Origin: a virus
Direction: 5' to 3' (one strand)
Length of the DNA stretch: 44,266 nucleotides
IMG/VR virus record: IMGVR_UViG_3300022200_000097
Coordinates: 1 to 44,266 of that record
In this document: piece by piece, positions 1 to 44,266 of the stretch
Position numbering within the stretch: the stretch's first letter is position 1
Layout of the letters: every line of letters starts with the position of its first letter
Translations under genes and position numbers: made by a program
The notes under the pieces: generated by a model
The model's input: only the letters and a program-made list of their open reading frames with translations
The model's database searches: none
Told to the model about the DNA's origin: nothing

Positions 1-1131
1 AATGAGTGCTTTCTTCTTTTTAGACATGCCACCCTTAGCAGCCGTGGCCGCCTTCTTCGGACCCTCAATCGCTAACTGCGACCGGCCTGCAGCAATGGCA
101 GCAGGACGCTTCGCTTGCGCCTTTGGGCCTTCAATTGCCAACTTTGCTCGACCCGCAGCAGTCGTTGGACGTGCATACGAGAAGGTTGGAACTCCACGCT
201 CTTTCACTACATCCTTGCTAGCAGTGCTAGCAGTGGGCGCACCCGGACGAGTCGCAACCGCGCTACCCGGACGCTTCACAAGAGCAGTGCTTGGCTTGCG
301 AGCAGCAAGAGACTTCGGTGGGTCAATGGGCTTCTTGGCAGCAGGTTTCTTCACTGTTGGCTTTTTGGCCACAGCGGGAGTTTCCTTCTTCGCAGCCGGG
401 GCCGGATTCTTCTTCACCGCAGGCTTCTTCACTGCAGGAGTCGCTTTCGGTGCAACAGGTGTTGAGTCTCCCCCACCACGAACCGCTGCACGGTTAGCCT
501 CCAACTTACTTTCCCACTTCTTCAAAGCAGTTTTGAAAGCAGAGTCCGTCTTAAAACCTGAACGCACAGGCTTCGGGCCTGTCGTTAACGCCTTGCCGGA
601 CTTGCCACGCATAGCCTGACGGATACCGTCATCAGCAGAGAACTTCGCTGCAGCCCTTGCAGGGCGAGGATCAGGCATCATTAATCTTTTAATGTCTGCC
701 AGTTCCATGTCGCGTGCTTCAGCCTTGGAAAGTTTTGCTGCAGGCTTTGCAGGCTTGACGGTGCGAGGCTTAGTTAAAGCCGCAGTGTTCTTCGCTTCTT
801 TTTTAGCAATTCCTTTTGCCGCATCTGCCGCTAGTTTGCGACCAGCAGCGCCAATAATTGACCCAATCGGGTTTCCAGCCTCTGCAAGTTTAACTTTACG
901 TGTTACTCCACCAGCATTCGTTGTAATCTCAGCGCTGTCACCAAAAAGAAACTTCATTGCTTCCACTACTTGACTAGCAAGAACACCCTCACCGGGACCA
1001 GCGCCTCCGCCGCGTACAAATTTAGGAGTACTGCGCTGTGCAGGTTTACGCGCTTTAAGTGACTCAGGGATTGGCTTACGTGCCCTCAATGATGCAGGGA
1101 TGCTTTTCTTCTTCGAGTTGCTGGGCAGCAT
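1..1131 (-). CDS. Lysine/alanine/proline-rich histone H1-like virion protein, C-terminus cut by window edge
   Basis: The start codon ATG is at 1131 and the frame is still open at base 1, giving 377 residues; the missing C-terminus is seen in the second copy (40352-41842). The protein is very basic, with runs of KKP/AKKP units in the middle like the tails of histone H1 or phage DNA-condensing proteins. This copy has 11 more residues in the KKP tract than the second copy. It lies in the virion operon three genes after the portal. A role in packaged-DNA binding or as an ejected protein is inference; no enzymatic motif is visible. Confidence 0.75.
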   Translation of the reverse strand, partial: MLPSNSKKKSIPASLRARKPIPESLKARKPAQRSTPKFVRGGGAGPGEGVLASQVVEAMKFLFGDSAEITTNAGGVTRKVKLAEAGNPIGSIIGAAGRKLAADAAKGIAKKEAKNTAALTKPRTVKPAKPAAKLSKAEARDMELADIKRLMMPDPRPARAAAKFSADDGIRQAMRGKSGKALTTGPKPVRSGFKTDSAFKTALKKWESKLEANRAAVRGGGDSTPVAPKATPAVKKPAVKKNPAPAAKKETPAVAKKPTVKKPAAKKPIDPPKSLAARKPSTALVKRPGSAVATRPGAPTASTASKDVVKERGVPTFSYARPTTAAGRAKLAIEGPKAQAKRPAAIAAGRSQLAIEGPKKAATAAKGGMSKKKKALI

Positions 1132-1145
1132 TATTATTCCTAGAT

Positions 1146-1463
1146 TTAGAAGCCGCTTCGGCGGCTGATCATTGGTTTGCGTGCGGGCTTGCCACCGTTT
1201 TTATTGGGGCGAGGCATTGGTTTGATCTTGCCTTTTATCGGGGTGTTTATCATTCCCGGTTTACTCGGCATCAGTTTTCTTGCAGGCTTCGGTGCAGGTT
1301 TACGCCCATCAGTAATAGGCTTTATTTTTCGTTCTGGTAATTGCTTAATCTCTTTTTGAATTAGAGGTGACGGCTTCTTCTTTGCGGGACGACCCTCTGT
1401 AATGTATTTAGTTCCCGTGACAGCCGTCTTCTTTGGCCGAGGGGACTTCATTGAGGCAGCCAC
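1146..1463 (-). CDS. Small basic Lys/Pro-rich protein
   Basis: This protein of 105 residues starts at GTG 1463, which overlaps the stop of the preceding gene by one base (TAGTG). It is rich in KPARK/KPAPK motifs, with no hydrophobic core visible, so it is probably extended and nucleic-acid binding. It shares KPxRKxMP-like motifs with its larger downstream neighbour and may be related to it. Residues about 33-50 differ strongly between the two copies in this window while both ends are conserved. Function is not recognised. Confidence 0.7.
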   Translation of the reverse strand: MAASMKSPRPKKTAVTGTKYITEGRPAKKKPSPLIQKEIKQLPERKIKPITDGRKPAPKPARKLMPSKPGMINTPIKGKIKPMPRPNKNGGKPARKPMISRRSGF

Positions 1464-1615
1464 TACTTAGTCTTCTTAGAATTCCCAGCGACAGGCTTAG
1501 GGGTCATGCCGTACTTCACCATGCCACCGCCGACAACAGCGCCACCGTTTTTCTTACCTTCAATGTTTGTAGCGACTGGTGCTTTCACCATTCCGCCTTG
1601 CTTTCCCATACCCAT
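1463..1615 (-). CDS. Small Gly/Met/Lys-rich protein
   Basis: This is a 50-residue protein starting MGMGKQGGMVKAP, with ATG at 1615 preceded by AGGAG-like bases and the portal stop 11 bases upstream. It ends in a basic KKTK tail. It is conserved in the second copy with essentially the same protein, which supports it being a gene. No family is recognised; its place right after the portal suggests a virion component. Confidence 0.65.
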   Translation of the reverse strand: MGMGKQGGMVKAPVATNIEGKKNGGAVVGGGMVKYGMTPKPVAGNSKKTK

Positions 1616-1626
1616 GATTTCTCCTT

Positions 1627-3414
1627 TTATGCGGGGATATTTCTAACCACACGGTTAGACATACTTGCTTGACCTGAACTTGTTAAACCTGCGAGTAACT
1701 GCTGCATTGCTGGCGGACCTTGCGGTAACGCCTCATTAGTAACCGGACCTGAAGGAATCTCTTCCTGTGCAGGTTCAGCGGGTGCTTCTTCACCAAACAT
1801 TGACGGTGCAGCATCTGGTGCTTTCGGTTCCGGTTTCGGTGCTGGTGTGAACGCTTTCGCTACAGCATCCTCCAACGGGACACCCTTTTTACGTTGATCA
1901 ATCACCATCGCCATTTGTTCAATAATCTTTGTGGGATCTTGACCCTGCGAAACCATTTGAGGAATAGCAGCGGCAAGGGATGAAACACCAGCCTTAAGAG
2001 AGTCACGCATCTCTTCCATGTCAATGGCGCGTTCTTCCTCAGCCGCATTCATAGTGACAGGGAGGTTATTGCGAACGAAACGGCGGGAAAGAAGTTTGTC
2101 ACCGCGAGCCTGCAAAGCAAACACGAGTGCACGGTTGGGATCCAAACCAGCCATCAAACCGTATTGCACATTAATGCCATGCTCACCATTAATGTCTTTA
2201 TCGGGTGTGTACGCCAACTTGAACGGCACACCGTTCGCTGAACCGGACACTTCCTTTTTCACACCGGGGAAGAAAGCCTCATCCGTTGCCAACGCTATTG
2301 AGATCGCTTCGCCGAGTGCTTCACCCATGATTGATTGGGCGGTTTTAATTTGCCCATCGAAACCAGCCTGCAACGCTTTAATGCCCTGCCCAGTAACAAT
2401 GGAACCCTCAGATTGCCCGGCGCGAGACTCAGGGAAACGAGTACCTAAACGAAGTTCCTCAGACAAAACATTGTTCTCAGCGAATGCATACTGGGGAACA
2501 TCTAAAGGAACCCTACGGATTTTCTCCGGTGAGTTCGAACGGATCACAGCATCAGGACCAACGGTTAACTGGGTGACATCTTGCGGTAACGCAAGTGGAG
2601 CCTCAACAGATTTTTGTACAGCATCCATCGTGAGCAACGCCAGTTTCGCTTTAGCGGCGAAAACAAACAACACATCATCGAACTGGCCTCGAGCCTCAGA
2701 GTCAAGAGAGTTACGTTGAGCGATAGCCACAGGTACACGCCCAAGAATGTTCCGTGTTTGCGCCAGCAATAAGCCGTCACGTTCAGGAATGAACATCACA
2801 GAGGTCTTAGCGTCATACCAACGCACAATCTCAAGAATCTGGTTAGTGTCCTGTGAACCAAACATGCCACGTTTCATAATTTTGTCAGCAAGTTCGGGGA
2901 ACATAGCGGCAATATCACCGGCTTTACGGCGGAACGTGTGGCAATACAAGTTCACTGTGCCGAAACGGTCACGATCAAAATATGCACCCATCGAGTTCTC
3001 CACATGAATATGTGGACGATTCTCTTTGAAATGAGGCTCGACACGGAACGGGGTAAAACCGTACGTTGCGTACTGGTCCGCAGCGCGAATCATCTCAATA
3101 CCCAAATGGGATGAAGCAATATAAAAGTTTGCTATCTTCGTGCGCTTATCAGCGCGAGTCCGTGAAGACTCCTCAAGGGCCGAGTCACCCGAGGCACTAA
3201 TAGTGGGAATAACACCGGCTTGCTCCGCGAAGTCACGGGCAACAACATCAATAAGATTAGCAACAATAGGACGTGACCATTTCTGGGTAGGGAAAATACC
3301 CGGAAAAACTTGATCAGCATGCCCAGCGCGAACCAAAGACACTTCACGCATACGCTCATCGCGTTCACTGAAACGCTTCTTCAGCGCATCAAACTTGTGT
3401 GCGTAATCGCTCAC
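1627..3414 (-). CDS. Portal protein
   Basis: This protein of 595 residues most likely starts at GTG 3414 (VSDYAHKFD), preceded by GAGGAGT at a good distance. The frame is open further upstream but that stretch overlaps the terminase end. Size, position directly after the terminase and the overall look (mixed alpha/beta body, Pro/Ala/Glu-rich C-terminal tail of about 60 residues) fit the dodecameric portal through which DNA is packaged and ejected. The C-terminal tail carries several differences between the two copies. No catalytic motif is expected. The call rests on context and general resemblance rather than a diagnostic motif. Confidence 0.8.
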   Translation of the reverse strand: MSDYAHKFDALKKRFSERDERMREVSLVRAGHADQVFPGIFPTQKWSRPIVANLIDVVARDFAEQAGVIPTISASGDSALEESSRTRADKRTKIANFYIASSHLGIEMIRAADQYATYGFTPFRVEPHFKENRPHIHVENSMGAYFDRDRFGTVNLYCHTFRRKAGDIAAMFPELADKIMKRGMFGSQDTNQILEIVRWYDAKTSVMFIPERDGLLLAQTRNILGRVPVAIAQRNSLDSEARGQFDDVLFVFAAKAKLALLTMDAVQKSVEAPLALPQDVTQLTVGPDAVIRSNSPEKIRRVPLDVPQYAFAENNVLSEELRLGTRFPESRAGQSEGSIVTGQGIKALQAGFDGQIKTAQSIMGEALGEAISIALATDEAFFPGVKKEVSGSANGVPFKLAYTPDKDINGEHGINVQYGLMAGLDPNRALVFALQARGDKLLSRRFVRNNLPVTMNAAEEERAIDMEEMRDSLKAGVSSLAAAIPQMVSQGQDPTKIIEQMAMVIDQRKKGVPLEDAVAKAFTPAPKPEPKAPDAAPSMFGEEAPAEPAQEEIPSGPVTNEALPQGPPAMQQLLAGLTSSGQASMSNRVVRNIPA

Positions 3415-3427
3415 CCGAACAACTCCT

Positions 3428-5335
3428 CTATAAACGCACCAAACCCGAAGCGTCTTGTGTAAGATCGTCAAGGTTGATCACGTACTGGTTATCAATGTCT
3501 TGTTGCGAAGTAAACTCATTAGTCATGAAGTTCCGTGTATTCGTTACACGGAAAAGAATGTCCCGCGCAACAATCTCGCAAAACCACAACGCCATCACAG
3601 CGTCCATTTTTAATTTAGAACCACGCACACCCGGCTGCCACGTAATTAACTGCTCCACAAGTTTCTTAATATGACCATTAGTGGAAGCATCCGGCAACTC
3701 AATCAAGTTATCGCCAGCATGTTTCTGCGTTAACTGGTCCTTACGGTTCTCCTTAGACCCAAACAAAGTCGCTAGGGAGGCAACACCGTACTCAGGATCC
3801 TGCTTATTAGAACCAGTGAAATGAGGGCGGTACGCGATACCGCGCGAATTCAAATGATTCCTGATCTCCTCATCTTTTGTGAGGAACAACTGAAACGCAT
3901 TCGACTCCACAATGACCGTGTTCGGGCGATACCGTTCCGCCCAGTCCTTCAACAAAGTACGAATAGCGGCAGGGGTAGGGGCCGTCATCACGTGAACATC
4001 CATCACGTAACGCTTCTGTGTACGCCTATCAATAGCGTACGCCACCGCAGCCGTATCCCCGCTCATAGCAGGGTCTAAACCAATCACCCTGTAGAAGTGT
4101 GAACTATCCACAGGGTGACCAGTCGCACCCGCAATGAGTGGACCCGGTTTTCTCATACCGTTAATTGCGCCTCTGACGCACACCGGGTCAAAAATAGCAT
4201 TCTCAGACACGTCATGATTCTGGTAAACCAACGACCATTTACCCGGACCAACCTCGTTACGCACCTTATCCATGCGCCGACCAGACCAACGCTCAAACAT
4301 GCCATCATCATCTGGCTTATCCGTTTCACTCAACGGCTGCTCAGACTTCGGCCACAACGTAACCCAATCCTCAGTTTTCTCTGCATACTCCAACACTGCA
4401 GGCATACCAAGATACGTCCACGGAACCAAAGCATCCGTGTAATGATCCTCATTACGTAACTCGCGATACAAATCCACAGCAGACACCCGAGTACCCACCA
4501 CCAACAGTTGGCCGCCATCAGGAGGCAAACGAGAAGCAACCTCCTGCCGAACCCAATCCTGCTGCTTAGGCCACTCAGAAGCATTCGACAACGTCACAAC
4601 GTCATCCAAAACAATCAACGAAGCACGAGACCCGTAAATCTGGCCGCCCATACCCAGAGCCTCAATCGTAGGATCCTTCTCGCCAGAGTCCCGCGTATCG
4701 CCACCCAAATAAACCTTGTTCGAAGACCACTGATCCGCCGTAGCCTTATAGCCATCAGCTGGACCAAACGCCATCTGCATGTCCGCATAGCGAGGATGAG
4801 TCAACCGCTGCTTAATCGCATACAAATACTTCTTAGCCTGCTCCAGTGTCTTCGACACAATCAGCACGTTAATGTTCGGATCCTTCACAATCCGGTACGT
4901 AACATAATTAATCGTTACCGTCATCGACTTCGCGTGGTTCGGAGGCACGTTAACAAGTAGCCGCGACAAACCAGCACTACCCGGCTCGTAAATCATTTCA
5001 TCCCGCAACCAAGAAGGAGACCTGCCCTCAAGCAGGTCGACAACATTCTGCATGTGAGGGAACACCCGAGCATGCAGGTACTTCTCAGAAAACTCCGCAA
5101 AAGAAATATCCGCATTACGGGCAGATAAGGCAGCGTCAGTCTGCCGCAATCTGACCGAATCAATCGTAACCGCGAAATCAGGGGCTACCCGCCGTTGAGT
5201 GTCATACCACGAGCGCGAGCGGCCAATGACGCGAAGCGCATCAGTAATAGTCCGCCCTTGACGCACCGCGTCAACCAACTCGCGACGAGCCTCATCAGGC
5301 GCAACACGCCTGCGAGGTGAGTCCGCACGAGCCAC
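3428..5335 (-). CDS. terL: Terminase large subunit with N-terminal HTH-like extension
   Basis: This is the DNA-packaging motor, 635 residues. The ATPase half has a Walker-A-like PPNHAKSM at about 131-138, Walker B LIVLDD at 240-245 and a coupling motif LLVVGTR at about 277-283. The nuclease half has RNase-H-fold acidic residues D421 (IGLDPAMSGD), E477 (VIVESNA) and D578 (KMDAVMAL). The first 65 residues look like the helix-turn-helix of small terminases (TITDALRVIGRSRSWYD followed by APDFAVTIDS), and no separate small-subunit gene is seen nearby. GTG 5335 is chosen because GAGGAGT precedes it. It is the first gene of the leftward virion operon. Confidence 0.95.
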   Translation of the reverse strand: MARADSPRRRVAPDEARRELVDAVRQGRTITDALRVIGRSRSWYDTQRRVAPDFAVTIDSVRLRQTDAALSARNADISFAEFSEKYLHARVFPHMQNVVDLLEGRSPSWLRDEMIYEPGSAGLSRLLVNVPPNHAKSMTVTINYVTYRIVKDPNINVLIVSKTLEQAKKYLYAIKQRLTHPRYADMQMAFGPADGYKATADQWSSNKVYLGGDTRDSGEKDPTIEALGMGGQIYGSRASLIVLDDVVTLSNASEWPKQQDWVRQEVASRLPPDGGQLLVVGTRVSAVDLYRELRNEDHYTDALVPWTYLGMPAVLEYAEKTEDWVTLWPKSEQPLSETDKPDDDGMFERWSGRRMDKVRNEVGPGKWSLVYQNHDVSENAIFDPVCVRGAINGMRKPGPLIAGATGHPVDSSHFYRVIGLDPAMSGDTAAVAYAIDRRTQKRYVMDVHVMTAPTPAAIRTLLKDWAERYRPNTVIVESNAFQLFLTKDEEIRNHLNSRGIAYRPHFTGSNKQDPEYGVASLATLFGSKENRKDQLTQKHAGDNLIELPDASTNGHIKKLVEQLITWQPGVRGSKLKMDAVMALWFCEIVARDILFRVTNTRNFMTNEFTSQQDIDNQYVINLDDLTQDASGLVRL

Positions 5336-5758
5336 AAGTACTCCTCAACCAAAACTAGGGTAAACAAAAGGGGTGCAACAGGGTCCAAGTAAGGACAGAC
5401 CCCACCCCAATCACAAACACAGGGGAACACCCCATCACAACGAAGTTGCTCAGGGGTTTATGAAGTAGTACCTACTTCTTTAGGGGACTAGAAAAACACC
5501 ATTTTGCAAGGGGTAACCCCAAACTATTTTATTTAGAAACGGACATATGGGGATAAACCAGTACAGAATTAGGTGAATATTTTTCACCGGACACATACAT
5601 ACCTAGGGGGGGGTGGTATTAAAAAGCCTCGGGTCGTCGAGCGGCCGCCTCTAGAATTCGTCCTCCGATACAAGTACGAGATGTAAAAAGACACCTCCTA
5701 CCGGGCGCGCGCGCGTGCGCGGTGTCGTTCTGCAGACCACTGTCTTCCTCATGTGGTC
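5336..5758. other. Divergent intergenic region with dyads; candidate packaging/control region
   Basis: I see no convincing gene in these 423 bases between the leftward terminase operon and the rightward early genes. The left part is AT-rich and holds two perfect dyads: GAAGTAG-TAC-CTACTTC at 5462-5478 and GGTGAA-TATTT-TTCACC at 5572-5588. It also has a G8 run at about 5615-5622, a cluster of six-cutter sites (5641-5659) and an alternating GC tract (5704-5720). Promoters for both operons and the packaging site would be expected here, but I cannot point to convincing -35/-10 pairs. Confidence 0.6.
5641..5659. other. Cluster of NotI, XbaI and EcoRI sites (polylinker-like)
   Basis: GCGGCCGC (5641-5648), TCTAGA (5650-5655) and GAATTC (5654-5659) lie within 19 bases, at the point where base composition turns from AT-rich to GC-rich. 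Such clustering is typical of cloning linkers but can arise by chance in DNA of mixed composition. Confidence 0.5.
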
Positions 5759-5866
5759 ATGGATGGCCCTTGTGTGCCTATATGTGGCGGTTCCCCTCAC
5801 GATTCCCTCTATGATTTGACAGATAGCGGATACTGGGAACCAGAACGGCAACCGGCCGTTCATTGA
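5759..5866 (+). CDS. Small hypothetical protein, first of the early + strand genes
   Basis: The ORF of 35 residues (MDGPCVPICGG...) starts at ATG 5759 and ends at 5866. It has two cysteines near the N-terminus and an acidic/aromatic C-terminal half. The ribosome binding site is weak, and an in-frame GTG two codons upstream is possible. Support is limited to an open frame with plausible composition that reaches close to the next gene. Confidence 0.45.
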   Translation: MDGPCVPICGGSPHDSLYDLTDSGYWEPERQPAVH

Positions 5867-5882
5867 TCGGATGGAGTTTGTG

Positions 5883-6023
5883 ATGAAAGATGCAAAGCCT
5901 GTAGCGTTGCCGGCTTGTTGGGAGTGCGCGGCGGATGGTGGCGTGTGGGAGTTTGATTGTGATCAATGCAATGTGGATGGCCAATACGACCGTAACGGGA
6001 TCGTGCGTTGGGATTATGTTTGA
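5883..6023 (+). CDS. Small zinc-ribbon-like protein
   Basis: This 46-residue protein has two CxxC pairs, C12-C15 and C26-C29, arranged as a small zinc ribbon, followed by a charged C-terminus. ATG 5883 is chosen because GGATGGAG precedes it by about seven bases; an in-frame ATG at 5871 is the alternative. It is the last gene before promoter P1. No function is recognised beyond probable metal binding. Confidence 0.6.
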   Translation: MKDAKPVALPACWECAADGGVWEFDCDQCNVDGQYDRNGIVRWDYV

Positions 6024-6035
6024 TTGTTTGGGGTA

Positions 6036-6065
6036 TTGCAACACGTTTGACACGTGTGAGATAGT
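6036..6065 (+). promoter_or_regulatory. Early promoter P1 with embedded operator
   Basis: TTGCAA (-35, 6036-6041), 18-bp spacer, GATAGT (-10, 6060-6065). The spacer holds the inverted repeat CACGT-TTGAC-ACGTG. The same arrangement recurs at 6868, 7487 and, with a degenerate dyad, at 9094, each time just upstream of an early gene block. A regulator bound to the dyad would block RNA polymerase. Confidence 0.75.
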
Positions 6066-6074
6066 TGGGTTATG

Positions 6075-6095
6075 GCCCCGGGAGATTCCCGGGGC
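6075..6095 (+). promoter_or_regulatory. 5' UTR hairpin after P1
   Basis: This is a perfect 8-bp stem, GCCCCGGG/CCCGGGGC, with loop AGATT, beginning a few bases after the expected transcription start. It is followed by a TTTACGTTTGGAAGG leader that supplies the ribosome binding site for the gene at 6121. Equivalent hairpins of different stem sequence follow P2 and P3, so the structure rather than the sequence is conserved. Confidence 0.75.
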
Positions 6096-6120
6096 TTTAC
6101 GTTTGGAAGGGATTAAGGCG

Positions 6121-6867
6121 ATGGCTAAAGTTACAAGCGCGATAGTGTGGCAGGGTGTTTCAATGATTGATGGTGGTCCGATTGTGATGATCGTAACCGG
6201 GCTTGGTTCTGGTGGTTCGGCTAATCGTAAGACGGGCGACATGGTGCAAACGTGGATTTTGCGTTCGGATATGGATCCGATCGCGGCAATGAAATTGGAT
6301 TTGGATCGGTCGATCTGTGGGGATTGCCCACTTCGTGGCTACCAGAATCAGGACACGGGTAAGCGTGTGGGGCGGGCTTGCTACGTCAATGTCGGACAGG
6401 CTCCGCTTTCGATCTGGCGGGCTTATGCCCGCGGTTCGTATCCCGTGATGGATCCGGCCGATGTCGCGGAATTGATCGCGGGCCGCGGGATCCGGCTCGG
6501 ATCCTATGGGGATCCAAGCCTTGTGCCTCTGCAGGTTCTGCGGGATCTTGTGTCGACGTCGAAGGTTCGCACGGGTTACACGCACCAGTGGCGGAATGTG
6601 GACCCGGGCTATCGTGAGTTGCTGATGGCTAGTGCGGATACGGTCACAGATCGACGTGATGCACGCCTCGCGGGATGGCGGTCCTTTGTGGTCCTGCCCA
6701 CTAGTGCGGATCGTCCCGATCGTGCGGTGGAGTGTGCCGCCACCCGCGAGGTCAACAAACTGACGTGTTTCGATTGCGGCATGTGTTCCGGGGTTAAGGC
6801 TGGCAAGGTGGCTACGGACGTGTTCATCCTTGCGCACGGTACGGGATCCAAGTACGTCACGGCATGA
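6121..6867 (+). CDS. Conserved-looking phage protein with paired cysteines, function unknown
   Basis: This protein of 248 residues starts at ATG 6121 behind GGAAGGGATTAAGGCG. The N-terminal part has CGDCPLRG and a following ACYVNVG; the C-terminal part has CFDCGMC, so up to six cysteines could bind zinc or an Fe-S cluster. The middle contains RLGSYGDPS and YTHQW segments. I recall similar proteins from environmental phages and plasmids, but no function. The gene is GC-richer than the virion genes and holds 16 GATC sites. It is the sole gene between P1 and P2. Confidence 0.8.
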   Translation: MAKVTSAIVWQGVSMIDGGPIVMIVTGLGSGGSANRKTGDMVQTWILRSDMDPIAAMKLDLDRSICGDCPLRGYQNQDTGKRVGRACYVNVGQAPLSIWRAYARGSYPVMDPADVAELIAGRGIRLGSYGDPSLVPLQVLRDLVSTSKVRTGYTHQWRNVDPGYRELLMASADTVTDRRDARLAGWRSFVVLPTSADRPDRAVECAATREVNKLTCFDCGMCSGVKAGKVATDVFILAHGTGSKYVTA

Positions 6868-6897
6868 TTGCAACACGTTTGACACGTGGTGCATAGT
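6868..6897 (+). promoter_or_regulatory. Early promoter P2 with embedded operator
   Basis: TTGCAA (6868-6873), 18-bp spacer, CATAGT (6892-6897). The spacer carries the same CACGT-TTGAC-ACGTG dyad as P1. The -35 hexamer begins at the base after the stop codon of the preceding gene, so the promoter is packed tightly between genes. Confidence 0.75.
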
Positions 6898-6905
6898 TGG
6901 GATTA

Positions 6906-6928
6906 GGGGGCAGGAAATGCCTGCCCCC
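6906..6928 (+). promoter_or_regulatory. 5' UTR hairpin after P2
   Basis: A perfect 9-bp stem, GGGGGCAGG/CCTGCCCCC, with loop AAATG lies just after the expected start of transcription and before GAAAGGG, the ribosome binding site of the gene at 6952. The stem sequence is unrelated to the P1 and P3 hairpins, but position and five-base loop match. Confidence 0.75.
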
Positions 6929-6951
6929 TTGCGATTGAAAGGGTGATTGAA

Positions 6952-7251
6952 ATGTTTACAGGATTTATTGTTGGTGATTGTGATTGTTCGGGTACTCACC
7001 TGCAGGGTGAGGTTGTGGCCTCACGTAGGTTGATTGAGTCGGTGTTTGGCGCACCTACTTTTGAGGATGAAAGCAGCAAGGTCACCACGGAATGGGTGAT
7101 CAAGTTTGATGATGGTTTAGTGGCAACGATTTACGATTGGAAACGCTACGAGGATGGCGCTCCGGGCATGGATGAGGTTTATGCGTGGCACATTGGCGGG
7201 TCGGTCGATGTCGTGGCTGAGCGGGTACATGAGGTGATCGGTCATGGCTGA
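6952..7251 (+). CDS. Conserved-type phage hypothetical protein
   Basis: This is a 99-residue, acidic protein. ATG 6952 is preferred over the in-frame GTG 6943 because GAAAGGG then has proper spacing. A central EWVIKFDDGLVATIYDWKRYE segment predicts beta strands, and the pattern reminds me of conserved actinophage hypothetical proteins, without a known role. The N-terminus has GDCDC. Its last bases overlap the next start (ATGGCTGA), implying coupled translation. Confidence 0.75.
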   Translation: MFTGFIVGDCDCSGTHLQGEVVASRRLIESVFGAPTFEDESSKVTTEWVIKFDDGLVATIYDWKRYEDGAPGMDEVYAWHIGGSVDVVAERVHEVIGHG

Positions 7252-7486
7252 ATCGTTGAGCGTTGAGGATAGTTGGGATGATCACGATTGGACAGTGGCG
7301 CAGGTGAGTGAGTTGCCTGACTGTGATTTTTGCGAGGCCGTTGCGGGTTTCGATGTTGAGATGCGCGGTCATGATGGTGGGGGCTGGGCGTTTGTGTGTG
7401 GTGAGTGTTTCGCTGATCATGCTAGCCCTCGCGTGATGATGTTCGGTCTAGGTTTGGGCAGGGGCCAGCGTCTAGTTTGTGAGTGA
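7244..7486 (+). CDS. Small zinc-ribbon-like protein
   Basis: This 80-residue protein starts at ATG 7244, overlapping the preceding gene by eight bases. It has CDFC and later CGEC, the two CxxC halves of a treble-clef or zinc-ribbon fold, around a Gly-rich middle. It is likely a small DNA- or protein-binding factor, function unknown. Confidence 0.7.
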   Translation: MAESLSVEDSWDDHDWTVAQVSELPDCDFCEAVAGFDVEMRGHDGGGWAFVCGECFADHASPRVMMFGLGLGRGQRLVCE

Positions 7487-7516
7487 TTGAAGCACGTTTG
7501 ACACGTGCTTTATAGT
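7487..7516 (+). promoter_or_regulatory. Early promoter P3 with embedded operator
   Basis: TTGAAG (7487-7492), 18-bp spacer, TATAGT (7511-7516). The dyad in the spacer is the longest of the set: GCACGT-TTGAC-ACGTGC. It begins directly after the stop of the upstream gene and drives the chained small genes from 7573 on. Confidence 0.75.
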
Positions 7517-7523
7517 TGGACCT

Positions 7524-7550
7524 AGGAGGGCCGGAGATACCGGCTCTCCT
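7524..7550 (+). promoter_or_regulatory. 5' UTR hairpin after P3
   Basis: An 11-bp stem, AGGAGGGCCGG/CCGGCTCTCCT with one G-T pair, and loop AGATA. It is followed by TTTCGTTTGGAAGGAG, the ribosome binding site, very like the leader after P1. The stem buries an AGGAGG, so a rival ribosome site is hidden when it folds. Confidence 0.75.
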
Positions 7551-7572
7551 TTCGTTTGGAAGGAGCAAGGCA

Positions 7573-7803
7573 ATGAGTGCAGTTGAGTACGTAATTGACG
7601 GCAAAGAGGCTGAGGCTCGAGCGTGGCTGCAGGTCATGGCTGCAGTGCAGCATTACATGCAGACTCAGCGTGATGTGATCACCTCTGAGGTTGGCATGCA
7701 TGTCGAGGGTGATGAAGAGGGCGCGAAGTATTGGGCGCAGGGTTTAGCATCTGATGTTGAAGCGTACGTCACTGAAATTTTCAGAGAGTGGGAGCAGTCA
7801 TGA
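7573..7803 (+). CDS. Small alpha-helical hypothetical protein
   Basis: The protein has 76 residues, starting at ATG 7573 behind GGAAGGAG. It is mostly predicted helix and acidic, with no cysteines or membrane segment. Its stop overlaps the next start as ATGA. First gene of the P3 transcript; no family recognised. Confidence 0.65.
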   Translation: MSAVEYVIDGKEAEARAWLQVMAAVQHYMQTQRDVITSEVGMHVEGDEEGAKYWAQGLASDVEAYVTEIFREWEQS

Positions 7804-7985
7804 GCAACATGACAACCAAGGCGCAGGTGCGCAGTGACTTCACCTATACCCGCGAACTGATGCGGCAGGCTGAGGTCGCACTGAAGAACGATGACATCGA
7901 CGAGTTGTCGATTCTGGCACATGAACTTAGCGGGAGCGTGGCTACCGTATTCCAATACATGATCGAGAAAGGCGGTGCGCACTGA
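7800..7985 (+). CDS. Small alpha-helical hypothetical protein
   Basis: The protein has 61 residues, ATG 7800 in an ATGA overlap with the preceding gene. It is charged and helical (RELMRQAEVALKNDDIDELS), of the size of small dimeric helical-hairpin proteins. No family recognised. Confidence 0.65.
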   Translation: MSNMTTKAQVRSDFTYTRELMRQAEVALKNDDIDELSILAHELSGSVATVFQYMIEKGGAH

Positions 7986-8131
7986 TGGCGCAAGTATTTG
8001 TGAACGTGGATAGTGACGATGAGGCACGCGATTTTGAGATCGAGGTGTCAGATCCTGCTGCTTTCATTGAGCAGTTGGATTTGGTTTTGTTGCAGTTGAA
8101 ATTAAAAATAGATTTAGAGGAGGCATCATGA
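7985..8131 (+). CDS. Small acidic hypothetical protein
   Basis: The protein has 48 residues, starting at ATG 7985 in a TGATG overlap and ending in an ATGA overlap with the next gene. The N-terminal half looks like beta strands (MAQVFVNVDSDDE), the C-terminal half like an amphipathic helix. Its last codons (GAG GAG GCA) double as the ribosome binding site of the next gene. Confidence 0.6.
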   Translation: MAQVFVNVDSDDEARDFEIEVSDPAAFIEQLDLVLLQLKLKIDLEEAS

Positions 8132-8289
8132 GTGAAATAAGTTTAGTTCGGATTCGCGTAACAGTAAATGGTTTACCGACTGATGATTTGGAAATGGATG
8201 TGGACAAGTCACAGGTGCATGCTCTCAGAATTGCATTAGAGAATGCGTACACCCCGTTCGTATCCGATCTATCGAAGGGGGAATCATGA
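8128..8289 (+). CDS. Small hypothetical protein
   Basis: The protein has 53 residues, ATG 8128 in an ATGA overlap. An alternating pattern (SLVRIRVTVNG) suggests a beta hairpin followed by a helix. The 3' end, which encodes SDLSKGES, closely resembles the end of the next gene (FDLSKEAS), at DNA level too (ATCTATCGAAGG), pointing to small duplications in this block. Confidence 0.6.
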   Translation: MSEISLVRIRVTVNGLPTDDLEMDVDKSQVHALRIALENAYTPFVSDLSKGES

Positions 8290-8522
8290 CTGAATACAGA
8301 ATGACAATCACCGATGATGCGGCTGCAAGTTTGGCTGCATCAATCCTTGACAGAAAGAGACATCAAGTCGAGGTTATACATGGAGTCATGAAGGACATGA
8401 CCTATCTAGGAGAGAGCCTAAGGGCTGCGACTGTGACACCTCGTGACACATGGAACGCATTAGACAAGATGTTCGAGTCGCTTCAAGACTTGGTATTCGA
8501 TCTATCGAAGGAGGCATCATGA
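8286..8522 (+). CDS. Small hypothetical protein
   Basis: The protein has 78 residues, ATG 8286 in an ATGA overlap. It has a short strand (MTEYRMTITDDA) then long helices. It ends in an ATGA overlap, and its GGAGGCATCATG 3' end repeats the one at 8118-8130. No function recognised. Confidence 0.65.
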   Translation: MTEYRMTITDDAAASLAASILDRKRHQVEVIHGVMKDMTYLGESLRAATVTPRDTWNALDKMFESLQDLVFDLSKEAS

Positions 8523-8677
8523 CATCGATACAACTACCGACATCATGCGAGTATCACTACACGGAGTACGTGCTAGCCGATGAGCCACGACCTGACGGTG
8601 GCTTCGACGTGCGTGCCTTGTGGTGCGGGATATGCGACGTGATGCACGTCGCTGAGGAATACAAGGAGGAATCATGA
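8519..8677 (+). CDS. Small protein with CxxC motif
   Basis: The protein has 52 residues, ATG 8519 in an ATGA overlap. C10 and the pair C36-C39 (WCGICD), with nearby histidines, could bind one zinc ion. The 3' end AAGGAGGAATCATG is the coupled ribosome site and start of the next gene. Confidence 0.65.
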   Translation: MTSIQLPTSCEYHYTEYVLADEPRPDGGFDVRALWCGICDVMHVAEEYKEES

Positions 8678-8835
8678 GTGACATCACATACACAACAGAC
8701 TGTTGCGGAGCGCAACGCAAATTGGAAGACACAACAACATGCATATCGGTTGATGCTTTTGGGCGAGAGCATGGTGAACTTTCTTATTATTGCCGTGGCG
8801 AATGTGAAGAACAACCGAAGGAGGAATCATCATGA
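8674..8835 (+). CDS. Small cysteine-rich protein
   Basis: The protein has 53 residues, ATG 8674 in an ATGA overlap. It contains C10-C11, C23, C40 and C44, enough for a zinc-binding fold. The C-terminal EEQPKEESS again encodes a ribosome binding site (AAGGAGGAATCATC) for the next gene. Confidence 0.6.
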   Translation: MSDITYTTDCCGAQRKLEDTTTCISVDAFGREHGELSYYCRGECEEQPKEESS

Positions 8836-9071
8836 TGTTCGATGGCATTGGTAACGCAGTGAAGTTACGTAATGGCAAGTACGACGGTGACCACGGCACG
8901 TACTGGGCGTGGCCCGTGGATGGGTACTACGACCTGCACTTCGCAGATGTGGGCGTGAGGCCAGATGGTAGCGACGTGATCGAGGAGTTGCTGCCGTCAT
9001 TGAAGGAGGCCCGTGCGAGAGCGCGGGAACTCAGCACGCCAGATCCGTGGCTTCGGTATGTCGGAGCCTAA
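8832..9071 (+). CDS. Small hypothetical protein, WP-rich
   Basis: The protein has 79 residues, ATG 8832 in an ATGA overlap. It has a first half rich in aromatic residues (YWAWPVDGYYDLHFADVG), suggesting a compact beta domain, and a helical C-terminus. It is the last gene of the P3 chain; promoter P4 follows. Confidence 0.65.
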   Translation: MMFDGIGNAVKLRNGKYDGDHGTYWAWPVDGYYDLHFADVGVRPDGSDVIEELLPSLKEARARARELSTPDPWLRYVGA

Positions 9072-9093
9072 ACCCTTGAAACTTGGGCTAGGA

Positions 9094-9123
9094 TTGCAAC
9101 ATGTCAGACACACACACTACAAT
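9094..9123 (+). promoter_or_regulatory. Early promoter P4 with variant operator
   Basis: TTGCAA (9094-9099), 18-bp spacer, TACAAT (9118-9123). The spacer begins CATGTCAGACAC, a variant of the CACGTTTGACAC of P1-P3, so the right half of the dyad is missing. No hairpin follows; GAAAGGACGCA leads directly into ATG 9136. Confidence 0.7.
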
Positions 9124-9135
9124 CGAAAGGACGCA

Positions 9136-9240
9136 ATGAACCTGTTATTCATGGCAACATGGCTCGCGTTAGGCATCGGCCTAACCCAAGTCATCGCCGA
9201 CTACACACTGAGAGAGGACCGTGATGAGACCACTTACTGA
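9136..9240 (+). CDS. Small single-span membrane protein
   Basis: The protein has 34 residues starting MNLLFMATWLALGIGLTQVI, a single hydrophobic helix of about 20 residues, then a short charged tail. ATG 9136 follows GAAAGGA. It is the first gene after P4. Role unknown. Confidence 0.6.
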   Translation: MNLLFMATWLALGIGLTQVIADYTLREDRDETTY

Positions 9241-9400
9241 GGTCGAAGTACTACTCACGCACAACATCATCTATCGCAACGAATACCTAGGGTTACTGGG
9301 TGTCGAGCGCATCGATGGGGTCACTGGCTGCTTCGAGATCTTCGAAGAAGGCGGGCGCACTTGGTACACAAACTTCGAAGAGAACGGTGAAGAAGAATGA
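9224..9400 (+). CDS. Small acidic hypothetical protein
   Basis: The protein has 58 residues, ATG 9224 inside the end of the preceding gene, behind GAGAGGACC. It is strongly acidic at the C-terminus (FEENGEEE), with alternating hydrophobics suggesting beta strands (GVERIDGVTGCFEIFEEGG). It ends in an ATGA overlap. Not recognised. Confidence 0.6.
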   Translation: MRPLTEVEVLLTHNIIYRNEYLGLLGVERIDGVTGCFEIFEEGGRTWYTNFEENGEEE

Positions 9401-9588
9401 TTGAGAGTCTTCTGATCCTGCTGGGATTCATGGCGATGATTGCCCTCGTGTCCTACTACATGGGCAAGACAGCAGGCCAAGCACAGAGTGAAAAGCAATA
9501 CAACTACACACGAATGCAACAAGCCAGACGCTTGCTGCATGCAGAACGCAACACAACACACCCTACAGATAAGGAAAAAGGAAGATGA
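9397..9588 (+). CDS. Small membrane-anchored protein
   Basis: The protein has 63 residues, ATG 9397 in an ATGA overlap. Residues 3-22 form a hydrophobic helix (LLILLGFMAMIALVSYYM), followed by a basic, soluble, helical tail. Likely an N-anchored inner-membrane protein. Role unknown. Confidence 0.6.
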   Translation: MIESLLILLGFMAMIALVSYYMGKTAGQAQSEKQYNYTRMQQARRLLHAERNTTHPTDKEKGR

Positions 9589-10538
9589 ATACATTGACAG
9601 CAGCACAGACAGTAGCCCCTGCACGTAGCCCGTTTGGGCTGGCAATGCAGGACGTATCAAGTTCCACAACATTGCAGGATGCAATGCGAGAAGCATCAAT
9701 CGACTTCGAGGTGCAACGCTGGGATCTCACGGCAAGCAGTGAGACTGGCATCAGCCCCGTCACTAACCATGTGGGGCTGGTACGTACCGACAACAACAAC
9801 GTGATCAGTGTTGTGGGTAATAACTATGGTGTGATTCAAAACCATGAAGCATTCGCACCATTGGACTACCTGATGCGTGAAGGCTTCATCCAGTCCATTG
9901 ATTCTGCTGGGTCACTGGACAATGGCGCGAAGGTGTTCATGCTGGCTAACTTGGCGGCATCATCACGTATCCAAGGTGATGCACATACACGCCAGTTGCT
10001 CATCGCCACCACTCATGATGGCAGTGGTGCTACCACTGCACGTGGATGGTTGCACCGCATCCATTGCACGAACCAGATCCCTGCCATCTTCAGTAAGAAG
10101 GGAGCCGTTCAACGTATACGTCACACGTCACGTGCCCAGAATTATTTGCAAGACTTCCGTCATGCAGTGATCGCAAGCATGCATTCCATTGGCATCATGG
10201 AGGATCGCATCAACACACTGAACGACATCGACACGACAGCGTGGCAGGTCGAGCAGTTCATTGATCGCATGTTCCCCAAGCCCATCGCTGCAATGGATGT
10301 CAGCAAGTACCGTGCTGCTAGCACGGTGAATGACCGTCAGCGTGGATACCTTGCCGGGTTGATCCATGACGCACCAACGAACGAGAACATTCGCGGTAAG
10401 GCTTCAGCGTTGTTCGCTGCGGCCGTGGAATACAGCGACTACTACTCACGTGGCAAGCGCAGCGAGCGCATCCTGCGTGGTCGTGACGTTGAATTTAAGA
10501 CACGTGCGCTGCATCTTGCTGAGTTAGTGACAGCCTGA
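9585..10538 (+). CDS. DUF932 (phage/plasmid-like) protein
   Basis: This 317-residue protein matches the DUF932 pattern widespread on phages and plasmids: a segment linking an early domain to NYGVIQNHEAF, then GAKVFMLANL, a TTHDGSGA segment and IHCTNQIPA, and a helical C-terminal half. Start ATG 9585 is in an ATGA overlap. The biochemical role of the family is not known to me; it is often near replication or anti-defence genes. It is the largest gene of the early rightward block. Confidence 0.85.
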   Translation: MNTLTAAQTVAPARSPFGLAMQDVSSSTTLQDAMREASIDFEVQRWDLTASSETGISPVTNHVGLVRTDNNNVISVVGNNYGVIQNHEAFAPLDYLMREGFIQSIDSAGSLDNGAKVFMLANLAASSRIQGDAHTRQLLIATTHDGSGATTARGWLHRIHCTNQIPAIFSKKGAVQRIRHTSRAQNYLQDFRHAVIASMHSIGIMEDRINTLNDIDTTAWQVEQFIDRMFPKPIAAMDVSKYRAASTVNDRQRGYLAGLIHDAPTNENIRGKASALFAAAVEYSDYYSRGKRSERILRGRDVEFKTRALHLAELVTA

Positions 10539-10852
10539 TGGCAACACCAACAGAAATCAAAACCGTGGCCAAGATCCTTGACCCGTCCCTATCGGATGAG
10601 TCTAAGGACATGGCTGCGGACATCATCGAGGCACTGGATGCGGTGCGTGCTAAGCGTGACCAGTGGATAGTGATCGCGAGACTCTCCAACGAGAGTCCCG
10701 TGTTCGCTGCTGGGTCATGGACCACGCGCCTTCAAGCGGAGAAGAAGATCAACAAACTATCCCTTGTGAACAAGAACGGTGACCAATCAAAGACTGGGGT
10801 GATGGTGGCACGCATGATGCAACCGAACTGGATCGATTCGCTAGGTGATTAA
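10538..10852 (+). CDS. Small hypothetical protein
   Basis: The protein has 104 residues, ATG 10538 in a TGATG overlap with the DUF932 gene. The N-terminal half is helical; residues about 45-70 (WIVIARLSNESPVFAAGSWTT) look like a beta meander. Last gene of the rightward early block, directly before a bidirectional terminator. Not recognised. Confidence 0.65.
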   Translation: MATPTEIKTVAKILDPSLSDESKDMAADIIEALDAVRAKRDQWIVIARLSNESPVFAAGSWTTRLQAEKKINKLSLVNKNGDQSKTGVMVARMMQPNWIDSLGD

Positions 10853-10895
10853 AAGAACGGAGGGGTTGATCAGTGAAGACCAACCCCTCCTCTTT
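10852..10895. terminator. Bidirectional terminator between convergent operons
   Basis: Perfect 10-bp stem GGAGGGGTTG (10859-10868) with CAACCCCTCC (10881-10890) and a 12-base loop, flanked by AAAAGA on the left and TCTTT on the right, so it can serve transcripts arriving from both sides. Confidence 0.85.
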
Positions 10896-10914
10896 ACCCG
10901 CGCTGCCCGCGCTG

Positions 10915-11583
10915 TTAGTAAGGGTTGCGACCACCCAGAAACTCATTGACTTTCCGTAAACCTGAAGTAACCAACTGATCCACGCGTTGATGAGAGATCT
11001 CCATCTCATCCGCAATCACATGCAGTGTCGCGTTATCACTGAACCTACGCAACAGGATGGATCGTGTGCGTTCATCGAGTGAACGCATAGCCCTGTCCAT
11101 GTCAGCAACCATCGCAAAAATATCGTTGCCTTCGCTGATCAGTTTCGTTTTCCTTTTGCCACCCATCTCGGCCGGATCCATTACTTGACCTGCGAGATCA
11201 TGATCACCTGAATCCCACACTTTGATCAGTGACTCGATCAGTGTGGAGCGGTAAAAGAATTCATCTTGAGGGTTGTATCCCAGTTTGCGTGCCTTCTCTG
11301 CACGTGCCCGCCTTTCAGCGTGACGCGAAAGGAACGTGACCATCGCGTACTCACCTGACTTGCGTTCGGCTTTGTCTTCCCGGAACAGGTACTCACGTAC
11401 CTTGTCCTGCCTGCGTAACGCGTACTCCACTGCTATGGATTGCAAGTCTTCACGATCCACGTACCCGTAGAACCTGCGATGTACTACGCGTGATGCTATT
11501 ACAGCGAGGCGAACAACATCCTCCCAAATGGGATCGTCCATACTTATTTCTTCATGTGTCTCGCGTGTTGCATTCTCTACCAC
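10915..11583 (-). CDS. Sigma-70-like RNA polymerase sigma factor
   Basis: This protein has 222 residues. The C-terminal part (about 170-215; LDERTRSILLRRF...HVIADEMEISHQRVDQLV) is a clear sigma region 4 helix-turn-helix, and the N-terminal half (VDREDLQSIAVEYALRRQ) resembles region 2 of sigma factors and related phage proteins. GTG 11583 is chosen for the GGGGAG eight bases before it, giving a seven-base overlap with the upstream gene. It is last in the leftward replication operon, so it may switch transcription to later genes. Whether it binds core polymerase is not shown. Confidence 0.75.
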   Translation of the reverse strand: MVENATRETHEEISMDDPIWEDVVRLAVIASRVVHRRFYGYVDREDLQSIAVEYALRRQDKVREYLFREDKAERKSGEYAMVTFLSRHAERRARAEKARKLGYNPQDEFFYRSTLIESLIKVWDSGDHDLAGQVMDPAEMGGKRKTKLISEGNDIFAMVADMDRAMRSLDERTRSILLRRFSDNATLHVIADEMEISHQRVDQLVTSGLRKVNEFLGGRNPY

Positions 11584-12332
11584 GAGTACTGCTCCCCTTC
11601 GAATACGAAACTCTTGTTCACGATGGGTATGGGTACAGGTACAACGGTCTTGCCATGCTCATAGATCACACCGAACCCTTGCTGCCAGTTCGCTATGCCT
11701 TTCGTGTACTTGGCTTCCTTCAAGTCCATCAGGTTGCCTACTTCGAATCCCCATAGTGTGCGTGTCAACGTGCCACCCACACTGGTGGAGTAGGGCTGTA
11801 AACCTAATCGATGTGAGTGTCCACACACCACCGACTTACCGGTCTTCCTTGTTAGCCCCGCTGCTGTTTGTCCTGCCACTTGGGATGCTCCGGCCTCATC
11901 ACCGTGCAGTGCAACCCATCCGGGTGCAATGCCATCCCAACCATGCTTGTGAAACTTGATGCTGAGTTGCGGTAAACGCAGGAAGTTCTCAAGTTCTAAC
12001 TCTGGCAACCCAAGGAATCCCGGTGCGTTACGCATGACTTTATGGAACAGTCTGTCTGTGTGATTCGAACGAATCATGTGCTGCACTTGCAAGTTGTGCA
12101 ACACTTGCACTGTAGTGTCCCGATCCTTACCGATGCTGCGCTCGTACTCGAGCGGAGTACCCGCACTCCAACGACTGATCGTTTGCATATCCATTTCATC
12201 GCCGATACTTACCACTACATCGTTGTCGGTCTTGTGATCAGCAATGCATTGAGCGACCGCATCCACTGCCTTCTTGTCATGGTAAGGAACTTGAAGGTCA
12301 CTGATGATCCACTTGCGGGACATTGGGGTCAT
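11577..12332 (-). CDS. Calcineurin-like metallophosphoesterase
   Basis: This protein of 251 residues has the metal-binding blocks of the family in order: ISDLQ (D12), SIGDEMD (44-48), SNHTD (N90, H91), LHGDE (H143) and VCGHSH (171-174). The usual DxH of block I is DLQ here, so one metal ligand appears replaced. Phage members are often near primase and nuclease genes and may act on nucleic-acid ends or cyclic nucleotides; the substrate is unknown. ATG 12332 overlaps the preceding stop as ATGA. Confidence 0.88.
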   Translation of the reverse strand: MTPMSRKWIISDLQVPYHDKKAVDAVAQCIADHKTDNDVVVSIGDEMDMQTISRWSAGTPLEYERSIGKDRDTTVQVLHNLQVQHMIRSNHTDRLFHKVMRNAPGFLGLPELELENFLRLPQLSIKFHKHGWDGIAPGWVALHGDEAGASQVAGQTAAGLTRKTGKSVVCGHSHRLGLQPYSTSVGGTLTRTLWGFEVGNLMDLKEAKYTKGIANWQQGFGVIYEHGKTVVPVPIPIVNKSFVFEGEQYSW

Positions 12333-12613
12333 GGTCTACTCACAATCTCTGCACCTAATGCTGCATAGCCAGCCATATCAATCCACGAATCAATGTAGTC
12401 AGGGTTAACTGCAGCCCTCACCATTTTCATGGACGCTAACAACAGGCACACTTCGTGTGCGCTGACTTCCGTATCAAGGATGACACTCCACACTCGAGCG
12501 ATCCGATCATGCGCAACGTGCGCATCCCCGTACATGTCTGCACGGTCACCGTTAATGAGGGTATTGGCATTGGCAAGAACAGTCTCGCGAGTCAACAAGT
12601 CGGAGCCTTTCAT
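12329..12613 (-). CDS. DUF6378-like phage protein
   Basis: The protein has 94 residues. The pattern NGDRADMYGDAHVAHDRIARVWSVIL, then a CLLLASMKMVRA helix and IDMAGYAALGAE, is that of a small helical phage family I associate with DUF6378. It begins and ends in ATGA overlaps. No activity is known for the family to me; presence among replication genes is usual. Confidence 0.75.
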   Translation of the reverse strand: MKGSDLLTRETVLANANTLINGDRADMYGDAHVAHDRIARVWSVILDTEVSAHEVCLLLASMKMVRAAVNPDYIDSWIDMAGYAALGAEIVSRP

Positions 12614-13254
12614 CGAGTTGCCTTCACTAAGTCTGTGAAGTGCTGCGCTCCGTAATTGAGGATCGTACTGTTCACATCTTCGCCGTAGGGAAGCGACACG
12701 CGTATCCCATTAGGGATTTCTTCAGCAAGTTTCTTTGCCAGATCCTGCCCCGGATTCGTGCCGTCTTCCTTCTTGTCATTGTCGGTAACGATGATGACTT
12801 TGCCTACCCCATCAAGGCATCGACCGAAGATGCTACGCCAACCATTAGTGCCACCGATAGCAATCGCTGGGTGACCTGCGAGTGTTGCGGCTATCGCATC
12901 AAGTTCACCTTCCACGATGCACACTTCTTCGATAGCATCGATCAACGATTGCACATTAAAGATGTGCATCTTCTGCCCTGCAGGTGCAAGATACTTCTTG
13001 CCATCACCTTGGATCCTGCGGAACTTAAACCCAACAACACCTGATGGTGTTGAGTATGGGATGGACAGCATGCCAAGGAACTTGTCATCATGTCCGGGTG
13101 CTGGTGTTCGCACGTAACCCAACTGGAATTGTTCCGCACCATCCATCAACCCACGTTCAGTCAAGTAATCCTCAGCGGGTGAACCCTTCAAGCACTGGTG
13201 ATACATCTCCGATGCGATGGTGCGCATCTCCATCATCTTCATGTTTGGTTTCAT
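12610..13254 (-). CDS. TOPRIM primase/catalytic domain protein
   Basis: This protein of 214 residues is the catalytic half of a DnaG-like primase. The TOPRIM residues are E115 in CIVEGELDA and D158/D160 in IIVTDNDKK; an N-terminal GFKFRRIQGDGKKYLAP segment matches the region preceding TOPRIM in phage primases. The zinc finger that primases need is not here but in a separate gene at 14191-14535, with two unrelated genes between. Coupled to both neighbours by ATGA overlaps. Confidence 0.88.
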   Translation of the reverse strand: MKPNMKMMEMRTIASEMYHQCLKGSPAEDYLTERGLMDGAEQFQLGYVRTPAPGHDDKFLGMLSIPYSTPSGVVGFKFRRIQGDGKKYLAPAGQKMHIFNVQSLIDAIEEVCIVEGELDAIAATLAGHPAIAIGGTNGWRSIFGRCLDGVGKVIIVTDNDKKEDGTNPGQDLAKKLAEEIPNGIRVSLPYGEDVNSTILNYGAQHFTDLVKATR

Positions 13255-13646
13255 CGCTTCTTCTCCTCAAAGCATGCGAGCATGCCGGGATTCCAACGGG
13301 TAGACCAATGCCATTTGCCATTGCCCCAATCCCATGTCCGCCAGAACACTGCATCCTGAATAAACTTCGGGACTTTACTGGGACGTACGCCAACTAAGTG
13401 GTGGTAGCCAGCACGTGGGGCGTAAAGATCCCACGTAGTCTGGATGAATGAGTAAGCACCCGCGCCACCGGGGCCATCGGAACGGTAATTCCCACGGGAC
13501 TCCCGGTAAATAATGCATTTGCGGATCTCTTCTTTCTTCGGCATGTAGTAGGCAGTGCCCTTGTATAAGGAGTCAGGGATGTTGCTTGTGTCAATGTTTA
13601 CTGGGGTAAACATCAGTACAGAACTCAGTACCAACGCGGTGATCAT
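13251..13646 (-). CDS. Secreted transglycosylase/Rpf-like muralytic enzyme
   Basis: The protein has 131 residues with a hydrophobic N-terminus (MITALVLSSVLMFTP) that looks like a short signal peptide or anchor. The body fits the lysozyme-like fold of resuscitation-promoting factors: catalytic-type glutamate E49 in IYRESRGNY, then AGAYSFIQTTWDLYA. It would cleave peptidoglycan glycan strands. It is unusual to find it in the replication operon, far from the endolysin at 22131-22640. ATGA overlaps on both sides tie it to the protease and primase genes. Confidence 0.8.
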   Translation of the reverse strand: MITALVLSSVLMFTPVNIDTSNIPDSLYKGTAYYMPKKEEIRKCIIYRESRGNYRSDGPGGAGAYSFIQTTWDLYAPRAGYHHLVGVRPSKVPKFIQDAVFWRTWDWGNGKWHWSTRWNPGMLACFEEKKR

Positions 13647-14194
13647 TTCTTCTCCACGCTTACTTCATCGAAGGTGTAGTTGAATGCGGCACTGAACGGG
13701 TCAAGGGTTTCCGCAGCCCTCATGGCCTGCAAATGGTCAGCGCCAGTGATCAACGCACCCAGTGCGTACGCACCGCCTGTACCTATGCCGTATAGCCCAT
13801 GCATGCGGTTCATTACCGTGCCATCGGATTCGATTTGGAACACGAACCCTCGAACGATGATGATCATTTGGAAATCAACACCATCACTACCTAACTCGTA
13901 ACCTTCACGCCGCAATGCACGCTTCAAGTCAGGTACGAATGTGGTGATTAGCCAGTAGTAGGACCACTCTTCATCCACCTGCACGCTGGCTTCCTCGTCA
14001 GGCTGTGGTGGTTCCCAGTCGTATTGAATGTAGTCGCACAAGCGACCATTTCCTGCGGTTCCGTATGCCAAACTAAAGTTGCGGCAAATCTTTCGCGCTG
14101 TCTTACTGACAAAAGATTCAGACTCTGTTGAGACTTGGTAGTCCGCATACATGACGGCCCTACCCTCTTCTTGGATACCGATGATTGTTGTCAT
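13643..14194 (-). CDS. Proteasome beta/HslV-like Ntn protease
   Basis: The protein has 183 residues. After removal of Met1, Thr would be residue 1 (MTTIIGIQEE, compare HslV MTTIVSV), with Asp at mature position 17 (MYADYQ) as in the catalytic Asp17, a Lys before Ile (TARKI) near the Lys33 place, TAGNG, and GIGTGGAYALGAL matching HslV's IGSGGPYA. No propeptide is present with the ATG 14194 start, which has GGAGAGG before it; an upstream TTG is less likely. It could be a self-compartmentalised peptidase or modify the host proteasome; neither is shown. Confidence 0.85.
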   Translation of the reverse strand: MTTIIGIQEEGRAVMYADYQVSTESESFVSKTARKICRNFSLAYGTAGNGRLCDYIQYDWEPPQPDEEASVQVDEEWSYYWLITTFVPDLKRALRREGYELGSDGVDFQMIIIVRGFVFQIESDGTVMNRMHGLYGIGTGGAYALGALITGADHLQAMRAAETLDPFSAAFNYTFDEVSVEKK

Positions 14195-14535
14195 GCGCCT
14201 CTCCTCAACTTTGGTGGAACCCAACGACCACTGCCCGTACTTCGTGTACGTGCAGCACGATGCGTTGCCTTCATCTCTTTACCGATGCGTTCAGTGATGA
14301 ACGCGAGTGCTTCCCTGTATTCGAGTCGCTCCCGCAACATCACGATGTTCACTGCGGTTCCACCAGCGCCACATGCGTGGCAATGCCAGAGTCCTTTACC
14401 CACATTCATTGATGCGGATGCAACACGTTCTTCATGCACGGGGCATCGCGTGTTGCGTTCACCGCTACCAGTAACGGGTAAGTCGTAATGGTTTAACACT
14501 GCAACCATTACCTCTTCGAGTTGATCCGTGTCCAT
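14191..14535 (-). CDS. CHC2-type primase zinc-finger protein
   Basis: This protein of 114 residues has the ligands C31 and H34 (RCPVHEE) and C52/C55 (WHCHACGAGG), the CHC2 zinc ribbon that primases use to recognise template. The rest is helical with a basic C-terminal tail (RAARTRSTGSG). It lacks any catalytic core, which is supplied by the separate TOPRIM gene at 12610-13254. ATG 14535 lies in a TGATG overlap; an adjacent GTG is the alternative. Confidence 0.88.
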   Translation of the reverse strand: MDTDQLEEVMVAVLNHYDLPVTGSGERNTRCPVHEERVASASMNVGKGLWHCHACGAGGTAVNIVMLRERLEYREALAFITERIGKEMKATHRAARTRSTGSGRWVPPKLRRGA

Positions 14536-14897
14536 CACACCAACCCCTCCTCACGGAGAAGATCAATCAACGTGCCGATAGTGATGGTCACTCGACCATC
14601 AACCGTTCCCTTCTGTCGTGTCTTTGTGACCACGAGTGGGAAGGTTGCTTGCTTGTATTTCTTTTCATAATTGTCAGCCTCAACATCGGCTTGACGTAGG
14701 AAGTCACTCATGTTCGCGGCCTTCACGTTCTTTGCTTCGATCACAAGAACACGACCTGACTTCAAGGCGATAGACACATCACCAATGTCGTTGACTCCGG
14801 CTCGTGGTAGACGGCGGGCATGCAGCCCGCTGTCATTAAAGAAAGACTCAAGGTCAATCTCCCAACGACTACCCTTCGCCTTATTAGCCGCGCTCAC
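14535..14897 (-). CDS. Holliday-junction resolvase-like PD-(D/E)xK nuclease
   Basis: The protein has 120 residues. The start KGSRWEIDLESFF (conserved Glu), an AGVNDIGDVSI block with Asp, and VLVIEAKN (ExK) are the archaeal Hjc/phage resolvase pattern. It would cut branched DNA during recombination or before packaging. GTG 14897 overlaps the WhiB gene stop (GTGA). Confidence 0.85.
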   Translation of the reverse strand: MSAANKAKGSRWEIDLESFFNDSGLHARRLPRAGVNDIGDVSIALKSGRVLVIEAKNVKAANMSDFLRQADVEADNYEKKYKQATFPLVVTKTRQKGTVDGRVTITIGTLIDLLREEGLV

Positions 14898-15166
14898 AGT
14901 CGCGCACCAGCCGTGAACACTGCCTCAGGTGTAATCAAACTAATGTTGAGGCGGGAACGCACAGTGCGTCTCTCTGATGGTGTGGAGCCAGCCCAAATAC
15001 CGTGGCGTTCATGATGCAAAGCCCACTGGTAGCAATCAGTTAGCACTGGGCATGCCGCACATATCTTTCGGATGGTGGTCATGTCCGCTGGTTCATCGAT
15101 CACTGGGTAGAAAATTTCTGTCGGTATCCCAACACATGCTGCGTCTGTATAGTCCGGGTATTTCAT
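14894..15166 (-). CDS. WhiB-family Fe-S transcription factor
   Basis: The protein has 90 residues from ATG 15166, preferred because it makes an ATGA overlap and gives AGGAG correct spacing; an in-frame ATG lies two codons earlier. The four cluster ligands follow the Wbl spacing: C11, then C36-x2-C39-x5-C45, and the GIWAG turn follows, with a basic tail (SERRTVRSRLN) for DNA. WhiB proteins bind the host primary sigma factor and are confined to actinobacteria and their phages; phage WhiB can act as a dominant-negative regulator. Strong host indicator. Confidence 0.95.
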   Translation of the reverse strand: MKYPDYTDAACVGIPTEIFYPVIDEPADMTTIRKICAACPVLTDCYQWALHHERHGIWAGSTPSERRTVRSRLNISLITPEAVFTAGARL

Positions 15167-15984
15167 AGCCATTGTCTCCTAGTGTTTGCCATTTCAAGTT
15201 CTTCCTTGTTGTTGAAAAGGCACATGCGACTTGGATCGACAGCAACCCTGATGGGGTTCTCAGCACCGGGATCAGACACGCCATCCCGGTTCTTCACAGC
15301 AGCAACGAGATAGTTATCTCCACTCATCGCCACTGTAAGTATGAGTTCTGGTAGTTGACTCACCTTCCCCATTAATGCTTTGCGTGCAGCAGGGAACTCA
15401 GGTTTAGAATCATTCTCGCTAACGTGGTGCAGTACCACGACTGCGCTTTCAGTTTCACGCGCAAGTGAATGCAACGCTGACATAGCGTCACGCATGGCAG
15501 TCCACTCGTTGTCATGTGCGGCAGCAAGGTTCAGGAGATTGTCAACGACAATCAGATCAGGGGGGCAGCCGAAGAGTTCAACATATGCTTCTGTCTCTTC
15601 GTAAATATCATCCAATGTTGGATGAGGGTTAGGTTCGATACGTATTCTTTGTGAGAGTTCAATGAGTTCATCTTCAATCAAATATATTTCTTCTGTTTCA
15701 CGCATCGCTTTGACTTCGTCAACCGTGCGGTCAAGCAGTATCGCACTGGCACGGTTAACAATGGTTCCTTGATCAGAGTCAGCGTTGAAGTAAAGAACTC
15801 TCGTGTTCGATTTGATTGCGTACCAAAGACTGAGCATCGTCTTACCCCCACCGGGTTGACCGGCGATGACATGAAGTTGCCCCCGCCGAAACTTGATGGT
15901 CGCTGAGGAGAAAGCAGGCAGGATCTCTGGGAGATCCTGACCTGCCTCGCTCGTGGAGCGAACCACTTGTAGGAGTGACCGCAT
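15163..15984 (-). CDS. RecA/DnaB-like hexameric ATPase (replicative helicase candidate)
   Basis: The protein has 273 residues with Walker A GQPGGGKT (42-49), Walker B DLIVVDNLL (143-150) and the motif VVVLHHVSE with paired histidines typical of RepA/DnaB-type helicases. It lacks the N-terminal primase-binding domain of DnaB, like many small phage helicase-type ATPases. With primase genes in the same operon it is the best candidate for the replication helicase. Confidence 0.85.
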   Translation of the reverse strand: MRSLLQVVRSTSEAGQDLPEILPAFSSATIKFRRGQLHVIAGQPGGGKTMLSLWYAIKSNTRVLYFNADSDQGTIVNRASAILLDRTVDEVKAMRETEEIYLIEDELIELSQRIRIEPNPHPTLDDIYEETEAYVELFGCPPDLIVVDNLLNLAAAHDNEWTAMRDAMSALHSLARETESAVVVLHHVSENDSKPEFPAARKALMGKVSQLPELILTVAMSGDNYLVAAVKNRDGVSDPGAENPIRVAVDPSRMCLFNNKEELEMANTRRQWL

Positions 15985-15987
15985 GCC

Positions 15988-16494
15988 CTATCGCTTAGGG
16001 AAAATTGGTGGTGCTTCAGTAACGCCGGTTGGGAAAGGCTTCGGACCCTTAGCGGGATCGAACCATCCGGTGTATTGACTGCCAGCCTTAGAGATGCCCT
16101 TCTTGCGTGCGTATGCTCCGCGACCATCAGGCAATGCTGGTGCGTCAGGGTGACCGTACGTCCACGTGTTGCCCCACTTGTCAGTGATTTCCTCAACTGA
16201 TTGCTGAGTGACAGGCGCTGGTGGCTGAACGGTGTATCCGCCCACTTGCTCTTGCTGCACCACAGTGCCAGTGATTCCCCCGGCTTGCAGGTATGCCACT
16301 GCCTGATCAACTTCGTTCACTGGTGCAGCGACAGGTGCAGCCACAGGCTGACCTTCGATCACTGACTTCAACACGTGCATCTCTTGGATGCGTGCCTGCA
16401 TTTGTGTTGAATCATCAGCGCGACCCGTAAGCAGGTCATTGTTGCGACCAACCTTGATCGTGTAACTAAATGGTGATTCGGTTGTTGTACTCAT
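15988..16494 (-). CDS. Hypothetical protein with Ala/Pro linker, replication operon
   Basis: The protein has 168 residues. The N-terminal segment is followed by an Ala/Pro/Val-rich linker (about 50-60) and a C-terminal WGNTWTYGHPDAPALPDGRG and GSQYTGWFDP segment. The layout resembles accessory proteins found beside Cas4-like nucleases in actinophages; ssDNA binding is possible but no OB-fold motif is evident. ATG 16494 fits the GGAG spacing better than the ATG one codon before. Confidence 0.65.
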   Translation of the reverse strand: MSTTTESPFSYTIKVGRNNDLLTGRADDSTQMQARIQEMHVLKSVIEGQPVAAPVAAPVNEVDQAVAYLQAGGITGTVVQQEQVGGYTVQPPAPVTQQSVEEITDKWGNTWTYGHPDAPALPDGRGAYARKKGISKAGSQYTGWFDPAKGPKPFPTGVTEAPPIFPKR

Positions 16495-17165
16495 CATTTC
16501 TCCTTCGTTAGTTTTACTAATGGGTAGTTGGCAGATTTAGAACCATTCACTGCAACGCAGTAGTCAGAGAACGAGCAGTAACTACATGCGTCCGTGACGT
16601 TCGGCGGGAAGTAACCCGTCTCGATGGTTGCGTTCATTGCTGAGAAGCCATAATCGAAGTACTCCATTGACCACGGTGAAAGATCAGTGAGGTCGGAGAG
16701 TTCCCCTTTACGTGTCATGAAAAACGCACCCCACTTAGGTCGTATGCCATACACGCGTTCAACAGCGGATGCATACAAACCCATTTGGATCATGCCGAAA
16801 GGTGTACGTGAACCTGTCTTGTAATCCACCACAACAAAGTCATCACCGACTTTGTAAATGCAATCAACAATCACGCGGACAGGTGAACCACCAAAGGAAG
16901 TCTCCGACTTCCATTCGATACCGGGATGACCGTCAGGCATGGTGGCTATCTGCCACCCTGACTTCGCTAACCATTCCCCGTACATTTCAACTTGACGCAA
17001 GCCTTCGGTTTCCCAAAACGCAAGATCTTCACCTGCTGGTTTTGCTTTCGTCTTGCGCCCAGCCGTACGCCACTGCGTGATAGGCACACCAGTGCGATGT
17101 TCAAGTTCATCGATCTGGTTGGCAAGAATTGTTTGCCATTCAAGAGTCATTTCTTTAGAACTCAT
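16494..17165 (-). CDS. Cas4/RecB-like nuclease, C-terminal piece
   Basis: The protein has 223 residues and holds the PD-(D/E)xK core: D101 (VIVDCIY), D114 and K116 (VVVDYKTG), then a QMGLYA helix. Near the end is C194-x2-C197-x5-C203, the three C-terminal Fe-S ligands of Cas4 and AddB nucleases. The family's N-terminal piece, with the fourth cysteine, is missing here and is found at 17360-17554. It starts at ATG 17165, overlapping the end of the zinc-ribbon gene by 11 bases. Intact actinophage relatives are single proteins of about 270-300 residues, so this gene is split. Confidence 0.85.
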   Translation of the reverse strand: MSSKEMTLEWQTILANQIDELEHRTGVPITQWRTAGRKTKAKPAGEDLAFWETEGLRQVEMYGEWLAKSGWQIATMPDGHPGIEWKSETSFGGSPVRVIVDCIYKVGDDFVVVDYKTGSRTPFGMIQMGLYASAVERVYGIRPKWGAFFMTRKGELSDLTDLSPWSMEYFDYGFSAMNATIETGYFPPNVTDACSYCSFSDYCVAVNGSKSANYPLVKLTKEK

Positions 17166-17367
17166 AGTCGAACTCCATTGCTTGAGGATCATCAATCGGG
17201 GTGGGGACAGTGACGGGTGATTCGCATGCAACGCAGTAACCGTTGGCCGTGTACCAGACGATTTCGTACTCATCGAACTGCGCAAGGATCTTGAAAACTT
17301 TCCCTCCACAGTTGAGGCACACTTCCGAAGGGATACCTCGCGTGTTTATACCGCTTGTGTCAGACAT
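17155..17367 (-). CDS. Zinc-ribbon protein inserted between the two nuclease pieces
   Basis: The protein has up to 70 residues, with C17-x2-C20 and C45-x2-C48. ATG 17367 overlaps the upstream stop by eight bases. A GTG 15 codons in (VCLNCGG) would be the natural start of a transcript from promoter P5, which lies across the 5' end of this frame. Three different reading frames are used by the N-piece, this gene and the C-piece, so simple read-through cannot join them. It looks like a small gene inserted into the nuclease gene. Confidence 0.7.
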   Translation of the reverse strand: MSDTSGINTRGIPSEVCLNCGGKVFKILAQFDEYEIVWYTANGYCVACESPVTVPTPIDDPQAMEFDYEF

Positions 17368-17374
17368 GTTGCAT
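17345..17374 (-). promoter_or_regulatory. Promoter P5 inside the nuclease insertion
   Basis: On the - strand: ATGCAA (-35, 17374-17369), 18-bp spacer beginning CATGTCTGACAC, TATAAA (-10, 17350-17345). Spacer length and the CATGTCnGACAC core are the same as in P4, and similar to P1-P3, which lie on the other strand about 8 kb away. It overlaps the start codon region of the zinc-ribbon gene. Confidence 0.6.
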
Positions 17375-17554
17375 TCGTTCCTCATGAAATCGGTAGTTCA
17401 AAGCCTCAATATGCTCATGAACAGCACTGCCTGCAGCCAAGTAAAGGGCTGGTTGTTCCGGTACTTTCGCTACCTTCGACAGGTAGTACTGGTGGGCGCA
17501 TTTGTAGAACGTAGACAGTTGTGAATACGAACGATGCGGGGGTATTTTACTCAC
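17360..17554 (-). CDS. Cas4/RecB-like nuclease, N-terminal piece
   Basis: The protein has 64 residues. RSYSQLSTFYKCAHQYYLSKV with C19, then GSAVHEHIE with H46, is the N-terminal signature of Cas4/AddB-type nucleases: first Fe-S cysteine and the conserved GxxxH helix. The protein then stops, and the catalytic part is a separate gene at 16494-17165. GTG 17554 overlaps the preceding stop by eight bases. Function would require assembly of the two pieces. Confidence 0.8.
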   Translation of the reverse strand: MSKIPPHRSYSQLSTFYKCAHQYYLSKVAKVPEQPALYLAAGSAVHEHIEALNYRFHEERMQHV

Positions 17555-17843
17555 GATCCATCGCCTTTCTTTTAGGTTGAGGGGCAGGTGGTGCGATCAG
17601 GAAGAAGTCACAATCAAGGGTTGTCGCACCCTCAATCCGGTAACCATCCATGTGCCCCACTTCGAGAATGTCAGTGAATCCCATCGACTCAACAACGTCG
17701 TGGGCGTGACGCTTGCAATCAGTGCATGCGTCCCACGGGTAAACCATTAGTGCCAATTCCCTTGTCGTATCAAGAAGAATTTCTCCCTCGCCTGTTTGAA
17801 TGGCAAGGTGAAAATCTTCAAGTTCCCACTCTTGATTTGTCAT
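17547..17843 (-). CDS. Hypothetical protein, first gene of the replication operon
   Basis: The protein has 98 residues from ATG 17843 (MTNQEWELEDF). The frame is open upstream, but promoter P7 ends six bases before this ATG and there is no ribosome binding site, so the message is probably leaderless. It has a C-x2-C pair (DACTDCKRH) and a DFFLIAPPAP segment. No family recognised. Confidence 0.65.
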   Translation of the reverse strand: MTNQEWELEDFHLAIQTGEGEILLDTTRELALMVYPWDACTDCKRHAHDVVESMGFTDILEVGHMDGYRIEGATTLDCDFFLIAPPAPQPKRKAMDRE

Positions 17844-17849
17844 GTGAGT

Positions 17850-17877
17850 AACATACCGAATACGACTGACATTGCAA
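17850..17877 (-). promoter_or_regulatory. Promoter P7, leaderless start of replication operon
   Basis: On the - strand: TTGCAA (17877-17872), 16-bp spacer beginning TGTCAG, TATGTT (17855-17850), then six bases to ATG 17843. Transcription would start at or next to the A of the ATG. The TTGCAA plus TGTCAG core links it to P4 with two spacer bases lost. Confidence 0.6.
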
Positions 17878-17931
17878 GCATTAACGCCGCGTGTCGCTGT
17901 TGCGTGTTGCATTGGTAACTGGAAAGATATA

Positions 17932-17951
17932 CCCACAGCAACTGCTGTGGG
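17932..17951. repeat. Perfect inverted repeat upstream of P7
   Basis: CCCACAGC-AACT-GCTGTGGG, an 8-bp stem with a four-base loop, lies about 55 bases upstream of P7 in the 260-base gap between the HTH gene and the replication operon. It could be an operator or part of an origin; it has no T tract. The remaining bases of the gap hold P7 and a terminator. Confidence 0.55.
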
Positions 17952-17997
17952 GCGAAACCTCAATGATTGTGACGGTAATAACCGGGACTTGAAATGG

Positions 17998-18053
17998 GAA
18001 AAGCCCCCCGAACCTGCTCCACGATTTCAGTGGGGGGGTAGGGGGGGCTTTCC
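17998..18053 (-). terminator. Terminator after the HTH gene
   Basis: AAAGCCCCCC (18000-18009) pairs with GGGGGGCTTT (18042-18051). Read on the - strand, the stem ends in GGGGGGCTTTTCC, an intrinsic-terminator form. A smaller GGGTC/GACCC hairpin (18074-18095) lies between it and the gene stop. Confidence 0.7.
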
Positions 18054-18103
18054 TAAATCATGATCCGGTAAGAGGGTCGAGCGGCAGCGAGACCCCCTGA
18101 GGG

Positions 18104-18559
18104 TTAACCAGCCTTGGCTATCAGATCAGGGCTACGCACAAGACCTGTGTCTTGTGCCCTACGGGGAACATAGAAGAAACCTTCGGGGGTGTTGTAGTCA
18201 TAATGAACCACTAACCCCTTATCTTCCAGTTCCTTTTTCCATTTGTTAAACCGCTTCTTTTCACCGGCATTCACTTTACCTGCGGATTCGTGGTCGGCAT
18301 TGAGCCTTGCCCCGATCCTGAGCATCGTGATTTGGTATGCCGAATTATGTTTCAGGGCTACAGGTGACCACGGAATATAGTCATCGTAACGTAAACGCTT
18401 GGTGTATCCAGCACGCGACAAAGCCCCCGAAACAGACGTACGTGAAACAGGCTCACCGATTTCGTCAGCAATTCTTTTGGCTATTTCTTCATGGGTCATG
18501 CCGTTCTCGACCCACCCAGCCATGATTGATTCTGATGGTAATTTCCTTCTTGCACTCAT
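18104..18559 (-). CDS. HTH DNA-binding protein, candidate repressor of the lysogeny module
   Basis: The protein has 151 residues. The N-terminal half (MAGWVENGMTHEEIAKRIADEIGEP, then SRTSVSGALSRAGY) forms a helix-turn-helix of the kind that reads DNA; the middle is helical and basic (AGEKKRFNKWKKELEDKG), and the C-terminus has short strands (VVHYDYNTPEGFFYVP), so a winged-helix arrangement is likely. ATG 18559 follows AAAGGAAGG. It is divergent from the integrase with dyad sites between, the usual place of a phage repressor or Cro/Xis; which one cannot be told. Confidence 0.75.
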   Translation of the reverse strand: MSARRKLPSESIMAGWVENGMTHEEIAKRIADEIGEPVSRTSVSGALSRAGYTKRLRYDDYIPWSPVALKHNSAYQITMLRIGARLNADHESAGKVNAGEKKRFNKWKKELEDKGLVVHYDYNTPEGFFYVPRRAQDTGLVRSPDLIAKAG

Positions 18560-18666
18560 GTCTTATTCCTTCCTTTGTTGTGTCTACCATACACCCTTCA
18601 ATGGTAAAACAGCATTATTGGTTGGATTTTGACCGGGCATTCCTCACAAAAATCAGATATCGAACT

Positions 18667-18696
18667 TGTATCCTTAACCTCTGTTACATGTTGCAA
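18667..18696 (-). promoter_or_regulatory. Possible promoter P6 for the HTH gene
   Basis: On the - strand: TTGCAA (18696-18691), 18-bp spacer beginning CATGTAACA, GATACA (18672-18667), about 100 bases before the ATG at 18559. It shares the -35, the spacer length and a GATA-type -10 with P1, but the operator core is only half conserved. Confidence 0.45.
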
Positions 18697-18704
18697 TAAC
18701 ATGT
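18686..18704. promoter_or_regulatory. Perfect dyad operator between HTH gene and integrase
   Basis: ACATGTT-GCAAT-AACATGT, 7-bp arms with a 5-bp centre, the same arm-centre-arm geometry as the early operators. It covers the P6 -35 box. A second dyad, GTTGC-AAT-GCAAC, lies at 18715-18727 over the -35 of the integrase promoter. Likely binding sites for the neighbouring HTH protein. Confidence 0.65.
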
Positions 18705-18716
18705 CTTTAGTTGTTG

Positions 18717-18745
18717 TTGCAATGCAACTTCTTTTCCACTAGTCT
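18717..18745 (+). promoter_or_regulatory. Integrase promoter, leaderless type
   Basis: TTGCAA (18717-18722), 17-bp spacer, TAGTCT (18740-18745), seven bases to ATG 18753. No ribosome binding site lies before that ATG, so transcript start and start codon would coincide. Confidence 0.55.
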
Positions 18746-18752
18746 TTGCAAC

Positions 18753-19742
18753 ATGAGAGATAAAAAAATCGGGGACGTTATACCTGACTACTTGCAATGG
18801 AGGAAACGGCAAGGGTTCGCGCACAACACGACCCGCAACGACGAGTCCGCATTAGGCTTCCTTACACGCACCCTGTCACCAGAAAGATTAGTGTCGGATA
18901 TCTACCCATCGGACATCGCTGATGTCCTCGAAGCCTGCCTTGATAAGCGGCAACCATCATCAGTGAACGCAGTTCACGCCACCCTGTCAGGGTTCTTCCA
19001 ATGGTGTCGGGCAAACCGAATCATTGGCCCTGACCACGACCCCATGCTGGGTGTTCGCTACCGGAAAGTGCCCGTTAAAGAACGCCAGCGGCTACGACTC
19101 GACGAGTTCGATTCGTTCCTTGACGTGGCCCCTGACCCACGTCATCGCATCATGTCAGCCCTAGGTTTATTCCTGTTCCTTCGCTCCAGCGAAGCAGTGG
19201 CCCTGCGTGTCAAGGACGTAGATCTCATCGGTGGAACTATCGCCGTAACCATCCAGAAAACAAACGACTTCGACCGCATGCCATTGAGCAGTGAACTGGA
19301 CGGGGAGTTGCGGATATGGCTTACCCATTACCAAAGCGTCATGGGGAATCTTGATCCGAATTGGAGGCTTGTCCCACCCGTGGCCCGTGGCTTCAGGGAC
19401 AGTAACTGCTACAACCCAACCGGCAAAATCAGCAAACCAGAAGACCTCATCAAACGCTGTCTCGACGCTTACGGTTGGGAAGACACCCATTGGGAAGGCA
19501 TGCATTGCCTTCGCCGATCAGGGGCACGAGCGTGGTTCGACTCCCTCGTGGAGATGGGAACCGACGGCGCGTTACGACTAGTACAAACGCAACTTCATCA
19601 CCGAAGCGTTACAATGACGGAGAGGTATTTAGGTTTGACGGGGGATCGGATAAACCGGGATAAGCGTTTGAAAGGTCAAGCGATGTTCCCTATCTCAACT
19701 CAAAAAAATGTCATTTCACTCAAGAGAGTGGCTGAGAGGTGA
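18753..19742 (+). CDS. int: Tyrosine recombinase (integrase)
   Basis: The protein has 329 residues. The N-terminal core-binding domain (residues 1-105) is followed by the catalytic domain with R144 (LFLFLRSSEAVAL), K169 (TIQKTND), H251-x2-R254 (MHCLRRSG), a histidine of LHH at 282-283 and the nucleophile Y292 (MTERYLGL). All catalytic residues appear present, so it should be active. ATG 18753 is chosen over an upstream start because of the promoter position. It would integrate the phage at an attB; I could not identify attP or a tRNA fragment nearby. Confidence 0.93.
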   Translation: MRDKKIGDVIPDYLQWRKRQGFAHNTTRNDESALGFLTRTLSPERLVSDIYPSDIADVLEACLDKRQPSSVNAVHATLSGFFQWCRANRIIGPDHDPMLGVRYRKVPVKERQRLRLDEFDSFLDVAPDPRHRIMSALGLFLFLRSSEAVALRVKDVDLIGGTIAVTIQKTNDFDRMPLSSELDGELRIWLTHYQSVMGNLDPNWRLVPPVARGFRDSNCYNPTGKISKPEDLIKRCLDAYGWEDTHWEGMHCLRRSGARAWFDSLVEMGTDGALRLVQTQLHHRSVTMTERYLGLTGDRINRDKRLKGQAMFPISTQKNVISLKRVAER

Positions 19743-19747
19743 GCAGT

Positions 19748-19963
19748 ATGGCGAAGATCCAAGTGGTGGTTTGCGACCGCTGCAACAAGCGGTCCAACGG
19801 GGCAGAGGTTGTTCAATGGGTAGGGCAGCGTGGCAAACGCCGCTACACAGGAGACCTGTGTGACCCATGCTGGGACGAGTTGGTTACCTCATTCAAACCA
19901 GTAATGAACACGGCTCGTAGGCACGAAATAGTTGCCACATCTATAGACGATATCGGTAAATAG
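19748..19963 (+). CDS. Small zinc-finger protein downstream of integrase
   Basis: The protein has 71 residues; ATG 19748 follows GAGAGG. C9-x2-C12 (CDRCNK) and C38-x2-C41 (LCDPCWDEL) form a zinc ribbon, with a basic middle (GQRGKRRYTG). Similar small proteins occur in actinobacteria and their phages. It may act with the integrase, for instance as a directionality factor; that is inference from position only. Confidence 0.7.
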   Translation: MAKIQVVVCDRCNKRSNGAEVVQWVGQRGKRRYTGDLCDPCWDELVTSFKPVMNTARRHEIVATSIDDIGK

Positions 19964-19970
19964 GCACAAA

Positions 19971-20007
19971 AAAAGAGGGGCAGGCGTTATGCCTACCCAT
20001 CTCTTTT
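19971..20007. terminator. Bidirectional terminator between integrase operon and virion operon end
   Basis: The stem AAAAGAGGGGCAGGC (19971-19985) pairs with GCCTACCCATCTCTTTT (19991-20007), with one mismatch and a two-base bulge around a GTTAT loop. It has A and T runs on its outer sides and sits between convergent genes. Confidence 0.8.
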
Positions 20008-20017
20008 GTTACATGTA

Positions 20018-20224
20018 TTACAGGGTTATCCCTAAGTACTCCAATAGTTGCTCGTCAATCAAACCGTGCGCCGGAATCCCTCGCGCCCTTTGAAACCCGC
20101 GAATAACCTCCGACAGTGAAGTGTCTAAACAATCATCGCCGGGAAGATTCAAAGCCAACCGAACCTCACCCACCATTGGGTCAGTTGATCCTGAAGTGAC
20201 AAGAGGTGTTAGCGATGACAACAT
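20018..20224 (-). CDS. Small peptidoglycan-binding-like protein
   Basis: The protein has 68 residues. VGEVRLALNLPGDDCLDTSLSEVIRGFQRARGIPAHGLIDEQLLEYLG follows the PG_binding_1 pattern (repeated helices, then FQRxxGIPxxGxID). ATG 20224 is in a TAATG overlap with the tail gene. It may help the M15 endolysin or the tail bind the cell wall. It is the last gene of the virion operon. Confidence 0.7.
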   Translation of the reverse strand: MLSSLTPLVTSGSTDPMVGEVRLALNLPGDDCLDTSLSEVIRGFQRARGIPAHGLIDEQLLEYLGITL

Positions 20225-22128
20225 TAGATCTCAACATCCACAGTCTGTAACTGCACTGTCACTACCCCACTGAAACCTTGAGTGAATGACTGCGGGTTAA
20301 CCTGCTCAAATTGCACAGCACGCAACACACAAATGCGCTCTTCACCAGTTGAGAAGTCTTGAAACATGCAAGCACCACCGGACTGTTCCAGTTGTTCCAA
20401 TGCTTGCAGTCGAAGCCACGGGTCCGAGACACGAATGACACCATTCACATCCCTCTCTTCTGACATCAACATCAACGGGATCGTGATCGTGCGTGAACGC
20501 ACAGGTGCAGGCAACGCCCGCAACTGCCACTCCTCCAACACGGGACCACCCGTGTCACCTACACCACCACGGTTCATCGTGACAGTAACTTCAAACTCCG
20601 TGTTCGGCTGCAACTCAGCCGACACTGGAATGTTCAATGTGCCACCAACGGGAAGTGAATCAAAACCAGCAGCAGCCCCAGCACTATCTGAAATGGACAG
20701 ACCTAAAGTTCCCTCACCTAACCCAGAACGAATCGCCGCAGAGACAGGCTGTTTCCTTTCCGTAGTACCAAAACGAATAAGACCACTAGCAAGATAACCA
20801 CTCTCAGCCTTCCTCGTGGCATGCTGAACAAAAACTGAATCCGCTGTCGTAATCAAAGCCCGCCCAGTAGTACCAATGAACGCCACACTTGTTGGAGCCT
20901 CATCGGTGATAGACAAGTCAGATGCGTAAGCGAACCCGTCACCAACCTCCGTACCAAGATCGATACGCCACAAACCCTGCGAACTTAAACGAGTAACACG
21001 TCGAGTTGTGTACACGTACTCTCCGTTGAAAGCCAACCCGTAAACGTCATCCTCCACAGTCAACGGGCCGTACGTTAAACCCAAACCGTTCTGCGACTCA
21101 GTACCCACACGAACACCACGGTTCGTGGCGGTAACCACAAAAGTGGAAAGGTATGACTTCATTGCCCTGACAGTTTCCCCGATGGGAAACTCTGCCACCA
21201 CAATCGGTTCCAGCATTGCACTGTTCCCACCAACACTTGAATCGATAGTGAAAGAAATAACCCGCGATTGAATACCAATGTTCGTGGCAACAAGAATCGC
21301 GGATGTAGTCTCCGTCACTGCAGCAAACGACATGCTCGTGGATTTATATGAGTAACGGGAATCATCAACCAACACCACCGTTACAGGTGGTGAAGCAGGG
21401 TTCCTACCCAACTCAAACACGTGCATCGGTACAGCGCCCGTGATTTTCGCACACAAAATAATGCGGTCCTTCACATAACCCAAAGCCTGAACATCCCACG
21501 TGGCAGAACCAGCGGGTGGTGAATACAACTTCACCACCGTCAAGGTGCTGCTCACCTCGTACAATCCATCCGCTGCACCAACAAGTGCAGAACACCCATC
21601 CGTTGCTAACCGCAACGCAACACCAGTGAATGCAGTGACCTGCTCGATAGTGTCCGTAGACGCACGGTACAAGTACAAGTCGCTATCAGAAATGAACCAC
21701 ACACCAAGAGCGCACGGTGTTGCATGCGAAGCACCAGACTCAAAGACACGTTCCGTGTCAGGTAGCAAGGTCAGTTGACCTTGCGTCCACACGTCAACAT
21801 TGGCTGACTCGCGGAAACGAAACAAATCCAACTCGTCCGCGTCATAAAAATCCGCACCCGCACCACGATGCCATGACGTGGCAGAACGCAACCACCAGTT
21901 AGACAACGTGTTCTCACCAGCGGAAGCACCCTGATCGATACGTTCCTTCTGGAACTGCGTCGTTACACGGGAATACTTATCGTCCTTCGTGATGGCACTA
22001 AGCCACGGCTGATTGCCGATGGCGTAGTTCGCAGCGAAATCGTTACGGTCGTATCGTGCAAGGGCTTCAATAACATCCGTGCCCAAAGCGAACGGAATAT
22101 CATTAACAATCCCCTTGTTCTCCGACAC
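20224..22128 (-). CDS. Large tail protein (nozzle/minor tail type)
   Basis: The protein has 634 residues. The N-terminal part (about 1-110, with NTLSNWWLRSATSWHRGAG and LFRFRESANVDVWTQGQLTLLP) matches a minor tail protein family I know from actinophages. The middle consists of repeated beta segments, compatible with a propeller; the C-terminal 150 residues look like a galectin- or jelly-roll-type domain. In podoviruses the counterpart would be the tail nozzle or a tail hub. It lies after the lysis genes, which is unusual. Confidence 0.7.
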   Translation of the reverse strand: MSENKGIVNDIPFALGTDVIEALARYDRNDFAANYAIGNQPWLSAITKDDKYSRVTTQFQKERIDQGASAGENTLSNWWLRSATSWHRGAGADFYDADELDLFRFRESANVDVWTQGQLTLLPDTERVFESGASHATPCALGVWFISDSDLYLYRASTDTIEQVTAFTGVALRLATDGCSALVGAADGLYEVSSTLTVVKLYSPPAGSATWDVQALGYVKDRIILCAKITGAVPMHVFELGRNPASPPVTVVLVDDSRYSYKSTSMSFAAVTETTSAILVATNIGIQSRVISFTIDSSVGGNSAMLEPIVVAEFPIGETVRAMKSYLSTFVVTATNRGVRVGTESQNGLGLTYGPLTVEDDVYGLAFNGEYVYTTRRVTRLSSQGLWRIDLGTEVGDGFAYASDLSITDEAPTSVAFIGTTGRALITTADSVFVQHATRKAESGYLASGLIRFGTTERKQPVSAAIRSGLGEGTLGLSISDSAGAAAGFDSLPVGGTLNIPVSAELQPNTEFEVTVTMNRGGVGDTGGPVLEEWQLRALPAPVRSRTITIPLMLMSEERDVNGVIRVSDPWLRLQALEQLEQSGGACMFQDFSTGEERICVLRAVQFEQVNPQSFTQGFSGVVTVQLQTVDVEI

Positions 22129-22130
22129 AA

Positions 22131-22640
22131 TCAGACCTTCCCTTGAGCCTTAATTCTTCCAGTGGCTGTAATACCAAGACGTTTCATTTCAGTTTTAACT
22201 GCAGCAACGCTAGGAGTTTTAATAACTAGGTGCATGGGGTCATAAAATCGCTCGTACGTCCCCCCCCATTCCAGCATGGAGTACTGCCGCAGTAGCCGCT
22301 TCATGCGAAGTGCTTTCACAGGGTGACGCACCCACCACGTGTTAGACCGTGACTGGCTACCCTCTTTAGTTGCATTCAAGTCAACCGCTACACCACCACA
22401 GTGATCCGAAATACGAGAGGAAGCCCGACCCTTGCGGGGTGCAGTCCACGCCCAATCATCATACGTACCAACGTCAATCGGCTGAATGACACGATGATAC
22501 TCAGCGATGAAAGCAACAAGATACGGGCCAACATCCTTACGCAAACGCATGTGACGCTTAGTGCCGGGAACAGTAAACAGTTTCAGTCGAGCATCGGACA
22601 TCGTGGGGATAACATCCCAACCCTTAATAGTTTTACTCAT
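22131..22640 (-). CDS. M15 family peptidase endolysin
   Basis: The protein has 169 residues. SDHCGGVAVD (H80, D87) and MLEWGGTYERFYDPMH (E124, H137) are the zinc ligands and catalytic glutamate of the VanY/L-Ala-D-Glu peptidase type. It should cleave peptide stems of the cell wall at lysis. There is no signal peptide, so release through the neighbouring holin is expected. It overlaps the holin gene stop by four bases. Confidence 0.9.
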   Translation of the reverse strand: MSKTIKGWDVIPTMSDARLKLFTVPGTKRHMRLRKDVGPYLVAFIAEYHRVIQPIDVGTYDDWAWTAPRKGRASSRISDHCGGVAVDLNATKEGSQSRSNTWWVRHPVKALRMKRLLRQYSMLEWGGTYERFYDPMHLVIKTPSVAAVKTEMKRLGITATGRIKAQGKV

Positions 22641-22855
22641 TGCATTGATCCTTTACCGAAACGAATATCTTCAGGGTTGAGTGCATCGGTGAGAACAACA
22701 CCACCGGCAGCAATCGCGACAGCGACCGCTGGATGCAGGTTGAGGGAGTCGACGTTTGCCACAAGCCAACCGATGGCAGCCCACACACCAACCTTGAAGG
22801 CAACACCAATAGGGCTTGCCGCTAGTTTGTACAAGACTTCGTTTACTTCGTTCAC
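22637..22855 (-). CDS. Holin-like membrane protein
   Basis: The protein has 72 residues with two hydrophobic helices (about 15-34, IGVAFKVGVWAAIGWLVANV, and 42-56, AVAVAIAAGGVVLTD), short polar ends, and direct coupling to the endolysin gene by ATGA. This is the form and place of a two-span holin. Confidence 0.75.
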   Translation of the reverse strand: MNEVNEVLYKLAASPIGVAFKVGVWAAIGWLVANVDSLNLHPAVAVAIAAGGVVLTDALNPEDIRFGKGSMQ

Positions 22856-23091
22856 TTGGACTCCTTATCTAGATGCCAATCAATGTGTCCATCGAGTTTT
22901 TCGTTTAGTCGATCTACGTTCCGCTCGATCCTGTCAACAGCGTCACGTAAACTTGCACCGGAATTTGGGATGGTCTCGTGCAGAACCTCGTTGACTTTGG
23001 TTCGCACGATCCAAAACAAGACACCAACAACGGAAGCACCGACCGCCATGATTGTTGCGAGTTCCGTGGGACTATCAATCCATTCGGGCAC
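22852..23091 (-). CDS. Second holin-type or DUF2746-like membrane protein
   Basis: The protein has 79 residues with one membrane helix (about 12-29, TIMAVGASVVGVLFWIV) and a coiled-coil tail (LRDAVDRIERNVDRLNEKL). The layout is that of DUF2746 proteins found in actinophage lysis cassettes. ATGA overlap with the holin gene. It may be the pore former or a regulator of the other holin. Confidence 0.75.
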   Translation of the reverse strand: MPEWIDSPTELATIMAVGASVVGVLFWIVRTKVNEVLHETIPNSGASLRDAVDRIERNVDRLNEKLDGHIDWHLDKESK

Positions 23092-23110
23092 TGGTCTCTA
23101 CTTTCGGGTA

Positions 23111-23140
23111 TGAAAAAACCCCAGCGGATTTGCTGGGGTT
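23111..23140 (-). terminator. Intrinsic terminator after the glycine-rich fibre gene
   Basis: AACCCCAGC (23117-23125) and GCTGGGGTT (23132-23140), a perfect 9-bp stem with a six-base loop. On the - strand it is followed by a T6 run. It separates the tail-fibre genes from the lysis genes and would limit early lysis gene expression. Confidence 0.88.
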
Positions 23141-23157
23141 ACATGGATGGGTGAGTG

Positions 23158-23940
23158 TTACGCGATCCTGTAAGAAACGATAATCACACCTGAACCACCA
23201 ATTCCGTTTCCTGCGAGTCCTGCACCACCACCACCACCACCAAATCCGTTTGCACCATTTAGTCCGGTCTGTCCTCCGCCACCAGCACCACCGGGACAAC
23301 GGGGATTAAGACCCAAGTTGTGTGCCCCACCACCACCACCCGCGTAGTAGGTGTTGGTTCCCGTAATGTTGTTTAATCTACCTATTCCGCCTACACCGCC
23401 CAATTCGTAGCCACGGACATTGCCGCCGACACCACCTGCACCTCCACCACCACCGGAGGCATACACGTAGTCTCCATTGCCGCCAGCGTTTGCCGTGGGA
23501 GCGCCTGACGCTCCACCATTCTGTACGCGACCTCCACCATAACTACCCGGAGACGCAGAGCCAACCGTTGCAAGAGAACTAGTACCAGCCGATCCGCCAA
23601 CAGTTGCGGCGTGACTACCGGCACTGATCGTTTGGCCGTCACGAATAAACATGCCACCGCCACCACCGCCGCCACCTTTGTCCCATGAACCGCTGCCTCC
23701 GCCACCACCAACTAGAAGCACACGGAATGGTTGCGCACCAGAAGTGACTGTGAGTGTTCCACTACTAAGGAATTTGTGAACCTTCCACGTTTGCCCTGTG
23801 CCGTTGTAATTCGTAATGGTGGTTACTGTCCCGCCAGTTGCTTCATTCCACATGGGGAAAGTGCGTTCCGCACCTTTCCTCGTCTGCGCAACAGTCCGAC
23901 TACCAATCCTTAAAGAGTCAGCGAAATTAAACAGTGGCAT
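23158..23940 (-). CDS. Glycine-rich tail fibre/receptor-binding protein
   Basis: The protein has 260 residues. After an N-terminal domain (about 1-85, ending near PFRVLLVGGGG) the protein is made of Gly runs (GGGGGGGG, SGGGGGAGGVGG) and closes with GGSGVIIVSYRI, the form of phage glycine-rich receptor-binding domains that fold as polyglycine II bundles. It is the last of the receptor-binding genes. It is preceded by a small gene (23943-24167) that may be its partner or N-terminal module. Confidence 0.8.
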   Translation of the reverse strand: MPLFNFADSLRIGSRTVAQTRKGAERTFPMWNEATGGTVTTITNYNGTGQTWKVHKFLSSGTLTVTSGAQPFRVLLVGGGGGSGSWDKGGGGGGGGMFIRDGQTISAGSHAATVGGSAGTSSLATVGSASPGSYGGGRVQNGGASGAPTANAGGNGDYVYASGGGGGAGGVGGNVRGYELGGVGGIGRLNNITGTNTYYAGGGGGAHNLGLNPRCPGGAGGGGQTGLNGANGFGGGGGGAGLAGNGIGGSGVIIVSYRIA

Positions 23941-23942
23941 GT

Positions 23943-24167
23943 CTATCCCACAATGACATAGAGTGTGGTTGCATCAGGAGTAAGAGCGTTATACGCAGCC
24001 TGTGTCAACTCAACAATATTGGTTACGGTTCCGTTGCTAGCAATCTTGTCGGCAACAGCAGCAGAAAGTTCACTATCAGTTACCTTGTCGGCAACAGCGG
24101 ACGACAGTTCGCTGTCAGTAGCCAGCGACTGACCACCAAGATCGGCAAGTGTTCTTGCTCTAGACAT
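23943..24167 (-). CDS. Small fibre-associated protein with internal repeat
   Basis: The protein has 74 residues. TDSELSSAVADK and VTDSELSAAVADK form a tandem repeat at about 17-45, followed by a C-terminal YNALTPDATTLYVIVG that is common at the ends of phage fibre proteins. It overlaps the chaperone-like gene before it by eight bases. Confidence 0.65.
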   Translation of the reverse strand: MSRARTLADLGGQSLATDSELSSAVADKVTDSELSAAVADKIASNGTVTNIVELTQAAYNALTPDATTLYVIVG

Positions 24168-24405
24168 TCACAACCCCTAACGATGGGTACATCACATTAA
24201 TCATTTCGTCCGTGAACCCTAGAGACTTAGCGTGCTCGATAGCATCTGTTTTCGCTTGCGTCTCAGCCGCTAACACGGCAGCATGTTCCGCTTCAGCAGC
24301 GAGGGCAGCAGCAATGTCTGCCTCACGTTGTGCTTGCTCCTCTGGGGTGAAGTCACGTTCGATACGTTCCCCTGTTGCCACGTTTATTTCTAAAACATCA
24401 GCCAT
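24160..24405 (-). CDS. Tail fibre chaperone-like protein, cassette 3
   Basis: The protein has 81 residues: a charged helical middle (EEQAQREADIAAALAAEAE) and the C-terminal HAKSLGFTDEMINVMYPSLG, nearly the same as the end of the chaperone-like protein of cassette 2, though the N-terminal domains are unrelated. This shared end suggests module exchange. It follows its putative client gene (24408-25031). Confidence 0.7.
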   Translation of the reverse strand: MADVLEINVATGERIERDFTPEEQAQREADIAAALAAEAEHAAVLAAETQAKTDAIEHAKSLGFTDEMINVMYPSLGVVNV

Positions 24406-24407
24406 TG

Positions 24408-25031
24408 TTATGCCTCGTTCCTGTAGCCATAGACGCGGATAGTGCCTGTAAAGTTACCTGCTGCACAAAACAGAGAAAACCCGTCAAAAACTGTTGTGGA
24501 CTTGTGAAATCCTGACGTAAACATTTGAACTCCGCTAGTTTGGTGACTCGTAGTTCTGTTTAGCCAGCCAGTATTAGACGCCTTTACTGGATTACGAAAC
24601 TCAAACTCTGAAAAATACTGTTCTGTTCCCCAAGGCCCATAGGTAAAATCTACTAATGTACTTGCCGATCCTGCGTAAGTTGTTATTGCTGTTGAATAAT
24701 TACGTTGGTTAATGTGTGCGTAAACTGGGTCGGTGTTATCAGTCCCTGAGGTGCGTAACCTCATCGTGTGAGTCGTAGCCGAACTTGGCACAAACTCGAA
24801 TAATACCCTGTAATAATCGTATGTACTCGTAAACACATCATTCAAACTCACACTCGACACGGCACTAAACGTGGTCGTGTTGATATGCACCATCCCTTGC
24901 GGCGCACCAGTCACAGTTGCTGCACTAAAATCATGCACACCCGCATAAGTGGCATCACCATCAGCATCAAGAACAATCGCGGGAGATGCAGCAGAAGGAT
25001 GCTGCAAATTAGTTGTCTTTAATGTACTCAT
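24408..25031 (-). CDS. Tail fibre/receptor-binding protein, cassette 3
   Basis: The protein has 207 residues. The N-terminal STLKTTNLQHPSAASPAIVLDADG is the phage fibre tag that attaches such proteins to the virion; the rest is a Ser/Thr/aromatic beta domain typical of receptor-binding tips, ending IRVYGYRNE. ATGA overlap with the chaperone-like gene upstream. Confidence 0.75.
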   Translation of the reverse strand: MSTLKTTNLQHPSAASPAIVLDADGDATYAGVHDFSAATVTGAPQGMVHINTTTFSAVSSVSLNDVFTSTYDYYRVLFEFVPSSATTHTMRLRTSGTDNTDPVYAHINQRNYSTAITTYAGSASTLVDFTYGPWGTEQYFSEFEFRNPVKASNTGWLNRTTSHQTSGVQMFTSGFHKSTTVFDGFSLFCAAGNFTGTIRVYGYRNEA

Positions 25032-25306
25032 GCTTCACTCCCCAAATTCGGATACATCACAGAAATCATTTCATCAGTAAACCCAAGACTCTTCGCGTGA
25101 GTAATCGCTGCTGTTCGTGCAGCAGCCTCACCCGCAACACGCTCCGCCTCAACGGTTTCAAGGCGGGCAACCTCAGCATCAACCTCCGCCTGAGTTAGCG
25201 GGGTGACATTCTCCGTATGCCAAATGATGCCTTCAACGTCATCACCAATCATTGACCACTCAACATTGGGGCGTAGACTTGATACTGCTTTGTCTATCGT
25301 AATCAT
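25028..25306 (-). CDS. Tail fibre chaperone-like protein, cassette 2
   Basis: The protein has 92 residues. The N-terminal domain (AVSSLRPNVEWSMIGDDVEGIIWHTENV followed by a TQAEVDAEVARLE helix) is paralogous to cassette 1 and matches XkdW-like/tail assembly chaperone proteins; the C-terminus (HAKSLGFTDEMISVMYPNLG) is shared with cassette 3. It thus joins features of both neighbours. Confidence 0.78.
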   Translation of the reverse strand: MITIDKAVSSLRPNVEWSMIGDDVEGIIWHTENVTPLTQAEVDAEVARLETVEAERVAGEAAARTAAITHAKSLGFTDEMISVMYPNLGSEA

Positions 25307-25803
25307 GCTGCCACCTCAATCAGAGTTATAACGGATGTTCCGCTACCTCGCTGTACAAAACCATAAGTACTTGAATTAGCCGTGGGCATAGCAAATTGGG
25401 TTTTGTAAATAGTTGCGGTAGTTGAATTTGGTGAGTCTAAAAAAATGTACGAATTGTAAGCCGTATAACGTACAATTGTTGCTAAAGAAAGAAACGCTGA
25501 ATACAAATTTGTTTGTATATCTGTTGAATTTCTAACTATTTTAACGGTCATAATTCCAGTGTCGTTTGAGTCCATACACACTTGTTGTGAGACAAGGACT
25601 AACACTTTGCTTGCCGCTGATGATGGCGTTATTGTCGCTGTCAATCCTGTGTCTACAAATGTACTAGAAGTGCTAGTGACTTGTGTGGTAGTTGTTCCTG
25701 TCACTACCTGCAACACTTTCCCGAAACCTGTAGTCGGAATAGTTAAACCATTCAACGTTGTTGCACCAGCCAACGGGCCAGCACCATCAATAGTTACAGC
25801 CAT
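25303..25803 (-). CDS. Tail fibre/receptor-binding protein, cassette 2
   Basis: The protein has 166 residues with GKVLQVVTGTTTTQ, TSSTFVDTGLTATITPSSAASKVLVLVS and IFLDSPNSTTATIYKTQF segments, a beta-sandwich pattern seen in many environmental phage fibres. The same pattern is present in cassette 1. ATGA overlap with its chaperone-like gene. Confidence 0.75.
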   Translation of the reverse strand: MAVTIDGAGPLAGATTLNGLTIPTTGFGKVLQVVTGTTTTQVTSTSSTFVDTGLTATITPSSAASKVLVLVSQQVCMDSNDTGIMTVKIVRNSTDIQTNLYSAFLSLATIVRYTAYNSYIFLDSPNSTTATIYKTQFAMPTANSSTYGFVQRGSGTSVITLIEVAA

Positions 25804-26069
25804 TACACACTCCCCACAATCGCTTCAACCTCGGACAAGTTCAATCCAAGCGCAGACAACTTCGCTACCGCCGATTCACGCGCAGCAACCTTGACTGCCT
25901 CAGCATCAACAGCAGCCTGCTCAAGACGCAGGACTTCCGTCTCAACCTCTGCGGTTGTTAAAGGCTCCACGTTTGGTGTGTGCCAAATAATATTTTCAAC
26001 ATCGTCACCGTTCATAGTCCACTCAATGTTGGGACGGAGGGACGCTACGGCTTGTGCTGTAGTTATCAT
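25803..26069 (-). CDS. Tail fibre chaperone-like protein, cassette 1
   Basis: The protein has 88 residues from ATG 26069, chosen for the GGAGG six bases before it and the ATGA overlap. AVASLRPNIEWTMNGDDVENIIWHT and a TTAEVETEVLRLEQ helix pair it with cassette 2; the C-terminus (LSALGLNLSEVEAIVG) differs. Confidence 0.78.
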   Translation of the reverse strand: MITTAQAVASLRPNIEWTMNGDDVENIIWHTPNVEPLTTAEVETEVLRLEQAAVDAEAVKVAARESAVAKLSALGLNLSEVEAIVGSV

Positions 26070-26566
26070 GCTGACACCTCCCAAATAATGAACGAACGAG
26101 TGTATATATTTAAGGTATTTGCATTTGTTTTTGCTTGCACTTTGTAAGTTATTGGGCTTGCAGTTGCTGGACTGTCAGGGAATAAATTAGAAACAACCTC
26201 TGGAGGGCCACTTTGACTATCTTGCGCAAAATTGCCTACCGCAGTTGCATCTCTTAAATACTGGTAGGTTGCTTCTATCGCCGCCCCTGACCTATTTTGG
26301 AATGTAGAAAAAGCCAAAATAAAAGTGCTTGTTGCGCTTTTTGGTGTGAGCGTAATTGACATACTAGTTACATCAACAAAACTTGTGCTGCTAGTACTGA
26401 AAGTCGCTGCGCTTGTTACCGAATTTACAGACAACACCTTCCCACCCTCAGCAGTCAGCAACGTCCCCGTCCCTGACGGCAACGACAACACACCGTCAGG
26501 AGCGATATCGGGTGGCGCTAACTCCGTGTAGCCACTTGTCGAACCGTATAAACGTACGTTACCCAT
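26066..26566 (-). CDS. Tail fibre/receptor-binding protein, cassette 1
   Basis: The protein has 166 residues. After an N-terminal stretch resembling virion-attachment tags (VRLYGSTSGYTELAPPD, LPSGTGTLLT) comes the same adhesin-type fold as cassette 2 (GKVLSVNSVTSAATFSTSST, FVDVTSMSITLTPKSATSTF, FPDSPATASPITYKVQA). Adjacent to the large fibre gene. Confidence 0.75.
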   Translation of the reverse strand: MGNVRLYGSTSGYTELAPPDIAPDGVLSLPSGTGTLLTAEGGKVLSVNSVTSAATFSTSSTSFVDVTSMSITLTPKSATSTFILAFSTFQNRSGAAIEATYQYLRDATAVGNFAQDSQSGPPEVVSNLFPDSPATASPITYKVQAKTNANTLNIYTRSFIIWEVSA

Positions 26567-28402
26567 TTAGACCACACTCCATACTGATCCGCTAGGAATC
26601 GTTATTGTTGCTGTTGCTTCAATCTCTACAGGCCCGGCGCTCATCGCGTTCTTGTCTGTACTAATCGTGTAATCAGTTGTCACAGCAACATCGTTTTCAT
26701 AAAACACTTGATCAGCGCCACCACCAGTAGCACCACCAAGACCAGCAGTAGCAGAAGCAATCGCAGCATCCGCCTCAGCAATCGTGTACGTGTTCGCCAC
26801 ATTGAACGAAGCAAACGCAACAACAGTCAACGTGTCACTCACCGCAGCGCCACTCGCCAGAGTGACACTGTTCACTCCGGTCGTGTAATCATCACCGGGA
26901 TTAAGAAGCACACCGTTGAGGAACACTTGAATCAAACCAGCAGTAAATGACATGCTCACAGCATTGTCATCCACCCCAGAGAACACTGTTTGTGCAGCGG
27001 TAGCCGTGTACTCGTACGTGACAATTGAAGCAACAGATGCGGCAGAAGCCTTCAACCAGCCAGCACCATCGAAGACATACATGCCGATGACTTCAGAAGA
27101 CCCAGTATTCAGATAGAACAATGCACCCTGTAGTAAGGCATCGCCATCATTGTCAAGTGTCGGTGCAACCGACTTAGACCCAAGGTAACGATCATCGAAA
27201 GAATCTAAGGCTGTCGCTGCAGCAGCAGCAGAGTTAGCCGAATCCACCGAAGACGAAGAGGCAGCACTGGCAGAAGCGGCTGCACCGCTAGCACTCGTAG
27301 CAGCGTTAGATTCGCTCGTGGCTGCAGCGGTCTCAGACGCTGCAGCGTTAACCTCACTGGTAGCAGCAGCAGCCTCAGAGGCTGCTGTATTCGATTCCGA
27401 AGTGGCAGCAGTAGAAGCCGAAGAGGCGGCATTGCCTTCACTCGTGGAAGCATTCGATGCACTCGTTGACGCGGCACTCGCAGACGAAGCCGCATTCGTT
27501 TCACTAGTACCAGCGGCACTCTCAGAAGCAGCAGCGTTAGATGCTGATGTCGCTGCAGCCGACTCCGATGCACCCGCTGCGCTATCACTGGAGGCTGCAG
27601 CAGCGGCACTGCTTGCAGCATTAGATGCACTGGTGGCAGCGTTAGAAGCCTGAGTGGATGCAGTCGATGCGCTACCAGCAGCAGCAGTAGCACTGGAAGA
27701 AGAACTGGACGCACTCACTGCTGCACCAGTCTCCGCAGTCTCCGCATTGGATTCAGCGATCTCTGCTGCAGCCTGCGCTGCTTCAGCAGCCACCTGTGCA
27801 GTCTCAGCGTTGACCTCAGCGGTCTCCGCATTCGTTTCAGCAAGTTCAGCAGCAACCCTCGCCGCAACCGCTGCAGTCTTAGCAGCCTCAGCCAACGTCA
27901 GTTGGCTAGTAACCCCAGTCTCAACAAAGTTCTTGGTAGCAGCATCCTGCGCAGAAGCAGGATCAGCAAGACCAGTGACCCTGAAACCACCAGCGGCGAG
28001 GTTCCCACCAAGAGTCTTATTCGTCAACGACTGAGTTGTTGTTGTGCCAACAACAGCAGCACCAGCGCCAATGTCATGCACACCATTAGATGCAGCCTCA
28101 TGCGTACGGAAATCAGTGAAGTCCTTCGCAGACACGCCATGTTCCACTGACGTACCAGCAGAATGCGCACGCGCAGAAGTACCATCGAAACCACGAGTGA
28201 CCACAAGTGACGCGCCAACCAGCCCGGTCACCGTAACGATTTCCTCGTTCGCTGAATCCTTCTCAAGGATCAGCGTGAACGGGTACTGTGATGGGAAGTT
28301 TGTGCTAGAGGCAACAATCACCTCAACATCAGTAGAAGAAACAGACGCAGCAAGTGTCGTTCGGACAGCAGTACTGGAATAGTAACGTGCAGGAGTTCCC
28401 AT
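26567..28402 (-). CDS. Large tail fibre with Ala/Ser repeat stalk
   Basis: The protein has 611 residues. Residues 1-150 form an attachment domain; about 165-390 is a stalk of Ala/Ser/Glu/Asn repeats with heptad-like spacing (ETNAETAEVNAETA, then SASNAATSESAAATS units), likely a trimeric coiled coil. The C-terminal part has FDDRYLGSK and FLNGVLLNPGDDYT, both frequent in T7-type fibres. It would link the small receptor-binding proteins to the tail. Confidence 0.85.
   Translation of the reverse strand: MGTPARYYSSTAVRTTLAASVSSTDVEVIVASSTNFPSQYPFTLILEKDSANEEIVTVTGLVGASLVVTRGFDGTSARAHSAGTSVEHGVSAKDFTDFRTHEAASNGVHDIGAGAAVVGTTTTQSLTNKTLGGNLAAGGFRVTGLADPASAQDAATKNFVETGVTSQLTLAEAAKTAAVAARVAAELAETNAETAEVNAETAQVAAEAAQAAAEIAESNAETAETGAAVSASSSSSSATAAAGSASTASTQASNAATSASNAASSAAAAASSDSAAGASESAAATSASNAAASESAAGTSETNAASSASAASTSASNASTSEGNAASSASTAATSESNTAASEAAAATSEVNAAASETAAATSESNAATSASGAAASASAASSSSVDSANSAAAAATALDSFDDRYLGSKSVAPTLDNDGDALLQGALFYLNTGSSEVIGMYVFDGAGWLKASAASVASIVTYEYTATAAQTVFSGVDDNAVSMSFTAGLIQVFLNGVLLNPGDDYTTGVNSVTLASGAAVSDTLTVVAFASFNVANTYTIAEADAAIASATAGLGGATGGGADQVFYENDVAVTTDYTISTDKNAMSAGPVEIEATATITIPSGSVWSVV
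27200..27850. repeat. Imperfect tandem repeats coding for the fibre stalk
   Basis: Short degenerate repeats of codons for Ala, Ser, Glu and Asn recur through this stretch (gcagcagc-, gcactcgt- and tcagaag-type units). Because they lack stop codons in several frames, long spurious ORFs appear on the + strand here. Such tracts can expand or shrink by recombination. Confidence 0.7.
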
Positions 28403-28406
28403 TCAA

Positions 28407-29291
28407 TTACCTTTGATAGTTGATGACGGACATGTAGTTGATCATTTGCTTCGATTTCTCTTCAGCCAAACGAACACTGAACAATTGATATATGTAACGT
28501 GCAGTAGCAGTTGATTGACCCGGTTGAACAGCAGCATCCAACACTTCACTCGAAGGAGTGATAGCAACAACCTTGCCCGGATCCACCGTGGAAACTAAAC
28601 GCCACAATGCACCAAGCCGAATAACGTCCTGTGAACTCGCGGGAAGACCAGTGGTTGCGAAGCCCTGCGCATCCGTCAACGGTGACGGGAAGCGTGCATA
28701 TTGCACGCGAACAATCTGACCCGGCATTGGTGCTTCATCCAACACAATGGCGCAACGTGTCACATCAGAACCAGCAACCCGAAAGTTACGGTCAATACGG
28801 TAATGACGAATCAAATCCCAAATGCCCGTTGTGTCCGGTAACTTCCATGACACACCCGTCACGTTCTTAAAATCTGCAGGCAACACGTACGCGAACGTGG
28901 AACCATCAAACACGAAATCGTAAGAACCCATCGACATCAAATCAATACCAACAATAGTGTCGTTGATGGCACGTTTAATTTGTGAACGAGAAAACAAAGG
29001 ATTGTTACGAAGGATCGTTAACGCGTCATGACTGACCGCTGTCGACCCTGACCATCCACGCCCACCCGGCATGATCGCAATCGTGCCTGACTGTGCGTTA
29101 ACTTTCTTGACGTAAACAATCTCATCACCAATCTCCACACTGCCACGAGACAGTGAGGAGGTTTCATCCACAGTGAACACCAAATCGGTATCGGTTGCGG
29201 GTTGAGTTAACACAGTGATTGATTCCTGATTGCGCGTGTACGCGCCAATCTCAATCAGAGTCTGTTCCGTTAGTTCGCTAAGAGTTGCCAT
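28407..29291 (-). CDS. Head-tail adaptor/tail tubular A-like protein
   Basis: The protein has 294 residues: an N-terminal helix (TLSELTEQTLIEIGAYT), a beta insertion around 30-85, then SRSQIKRAINDTI, FVFDGSTFAYVLPADFKNV and a helical C-terminus (IYQLFSVRLAEEKSKQM). This order recalls the gp11-type tail tubular/adaptor proteins of podoviruses, which bind the portal. The call rests on fold-level resemblance and position. Confidence 0.65.
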   Translation of the reverse strand: MATLSELTEQTLIEIGAYTRNQESITVLTQPATDTDLVFTVDETSSLSRGSVEIGDEIVYVKKVNAQSGTIAIMPGGRGWSGSTAVSHDALTILRNNPLFSRSQIKRAINDTIVGIDLMSMGSYDFVFDGSTFAYVLPADFKNVTGVSWKLPDTTGIWDLIRHYRIDRNFRVAGSDVTRCAIVLDEAPMPGQIVRVQYARFPSPLTDAQGFATTGLPASSQDVIRLGALWRLVSTVDPGKVVAITPSSEVLDAAVQPGQSTATARYIYQLFSVRLAEEKSKQMINYMSVINYQR

Positions 29292-29534
29292 TTATCCCAT
29301 CCTGACTGGTTGACCAACACGGTCAGCAACACGAATAGCCCGAGAAGTATCAGCCATTTTTGTTGAACGTGGTTGCAAGCCTTGCTTGCGGGCATCACTG
29401 TAAGCATTCAATTCACGCTCATTCTTGTGAGCAACCGCACGAATCTGCCCATCGGCAACAACAACAGTTGAAGCCTTACAGCCGAAGCATCCCTCAACAT
29501 AATCGGGATGTTTGCGTATGCGATGAATCGACAT
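29292..29534 (-). CDS. Small protein with CFGC motif
   Basis: The protein has 80 residues. MSIHRIRKHPDYVEGCFGCKAST begins with basic residues and a CxxC; the middle (AHKNERELNAYSDARKQGLQP) is helical. Proteins of this form occur between capsid and tail genes in other actinophages, function unknown to me. Confidence 0.65.
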   Translation of the reverse strand: MSIHRIRKHPDYVEGCFGCKASTVVVADGQIRAVAHKNERELNAYSDARKQGLQPRSTKMADTSRAIRVADRVGQPVRMG

Positions 29535-29785
29535 TAATCCTCCGAGATGAATTCGCCGTAACCGGCGTTAGTAAGTTCAGTAGCGAGATCATCGCTAATT
29601 TCATGCACATAGCCGCCACGTAAAACAACCTCGCACGTGGCAAGGAAGTCTTCCTGTGGTGTGCTGACACTTCGCCACGAACCATTCTGTTTAATAACAG
29701 TGCGTGACTTCGGGTAGGAAACGAACCAAAGATCATCTGGCCGTCCACGCTTTACCCGCACATCAGGTCCACGGAAAATAGGCAC
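29534..29785 (-). CDS. Small hypothetical protein in connector region
   Basis: The protein has 83 residues; GTG 29785 overlaps the preceding stop (TAGTG). KRGRPDDLWFVSYPKSRTVIKQNG suggests a small beta domain. Position after the capsid gene fits a connector or head-completion role, which is inference. Confidence 0.65.
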   Translation of the reverse strand: MPIFRGPDVRVKRGRPDDLWFVSYPKSRTVIKQNGSWRSVSTPQEDFLATCEVVLRGGYVHEISDDLATELTNAGYGEFISED

Positions 29786-29862
29786 TACTTATCTTTCTTG
29801 CTTGACTTCTTGTAAATCATTGCAGTGTCGTTAACGTCACCACAGCCACACTTTGCACACAT
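29785..29862 (-). CDS. Tiny cysteine-rich peptide
   Basis: The protein has 25 residues (MCAKCGCGDVND...), with three cysteines in CAKCGC and a basic tail. ATG 29862 has AGGAG five bases upstream, one of the best ribosome sites in the region. It lies between the capsid gene terminator and the connector genes. Confidence 0.6.
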   Translation of the reverse strand: MCAKCGCGDVNDTAMIYKKSSKKDK

Positions 29863-29871
29863 ATAAACTCC

Positions 29872-29910
29872 TTAAGAAGAAGCGGAGGGGCAGCAGAACC
29901 ACCCCTCCGC
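29872..29910 (-). terminator. Terminator/attenuator after the major capsid gene
   Basis: GCGGAGGGG (29882-29890) pairs perfectly with CCCCTCCGC (29902-29910). On the - strand the stem is followed by TTCTTCTT. It may reduce transcription after the highly expressed capsid gene. Confidence 0.75.
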
Positions 29911-29921
29911 AACACACATCC

Positions 29922-31085
29922 TTAGATGCTTGATTCCACCGTAAGCACGTAACGTGCTTCGGGACGGTAGACGTTCCATCCACCGAGGAACTTCCAACCA
30001 ACGGAACGGTAACGAGCCAGTTTGTCTACAACTGGACCAATCACTGTCTTTGGTTCGTAAGTCACAGCCTCCATCAGAGCCTGCTTTCCAAGAAGGATCA
30101 CTTTGTGATCCAAGGAGGAAGCAGTACCCACAGGGGAAACTGCAGCGGAGGCGACGTTAGGTGCCGTCTTCGCGTACGAGAACGTGTCAGCAGTCTTCGC
30201 GGTGATCACGAATGATCCGTTGAATGTTGCATCAACACCAGCAACAGTGACAGTCTCGCCAACTTCAAAACCGTGACCGGTTGAAGTGAGAGTAGCCACG
30301 TTAGAGGTCAGTGCCTTGTTAGATACTGAACGTCCAGCGCCAGCCATCTGCTCGACACGAGGAGACTCAATGAACTTAACACCTTCATAGATGCCAACTT
30401 CACCAGTCCACATGTTGCCAACACCGGCTTCGGTGTAAGTGTGAGGCATTTGCCACACGTTCGCACCACTACCAGCAGCCTCCGTACGGAGGTCGAAGGA
30501 AACGTCAGGGTGCAGCATTCCGATGTAGAACTGTCCATCGCGAGGCTGAACCTTAGCGCCACGCAGTTTTGCAACAGCGCGGCGAATATCTGAAGCAGTC
30601 AAAGTTGGGGTTGCAGTTGCGGTTTTATCCACACCATTAACAACAACTTCATCAGCAGGAGTAATACCGTTAGTGCGACCAACCGCAGGGTTTACCAGTT
30701 TGCGGTAAACCTGATAGTCAAGCGAATCCAACTGGTTGTACGCCAAAGTATCTGCAATAGCAGGATCAATGTTTGACAGGGATTCCAAAGCGAGACGCTC
30801 AGTGCGCTCGATTGCATTACCCCACTCGTCAACAGTGATCGATACCTTGTTGGTGTTCTTCATTGAAACAGCGTCAACATCTGAAACCTCATTGAGGGTA
30901 GTTGTGACACGGTCAATGTCATTGTGCAACTGCACAACGATTGTTCCACCGGGATTAGTTACATCCGCAGGACGCTTATCAGCGAACTTGCGGAACATTG
31001 GTTCCGAACGAAGATTGAACTCTACGAGTTTATCGTAAGCAGTTTGAATCAGGTTCGGAACGGAGGAGCGACTAGAAAGAGCCAT
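29922..31085 (-). CDS. Major capsid protein, N4-gp56-like, with inserted Ig-like domain
   Basis: The protein has 387 residues. The helical N-terminus (SVPNLIQTAYDKLVEFNLRSEPMF), DEWGNAIERTERLALES and PRDGQFYIGMLHPDVSFDLR are typical of the N4-gp56 branch of HK97-fold capsid proteins. Residues 258-321 (ALTSNVATLTSTGHGF... TFNGSFVIT... FSYAKTAPNVAS) form an extra beta domain common in phage decoration segments. ATG 31085 has AGGAAG upstream. It forms the icosahedral shell. Confidence 0.9.
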   Translation of the reverse strand: MALSSRSSVPNLIQTAYDKLVEFNLRSEPMFRKFADKRPADVTNPGGTIVVQLHNDIDRVTTTLNEVSDVDAVSMKNTNKVSITVDEWGNAIERTERLALESLSNIDPAIADTLAYNQLDSLDYQVYRKLVNPAVGRTNGITPADEVVVNGVDKTATATPTLTASDIRRAVAKLRGAKVQPRDGQFYIGMLHPDVSFDLRTEAAGSGANVWQMPHTYTEAGVGNMWTGEVGIYEGVKFIESPRVEQMAGAGRSVSNKALTSNVATLTSTGHGFEVGETVTVAGVDATFNGSFVITAKTADTFSYAKTAPNVASAAVSPVGTASSLDHKVILLGKQALMEAVTYEPKTVIGPVVDKLARYRSVGWKFLGGWNVYRPEARYVLTVESSI

Positions 31086-31118
31086 TGTCCGTTACTTCCT
31101 TTATTTTATAGGGGTTGA

Positions 31119-31598
31119 TTAACCTCTGAGCATGGAGAGTAATTCTTCAGGCGTTTGCGCCTGCTCCATTCGATGTTGCATGTCTAACCCGACCTCTGGA
31201 TCAAAACTTCCATCCTCCAGATCAGCCATCAACTCAGAGGCTTGAAGAGCATCCGCATCAATGCCGTAGCCTGAATCAGTTGCCTCTTCTTGGACAGAGC
31301 CAGTAGCGAACGCGTCACCGTATTCCTCCAGCCACGCTGCCAGTTCGTCCTCATCAGCAATGTCATCGGGAACAAACGCTGCGATGCGAGGATTCAAACC
31401 CCACTCGCTTAATGTTTCCGCGACACTGTTTTGATAAGCAACTTCCTGATAGTCGATAAGCAACTCGTCTTTTTCTTTGAGTGCCTTGTTCATTGCGTTG
31501 ATTTGCTTACGCAACTTCTTAACCAGATCAGTGCCGGACAGTTCCGAATCATCGACTTCGAGATCGAAGTCTTCACCGTCATATTCGTATTGACTCAT
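31119..31598 (-). CDS. Capsid scaffolding-like protein
   Basis: The protein has 159 residues from ATG 31598. It is very acidic, with a coiled-coil middle (LVKKLRKQINAMNKALKEKDELL) and a helical C-terminal end (QTPEELLSMLRG). Size, charge, coiled coil and place just before the capsid gene are those of podovirus scaffolds. No protease gene is seen nearby. Confidence 0.75.
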   Translation of the reverse strand: MSQYEYDGEDFDLEVDDSELSGTDLVKKLRKQINAMNKALKEKDELLIDYQEVAYQNSVAETLSEWGLNPRIAAFVPDDIADEDELAAWLEEYGDAFATGSVQEEATDSGYGIDADALQASELMADLEDGSFDPEVGLDMQHRMEQAQTPEELLSMLRG

Positions 31599-31616
31599 TT
31601 TCCATACTCCCTTGAT

Positions 31617-31726
31617 CAAAACCCTTACGGGTTGCACTACCCTCACGCCCAACAAGGGGTAGTTGGGCTATGGATGTAGCGACTATCGGACTTGATACGC
31701 TCAACAGGGCCGATCGATCCGTTGAG
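31617..31726 (-). promoter_or_regulatory. Three hairpins before the scaffold and capsid genes
   Basis: In this 137-base gap I see AACCC-TTAC-GGGTT (31620-31633) with a T run on the - strand, GCCCAAC/GTTGGGC with loop AAGGGGTA (31647-31668), and CTCAAC/GTTGAG (31700-31726). They may end transcripts from upstream genes, protect a processed 5' end, or control capsid expression. No convincing promoter was found. Confidence 0.55.
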
Positions 31727-31735
31727 GGGCTTGTG

Positions 31736-32950
31736 TTAAATGTCCTGCATTTTTCGCAAAGACGTACGGTCAAGGGCACTTTGACCACCGAACGCTGCGC
31801 GTTCCTTCGAAGCAAGTTTCCTACGCTTCTTACCCGACTCGACACCACCCGTTAACGTCAAGGACTCTTTAACAAGATCCTTGAAATCCAACGGTTGATC
31901 GTAAAGTTTTCCAAGACGACGAACATCCATCTCCTGAGCGCCCGCAACAGCGAACGCTTCATCAGCCCTGTCCGCCTTACCAAGATCAACGATCTCTTCA
32001 GACATGCCCTTATCCACACTCATACCTTGACGCTCAGCAGAACCACCAACCTGCGCTGATTCATACATGCGTTGAAGATCAACGCGGCTGTTCAAACCAT
32101 TCACGTTCTCTGCACGCCTAGACACACCCTCAAGCACAGGCATCGCCTTAGCGGGGTCAAGAAGGTACGCCACCAGATCACCCTGAGTCAGGTTGTAGTA
32201 GCGGCTAAGACTGTTAATAGTGGCAGGATCAGCCTTCTGCAACGCATCAGCGGCAGTAGTCACACGAGACTGCAACTCTGATGCACTAATCGAATTAGAG
32301 ATCAGGGTATTGAAATCGTCAGGTGCATCATAAAAACCTGTAGGCATTTGAGCGTCCTGAAAAATCGTGCGGTACGTGTTCTCCAAATCAATGTATTCCT
32401 TAGGGGAAAGCAACCGATCTCCCGGCCTACCCTGACCACCGGAGAGTCTCTGCCGAATGATTTCATTGGCAGAGAAACGCTGCTTGTACGGTTCAGAGTT
32501 GTAAATAGCATTCAACATTTCACCCTGTGTCGGGGCAACGGTCTGCTCATACATCCCGTTAATAATGCCAACGAGTTGATCCACGAACTCTTTGTTTAGA
32601 CCAGCAGCAGTAAACATCGCCTGAACGTCATCACCAGCGGAACGCTCACGAACCCGATCAATCTCACGGTCTGTCCCATTAGACATGCGCTCATAGGTGA
32701 CCATGAACTGACCGACACGCTTTTGGTAAACACCGATAGCAGTAGGTGCTGCTACCGCCGCACCTCCACCACCCCCGCTATCTGAACCATCAGGGGTAGC
32801 CCCGGGAGGAATCGCACCGGGGGTTATTCCAATGTTATTGAAATCCATTTGCTCAATGGCATTCCAGTCGATACCCGCCAAGGAACTGTAATCAGCATTG
32901 AATGCGTCTGGAGCAAAGCCCGTAAATCTGGACATGTCATATTCAGCCAT
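31736..32950 (-). CDS. Probable internal virion/ejection protein
   Basis: The protein has 404 residues, mostly helical and acidic, with a Gly/Pro linker at about 50-68 (PPGATPDGSDSGGGGG). The C-terminus is basic (GKKRRKLASKERAAF). No recognised domain. It belongs to a block of four non-globular-looking virion genes between the portal/basic genes and the scaffold; such blocks often encode ejected proteins in podoviruses. Confidence 0.6.
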   Translation of the reverse strand: MAEYDMSRFTGFAPDAFNADYSSLAGIDWNAIEQMDFNNIGITPGAIPPGATPDGSDSGGGGGAAVAAPTAIGVYQKRVGQFMVTYERMSNGTDREIDRVRERSAGDDVQAMFTAAGLNKEFVDQLVGIINGMYEQTVAPTQGEMLNAIYNSEPYKQRFSANEIIRQRLSGGQGRPGDRLLSPKEYIDLENTYRTIFQDAQMPTGFYDAPDDFNTLISNSISASELQSRVTTAADALQKADPATINSLSRYYNLTQGDLVAYLLDPAKAMPVLEGVSRRAENVNGLNSRVDLQRMYESAQVGGSAERQGMSVDKGMSEEIVDLGKADRADEAFAVAGAQEMDVRRLGKLYDQPLDFKDLVKESLTLTGGVESGKKRRKLASKERAAFGGQSALDRTSLRKMQDI

Positions 32951-32955
32951 TTACA

Positions 32956-33951
32956 TCACCCCAAGAATCCGAAGTCGCGAAGAATCATATTTCCAATATC
33001 CGTGTACTCCTTGCGAGCAGTCTCAGTTGACTTCCACCGCTCATCCTTACGGGCCGCAAGTTTCGCGTCGTACAAACTAATAGGCTTAAAGTTCCCCGAA
33101 TCATCCACACTATTCAAAACCTTCTGAGCCAAGTTGTCATTAAGATCAAACGATTCAGGGTCAAGATCCAACTCATCCGCCAACACCCGCAAGTAAGGAT
33201 TCGCTGCAGTGCGCAACGATTGACCAGCAGCCATCTGCTTAGCCAAACCCGGGAAGCGAGAAGAAGCCAAATCAATCAACTGATCATCCACATCCTGTGG
33301 CTGCATCGACTTATTCATCAAACCCTTGAAGGAAGACTCGAACCAAGAAGTGAACGCACGATTCGTCATAGCCGAATCGATACCGTAATCATTAGCCAAC
33401 TTGTACAAGTCAGTCGCGGTCTTCTCCGCAGCCCCAGATAGGTCATACATTTCAAAGCCACCAACAGTTTTAGTTTTCGTGAAATCAATAGCGTCAGCGA
33501 TTGATTCATTCAACCAATTCTGGTCATACCGTTTCTGATTACCCTGCTCGTCAATACCCGAACCGTAAATCATTTGCTCCGCATACTTCTGCGCGGTAGC
33601 ATCATCGATCTCCGCACCTGATGCAGCGAAAGATTCAGTTATCTGACGGGCACGGGTATCAATACCCTCTTGCCACCGTTCAGGTGACATGCGAGCGCGG
33701 TCCAGTTCGACACCACGATACTGATTGCTGTAATCCTTAAACCAATCAGTTTCGTTAAGCATATTGACAATGTCAATAGGTTCATAGGTTATTCCTTTAG
33801 CCTGATCATCTATAATCTTGCGAAGCAACTTCTTAATTTCATCATTGTTTTTGTATACGGAAGCAGCGATACCGTAAGACGCACCCAACTTCTTCATGTT
33901 GAGTTTATCTTGCTTCAATACGGGATCCTGCTCGTTAGTTGGCTTGGCCAC
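32956..33951 (-). CDS. Probable internal virion/ejection protein
   Basis: The protein has 331 residues from GTG 33951 (VAKPTNEQDP), chosen for GGAGGG five bases before it. It overlaps the preceding gene by 17 bases. It is helical throughout, with many charged residues and no cysteines. Segments such as DIVNMLNETDWFKDYSNQYR and SYGIAASVYKNNDE recall helical internal proteins, but no family is identified. Confidence 0.6.
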   Translation of the reverse strand: MAKPTNEQDPVLKQDKLNMKKLGASYGIAASVYKNNDEIKKLLRKIIDDQAKGITYEPIDIVNMLNETDWFKDYSNQYRGVELDRARMSPERWQEGIDTRARQITESFAASGAEIDDATAQKYAEQMIYGSGIDEQGNQKRYDQNWLNESIADAIDFTKTKTVGGFEMYDLSGAAEKTATDLYKLANDYGIDSAMTNRAFTSWFESSFKGLMNKSMQPQDVDDQLIDLASSRFPGLAKQMAAGQSLRTAANPYLRVLADELDLDPESFDLNDNLAQKVLNSVDDSGNFKPISLYDAKLAARKDERWKSTETARKEYTDIGNMILRDFGFLG

Positions 33952-34741
33952 CAATACCCTCCCCAACAATCTGCTCAACAATATTTGGATTACTTATCGC
34001 ATCATCAAGAATCTTCATGAAATTAATACCAGCGAACCGTTCCGCATAACCCTCCTGTGAACGCGCATACTCTTGCGCGAAACGAGTCGGATCAAAAGTT
34101 CCCGTAGTCGTAGTACTTGACGTACTACTACCCTTACCATCGGAGTAACCATTGGTTCTACTGACCGTGGGATTCTTTTGCTGCTGCTCATTCAAAGCCT
34201 TCTGGAAATCGAGCGCCTCATCCTTAGTTCCCGTACGACCCAGTTCACTTCGGAACGTGGCATCCATGATGGAACCAGCCTGAGATGCACTCGACAAATT
34301 ACGCTGCGTATTCGTTGAATTAATGGGTCCACCACTACCCCCACCACCCTGACGCTTCGCATAGTCAGCGGCGACTTCGGGGTTCTGGGAACGAACACCA
34401 AGGAACTGTTCCCAACTGCGCTCACCACTACTAGTGTCAAACGCGGCAATCTCAAGGGCATCCTGAAAACTACTGAAGCCATTAGCGTCAACAAGTTTTT
34501 CTAATCGGTTATAAAGATTAGGATTGTTAGCGCGAGTGTTATTTATTTCAGCGAGAATGACATCGATAGGAACCTGCTGCAAACCATTCTCACCAATGAC
34601 GGAGACAGTGGCTGCACCAGCAGCCGCACCCGAAGGATTCAAAACAATCGTTCCATTACTAGACACGTTCGCTTGCGGATTATTCGCTGCATAAACCAAA
34701 GGGTTCTTAGTCAAATACGGAGGAGGCGCATTAGTACTCAA
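33935..34741 (-). CDS. Probable virion protein with low-complexity linker
   Basis: The protein has 268 residues. It most likely starts at TTG 34741, overlapping the giant gene's stop by 11 bases; no ATG fits. It has a Gly-rich stretch (GGGGSGG) and a Ser/Thr linker (SSTSSTTTTGTFDPT) separating helical parts. The C-terminal segment (TRFAQEYARSQEGYAERFAG) is helical. Function inferred only from position. Confidence 0.6.
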   Translation of the reverse strand: MSTNAPPPYLTKNPLVYAANNPQANVSSNGTIVLNPSGAAAGAATVSVIGENGLQQVPIDVILAEINNTRANNPNLYNRLEKLVDANGFSSFQDALEIAAFDTSSGERSWEQFLGVRSQNPEVAADYAKRQGGGGSGGPINSTNTQRNLSSASQAGSIMDATFRSELGRTGTKDEALDFQKALNEQQQKNPTVSRTNGYSDGKGSSTSSTTTTGTFDPTRFAQEYARSQEGYAERFAGINFMKILDDAISNPNIVEQIVGEGIGGQAN

Positions 34742-37700
34742 GGTTACTCAGTCCCATCTCTCTAAAGTCATCCTGATCAAGGAACTTGTCATAGAAATCA
34801 CTGAACGCAATTGATCCATTGCGCATGTTTGCTGTGTAGTCATAGAACTGCTCCAAAGCAGTTGCCCTGTCATAGCCAGCCGCAACAGAATCAATCACAA
34901 CCTGCCGTGACTGCATGTACATGTTCACGCTGTTCCACATCTCCGACTTACCAGTCGAAGACATGAACTCTTTATTGTTAAGAACCTTATTGATGGCAAC
35001 CAAATATGTTGGTGCGGAATTCTCAAACGAGTTAAACTCGCTCACCCATTCCTCACCATACATTTTCACCATCGTGTTGTTCACGTAGTACTTCCACTGC
35101 TCTTTCAGATCCGCAGCAGCATTCACTTCAAGAGAGGACAAGCCACGGCGTTCCAGTTCATCATCAATGACCTGCTTACTAGCACGGTACGTGCGCCACG
35201 CCTTCGTCATGTTGATGGCATCAATACCCTCACCAACGGGACGCGCACCACGAAACTTATCCAAAGTACCCGGAATGTTTGTTTCATTCAGCCACTTGTA
35301 CACACCCTCATCAAACTCACCTAAAGGTACGCTTGAAGAAACAATGCCAATCGCCCGAGGATCAAGACTGGCAAGATCACGAGTCAAAGAATCGTGTTTC
35401 TTTAATACTTTGTAATCCTCAATCGTTGGATCAAGTCCGGGGATGTTCGACTTCGACATACTCACAGTCAAAGGAAGAAACTCTTCGCCTTCACTCTCAA
35501 GGAACTTGTCCACCTTTTGTGCATAAGTCAATGTGGGATCTGTGCGTAAAGCGTTCCACACGTCAATCTCTTTCTGAAACGGACTGATCCGGTTCAAAGA
35601 AACAGGGGCCGACAGGGAAACAATCGTTGCAAACAAGAAGAAGTCATTCGCCCTCTGCATCATTTCATCAGGCTGTGGCTTCTCATCAGGATCAGCACCG
35701 TTCTTATACCACTGAACCATTGCAGATTGTGAGACAGCACCAACCACCTTTAAGTAATCCTGATCCGATTCACCCTGCCAACGCTGAATCATTCGCCTCG
35801 CCCACGGTGGGGCAAACGAATCAACAAGATCATTCTGTGGAACACCGAACGGTGCAATCTGCGTGTACAAAGTATCGCCAAGATTCTCACGGAGAATCTC
35901 CTGAAGGTCAGGCTTCTGGGCAAGAACAGCACCAACCGGGTACGTCACGATGGGACCGAACCCCGGAAGGTACGGGGTAGCACCCGGAGTGACAAAGTTA
36001 AAAGACGATCTAGGTACACGGAACGGAATACCGCCACTAAACTTCATGAAGAAATCATTCATAGCAGACGGCAAAGTAATGTATTGATCCACGTTACCCG
36101 TCAGGAAATCGAAACGACTCCCCTCAATCTTCTCGCCATTCTGATCAACAATCAACCCCAACTGGGATGGGATGTCCCACAGGATGCTTGCCCGTGCAGC
36201 GATAGACGGATCATTAACAATCATCTTCGTCCACACCTTGAACGAGTTCTCCCACGCTGCAATAAACGGTGAGAACCAGCGGAACGTATTCGCTATGTTC
36301 GAGTACCGCTCAATGGTGTACAAGGTTTCGTTCGTGGCACGCATCGCATAACGATGCGCAGCCTTATCGATCTGTTCAACAACCTTCGCACCCTCAACCG
36401 TGGTTGGGTTAATGTCACGACCTTGACGAATAGCCATGTCACGCAAAGCGTTCGTGCGGCGTGACCACACTTCCGCATAAAACGGGTGACGAACCAATGT
36501 TGTTTCAGGAAAGGTTCCTAAGGCTTTAAACAAGTATTGGATAGGTGCTTGGTAGATCTTTGCACCGATCTGCCCACCACTCAACGCCATTACCTTGCGG
36601 CCATGAATAGGACTTAAAGTTGCACCCTCAGCAGCAATCTGTGCATTGTATCCGCGAACAGCATCATCAAACTCCTCATCAGACATTTTCATGACAGCCT
36701 TCTTTTGGCTGTTCGTGTCCAACAATTCAGCGAAACGCTTACGCCCAGCAGCACCATCGAAAGGTTTACGTATAGCACCAGCAGACAAACTGCCCAGTCG
36801 CGCTTGCAACTGTGTTTCGGTCAAATCGCTTTTAGCAGCCATGCTGCGCACAGACTGCAAAGGGATGTAATCGTCAATGATCTCAGACAACTGAACAACA
36901 CGACCCTCAACCTCATCGTAAGAAAGTTGCATGTCATTGCGGTAATTCTTGCCCTTTGAAGATTTCACGAAAGCAACAATGTCACCGATGTTTTCCCCAC
37001 GAAGAAGACGAACACCAATCTCATCAGCACGAAACTGCCGGATTGCATTCGATAGTTCTTTCCAGTACTGGTCATCGCCGGGTTGAACAATCTTCCAGTT
37101 GCGATCATCCAAAGCCTCTTGGCGATTCCGCATAACTGCGGACTCAAGAAACTCGCGCGTGGTTTGATCCGCACTAGAAAGCCTACGAATAATATCCGCA
37201 TACTCACCAGAGAAAGCGCCATCATCACCCATTGCGCGACGTGACTTCAAGTTACCAACGCGAGTCTCGATCTTTACAAGATCATCAATCTTAGATTGCA
37301 ACTGCTCACGCAACTTAAGTAATTCAACATCAGGCATGTCAGGTGTTCCCCGCCGTGCAAGATCCTCCGCCTCAGCAAGCCTTCGCTGTAACTCGTTAAC
37401 AGAGTTAACGGTTTTCTTTTGCAGAATCGTCATGCCCTTAAGGCGTGTTGTGACCTTGCCATTAGGAGAGGCAACAGGAACTTTCGACGCGATGCGTCGA
37501 GTGTTGTTGTACAAAGAGTTAGAGAAACCCTGCGGTGCGTTAGCCAACGCTGGAATCGTGCCAAGATAAGCGAGGCTACGCAGCCAACCCTCAACCACGT
37601 TGCGTTGCGTGTAACCAAGACGCAGAAGAACACCGGCCTTCCACAAAGTCTCAACCTCATCAAGGAAAGTTTTTGCTCCAGCACCAACGACCTGCTTCCG

Positions 37701-39776
37701 AATGCCCACCAGATCAGCGTCAGTAACATTCTTATACACGTCACGACCTGCGATCTTTGCTGATTTCTCCAACACGCGCATGTTCAACATCGGCATACTG
37801 TTCGCAAGTTGTGAACGCATCTGCGCTGTACTCATGAGAATGTCACCATTCTCAGGATCAACCGCATACCCACGCTTTTGAAAAGCCTCAACCGCTGTTG
37901 AACGATTCTTGTCAAGACGCTTATACAATTCCTGCAACAACGGCTTATTCCCGCCATGCTTGTCAGCGAGGAAGTCAGTCACATTTTTTTCAATCTGCCT
38001 GATCGCACCGTACTTCAACTCAGTACTGGAGCCAGCGGCAGCAAACAAATTCAACTGCGCCTTCATAAAATCCTTGTCCTTCTTAACCGAAGGAGAATCC
38101 GTCAAGGCAGCCATCAGTTCATCAGCGGACTTACCGTCATTGAAATCACGAATGTTGATGTGGCCATTAGCCACACTGCCCGTCACCCAGTCCCACATGC
38201 GAATGCGGGGGGCCGTACTTGACGCTTGAAAAACACTCTCAAAAAGTGCTGGCGCTGTACCGTCAGGTCGAGCGTAACGAGCCTTAATGGCAGCAGTGCC
38301 TGACACACCAGCCCGTGTGCTTGCAGCACGATCACCCGTTAGTAACGCCTTGCGTACCTGTTTGCCATCACGCCACGCTTGAGCGATGCGGATACCCTGC
38401 GCACTGGAACCACCCACGTAGTCAAGGAACCCAACAGGCATGCTGTCAATCTGCATGTTTGCTGCATTCAACGCATCCGAGCGGCGTAAAGCCTCAGCCA
38501 GTTCAGGGTCACGTTTCGATGCACCCTCGATGACAGCACGAACCGTTGCACGATCCTCGACAAGGTCATCAAGAAGAACAGGGCGGGCAGCACCAGAAGG
38601 AGTGTTCAAAGTAATAGTTTCGTACGGGTTACCTTTAGCGGTACGCACCATCGAAACCCACAAGTCACCAGCAGACTGCGCAAGAGCATCCTGATACTTC
38701 TTCACACCATAAGAAGCACCAAGGAAATTAATTGCATCAGTCTTGTCTTTGATCAGCGAACCAATCGCTGCAGCCTGATCACGGTTCGGGCCTTTAAACT
38801 GTCTTTGTTTCAACAGTTCCTCATAGTCCCCGCGAACAATCTGATCAGCAACCACACCTAAAGCACTATCGCTTTCACGCGCACCCGCAGCGAACTCCAT
38901 TGACTCGTCAAGTTCTTTCTCAACTTGGCGCATCGTTGCCTCATTAACACGCCCACTACGGTCCATTGTTGAACGTGCCGTTAACCCAGCGAAGTCTTTA
39001 CCAAACATTGTTGTTCCTCGCCGAGCAACCGTAATCCCTTTACCGGCAATAACACCCGGGTCAAGGAACCATGTGTATGCAGCATCAGCAGTACCCGATG
39101 CTAAACGCAGCGACAAGTTGTCATCAAACATCTTGTCGCGCTGAGCCTTGTTGGCAATATTGAATTCGGGGTCAGTTCTGTAGATACCTTTAAGACCAGC
39201 GTCATCACTCGAACCACCAACGAGAGGCTGGGTTAATGGACCAAGGTAACTACCCAAACCTTCCACTGCTGCGACCGTTGCGCGACCGGGACTTACATCC
39301 ATAGAATCGCTAATCAGGCTTCCATTGGAACCACGGTTCTGCCAATACTTAGGGTTCGCTGCGTTAGCACCAGTAGACAAAGTAAGAGAAATATTGTCCG
39401 CTGCATAGTCGTACGCATTAAAAGTATTTATGGTTGCTGGTTTAACAACATTGTCGACGACCGCGCTACCAGCGCGAGCAACCTGACCCAACACGGGAAC
39501 AGAACGTGAATCGTTAGGGACAAGGAAATCTGCAGCATCACCCACGGCAGAAGCCGCAGTGCTTGCAGCGCCACCAACAAAGGAACCGAAGCGTTGCCAA
39601 ATGGTTTGGTTGCCTTGCTCTTCCAACCTTTGTTGTTCCAAAGCGCGAGCAGCAGCCTGCTGTTGAGCAATCTCCTGATCACGCTGACGCTGCTGCTGTT
39701 CAACCGTAGGCTGATTGAAACGCTCAATTTGACGGGAATAATTAGCAGCAGGAATGATCGGGGCGTTCTTAGCCAC
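34731..39776 (-). CDS. Giant internal virion protein (1681 residues)
   Basis: This is the largest gene. The N-terminal 60 residues are Gln/Glu-rich and helical (QQQRQRDQEIAQQQAAARALEQQ), followed by an Ala/Gly/Ser-rich segment that could cross a membrane (GGAASTAASAVGDAADFLV). The rest is helical with a predicted coiled coil around 780-850 and long helices near 930-1060. I see no lysozyme, protease or polymerase motif. Its length is similar to the largest ejected core proteins of podoviruses. GTG 39776 overlaps the preceding stop by eight bases. Confidence 0.8.
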   Translation of the reverse strand: MAKNAPIIPAANYSRQIERFNQPTVEQQQRQRDQEIAQQQAAARALEQQRLEEQGNQTIWQRFGSFVGGAASTAASAVGDAADFLVPNDSRSVPVLGQVARAGSAVVDNVVKPATINTFNAYDYAADNISLTLSTGANAANPKYWQNRGSNGSLISDSMDVSPGRATVAAVEGLGSYLGPLTQPLVGGSSDDAGLKGIYRTDPEFNIANKAQRDKMFDDNLSLRLASGTADAAYTWFLDPGVIAGKGITVARRGTTMFGKDFAGLTARSTMDRSGRVNEATMRQVEKELDESMEFAAGARESDSALGVVADQIVRGDYEELLKQRQFKGPNRDQAAAIGSLIKDKTDAINFLGASYGVKKYQDALAQSAGDLWVSMVRTAKGNPYETITLNTPSGAARPVLLDDLVEDRATVRAVIEGASKRDPELAEALRRSDALNAANMQIDSMPVGFLDYVGGSSAQGIRIAQAWRDGKQVRKALLTGDRAASTRAGVSGTAAIKARYARPDGTAPALFESVFQASSTAPRIRMWDWVTGSVANGHINIRDFNDGKSADELMAALTDSPSVKKDKDFMKAQLNLFAAAGSSTELKYGAIRQIEKNVTDFLADKHGGNKPLLQELYKRLDKNRSTAVEAFQKRGYAVDPENGDILMSTAQMRSQLANSMPMLNMRVLEKSAKIAGRDVYKNVTDADLVGIRKQVVGAGAKTFLDEVETLWKAGVLLRLGYTQRNVVEGWLRSLAYLGTIPALANAPQGFSNSLYNNTRRIASKVPVASPNGKVTTRLKGMTILQKKTVNSVNELQRRLAEAEDLARRGTPDMPDVELLKLREQLQSKIDDLVKIETRVGNLKSRRAMGDDGAFSGEYADIIRRLSSADQTTREFLESAVMRNRQEALDDRNWKIVQPGDDQYWKELSNAIRQFRADEIGVRLLRGENIGDIVAFVKSSKGKNYRNDMQLSYDEVEGRVVQLSEIIDDYIPLQSVRSMAAKSDLTETQLQARLGSLSAGAIRKPFDGAAGRKRFAELLDTNSQKKAVMKMSDEEFDDAVRGYNAQIAAEGATLSPIHGRKVMALSGGQIGAKIYQAPIQYLFKALGTFPETTLVRHPFYAEVWSRRTNALRDMAIRQGRDINPTTVEGAKVVEQIDKAAHRYAMRATNETLYTIERYSNIANTFRWFSPFIAAWENSFKVWTKMIVNDPSIAARASILWDIPSQLGLIVDQNGEKIEGSRFDFLTGNVDQYITLPSAMNDFFMKFSGGIPFRVPRSSFNFVTPGATPYLPGFGPIVTYPVGAVLAQKPDLQEILRENLGDTLYTQIAPFGVPQNDLVDSFAPPWARRMIQRWQGESDQDYLKVVGAVSQSAMVQWYKNGADPDEKPQPDEMMQRANDFFLFATIVSLSAPVSLNRISPFQKEIDVWNALRTDPTLTYAQKVDKFLESEGEEFLPLTVSMSKSNIPGLDPTIEDYKVLKKHDSLTRDLASLDPRAIGIVSSSVPLGEFDEGVYKWLNETNIPGTLDKFRGARPVGEGIDAINMTKAWRTYRASKQVIDDELERRGLSSLEVNAAADLKEQWKYYVNNTMVKMYGEEWVSEFNSFENSAPTYLVAINKVLNNKEFMSSTGKSEMWNSVNMYMQSRQVVIDSVAAGYDRATALEQFYDYTANMRNGSIAFSDFYDKFLDQDDFREMGLSNLEY

Positions 39777-39921
39777 GCTGACCCCCCGTAATCAATTGAA
39801 GAAAATCGTCACGATCCTTATCAGAATCCCAAGTAGTCATGCCAATCCCGTAAATGACCCCAACCGGCTCGATGCCTAATGCATCGACAGCGGCAGCGAT
39901 GTTACGAACAAATTGACTCAC
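39769..39921 (-). CDS. Small hypothetical virion-operon protein
   Basis: The protein has 50 residues (VSQFVRNIAAAVDALG...), GTG 39921 overlapping the preceding stop (GTGA) and its own stop overlapping the giant gene's start. An IEPVGVIYGIGMTTWDSDKDRDDFLQLI pattern suggests helix-strand-helix. Tight coupling on both sides supports it as a gene. Confidence 0.65.
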   Translation of the reverse strand: MSQFVRNIAAAVDALGIEPVGVIYGIGMTTWDSDKDRDDFLQLITGGQRG

Positions 39922-40346
39922 AGAGACATTTCCCTCACATACTTCACGAAACGAACGAACGATGGTGGTACACCGGGAGTGTTAGCGGCACGAGTAAGCG
40001 ATGGCATGTAGCGGGCCACAGCCTTCGCATCCATCATGTTTTGCTTCTGTGGAGTATCGCCATAGCCAATACTTTCCAAACCCCCACCGGGACCACTGGG
40101 CGCACCAGAAGTAACAGGCTCTTCAGGGCGTTGAGTGGGTTCACCTAAACCAGTGACCTTTGGCATGGCTGGCATGGCAGGCATGCCCCCACCCATTGAG
40201 CCACGATTCATTTTCGCGCCACCCTGAATGTCAGAAAACTCTTTCTGCTCACCGTAGGCCGCACCACCAAGATCACGTTGAGGTTGCCCCTTCACGTCTG
40301 TGCGTTGACTAAACGGCCCCGGTCCACTCACGTTTGCTTGCGCCAT
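39918..40346 (-). CDS. Gly/Pro/Met-rich virion-operon protein
   Basis: The protein has 142 residues, with low-complexity N-terminal and middle parts (NRGSMGGGMPAMPAMPK, then a Pro/Glu/Thr stretch) and a helical C-terminus (AVARYMPSLTRAAN...SFVRFVKYVREMSL). It follows the lysine-rich gene by five bases. No family recognised. Confidence 0.65.
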   Translation of the reverse strand: MAQANVSGPGPFSQRTDVKGQPQRDLGGAAYGEQKEFSDIQGGAKMNRGSMGGGMPAMPAMPKVTGLGEPTQRPEEPVTSGAPSGPGGGLESIGYGDTPQKQNMMDAKAVARYMPSLTRAANTPGVPPSFVRFVKYVREMSL

Positions 40347-40351
40347 AACCC

Positions 40352-41842
40352 CTACTTAAATCTTTCACGATCCCGAATGTTTTGAGGACTCACTGGTCCT
40401 TGACGTATCTTCCTGACTTTTGTGCCAACAGGAACATTGAGATTCTTACTCTTCTTGGAAGCAAGAGCGCCGAACTGCTTCTTGCCATCCGACCTGCGGA
40501 ATTCAAGTCGACGTTTCTGCTCAGCCTTGCGCATCTTTTCAACCTGCTTAGGTGTCTTACCGGCAATGCTTGCCCGGTACTTTTCACGCCGGTTGTATTC
40601 AGCGCGACCGATTTGACGGCCGTACTTATCCGTCAACACTTGACGCTTAATTCCTTCAGCACCGTCAGCCTTGCTGCTTTCACTATCTGAACGTCTTAGA
40701 ACTTCACCTGCACCAAACAAAAGACCAGTAGCACCAGCAGCACCAATGAGTGCTTTCTTCTTTTTAGACATGCCACCCTTAGCAGCCGTGGCCGCCTTCT
40801 TCGGACCCTCAATCGCTAACTGCGACCGGCCTGCAGCAATGGCAGCAGGACGCTTCGCTTGCGCCTTTGGACCTTCAATTGCCAACTTTGCTCGACCCGC
40901 AGCAGTCGTTGGACGTGCATACGAGAAGGTTGGAACGCCACGCTCTTTCACTACATCCTTGCTAGCAGTGCTAGCAGTGGGCGCACCCGGACGAGTCGCA
41001 ACCGCGCTACCCGGACGCTTCACAAGAGCAGTGCTAGGAGTTGGCTTCTTAGCCTGAGGTTTCTTTACTGCTGGCTTCTTCGGAGTTACGGGATCTTTCT
41101 TCGCAACCGGGGCTGGATCCTTCTTCACCGCAGGCTTCTTCACTGCAGGAGTCGCTTTCGGTGCAACAGGTGTTGAGTCTCCCCCACCACGAACCGCTGC
41201 ACGGTTAGCCTCTAACTTACTTTCCCACTTCTTCAAAGCAGTTTTGAAAGCAGCAGCGGTTTTAAAACCTGAACGCACAGGCTTCGGGCCTGTCGTTAAC
41301 GCCTTGCCGGACTTGCCACGCATAGCCTGACGGATACCGTCATCAGCAGAGAACTTCGCTGCAGCACGTGCAGGGCGAGGATCAGGCATCATTAGTCTTT
41401 TAATGTCCGCAAGTTCCATGTCGCGTGCTTCAGCCTTGGAAAGTTTTGCTGCAGGCTTTGCAGGCTTGGCGGTGCGAGGCTTAGTCAAAGATGCAGTGTT
41501 CTTCGCTTCTTTTTTAGCGATTCCTTTTGCCGCATCTGACGCTAGTTTGCGACCAGCAGCGCCAATAATTGACCCAATCGGGTTTCCAGACTCTGCAATT
41601 TTAACTTTACGTGTTACTCCACCAGCATTCGTTGTAATCTCACTGCTGTCACCAAAAAGAAACTTCATTGCTTCCACTACTTGACTAGCAAGAACACCCT
41701 CACCGGGACCAGCGCCTCCGCCGCGTACAAATTTAGGAGTACTGCGCTGTGTAGGTTTACGCGCTTTAAGTGACTCAGGGATTGGCTTACGTGCCCTCAA
41801 TGATGCAGGGATGCTTTTCTTCTTCGAGTTGCTGGGCAGCAT
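40352..41842 (-). CDS. Lysine/alanine/proline-rich histone H1-like virion protein (complete copy)
   Basis: The protein has 496 residues. Two basic regions flank a KKP-repeat tract (about 232-268). A duplicated segment (AAGRAKLAIEGPKAQ and AAGRSQLAIEGPKKA, about 314-351) follows, then a short hydrophobic stretch (ALIGAAGATGLLFGAGEVL, 364-382) and a very basic C-terminus (KQVEKMRKAEQKRRLEFRR). The pattern resembles DNA-condensing proteins; the hydrophobic stretch could be a membrane-active segment if the protein is ejected. Both readings are inference. Confidence 0.75.
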   Translation of the reverse strand: MLPSNSKKKSIPASLRARKPIPESLKARKPTQRSTPKFVRGGGAGPGEGVLASQVVEAMKFLFGDSSEITTNAGGVTRKVKIAESGNPIGSIIGAAGRKLASDAAKGIAKKEAKNTASLTKPRTAKPAKPAAKLSKAEARDMELADIKRLMMPDPRPARAAAKFSADDGIRQAMRGKSGKALTTGPKPVRSGFKTAAAFKTALKKWESKLEANRAAVRGGGDSTPVAPKATPAVKKPAVKKDPAPVAKKDPVTPKKPAVKKPQAKKPTPSTALVKRPGSAVATRPGAPTASTASKDVVKERGVPTFSYARPTTAAGRAKLAIEGPKAQAKRPAAIAAGRSQLAIEGPKKAATAAKGGMSKKKKALIGAAGATGLLFGAGEVLRRSDSESSKADGAEGIKRQVLTDKYGRQIGRAEYNRREKYRASIAGKTPKQVEKMRKAEQKRRLEFRRSDGKKQFGALASKKSKNLNVPVGTKVRKIRQGPVSPQNIRDRERFK

Positions 41843-41856
41843 TATTATTCCTAGAT

Positions 41857-42174
41857 TTAGAAGCCGCTTCGGCGGCTGATCATTGGTTTACGTGCAGGCT
41901 TGCCACCGGTTTTACTGGGGCGAGGCATTGGTTTGATCTTGTCTTTCATTGGCATGTCCACCATTCCCGCTTTACCCGGCATCAATTTTCTTGCAGGTTT
42001 CGGTGCAGGTTTACGTCCCTCAGCAATCGACTTTCTTGCAGGCTTCGGCAAAAGTTTTATAGGTTTTTGGAGAACTGTCGACGGCTTCTTCTTTGCAGGA
42101 CGACCCTCTGTAATGTATTTAGTTCCCGTGACAGCCGTCTTCTTTGGCCGAGGGGACTTCATTGAGGCTGCCAC
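41857..42174 (-). CDS. Small basic Lys/Pro-rich protein (second copy)
   Basis: The protein has 105 residues with the same ends as the copy at 1146-1463, but the middle is different (STVLQKPIKLLPKPARKSIAEG here). Same GTG start in a TAGTG overlap. The length is kept in spite of the changes, indicating selection on the protein. Confidence 0.7.
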   Translation of the reverse strand: MAASMKSPRPKKTAVTGTKYITEGRPAKKKPSTVLQKPIKLLPKPARKSIAEGRKPAPKPARKLMPGKAGMVDMPMKDKIKPMPRPSKTGGKPARKPMISRRSGF

Positions 42175-42326
42175 TACTTAGTCTTCTTAGAATTCCCAGC
42201 GACAGGCTTAGGGGTCATGCCGTACTTCACCATGCCACCGCCAACAACAGCGCCACCGTTTTTCTTACCTTCAATGTTTGTAGCGACTGGTGCTTTCACC
42301 ATTCCGCCTTGCTTTCCCATACCCAT
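42174..42326 (-). CDS. Small Gly/Met/Lys-rich protein (second copy)
   Basis: The protein has 50 residues, with the same sequence by eye as that at 1463-1615; the few base changes I see are silent. It supports this short frame as a real gene. Confidence 0.65.
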   Translation of the reverse strand: MGMGKQGGMVKAPVATNIEGKKNGGAVVGGGMVKYGMTPKPVAGNSKKTK

Positions 42327-42337
42327 GATTTCTCCTT

Positions 42338-44125
42338 TTATGCGGGGATATTTCTAACCACACGGTTAGACATACTTGCTTGACCTGAACTTGTTAAACC
42401 TGCGAGTAACTGCTGCATTGCTGGCGGACCTTGCGGTAACGCCTCATTCGTTACTGGACCTGACGGGATTTCTTCCTGTGCAGGTTCAGCGGGTGCTTCA
42501 TCACCAAACATTGACGGTGCAGCATCTGGTGCTTTCGGTTCCGGTTTAGGTGCTGGTGCGAACGCTTTCGCTACAGCATCCTCCAACGGGACACCTTTTT
42601 TACGTTGATCAATAACCATCGCCATTTGTTCAATAATCTTTGTGGGGTCTTGACCCTGTGACACCATTTGAGGAATAGCAGCAGCAAGGGATGACACTCC
42701 CGCCTTGAGTGAGTCACGCATCTCTTCCATGTCAATGGCGCGTTCTTCTTCAGCCGCATTCATCGTGACAGGGAGGTTATTGCGAACGAAACGGCGGGAA
42801 AGAAGTTTGTCACCGCGAGCCTGCAACGCGAACACGAGGGCACGGTTGGGATCTAAACCGGCCATCAAACCGTATTGCACGTTGATGCCATGCTCACCGT
42901 TAATGTCTTTGTCGGGTGTGTACGCCAACTTGAACGGCACACCGTTAGCAGAACCTGAGACTTCTTTCTTCACATCTGGGAAGAAAGCCTCATCGGTTGC
43001 TAGGGCTAGTGATATTGCTTCGCCGAGTGCTTCACCCATGATTGATTGGGCGGTTTTGATTTGCCCATCGAAACCAGCCTGCAACGCTTTAATGCCCTGC
43101 CCGGTAACAATGGAACCTTCAGATTGTCCCGCGCGAGACTCAGGGAAACGTGTACCTAAACGTAGTTCCTCCGACAAAACATTGTTCTCAGCGAATGCAT
43201 ACTGGGGAACATCCAACGGTACGCGACGGATTTTCTCCGGCGAGTTAGAACGAATGACTGCGTCAGGGCCAACGGTTAACTGGGTGACATCTTGCGGCAG
43301 CGCAAGTGGAGCCTCCACAGATTTTTGGACCGCATCCATCGTGAGCAACGCCAGTTTCGCTTTAGCCGCGAAAACAAACAACACGTCATCGAACTGGCCT
43401 CGAGCCTCAGAGTCAAGAGAGTTACGTTGAGCGATAGCCACAGGTACACGACCGAGAATGTTTGCGGTTTGCGCCAACATGAGACCGTCACGTTCAGGAA
43501 TAAACATGACAGACGTTTTAGCGTCATACCAACGCACAATCTCAATCATTTGGTTCGCGTCTTGCGCACCGAACATGCCACGTTTCATAATCTTGTCGGC
43601 AAGTTCAGGGAACATAGCGGCCACATCGCCTGCTTTACGACGGAAAGTGTGGCAATACAAGTTCACTTGACCGAAACGATCCCGATCAAAATATGCACCC
43701 ATCGAGTTTTCCACGTGAATATGTGGACGGTTCTCTTTAAAGTGTGGCTCTACACGGAACGGGGTGAAACCATAGGTTGCGTACTGGTCCGCAGCACGAA
43801 TCATTTCAATACCCAAACGGGATGAAGCAATATAAAAGTTTGCTATCTTTGTGCGCTTATCAGCCCGAGTCCGTGAAGACTCCTCAAGGGCCGAGTCACC
43901 CGAGGCACTAATCGTGGGAATAACACCGGCTTGTTCCGCAAAGTCACGGGCAACAACATCAATCAGGTTAGCGATAATGGGACGTGACCATTTTTGGGTA
44001 GGGAAAATGCCCGGGAAAACTTGATCAGCATGCCCAGCGCGAACCAGAGACACTTCACGCATACGCTCATCGCGTTCACTGAAACGCTTCTTCAGCGCAT
44101 CAAATTTGTGTGCGTAATCGCTCAC
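42338..44125 (-). CDS. Portal protein (second copy)
   Basis: The protein has 595 residues and differs from the copy at 1627-3414 at 14 positions, mostly conservative, with many silent changes between. GTG 44125 is the matching start, behind AGGAGT. The high share of silent changes shows purifying selection between two natural strains rather than sequencing error. Confidence 0.8.
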   Translation of the reverse strand: MSDYAHKFDALKKRFSERDERMREVSLVRAGHADQVFPGIFPTQKWSRPIIANLIDVVARDFAEQAGVIPTISASGDSALEESSRTRADKRTKIANFYIASSRLGIEMIRAADQYATYGFTPFRVEPHFKENRPHIHVENSMGAYFDRDRFGQVNLYCHTFRRKAGDVAAMFPELADKIMKRGMFGAQDANQMIEIVRWYDAKTSVMFIPERDGLMLAQTANILGRVPVAIAQRNSLDSEARGQFDDVLFVFAAKAKLALLTMDAVQKSVEAPLALPQDVTQLTVGPDAVIRSNSPEKIRRVPLDVPQYAFAENNVLSEELRLGTRFPESRAGQSEGSIVTGQGIKALQAGFDGQIKTAQSIMGEALGEAISLALATDEAFFPDVKKEVSGSANGVPFKLAYTPDKDINGEHGINVQYGLMAGLDPNRALVFALQARGDKLLSRRFVRNNLPVTMNAAEEERAIDMEEMRDSLKAGVSSLAAAIPQMVSQGQDPTKIIEQMAMVIDQRKKGVPLEDAVAKAFAPAPKPEPKAPDAAPSMFGDEAPAEPAQEEIPSGPVTNEALPQGPPAMQQLLAGLTSSGQASMSNRVVRNIPA

Positions 44126-44138
44126 CCGAACAACTCCT

Positions 44139-44266
44139 TTATAAACGCACCAAACCCGAAGCGTCTTGTGTAAGATCGTCAAGGTTGATCACGTACTGGT
44201 TATCAATGTCTTGTTGCGAAGTAAACTCATTAGTCATGAAGTTCCGTGTATTCGTTACACGGAAAA
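44139..44266 (-). CDS. terL: Terminase large subunit, C-terminal end (second copy, cut by window edge)
   Basis: The last 42 residues of the terminase are visible, ending DLTQDASGLVRL as in the copy at 3428. The sequence runs off the window. Confidence 0.9.
   Translation of the reverse strand, partial: FRVTNTRNFMTNEFTSQQDIDNQYVINLDDLTQDASGLVRL

Follow-up and report, generated by a model that had tools for sequence, protein, structure and literature searches.

In the early region of IMGVR_UViG_3300022200_000097, analysed here over its whole 44,266 nucleotides (the window), we find copies of a promoter cassette, U0 to U3, together with U4, which consists of the site only. A preliminary description had placed four promoters, our U1 to U4, at 6036, 6868, 7487 and 9094, and all lie where it put them, each with an 18-bp spacer. 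It overlooked U0 (5815-5861), however, and U4 has the site but neither the dyad nor a hairpin. The features are, in order:

5815-5834, plus strand: U0, with spacer core TTTGACA at 5815 and -10 GATACT at 5829-5834, without a TTG-type -35; aligned with U0 of the relative L215
5843-5861, plus strand: U0 hairpin, GAACGGC-AACCG-GCCGTTC, loop AACCG
6036-6065, plus strand: U1 promoter/operator, TTGCAA-18-GATAGT, with CACGTTTGACACGTG at 6042-6056 and the -10 at 6060-6065
6074-6096, plus strand: U1 hairpin, GGCCCCGGG-AGATT-CCCGGGGCT, -22.9 kcal/mol, z -2.3
6121-6867, plus strand: gene after U1, phrog_2554, function unknown
6868-6897, plus strand: U2 promoter/operator, TTGCAA-18-CATAGT, with the dyad at 6874-6888 and the -10 at 6892-6897
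6905-6929, plus strand: U2 hairpin, AGGGGGCAGG-AAATG-CCTGCCCCCT, -23.0 kcal/mol, z -3.3
6952-7251, plus strand: gene after U2, L215 ortholog 61%
7487-7516, plus strand: U3 promoter/operator, TTGAAG-18-TATAGT, with the dyad at 7493-7507 and the -10 at 7511-7516
7524-7550, plus strand: U3 hairpin, AGGAGGGCCGG-AGATA-CCGGCTCTCCT, -23.2 kcal/mol, z -2.3
7573-7803, plus strand: gene after U3, L215 ortholog 83%
9094-9123, plus strand: U4 operator-like site, TTGCAACATGTCAGACACACA, TTGCAA-18 and a possible -10 TACAAT, no hairpin

The sequence CACGTTTGACACGTG occurs exactly three times in the 44 kb, confined to U1-U3, where it fills the spacer as a perfect dyad, as had been described. An ordinary sigma-70 consensus scan alone leaves the promoters unremarkable (4 matches in the region versus 5.4 in shuffles), and it is the combination of elements, not the sigma-70 match by itself, that takes the unit pattern beyond chance. 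We defined the unit as a -35 and a -10 separated by 17-19 bp, with a strong hairpin no more than 14 nt further on; across the window and the collected loci, 1.76 Mb in all and searched on both strands, it matched 10 times: 3 in the window, 5 in the terL relatives L067, L068 and L069, and 2 in the background. We also considered TTGACA as the true -35, and rejected it since no -10 with A2 and T6 lies 16-18 bp downstream of it; both of these bases are kept in 8/8 units in the upstream NANNNT hexamer. Elsewhere in IMG/VR, neither the exact unit nor a relaxed motif was found, and the 27 matches to the bare 15-mer are single, scattered and consistent with chance.

All five units are kept at orthologous places in L215, a 12-kb fragment within which the repressor was not seen. 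The comparison shows an asymmetric conserved core, TTTGACA with TTGCAAC upstream; across 8/8 aligned units TTGACA does not vary, nor do the second and sixth bases of the -10. Dyad symmetry is absent from U0, U4 and the U1 and U3 of L215, all of which except U4 retain TTTGACA; the L215 counterpart of U4 keeps the site but not the -10. Because the dyad arms of U1 and U3 are broken in L215, which nevertheless retains the genes and the TTTGACA core, the operator is better described as the asymmetric site TTGCAACAYGTNNGACAC. For the dyad, this is the outcome that the preliminary description had itself named as refuting its reading.

A candidate for the protein that would bind this site, and further candidate sites, lie on the opposite strand:

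11553-11573, minus strand: 21-bp site ATGCAACACGCGAGACACATG, a weaker match, where the sigma-factor gene starts; L215 counterpart at 11665 (minus strand)
17354-17374, minus strand: additional 21-bp site, ATGCAACATGTCTGACACAAG, where a gene of the leftward operon starts (L215-only PWM, E about 0.17)
18104-18559, minus strand: candidate immunity repressor of 151 aa, with an N-terminal HTH and a Stoperator-type domain
18676-18696, minus strand: TTGCAACATGT, a partial site within the promoter region of the repressor gene

The product of 18104-18559 matches phrog_3929 (E 3.4e-25) and PDB 7r6r (hmmsearch E 1.1e-9), and 7r6r is the sole significant fold match of its AF2 model in Foldseek (E 4.9e-5). 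Its closest annotated repressors are those of 172 Streptomyces phage records, the best at about 36% identity. R103, in a KKR motif, is nearly invariant in our alignment A3 and aligns with Arg108 of the Stoperator family, which contacts DNA and is essential for function; the repressor family of 7r6r is monomeric and binds asymmetric sites (PMC9283540). Judged by its sequence, the protein is homologous to the immunity repressors of cluster A mycobacteriophages and Streptomyces phage R4. A 21-bp motif (PWM) trained on L215 alone and then scanned over the window returned U1-U4 as the four top sites, with no equal in shuffles. U1-U4 and the two minus-strand gene-start sites are every one oriented with transcription, and the candidates total about 6-8, a low number beside cluster A that counts against the model. 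The TTGCAACAYGT of the partial site is kept in the locus L176. A half-site model, ACAYGT...ACRTGT, linking the units to the repressor promoter was not above chance. From the asymmetric core and the encoded cluster A/R4-type repressor, we conclude that the units most likely belong to a repressor-(st)operator regulon of divergent type. The earlier proposal of a regulon under one repressor is supported by the repressor family and the motif ranking, albeit with an operator better described as asymmetric than as a dyad.

The symmetry of the spacer has to be weighed against this description. A classical symmetric operator for a dimeric repressor would fit the perfect dyad of three units; a monomeric repressor has no use for such symmetry, which counts against the asymmetric-site model. 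The symmetric operator would also fit U2 of L215, where the dyad is kept with symmetric changes (ACATG-CTTGACA-CATGT). We nevertheless regard a dimeric operator as unlikely, given the asymmetric units that still carry TTTGACA and the membership of the only repressor found in a monomeric, asymmetric-site family (PMC9283540).

The predicted transcripts of U1-U3 begin, at about +1 to +3, with a hairpin whose five-base loop is kept, in agreement with the preliminary description. The U0 hairpin is unremarkable as a fold by itself (z -0.3) but its aligned counterpart in L215 is likewise a hairpin unit, AGCGGC-ATGGC-GCCGCT, which includes a compensatory pair. The leader of U4 is unstructured (z +1.0). 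Orthologous stems of the window and L215 differ by symmetric changes. In 23 units from many phages, the inner four positions of the arms are 98% paired versus 63% with shuffled arms. The stems vary freely while the loop follows A-D-R-K-N, with A as first base in 23/23 and a purine as third base in 23/23; the U0 loop, AACCG, falls outside this pattern. The 5' hairpin is an element separate from the operator and conserved clade-wide. No meaningful match to Rfam 15 covariance models was obtained in window positions 5300-10900 at E up to 1, and nothing reached the gathering score in eight relatives.

As to its role, protection of the 5' end of the early mRNA appears likeliest and would fit the geometry; 5' hairpins make mRNAs more resistant to RNase E/RppH and RNase J (reviewed in PMC3997798). 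Gating of translation, which had also been suggested, is not favoured, as the Shine-Dalgarno sequence lies outside the hairpin in predicted folds. Mere shielding would leave the tight loop constraint unexplained. The main rival to protection is a factor that binds the loop, with the hairpin as a protein- or RNA-recognition site on all early transcripts (nut/put-like antitermination, processing or a translational regulator) and the repressor part unchanged. The constrained loop on free stems, the recurrence of ATGGT, AAATG and AGATA in different lineages, and the low share of other five-base-loop hairpins from these loci that match the pattern, about 4-6% by a rough scan in which many unit hairpins were missed, all speak for recognition; the deviating U0 loop, the Rfam families without a match and the lack of an identified candidate RNA-binding protein speak against it, and we treat it as a tentative alternative. 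That the hairpins are intrinsic terminators or attenuators, stopping upstream read-through or aborting the new transcript, we consider very unlikely: the stems are strong and GC-rich, 2/3 hairpins pass a loose terminator scan and intergenic hairpins are numerous in the Beephvirinae phage Manuel, but here they lie directly past the promoter, keep a specific loop and have no real U-tract directly after the stem (tails CTTTACG, CTTGCG and CTTTCG in U1-U3).

In terL relatives (71-78%), hairpins with A-D-R-K-N pentaloops and changed, compensated stems follow other spacer sequences in the same frame, and L067, L068, L069 and L171 match the unit grammar with a different spacer. The repressor and integrase had no match in 30 terL relatives, many of them fragments and searched without a positive control; the relatives keep the promoter-hairpin frame without a repressor match, which suggests that the frame is not tied to the repressor and counts against the model. 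In low-GC relatives the spacer element is itself base-paired, a covarying 7-bp hairpin (GATAGCA-N4-N3-N4-TGC) before TATATA. Within a single genome its sequence differs from copy to copy, which is hard to explain by an ordinary dimeric operator; an N4-like hairpin promoter would be one idea for these relatives. It is conceivable, if doubtful, that uncultivated actinophages have here a new family of 5'-leader RNAs, in which a promoter-linked hairpin with drifting stems and a pentaloop read by a dedicated factor follows exchangeable spacer elements; the low-GC spacer hairpin would then be a structure-read promoter signal, not a sequence-read operator. The host is probably an actinobacterium, although relatives of terL or the integrase, which would have pointed to it through a prophage, were absent from GTDB genomes.

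Starting from the units, their conservation, the hairpin covariation and the repressor family, all read from the DNA here, we infer binding, repression, start sites and hairpin role as follows. U0-U3 and the site-only copy U4 of a temperate phage probably, though by no means certainly, carry an asymmetric site for the phage's own repressor, and in U0-U3 a separate 5' hairpin most likely shields the mRNA. Each cassette would be a sigma-70-like promoter (TTGCAA-like -35, 18-bp spacer, -10 NANNNT) whose -35 and spacer double as the asymmetric site TTGCAACAYGTNTGACAC for the monomeric two-domain repressor, with TTGCAACACGTTTGACACGTG as its predicted target DNA. In the prophage state, every cassette, and perhaps also the gene-start sites of the leftward operon, would be occupied by the repressor and initiation blocked. 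During lytic growth each cassette would fire and the first bases of the mRNA would fold into the pentaloop hairpin, most likely protecting early mRNA from 5'-end-dependent decay. Such a scheme would extend repressor-stoperator immunity, with a defined set of operators, to uncultivated phages that probably infect actinobacteria. The analysis also brings to light an undescribed 5' hairpin, found across the clade, in which the loop is constrained and the stems are compensated. Many related viruses share this cassette design but with other sequences.

Among known systems, cluster A phages (L5, Bxb1, TipsytheTRex) share a homologous repressor in which an HTH is joined to a Stoperator domain, repeated candidate sites that point along transcription, a site overlapping an early promoter and a TTGACA-containing core. 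In L5, the operator GGTGGCTGTCAAG overlaps Pleft (PMC1934351); TTGACA is present in the complement of this operator, too. The window differs in a site of about 21 bp versus 13 bp, in having about 6-8 candidate sites, most inside promoters, versus 20-30, in three copies that are dyads, and in hairpin-bearing promoters that each start the message with a 5' hairpin. Streptomyces phage R4 is reported to use stoperators (PMC10276819) and is compared here through the Streptomyces phage repressors, which are the closest annotated ones; the window, in contrast, has promoter cassettes with hairpins as repeats, and its integrase is a tyrosine recombinase. The SAS/ESAS of cluster K, to which the units had been compared, likewise consist of short repeats, some containing inverted repeats, that accompany a subset of early genes. 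Beyond this, the comparison is not supported: SAS are 13-bp sites 3-7 bp ahead of start codons (PMC3203893), not at promoters, whereas the window repeats are promoter-borne, about 60-90 bp before the start, and the window has 0 copies of GGGATAGGAGCCC within 2 mismatches. Finally, stabilising stem-loops of the ompA and papA type and RNase J substrates share a strong hairpin that lies at the predicted 5' end or a few bases from it and a Shine-Dalgarno sequence left free, but the window hairpin has a constrained pentaloop and is repeated, both in a single genome and throughout a phage clade.

Four early promoters had been described as a likely regulon of one repressor, the first three with a spacer dyad and a hairpin at the transcript start. 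All four sites (U1 at 6036, U2 at 6868, U3 at 7487 and U4 at 9094) lie exactly where the preliminary description placed them, the spacer dyad CACGTTTGACACGTG of U1-U3 occurs in exactly three copies in the window, and the hairpins after the first three units give good folds; U4 has no hairpin. A plain sigma-70 scan found no promoter excess in the region. The joint grammar of a promoter immediately followed by a hairpin is rare: a search of 1.76 Mb, both strands included, gave 10 matches, eight of them from the window and three relatives found by terminase similarity.

Conservation of the dyad did not survive comparison with L215, a close relative of 12,257 bp recovered via the DUF932 protein (64% identity). 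This contig has its gene order in common with the window, matches eight early-region window queries at 43-83%, and carries five units corresponding to those of the window, which brought out an overlooked one, U0 (5815-5861). Symmetry is lost in U1 and U3 of L215 although gene order is kept, while its U2 dyad reads ACATG-CTTGACA-CATGT. Invariant in an eight-unit alignment are TTGACA and positions A2 and T6 of the -10 hexamer. With a weight matrix built from L215 alone, the best four window sites are U1, U2, U4 and U3, and the next-ranked are two minus-strand sites at gene starts of the leftward operon. The relatives compared are metagenomic fragments, and the L215 contig contains no repressor gene.

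The window is a viral genome from IMG/VR with 44,266 bases and a GC content of 50.6%. About 3.55 kb at one end (1-3555) reappears at the other (about 40745-44266) at only 92.8% identity, so two variants of this region seem to have been joined in assembly, and the genome, circular or permuted, would be ~40.7 kb long. Structural genes, among them those for terminase and portal, run leftward, the early block rightward (5.8-10.85 kb), and a replication/regulation operon leftward from 18.5 to 10.9 kb, encoding the repressor, an exonuclease, a DnaB-like ATPase, WhiB, an HslV-like peptidase, a Toprim protein, a metallophosphoesterase and a sigma-like protein; a tyrosine integrase is also encoded. The following features lie in the operon.

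10915-11583 and 11577-12332, minus strand: sigma-like protein (Sigma70 region 4) and adjoining metallophosphoesterase
11573, minus strand: 21-bp operator-like matrix site at the sigma gene start, E about 0.67, with a counterpart in L215
13643-14224, minus strand: HslV/proteasome-like peptidase (phrog_1040, E 1.4e-20)
17374, minus strand: matrix site at a gene start, E about 0.17
18104-18559: repressor, 151 aa, matching phrog_3929 (transcriptional repressor)

An actinobacterial host is suggested by WhiB and by the Streptomyces-type repressor; a search of GTDB genomes for terminase and integrase relatives turned up no host genome. The Beephvirinae Streptomyces phage Manuel, with a terminase 42% identical to that of the window, also has the metallophosphoesterase/sigma-K pair. 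Many early intergenic regions of Manuel (36400-44300) contain strong short-loop hairpins, after which comes a repeated Shine-Dalgarno motif, AACAAGGGAGAGAG. Between the leftward terminase and the early block of the window lies an AT-rich divergent region (5400-5800), which probably contains the late promoter.

The hairpin begins 6-10 nt past the -10, which would put its start at roughly +1 to +3 in the predicted RNA, and it matches no Rfam family. Between the window and L215 its stems differ symmetrically (A-T to G-C in U0, one pair shorter in U1, one pair longer in U2), and the loop is constant in U1-U3 as A-(A/G)-A-T-N; that of U0 deviates (AACCG in the window, ATGGC in L215). Three relatives with terminases 77% identical to that of the window (L067, L068, L069), together with L171, have units in which TTGCAG is followed by an 18-bp spacer with GTGYATGAGGG where the window has TTTGACA; after the -10 comes a hairpin whose loop is ATGGT, ATGGC or AAATG. 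The last unit is without a hairpin in both L171 and the window. Low-GC relatives (terminase ~72%) have a hairpin after the first unit, with loop AAATC, AAATT, AAAGT, AAATA, AAACT, ATGGT or AGATA. Over 23 hairpins, placed by hand around the loop and leaving out window U0 (found later) and L171 unit 1 (six-pair stem, loop CCG), the inner four pairs are formed in 98%, against 63% and at most 79% in 5000 arm shuffles, and all 23 loops start with A and have a purine in third position; shared ancestry inflates these counts.

Protection of mRNA from RppH/RNase E and from RNase J is a known effect of 5' hairpins (PMC3997798), and we prefer such stabilisation as the probable role. Given the constrained loop sequence, a serious rival is that the loop would be read by a binding factor.

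Pairing is also found within the spacers of low-GC relatives (L070, L072, L073, L078, L088, L099, L108, L126, L133, L136 and others), which carry GATAGCA-N4-N3-N4-TGC ahead of TATATA, in three to five copies per phage in longer loci and fewer in short fragments. A scan for GATAGCA-N10..13-TGC, with pairing not required, gave 74 distinct sequences, of which 60 have all four inner pairs complementary, none has three and 14 have none to two. Copies vary within one genome (GCAAAGC, GCAGACC, GCACAGC and GCATAGC in L070), and RNAalifold found two-sided changes and no broken pairs for this stem. Varying paired stems would be required by a structure-read element and not by a dimeric operator, which bears on how the spacer element is read clade-wide; the window's own spacer shows no such element.

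The repressor matches 172 Streptomyces phage records; among those listed, the best are annotated as immunity or transcriptional repressors (~36% identity). A profile of 16 relatives gave one significant PDB chain, the TipsytheTRex immunity repressor 7r6r (E 1.1e-9), also the sole Foldseek match below 0.001 for the AlphaFold2 model (pLDDT 82.6, pTM 0.59). As TM-scores are about 0.5 and the rmsd is 6.5, domain placement in the model differs or is uncertain. TTGCAACATGT occurs in the window repressor promoter, and L176, whose repressor is 89% identical, keeps TTGCAACACGT. TTGCAAC occurs three times in the repressor/integrase intergenic region (18685-18755), which also contains an inverted repeat, ACATGT-N7-ACATGT; these may serve autoregulation or integrase control.

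The TipsytheTRex repressor is a two-domain protein whose monomer binds an asymmetric site and whose Arg108 is essential (PMC9283540); the window repressor retains an arginine at the corresponding position (R103). Phage L5 has an operator, GGTGGCTGTCAAG, that overlaps its early promoter Pleft (PMC1934351), and the complement of this operator, CTTGACAGCCACC, has TTGACA in common with the core of the window units. A repressor-stoperator system has also been reported for Streptomyces phage R4 (PMC10276819). The simplest reading is that U0-U4 would be operators of a repressor of the TipsytheTRex/L5/R4 type.

Follow-up and report, generated by a model that had tools for sequence, protein, structure and literature searches.

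What does a phage do with a proteasome-like protease when it carries no unfoldase gene to feed it? The question is raised by a 183-residue protein encoded in the virus record IMGVR_UViG_3300022200_000097, of which the whole stretch of 44,266 bases was analysed and is called the window throughout. Proteasome-like proteins of phages occur widely in databases, without tested function in the literature surveyed, and our literature search found no study on the function of the phage HslV/proteasome-like family. From the comparisons described below we arrive at a reading on which we stand evenly balanced, namely that the protein is an active, unfoldase-independent N-terminal-threonine peptidase on the BPH/AAH side, working in the infected cell and not in capsid maturation.

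Results and Discussion

Identification of the gene and its surroundings

The open reading frame of the original prediction stands as to its coordinates and lies on the minus strand (Table 1), the plus-strand reading being interrupted by stops. All motifs named for it are present in the translation, with MTT at residues 1–3, Asp18, TARKI at 32–36, TAGNG at 46–50 and IGTGGAYA at 137–144, and among the relatives the Thr, Asp, Lys and GxG elements are conserved, TARKI only in its Lys. In profile searches, the protein matches PHROG 1040 ("peptidase HslV family") with E = 1.9e-19 over residues 1–169, thus near full length, the NCBIfam HslV models with 3e-7 and 4.4e-7, and Pfam PF00227 with E = 0.001 at 19.2 bits, under the cut-off of 22.4 bits. 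A profile built from 20 relatives finds HslV chains (5.6e-11) and BPH chains (2.3e-9) in the PDB. Judged from these matches, the proteasome/HslV-type identity of the protein is beyond chance; PHROG 1040 is its family, already annotated in phages with a function label given by homology only, and the protease is its one sole match within the window. Membership of HslV itself, as first proposed, is refuted by the equivalog cut-offs of the NCBIfam models (29.8 bits against 157.75, and 30.3 against 137), and the protein sits apart from HslV proper on a separate long branch in the tree. Comparison with the relative L003 gives dN 0.038 and dS 0.347, which indicates that the gene is under purifying selection.

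Table 1. Positions in the window of the protease gene, its key sites and the genes discussed with it
Feature	Position	Strand	Match or conservation
Proteasome-like N-terminal-threonine protease gene, 183 aa, PHROG 1040	13643–14194 including stop (coding 13646–14194)	−	
Met-Thr-Thr start, Thr2 the putative N-terminal nucleophile	14186–14194	−	Thr in 152/153 relatives
Asp18 codon (Asp17 of the mature protein)	14141–14143	−	153/153 distinct relatives
Lys35 codon (aligns with catalytic Lys33)	14090–14092	−	153/153 distinct relatives
Acidic pore-loop region, residues 97–107, helix 2 to next strand, net charge −4	13874–13906	−	
CHC2 zinc-ribbon half of primase, directly upstream, stop overlaps protease ATG	14191–14538	−	PF01807 50 bits, PHROG
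131-aa downstream gene, start overlaps protease stop	13251–13646	−	no family match
Toprim half of primase	12610–13254	−	Pfam Toprim_3/Toprim_2, PHROG DNA primase
WhiB gene	14894–15172	−	PF02467 55.8 bits
Portal gene	1627–3471	−	strain-variant copy at 42338–44182
Major capsid protein	29922–31085	−	
Putative scaffolding protein, upstream of capsid gene	31119–31655	−	PHROG 7813

The gene is part of a minus-strand replication block that comprises, upstream, an exonuclease, a DnaB-like helicase, WhiB, a Holliday junction resolvase and CHC2, and that continues after the protease with the 131-aa gene, Toprim, a 94-aa gene, a metallophosphoesterase and a sigma factor. The WhiB gene points to an actinobacterial host, which is likely for this phage and bears out the actinobacterial link drawn at the outset.

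Several neighbours deserve a remark of their own. The 131-aa product has a signal-peptide-like start and matches nothing in Pfam or PHROG, a homologue adjoins the protease in one related record (L191), and one stretch recalls, by eye, transglycosylase/Rpf domains, to which we presume a likeness. The 94-aa gene (12329–12613) matches PHROGs labelled phosphofructokinase (E 1e-28), a label that looks doubtful for so short a protein. Between the portal and scaffold genes lies a gene for a 1681-aa protein (34731–39776) for which Pfam returns nothing and PHROG a single family without assigned function; the corresponding 1764-aa protein of Planktophila phage E7 lacks any PHROG match and is highly variable among phages with near-identical portals. 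The plus strand carries a tyrosine integrase gene (18711–19742, PF00589), given which the phage, though related to phages isolated as lytic, may be temperate, and a DUF932 protein (9585–10538, PF06067, 103 bits), opposite to the minus-strand gene blocks. No tRNA genes were found in the window, and none of three proteins searched against a defence-system library gave a match. The window ends (1–3555 and 40745–44266) are 92.8% identical and encode two portal proteins of 97.6% identity; these near-identical ends most likely reflect an assembly that completed one turn of a permuted genome (about 40.7 kb) and continued into a second strain, and not a portal duplication.

Active site and predicted fold

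The active site was counted over 177 rows, reduced to 153 distinct relatives, with 11 rows left out (E. coli HslV, HslV-like and bacterial rows, and L002, which is identical to the window). At the nucleophile position, 152 of the 153 carry Thr and one carries Ser, so that the loss of the Thr nucleophile in relatives, which would have spoken against the original prediction, did not occur. Asp17 and Lys33 are each kept in all 153, and the oxyanion Gly47 in 150, the exceptions being two Ser and one Thr. An earlier count over 96 rows, which included one HslV-like row (L013), agrees. The window protein thus has the full set of proteasome-like superfamily features, catalytic Thr1, Asp17, Lys33 and oxyanion Gly47. 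As Thr or Ser follows directly on the start residue, there is no propeptide, and on established knowledge removal of the start Met would expose the Thr as N-terminal nucleophile.

The AlphaFold (AF2) single-chain model (mean pLDDT 83.7) has the alpha-beta-beta-alpha proteasome fold, with helices at residues 50–59 and 75–96 and strands at 36–39 and 42–48. In a Foldseek search against the PDB, BPH comes out on top (1e-9), HslV next and proteasome beta after it, and all 50 PDB rows listed are BPH, HslV or proteasome chains. VIA-align Z-scores run in the same order, with 18.4 for BPH, about 17 for HslV and 16–17 for most beta subunits; a best match to a non-proteasomal Ntn hydrolase, the other outcome that would have counted against the assignment, was thus not seen. 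With the profile scores, these model matches make the predicted proteasome fold well supported and exclude HslV proper, and the claim of a proteasome/HslV-fold protein with an intact Thr/Asp/Lys site is borne out by predicted fold and conservation together.

Proteins with the proteasome fold can be ligases, as the precedent of connectase shows (PMC8665760), and the window protein could in principle be a specific peptide ligase of that kind and not a general protease. Connectase is described in the same source, in the part accessible to us, as carrying a two-helix insertion that separates strands 3 and 4 and as lacking the first helix pair. In our model, strands 36–39 and 42–48 leave no space for such an insertion and both first helices are present, and we regard a ligase as highly improbable.

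Pore loop and the search for an unfoldase

The loop leading from helix 2 to the next strand counts 11–17 residues and is net negative, with charges from −1 to −5, in all 20 aligned proteins, against +1 for its counterpart in E. coli HslV. The accessible part of the BPH report (PMC5777263) describes a long acidic loop for BPH and a basic cluster for HslV, gives no known partner unfoldase for BPH, and reports no clear activity on model substrates. By sequence, the phage proteins share the pore-loop state of BPH, long and acidic.

A search for AAA_2 unfoldases in the window and 12 related records returned none (13 of 13), in agreement with the earlier statement that the phage itself encodes no unfoldase. 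Weak matches to AAA (PF00004) were seen in seven of the 13 records, the window not among them, and the match in phage E7 falls inside its DnaB-like helicase gene. This result, with the likely actinobacterial host (WhiB; relatives isolated on Ca. Planktophila), would suit a protease that mixes into the host 20S proteasome or borrows an ATPase of the host (ClpX, ClpC or Mpa, for instance). In sequence and structure, however, the protein is nearer to HslV and BPH than to actinobacterial beta subunits, and we consider such a use of host machinery improbable.

Two positions of the gene

The closest named relatives of the window protease are found in Planktophila phages E7 (L005) and F5 (L004), at 31–33% identity; both phages were isolated on "Ca. 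Planktophila" LanE-43, according to the part of the source at hand (PMC10202952). A scan with the F5 protein left 80 viral contigs of 199. Other homologues occur in Arthrobacter, Microbacterium, Tenacibaculum, Vibrio, Moorella and Salicola phages, in a Dishui Lake actinobacterial phage and on rhizobial plasmids, and the five bacterial relatives that came out of a genome scan with A4 include no actinobacterial one. The rhizobial plasmid proteins group with other phage rows in the tree; one proteasome-like protein on a Sinorhizobium plasmid (L200, 3001–3546) is encoded beside rpoN, nifQ and nifS, in a nitrogen-fixation region. The match in L013, a wastewater contig named "Listeria phage", resembles a common bacterial HslV and clusters with that of E. 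coli in the tree, from which the record is probably bacterial DNA.

In the window-type phages and their sister clade the gene occupies two slots. In the sister clade of Planktophila-phage relatives, such as E7, the order is TerL, portal, protease and then head genes, and the protease follows immediately on the portal gene in 82 of 99 protease loci, these being E7, F5 and all 80 contigs of the F5 scan. For 76 of the 82, adjacency was called by an automatic rule (gaps of 8–21 nt); six more were assigned by eye, the portal reading frame being split or cut by the contig end. In all 22 window-type loci the protease is flanked by the CHC2 and Toprim halves of the primase (11 from 8/8 loci together with the window, L002 and L003, and 11/11 further loci), and it was not found in the stretches around 80 portal genes of the window's structural relatives. 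The CHC2-like and Toprim reading frames overlap in E7, so that the primase slot is empty there. In the tree, the portal-slot rows form one clade (100/99) and the primase-slot rows do not; with several long branches, the branch order between the two positions is left unsettled and neither is shown to be older.

The primase slot invites the explanation that the protease shortens or eliminates a replication protein of phage or host and is retained between the primase genes for that purpose, the more so as the position is kept in all 22 loci at protease identities to the window mostly near 32%. The sister clade, however, has primase genes with no protease there and carries its protease behind the portal, protease-less phages keep the same primase genes, and operon position alone is weak evidence; this explanation strikes us as quite unlikely.

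The portal slot leads in another direction. Directly behind the portal is the usual place of a phage capsid protease, and this position in the sister clade suggests late expression with the head genes, which counts against our favoured reading of a peptidase acting in the cell. A head-maturation protease that cuts the scaffold or another head protein, its gene merely relocated in the window lineage, would account for the portal-adjacent loci and their gene order. In other phages, head maturation is done by S78 or ClpP-type proteases. None of either type was found in 14 of 14 records searched, which leaves the protease without such a competitor and, for these types, upholds the earlier remark on the lack of a capsid protease. 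Its near-universal presence in the family would also fit.

Retention, loss and the head proteins

Retention was sampled through the portal or capsid gene, independently of the protease. Among window-type records longer than 32 kb, the protease is present in 20 of 20 (7/7 sampled by portal and 13/13 by capsid). Portal sampling covered the 38 longer records of 80 loci, fragments for the most part, with the protease in eight and no match in 30, all of the latter below 32 kb; the 13 capsid-sampled records are those of 80 loci that exceed 32 kb and lie outside the portal-sampled search. Of 80 portal loci in the sister clade, 66 carry the protease, five break off too early and nine are without it; these nine, out of the 75 loci with enough sequence, have about 4 kb behind the portal. 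No protease match was found anywhere in those nine records, and three of them (30.5, 37.5 and 39.9 kb) gave no PHROG 1040 match in a search in which eight of eight others did.

The 37.5- and 39.9-kb records map as near-complete genomes with terminase, portal, scaffold, capsid, tail, helicase, both primase genes and a sigma factor, and their proteins are 84–85% (portal), 71% (capsid) and 65% (scaffold) identical to those of E7. The two are alike and may represent one lineage. In the protease-less genomes G044 (L284–L286) and G043 (L287–L288) the replication block runs the other way round with respect to the head genes when compared with E7. Whether loss of the protease is strictly tied to the large gene that follows was considered, and the mixed identities across the nine loci refute it, this gene comparing with that of protease-bearing phages at 20–25% in five, at 63–68% in two and without a match in two.

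As for the head proteins themselves, invariant positions in the capsid protein begin at residue 11, and in many relatives it measures only 311–326 aa; from this invariance and short length the sequence would seem to offer no room for a cleaved prodomain. Its AlphaFold model reaches a pLDDT of only 34.9, and a PDB sequence search with it gave no match. The scaffold homologue in E7 shows a weak match to the head scaffolding family PHROG 648. In Salmonella jumbo phages, moreover, HslV genes (without HslU) are found besides separate prohead protease genes, as far as the accessible part of the source tells (PMC7823757).

Two of these observations, the place of the gene in the replication block here and its clean absence beside a 71% identical capsid protein, speak against the maturation role entertained in the original prediction: although a natural loss does not equal a knockout, on sequence grounds an essential part in capsid maturation is unlikely, which narrows the options for function, and we hold any head-maturation protease to be unlikely, if still worth weighing. 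As some viruses with very similar shells do without it, the protein is probably a tool inside the infected cell and not a shell-building part. Losses amid similar head proteins, the lack of a visible prodomain and the replication-block position together favour a cell-acting peptidase.

Proposed mode of action and implications

The cell-acting peptidase could work as follows. Once the start Met is removed, Thr1 would attack the peptide bond with the assistance of Lys33 and Asp17, and the subunits would close into a self-compartmentalising ring around the active sites, entry to which the acidic pore loop would control in place of an ATPase. In the window phage the protease would be made together with the replication genes. 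Its substrates in the infected cell would be proteins of the host (or phage) in an unfolded or loosely folded state, and their degradation may serve takeover or turnover. We infer activity, ring assembly, timing and substrates alike, the evidence above being computational throughout. A bolder version, in which an unfoldase-free phage proteasome ring is a core takeover enzyme degrading selected host proteins in a family widespread in freshwater contigs, its gene having moved between two slots with the active site unchanged, is put forward with considerable doubt.

New here is the standing of the protease as a core gene in a family of freshwater phages that bears actinobacterial marks and appears to infect common freshwater bacteria; new as well are the two fixed slots of the gene and its natural losses. 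The proteasome enzyme class has a known specific inhibitor. A handle on function is offered by Planktophila phages E7 and F5, which carry the gene and have a cultivated host, with close relatives that are without it (PMC10202952, as far as that source was available).

Comparison with known systems

HslV (E. coli b3932) shares with the window protein the fold, the catalytic residues, the direct Met-Thr start and a GSGG-type motif; it differs in its loop, basic where that of the phage is acidic, and the phage has no HslU gene. Proteasome beta subunits have a propeptide and an alpha partner, whereas the window protein begins directly with Met-Thr and is a single family match. BPH (PDB 5ovs/5ovt/5ovu) is the best structural match, alike in Thr1/Asp17/Lys33, in the long acidic pore loop and in having no partner ATPase known. 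It is a tetradecameric double ring, the window protein being modelled here as a single chain only, and sequence identity is about 20%, with the window protein phage-borne.

Fuchs, Alva and Lupas (2021) describe 22 novel proteasome homologues, including AAH and PPH in phages, that in the accessible part of their survey have no known function and no AAA+ partner (PMC8665760). PPH, the proteasome homologue of phages and their hosts, is a phage-borne proteasome fold like the window protein, of about 140 aa and without helix 2 according to the same part of that source (PMC8665760); at 183 aa the window protein is too long and, with helix 2 present alongside the first, it is not a PPH. The likeness to AAH/group I is closer, with no propeptide, a compact HslV/BPH-like subunit and both phage and alpha-proteobacterial relatives, and, matched by description, the window protease is probably an AAH/group I homologue. 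No actinobacterial phage with AAH is reported in what we could access of the 2021 survey (PMC8665760); if the assignment holds, this gap would be closed by the window phage along with those of Planktophila and Arthrobacter.

Follow-up and report, generated by a model that had tools for sequence, protein, structure and literature searches.

A PF12705-family phage nuclease encoded in two separate genes, with conserved cysteines on both products

Two nuclease pieces and a four-cysteine gene overlap head to tail

The window, that is, the whole stretch of DNA analysed here (44,266 nucleotides; IMG/VR virus record IMGVR_UViG_3300022200_000097, positions 1 to 44,266), carries three minus-strand genes that overlap head to tail: one for the N-terminal piece of a nuclease (N piece), one for a small protein with four cysteines (ribbon gene), and one for the C-terminal piece (C piece).

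17360..17554, minus strand: gene for the predicted N-terminal nuclease subunit, 64 aa, GTG start; C19 at 17498-17500, H46 at 17417-17419
17360..17367, minus strand: 8-nt stop-start overlap of the N gene and the ribbon gene, sequence ATGTCTGA
17155..17367, minus strand: ribbon gene between the subunit genes, four-cysteine protein (CxxC...CxxC), 70 aa, ATG start
17155..17165, minus strand: 11-nt stop-start overlap of the ribbon gene and the C gene, sequence ATGAGTTCTAA
16494..17165, minus strand: gene for the predicted catalytic C-terminal nuclease subunit, 223 aa, ATG start
16863-16865, 16824-16826, 16818-16820 and 16785-16787, minus strand: D101, D114, K116 and Q127 of the C piece
16584-16586, 16575-16577 and 16557-16559, minus strand: C194, C197 and C203 of the C piece

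The N piece contains C19 and a GxxxH motif (G42-S-A-V-H46), and the C piece contains a PD-(D/E)xK core with D101, D114-Y-K116 (DxK) and Q127, followed by C194-x2-C197-x5-C203. The three genes of the window copy are read in three different frames. A preliminary description had outlined these ORFs, their overlaps, the motifs and the ribbon gene in the middle; sequence and profile matches agree with it on all of these points.

The pieces match adjacent parts of one nuclease family

Both pieces score over the Pfam curated cut-off for PF12705, on adjacent and non-overlapping parts of the profile: positions 3-49 for the N piece (E 4.5e-6) and 93-246 for the C piece (E 2.5e-10). When the whole record was scanned, no further PF12705 match was found beyond these two. 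The exonuclease profile phrog_1870 (313 positions) is divided likewise, with the N piece on 12-65 and the C piece on 77-300 (E 4e-50). In addition, the N piece matches phrog_69 (E 3.7e-10) and the C piece matches Cas_Cas4 (E 7e-5). Scores against TIGR00372, the equivalog model of CRISPR-associated Cas4, were 35.8 and 14.2 bits, under its 65-bit cut-off.

The residues expected of such a nuclease are kept almost without exception. C19 and H46 are invariant in 39 of 39 distinct N relatives, the catalytic set of the C piece (D101, D114, K116 and Q127) is present in at least 76 of 77 distinct relatives, and C194, C197 and C203 are found in all 77. These nine residues align across one-chain homologues and both groups of split sequences described below, with one one-chain row gapped at C19. 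The arrangement of one N-terminal and three C-terminal cysteines is thus complete, though spread over two genes. PF12705 and Cas4-like nucleases are otherwise defined as one polypeptide, whereas the pieces lie on separate ORFs in every locus that holds both. As this one-chain definition concerns organisation and not homology, the pieces are a split variant of the PF12705 family rather than an ordinary member. One C piece (locus L017, 2973-3734) has ∼9 extra residues inserted immediately ahead of the DxK strand (around LPPWTDATADT).

The closest one-chain counterparts are the Cas4 exonucleases of actinophages (phrog_1870; D29 gp69, Sheen gp72, Nancinator 56 and Thermobifida P318 orf15), which belong to the same family and have the same residues in the same motif order. 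They differ in consisting of one protein, about 244-318 aa long, and share ∼30% identity with the C piece.

The split is conserved and both pieces are under purifying selection

Searching IMG/VR with the C piece, the N piece and the ribbon gene yielded about 165 fetched loci with 107 distinct gene triplets (the window group). Both pieces were present in 167 loci, a count that includes overlapping fetches and the window itself; in all 167, N and C lay on separate ORFs flanking a ribbon match, and none had an unsplit gene. The N gene was always just upstream of the C gene in the loci read, and a C gene lacking its N gene was found, in the loci of either group, only at contig ends. A nucleotide search for the window stretch among cultured phages gave no match, nor did a search of bacterial genomes with the C piece.

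Median pairwise dN/dS in the window group was 0.019 for the N piece (computed on the ungapped block, one long outlier being present) and 0.11 for both the ribbon gene and the C piece. This range, 0.02-0.11, indicates strong purifying selection, under which the N piece evolves even more slowly than the C piece. Protein distances of the N and C pieces are correlated, with r 0.90 in the window group and 0.61 in the sister group introduced below. In one locus (L081, 845-1210, on the same contig as L113), a stop lies inside the C ORF and the match continues to 1549, which reflects either an error in sequencing or decay of this one copy.

A sister group is split at the same place without the ribbon gene

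Two cultured phages of Ca. Planktophila, LanE43AprF5 (OX376641) and LanE43AprE7 (OX376640), which were isolated and lyse their host (PMC10202952), encode an N piece of 61 aa and a C piece of 202 aa as separate ORFs that overlap by 17 nt, with nothing between them. A search with the LanE43 C piece gave 305 relatives, of which 80 were fetched and counted together with OX376641. All 77 of these sister-group loci with both pieces were split, the N and C genes mostly overlapping and usually with nothing between; the other four lacked an N match, their contigs beginning too near the C gene to include one. Selection is strong here as well (median dN/dS 0.066 for N and 0.10 for C). The comparison with homologous loci that the preliminary description had proposed thus found the nuclease divided in every locus of both groups that held both pieces.

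Five sister-group loci hold other genes between N and C. A single unrelated gene of ∼110 aa is present in L242 (2682-3011) and L248 (2661-3005), and two unrelated genes (107 and 218 aa) are present in L214 (2045-3017), whose spacing recurs in L215 and L217. The presence of whole genes in L242, L248 and L214 shows that the N piece stands as an independent gene. Different genes have come to occupy the junction, which looks as if it tolerates or attracts insertions.

Assembly error and decay, the two weaknesses that the preliminary description had foreseen, were both looked for, and neither was found. Many independent metagenome contigs and the two cultured phages show the split, which rejects an assembly error, and the catalytic and cysteine positions are conserved at dN/dS 0.02-0.11, which rejects decay with the stop in L081/L113 as the exception.

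The alignment places the break at one and the same loop in both groups, just after the GxxxHxxxE helix. A tree built with 12 one-chain homologues has a branch, with support 100/98, that sets all of the split sequences apart on one side. When two very long-branched one-chain proteins were added, one of them fell among the split groups, and a single split clade was not rejected (AU p 0.39). One ancient split is the simplest reading.

These observations bear directly on the second reading offered by the preliminary description, a nuclease broken by insertion, in which the ribbon gene would have interrupted a nuclease that persists as a partly functional remnant. The ribbon gene does lie exactly between the pieces throughout the window group, as an insertion would require. 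Nevertheless, in the sister group, the two cultured phages included, the break falls at the same loop, and the N and C genes either adjoin directly or flank unrelated genes; one of those cultured phages, LanE43AprF5, has its ribbon homologue elsewhere. Insertion of the ribbon gene was therefore rejected as the cause of the split. Neither piece shows a sign of decay, and the tree allows a single origin of the split. The remnant is thus already largely refuted, and we regard it as highly improbable.

The middle gene encodes a putative zinc ribbon

The name of the middle gene rests on four cysteines that form two CxxC knuckles (C17-x2-C20 and C45-x2-C48) and are invariant in 62 of 62 distinct sequences; the zinc-ribbon fold is putative. 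Profile matches were sub-threshold at best (e.g., Phage_zn_bind, E 0.038), and the AlphaFold model of the protein alone was poor (pLDDT 55.6). The free-standing homologue of LanE43AprF5 (L176) lies at 26775-26951 on the other strand, ∼5 kb from the nuclease genes and near a WhiB-like gene.

In the window group, the nuclease might include the ribbon protein as a third subunit, for example, as a DNA-binding or assembly factor. Such a role would fit its constant place between the subunit genes (167 loci), its four invariant cysteines, the purifying selection on it, and the fact that its distances track those of N and C (r 0.90-0.94). Linked neighbouring genes would give the same correlation, however, and the ribbon gene is missing from the sister-group junction and located elsewhere in LanE43AprF5. 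A third subunit is therefore possible, though on balance unlikely; what can be said is that the ribbon protein is a separately translated neighbour of the nuclease.

A start codon for the next gene is retained at varying positions

The start codon of the next gene is present in all relatives, and its place (-1 to -41), type and frame vary. The ribbon gene starts, among others, with ATG at -32, -5 or -1, TTG at -8, or GTG at -32, and the C gene starts with ATG at -5 to -20; an ATG close to the ribbon stop was found in 107 of 107 distinct relatives. Both junctions of the window group are +1 in 102 of 107 loci. In the remaining five, the first junction is in the other frame (+2) and N and C share a frame, so that the three frames noted in the preliminary description apply to the window copy and most relatives but not to these. 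At the direct junctions of the sister group, C is invariably shifted by +1 from the frame of N, and the stop is TAA or TGA.

Overlapping ORFs, direct junctions that are invariably +1 with TAA or TGA, and +1 at both junctions in nearly all window-group loci would also be expected if programmed ribosomal frameshifting at the overlaps additionally produced a full-length nuclease, either N-C or N-ribbon-C. Several features argue against this. Five loci have a +2 junction, a usable start for the next gene is retained in all loci although its place moves between -1 and -41, and no slippery motif common to the groups emerged when the junction sequences were compared. Moreover, one or two whole genes separate N and C in L242, L248 and L214, which frameshifting could not join. 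The moving start codons, the five other-frame loci and the whole genes between the pieces thus favour start-stop coupled separate translation, and we consider an additional frameshift product improbable.

The two pieces are predicted to form one Cas4-family fold

The joint fold was modelled with AlphaFold2 (41-row alignment) on locus L006, in which N and C are in one frame and the stop was read as a residue; the chain modelled was N, about 50 out-of-frame residues as an artificial linker, and C. The joined model reached pLDDT 81 and pTM 0.77, with N and most of C at pLDDT 79-96 and the linker below 50. Foldseek returned the Cas4-family proteins CtACE1 and MaACE1 as best matches (E 2e-8, 349 alignment columns), followed by Dna2 and AdnA; the RMSD to the best matches was large (6-8 Å), for which the linker is probably the reason. 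CtACE1 and MaACE1 (PDB 9iab and 9iac), which are Argonaute-associated, were also the best sequence match among solved structures; they differ from the split pair in being one chain and share 12-13% identity with it. Predicting both pieces together, as had been suggested from the outset, thus gave a confident Cas4-family model, which supports the placement of the N piece with the C piece in one fold, the covalent link in the model helping the docking.

The model also bears on whether the N piece belongs to the nuclease at all. It might have a separate role, for example, as a DNA-binding or regulatory peptide, with the C piece working alone or with some other, three-cysteine metal arrangement; the C piece does hold the classical D, DxK and Q residues, and other genes can stand between N and C. 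Yet the N piece retains exactly the residues of the nuclease N-terminus (C19 and GxxxH), changes even more slowly than C, is always found just upstream of it in the loci read, and packs with it in the AlphaFold2 model, and no C gene was found without an N gene except at contig ends. A separate role of the N piece appears to us quite improbable.

The genes lie in a replication module

Three neighbours of the nuclease genes are informative:

18104..18559, minus strand: repressor gene, upstream (phrog_3929, E 3.4e-25)
15988..16497, minus strand: conserved downstream neighbour, 169 aa, 4-nt overlap with the C gene
15163..15984, minus strand: DnaB-like helicase gene (phrog_243, E 1.6e-63)

The DnaB-like helicase next door places the nuclease in a replication/recombination module. 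The order repressor, small gene, exonuclease is the same as in mycobacteriophages with a one-piece enzyme (Sheen, Anthony and Camperdownii); like the split pair, the one-chain mycobacteriophage exonucleases lie between the repressor and the DnaB-like helicase. The 169-aa neighbour is in the same position in members of both split groups (L001, L002, L242, L214 and LanE43AprF5). Its window copy had no family match in a profile scan. The version in LanE43AprF5 matches PF25690 (Mycobacteriophage L5/D29 gene 49 protein) and has a cysteine/histidine motif at its end, which is missing from the window copy. No CRISPR genes and no Argonaute were found among the neighbouring genes scanned.

Further genes of the window were noted in passing. 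The replication module includes a protein related to HslV/proteasome-type peptidases (13643-14224; phrog_1040, E 1.4e-20), and a DnaG-type CHC2 zinc finger is encoded as a separate 115-aa gene (14191-14538); the primase, like that of Streptomyces phage Ponzi, may thus be another enzyme spread over more than one gene. A WhiB-like regulator (14894-15172; PF02467) points to an actinobacterial host, and an integrase gene on the plus strand (18711-19742), together with the repressor, suggests a temperate phage.

Discussion

The locus likely encodes a two-polypeptide exonuclease of the Cas4/RecB type, in which the products of start-stop coupled genes fold together and share a four-cysteine metal cluster between the subunits. 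A two-subunit nuclease with a shared cluster had been the first reading of the preliminary description; the conserved split, the ligands, the catalytic residues, the selection on both parts and the model of the joined pieces speak for it, and from these we infer the physical complex, the cluster itself, the nuclease activity and the role discussed here.

The 64-aa subunit would supply the N-terminal helices, the GxxxH motif and the first cysteine, and the 223-aa subunit the remainder of the PD-(D/E)xK active site together with the three other cysteines. Both would be translated from overlapping genes by start-stop coupling and then fold together, a heterodimer being the most likely arrangement. 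A single cluster, most likely [4Fe-4S], would be bound jointly by C19 on the small chain and C194, C197 and C203 on the large one. Heteromeric Fe-S proteins whose cluster ligands come from two different polypeptides are exemplified by PsaA/PsaB of photosystem I and by BchN/BchB; their likeness to the split pair is that the cluster bridges subunits, as they are not nucleases and are evolutionarily unrelated. The nuclease domains of AddB and Cas4 likewise have a PD-(D/E)xK core and bind one cluster through four cysteines, one N-terminal and three C-terminal; this cluster, called a staple in AddB, is needed for stability (PMC3466216). There, all ligands are on one chain, whereas in the split nuclease they are on two genes, and the staple would become a clamp between subunits. 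By analogy with relatives, which are known with [4Fe-4S], [2Fe-2S] or Zn, including DUF3799 (PMC3466216; PMC4176176), the metal may be any of these three.

Going further, the nuclease might be assembled only when a [4Fe-4S] clamp joins the two separately translated subunits; the clamp could also be a switch of nuclease assembly that depends on redox state or iron, and in the window group the ribbon protein would add a third component specific to that lineage. This elaborate version is speculative and, we think, rather unlikely. As to its job, the enzyme would probably trim DNA ends beside the phage helicase in replication or recombination. This role in DNA end processing follows from the gene position and the family; the one-chain exonucleases that actinophages encode at the same place in the genome would share it.

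In the open literature searched, a coverage outside of which most subscription papers lie, no description of a split Cas4-type or phage exonuclease was found, and the word "split" is absent from a Cas4 phylogenomics survey. The two-gene build is a new form of a known nuclease family and a rare way to make such an enzyme. Annotation pipelines would miss it, the small piece appearing as a hypothetical protein and the large one as a truncated exonuclease. In Cas4, AddB and Dna2, the cluster ties together both termini of a single chain, which depends on it for stability; with these termini on different proteins, the function of the cluster would become directly testable by adding or omitting the small subunit. 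A nuclease domain of the Cas4 kind can thus be stably divided throughout a large phage group whose hosts are abundant freshwater bacteria.
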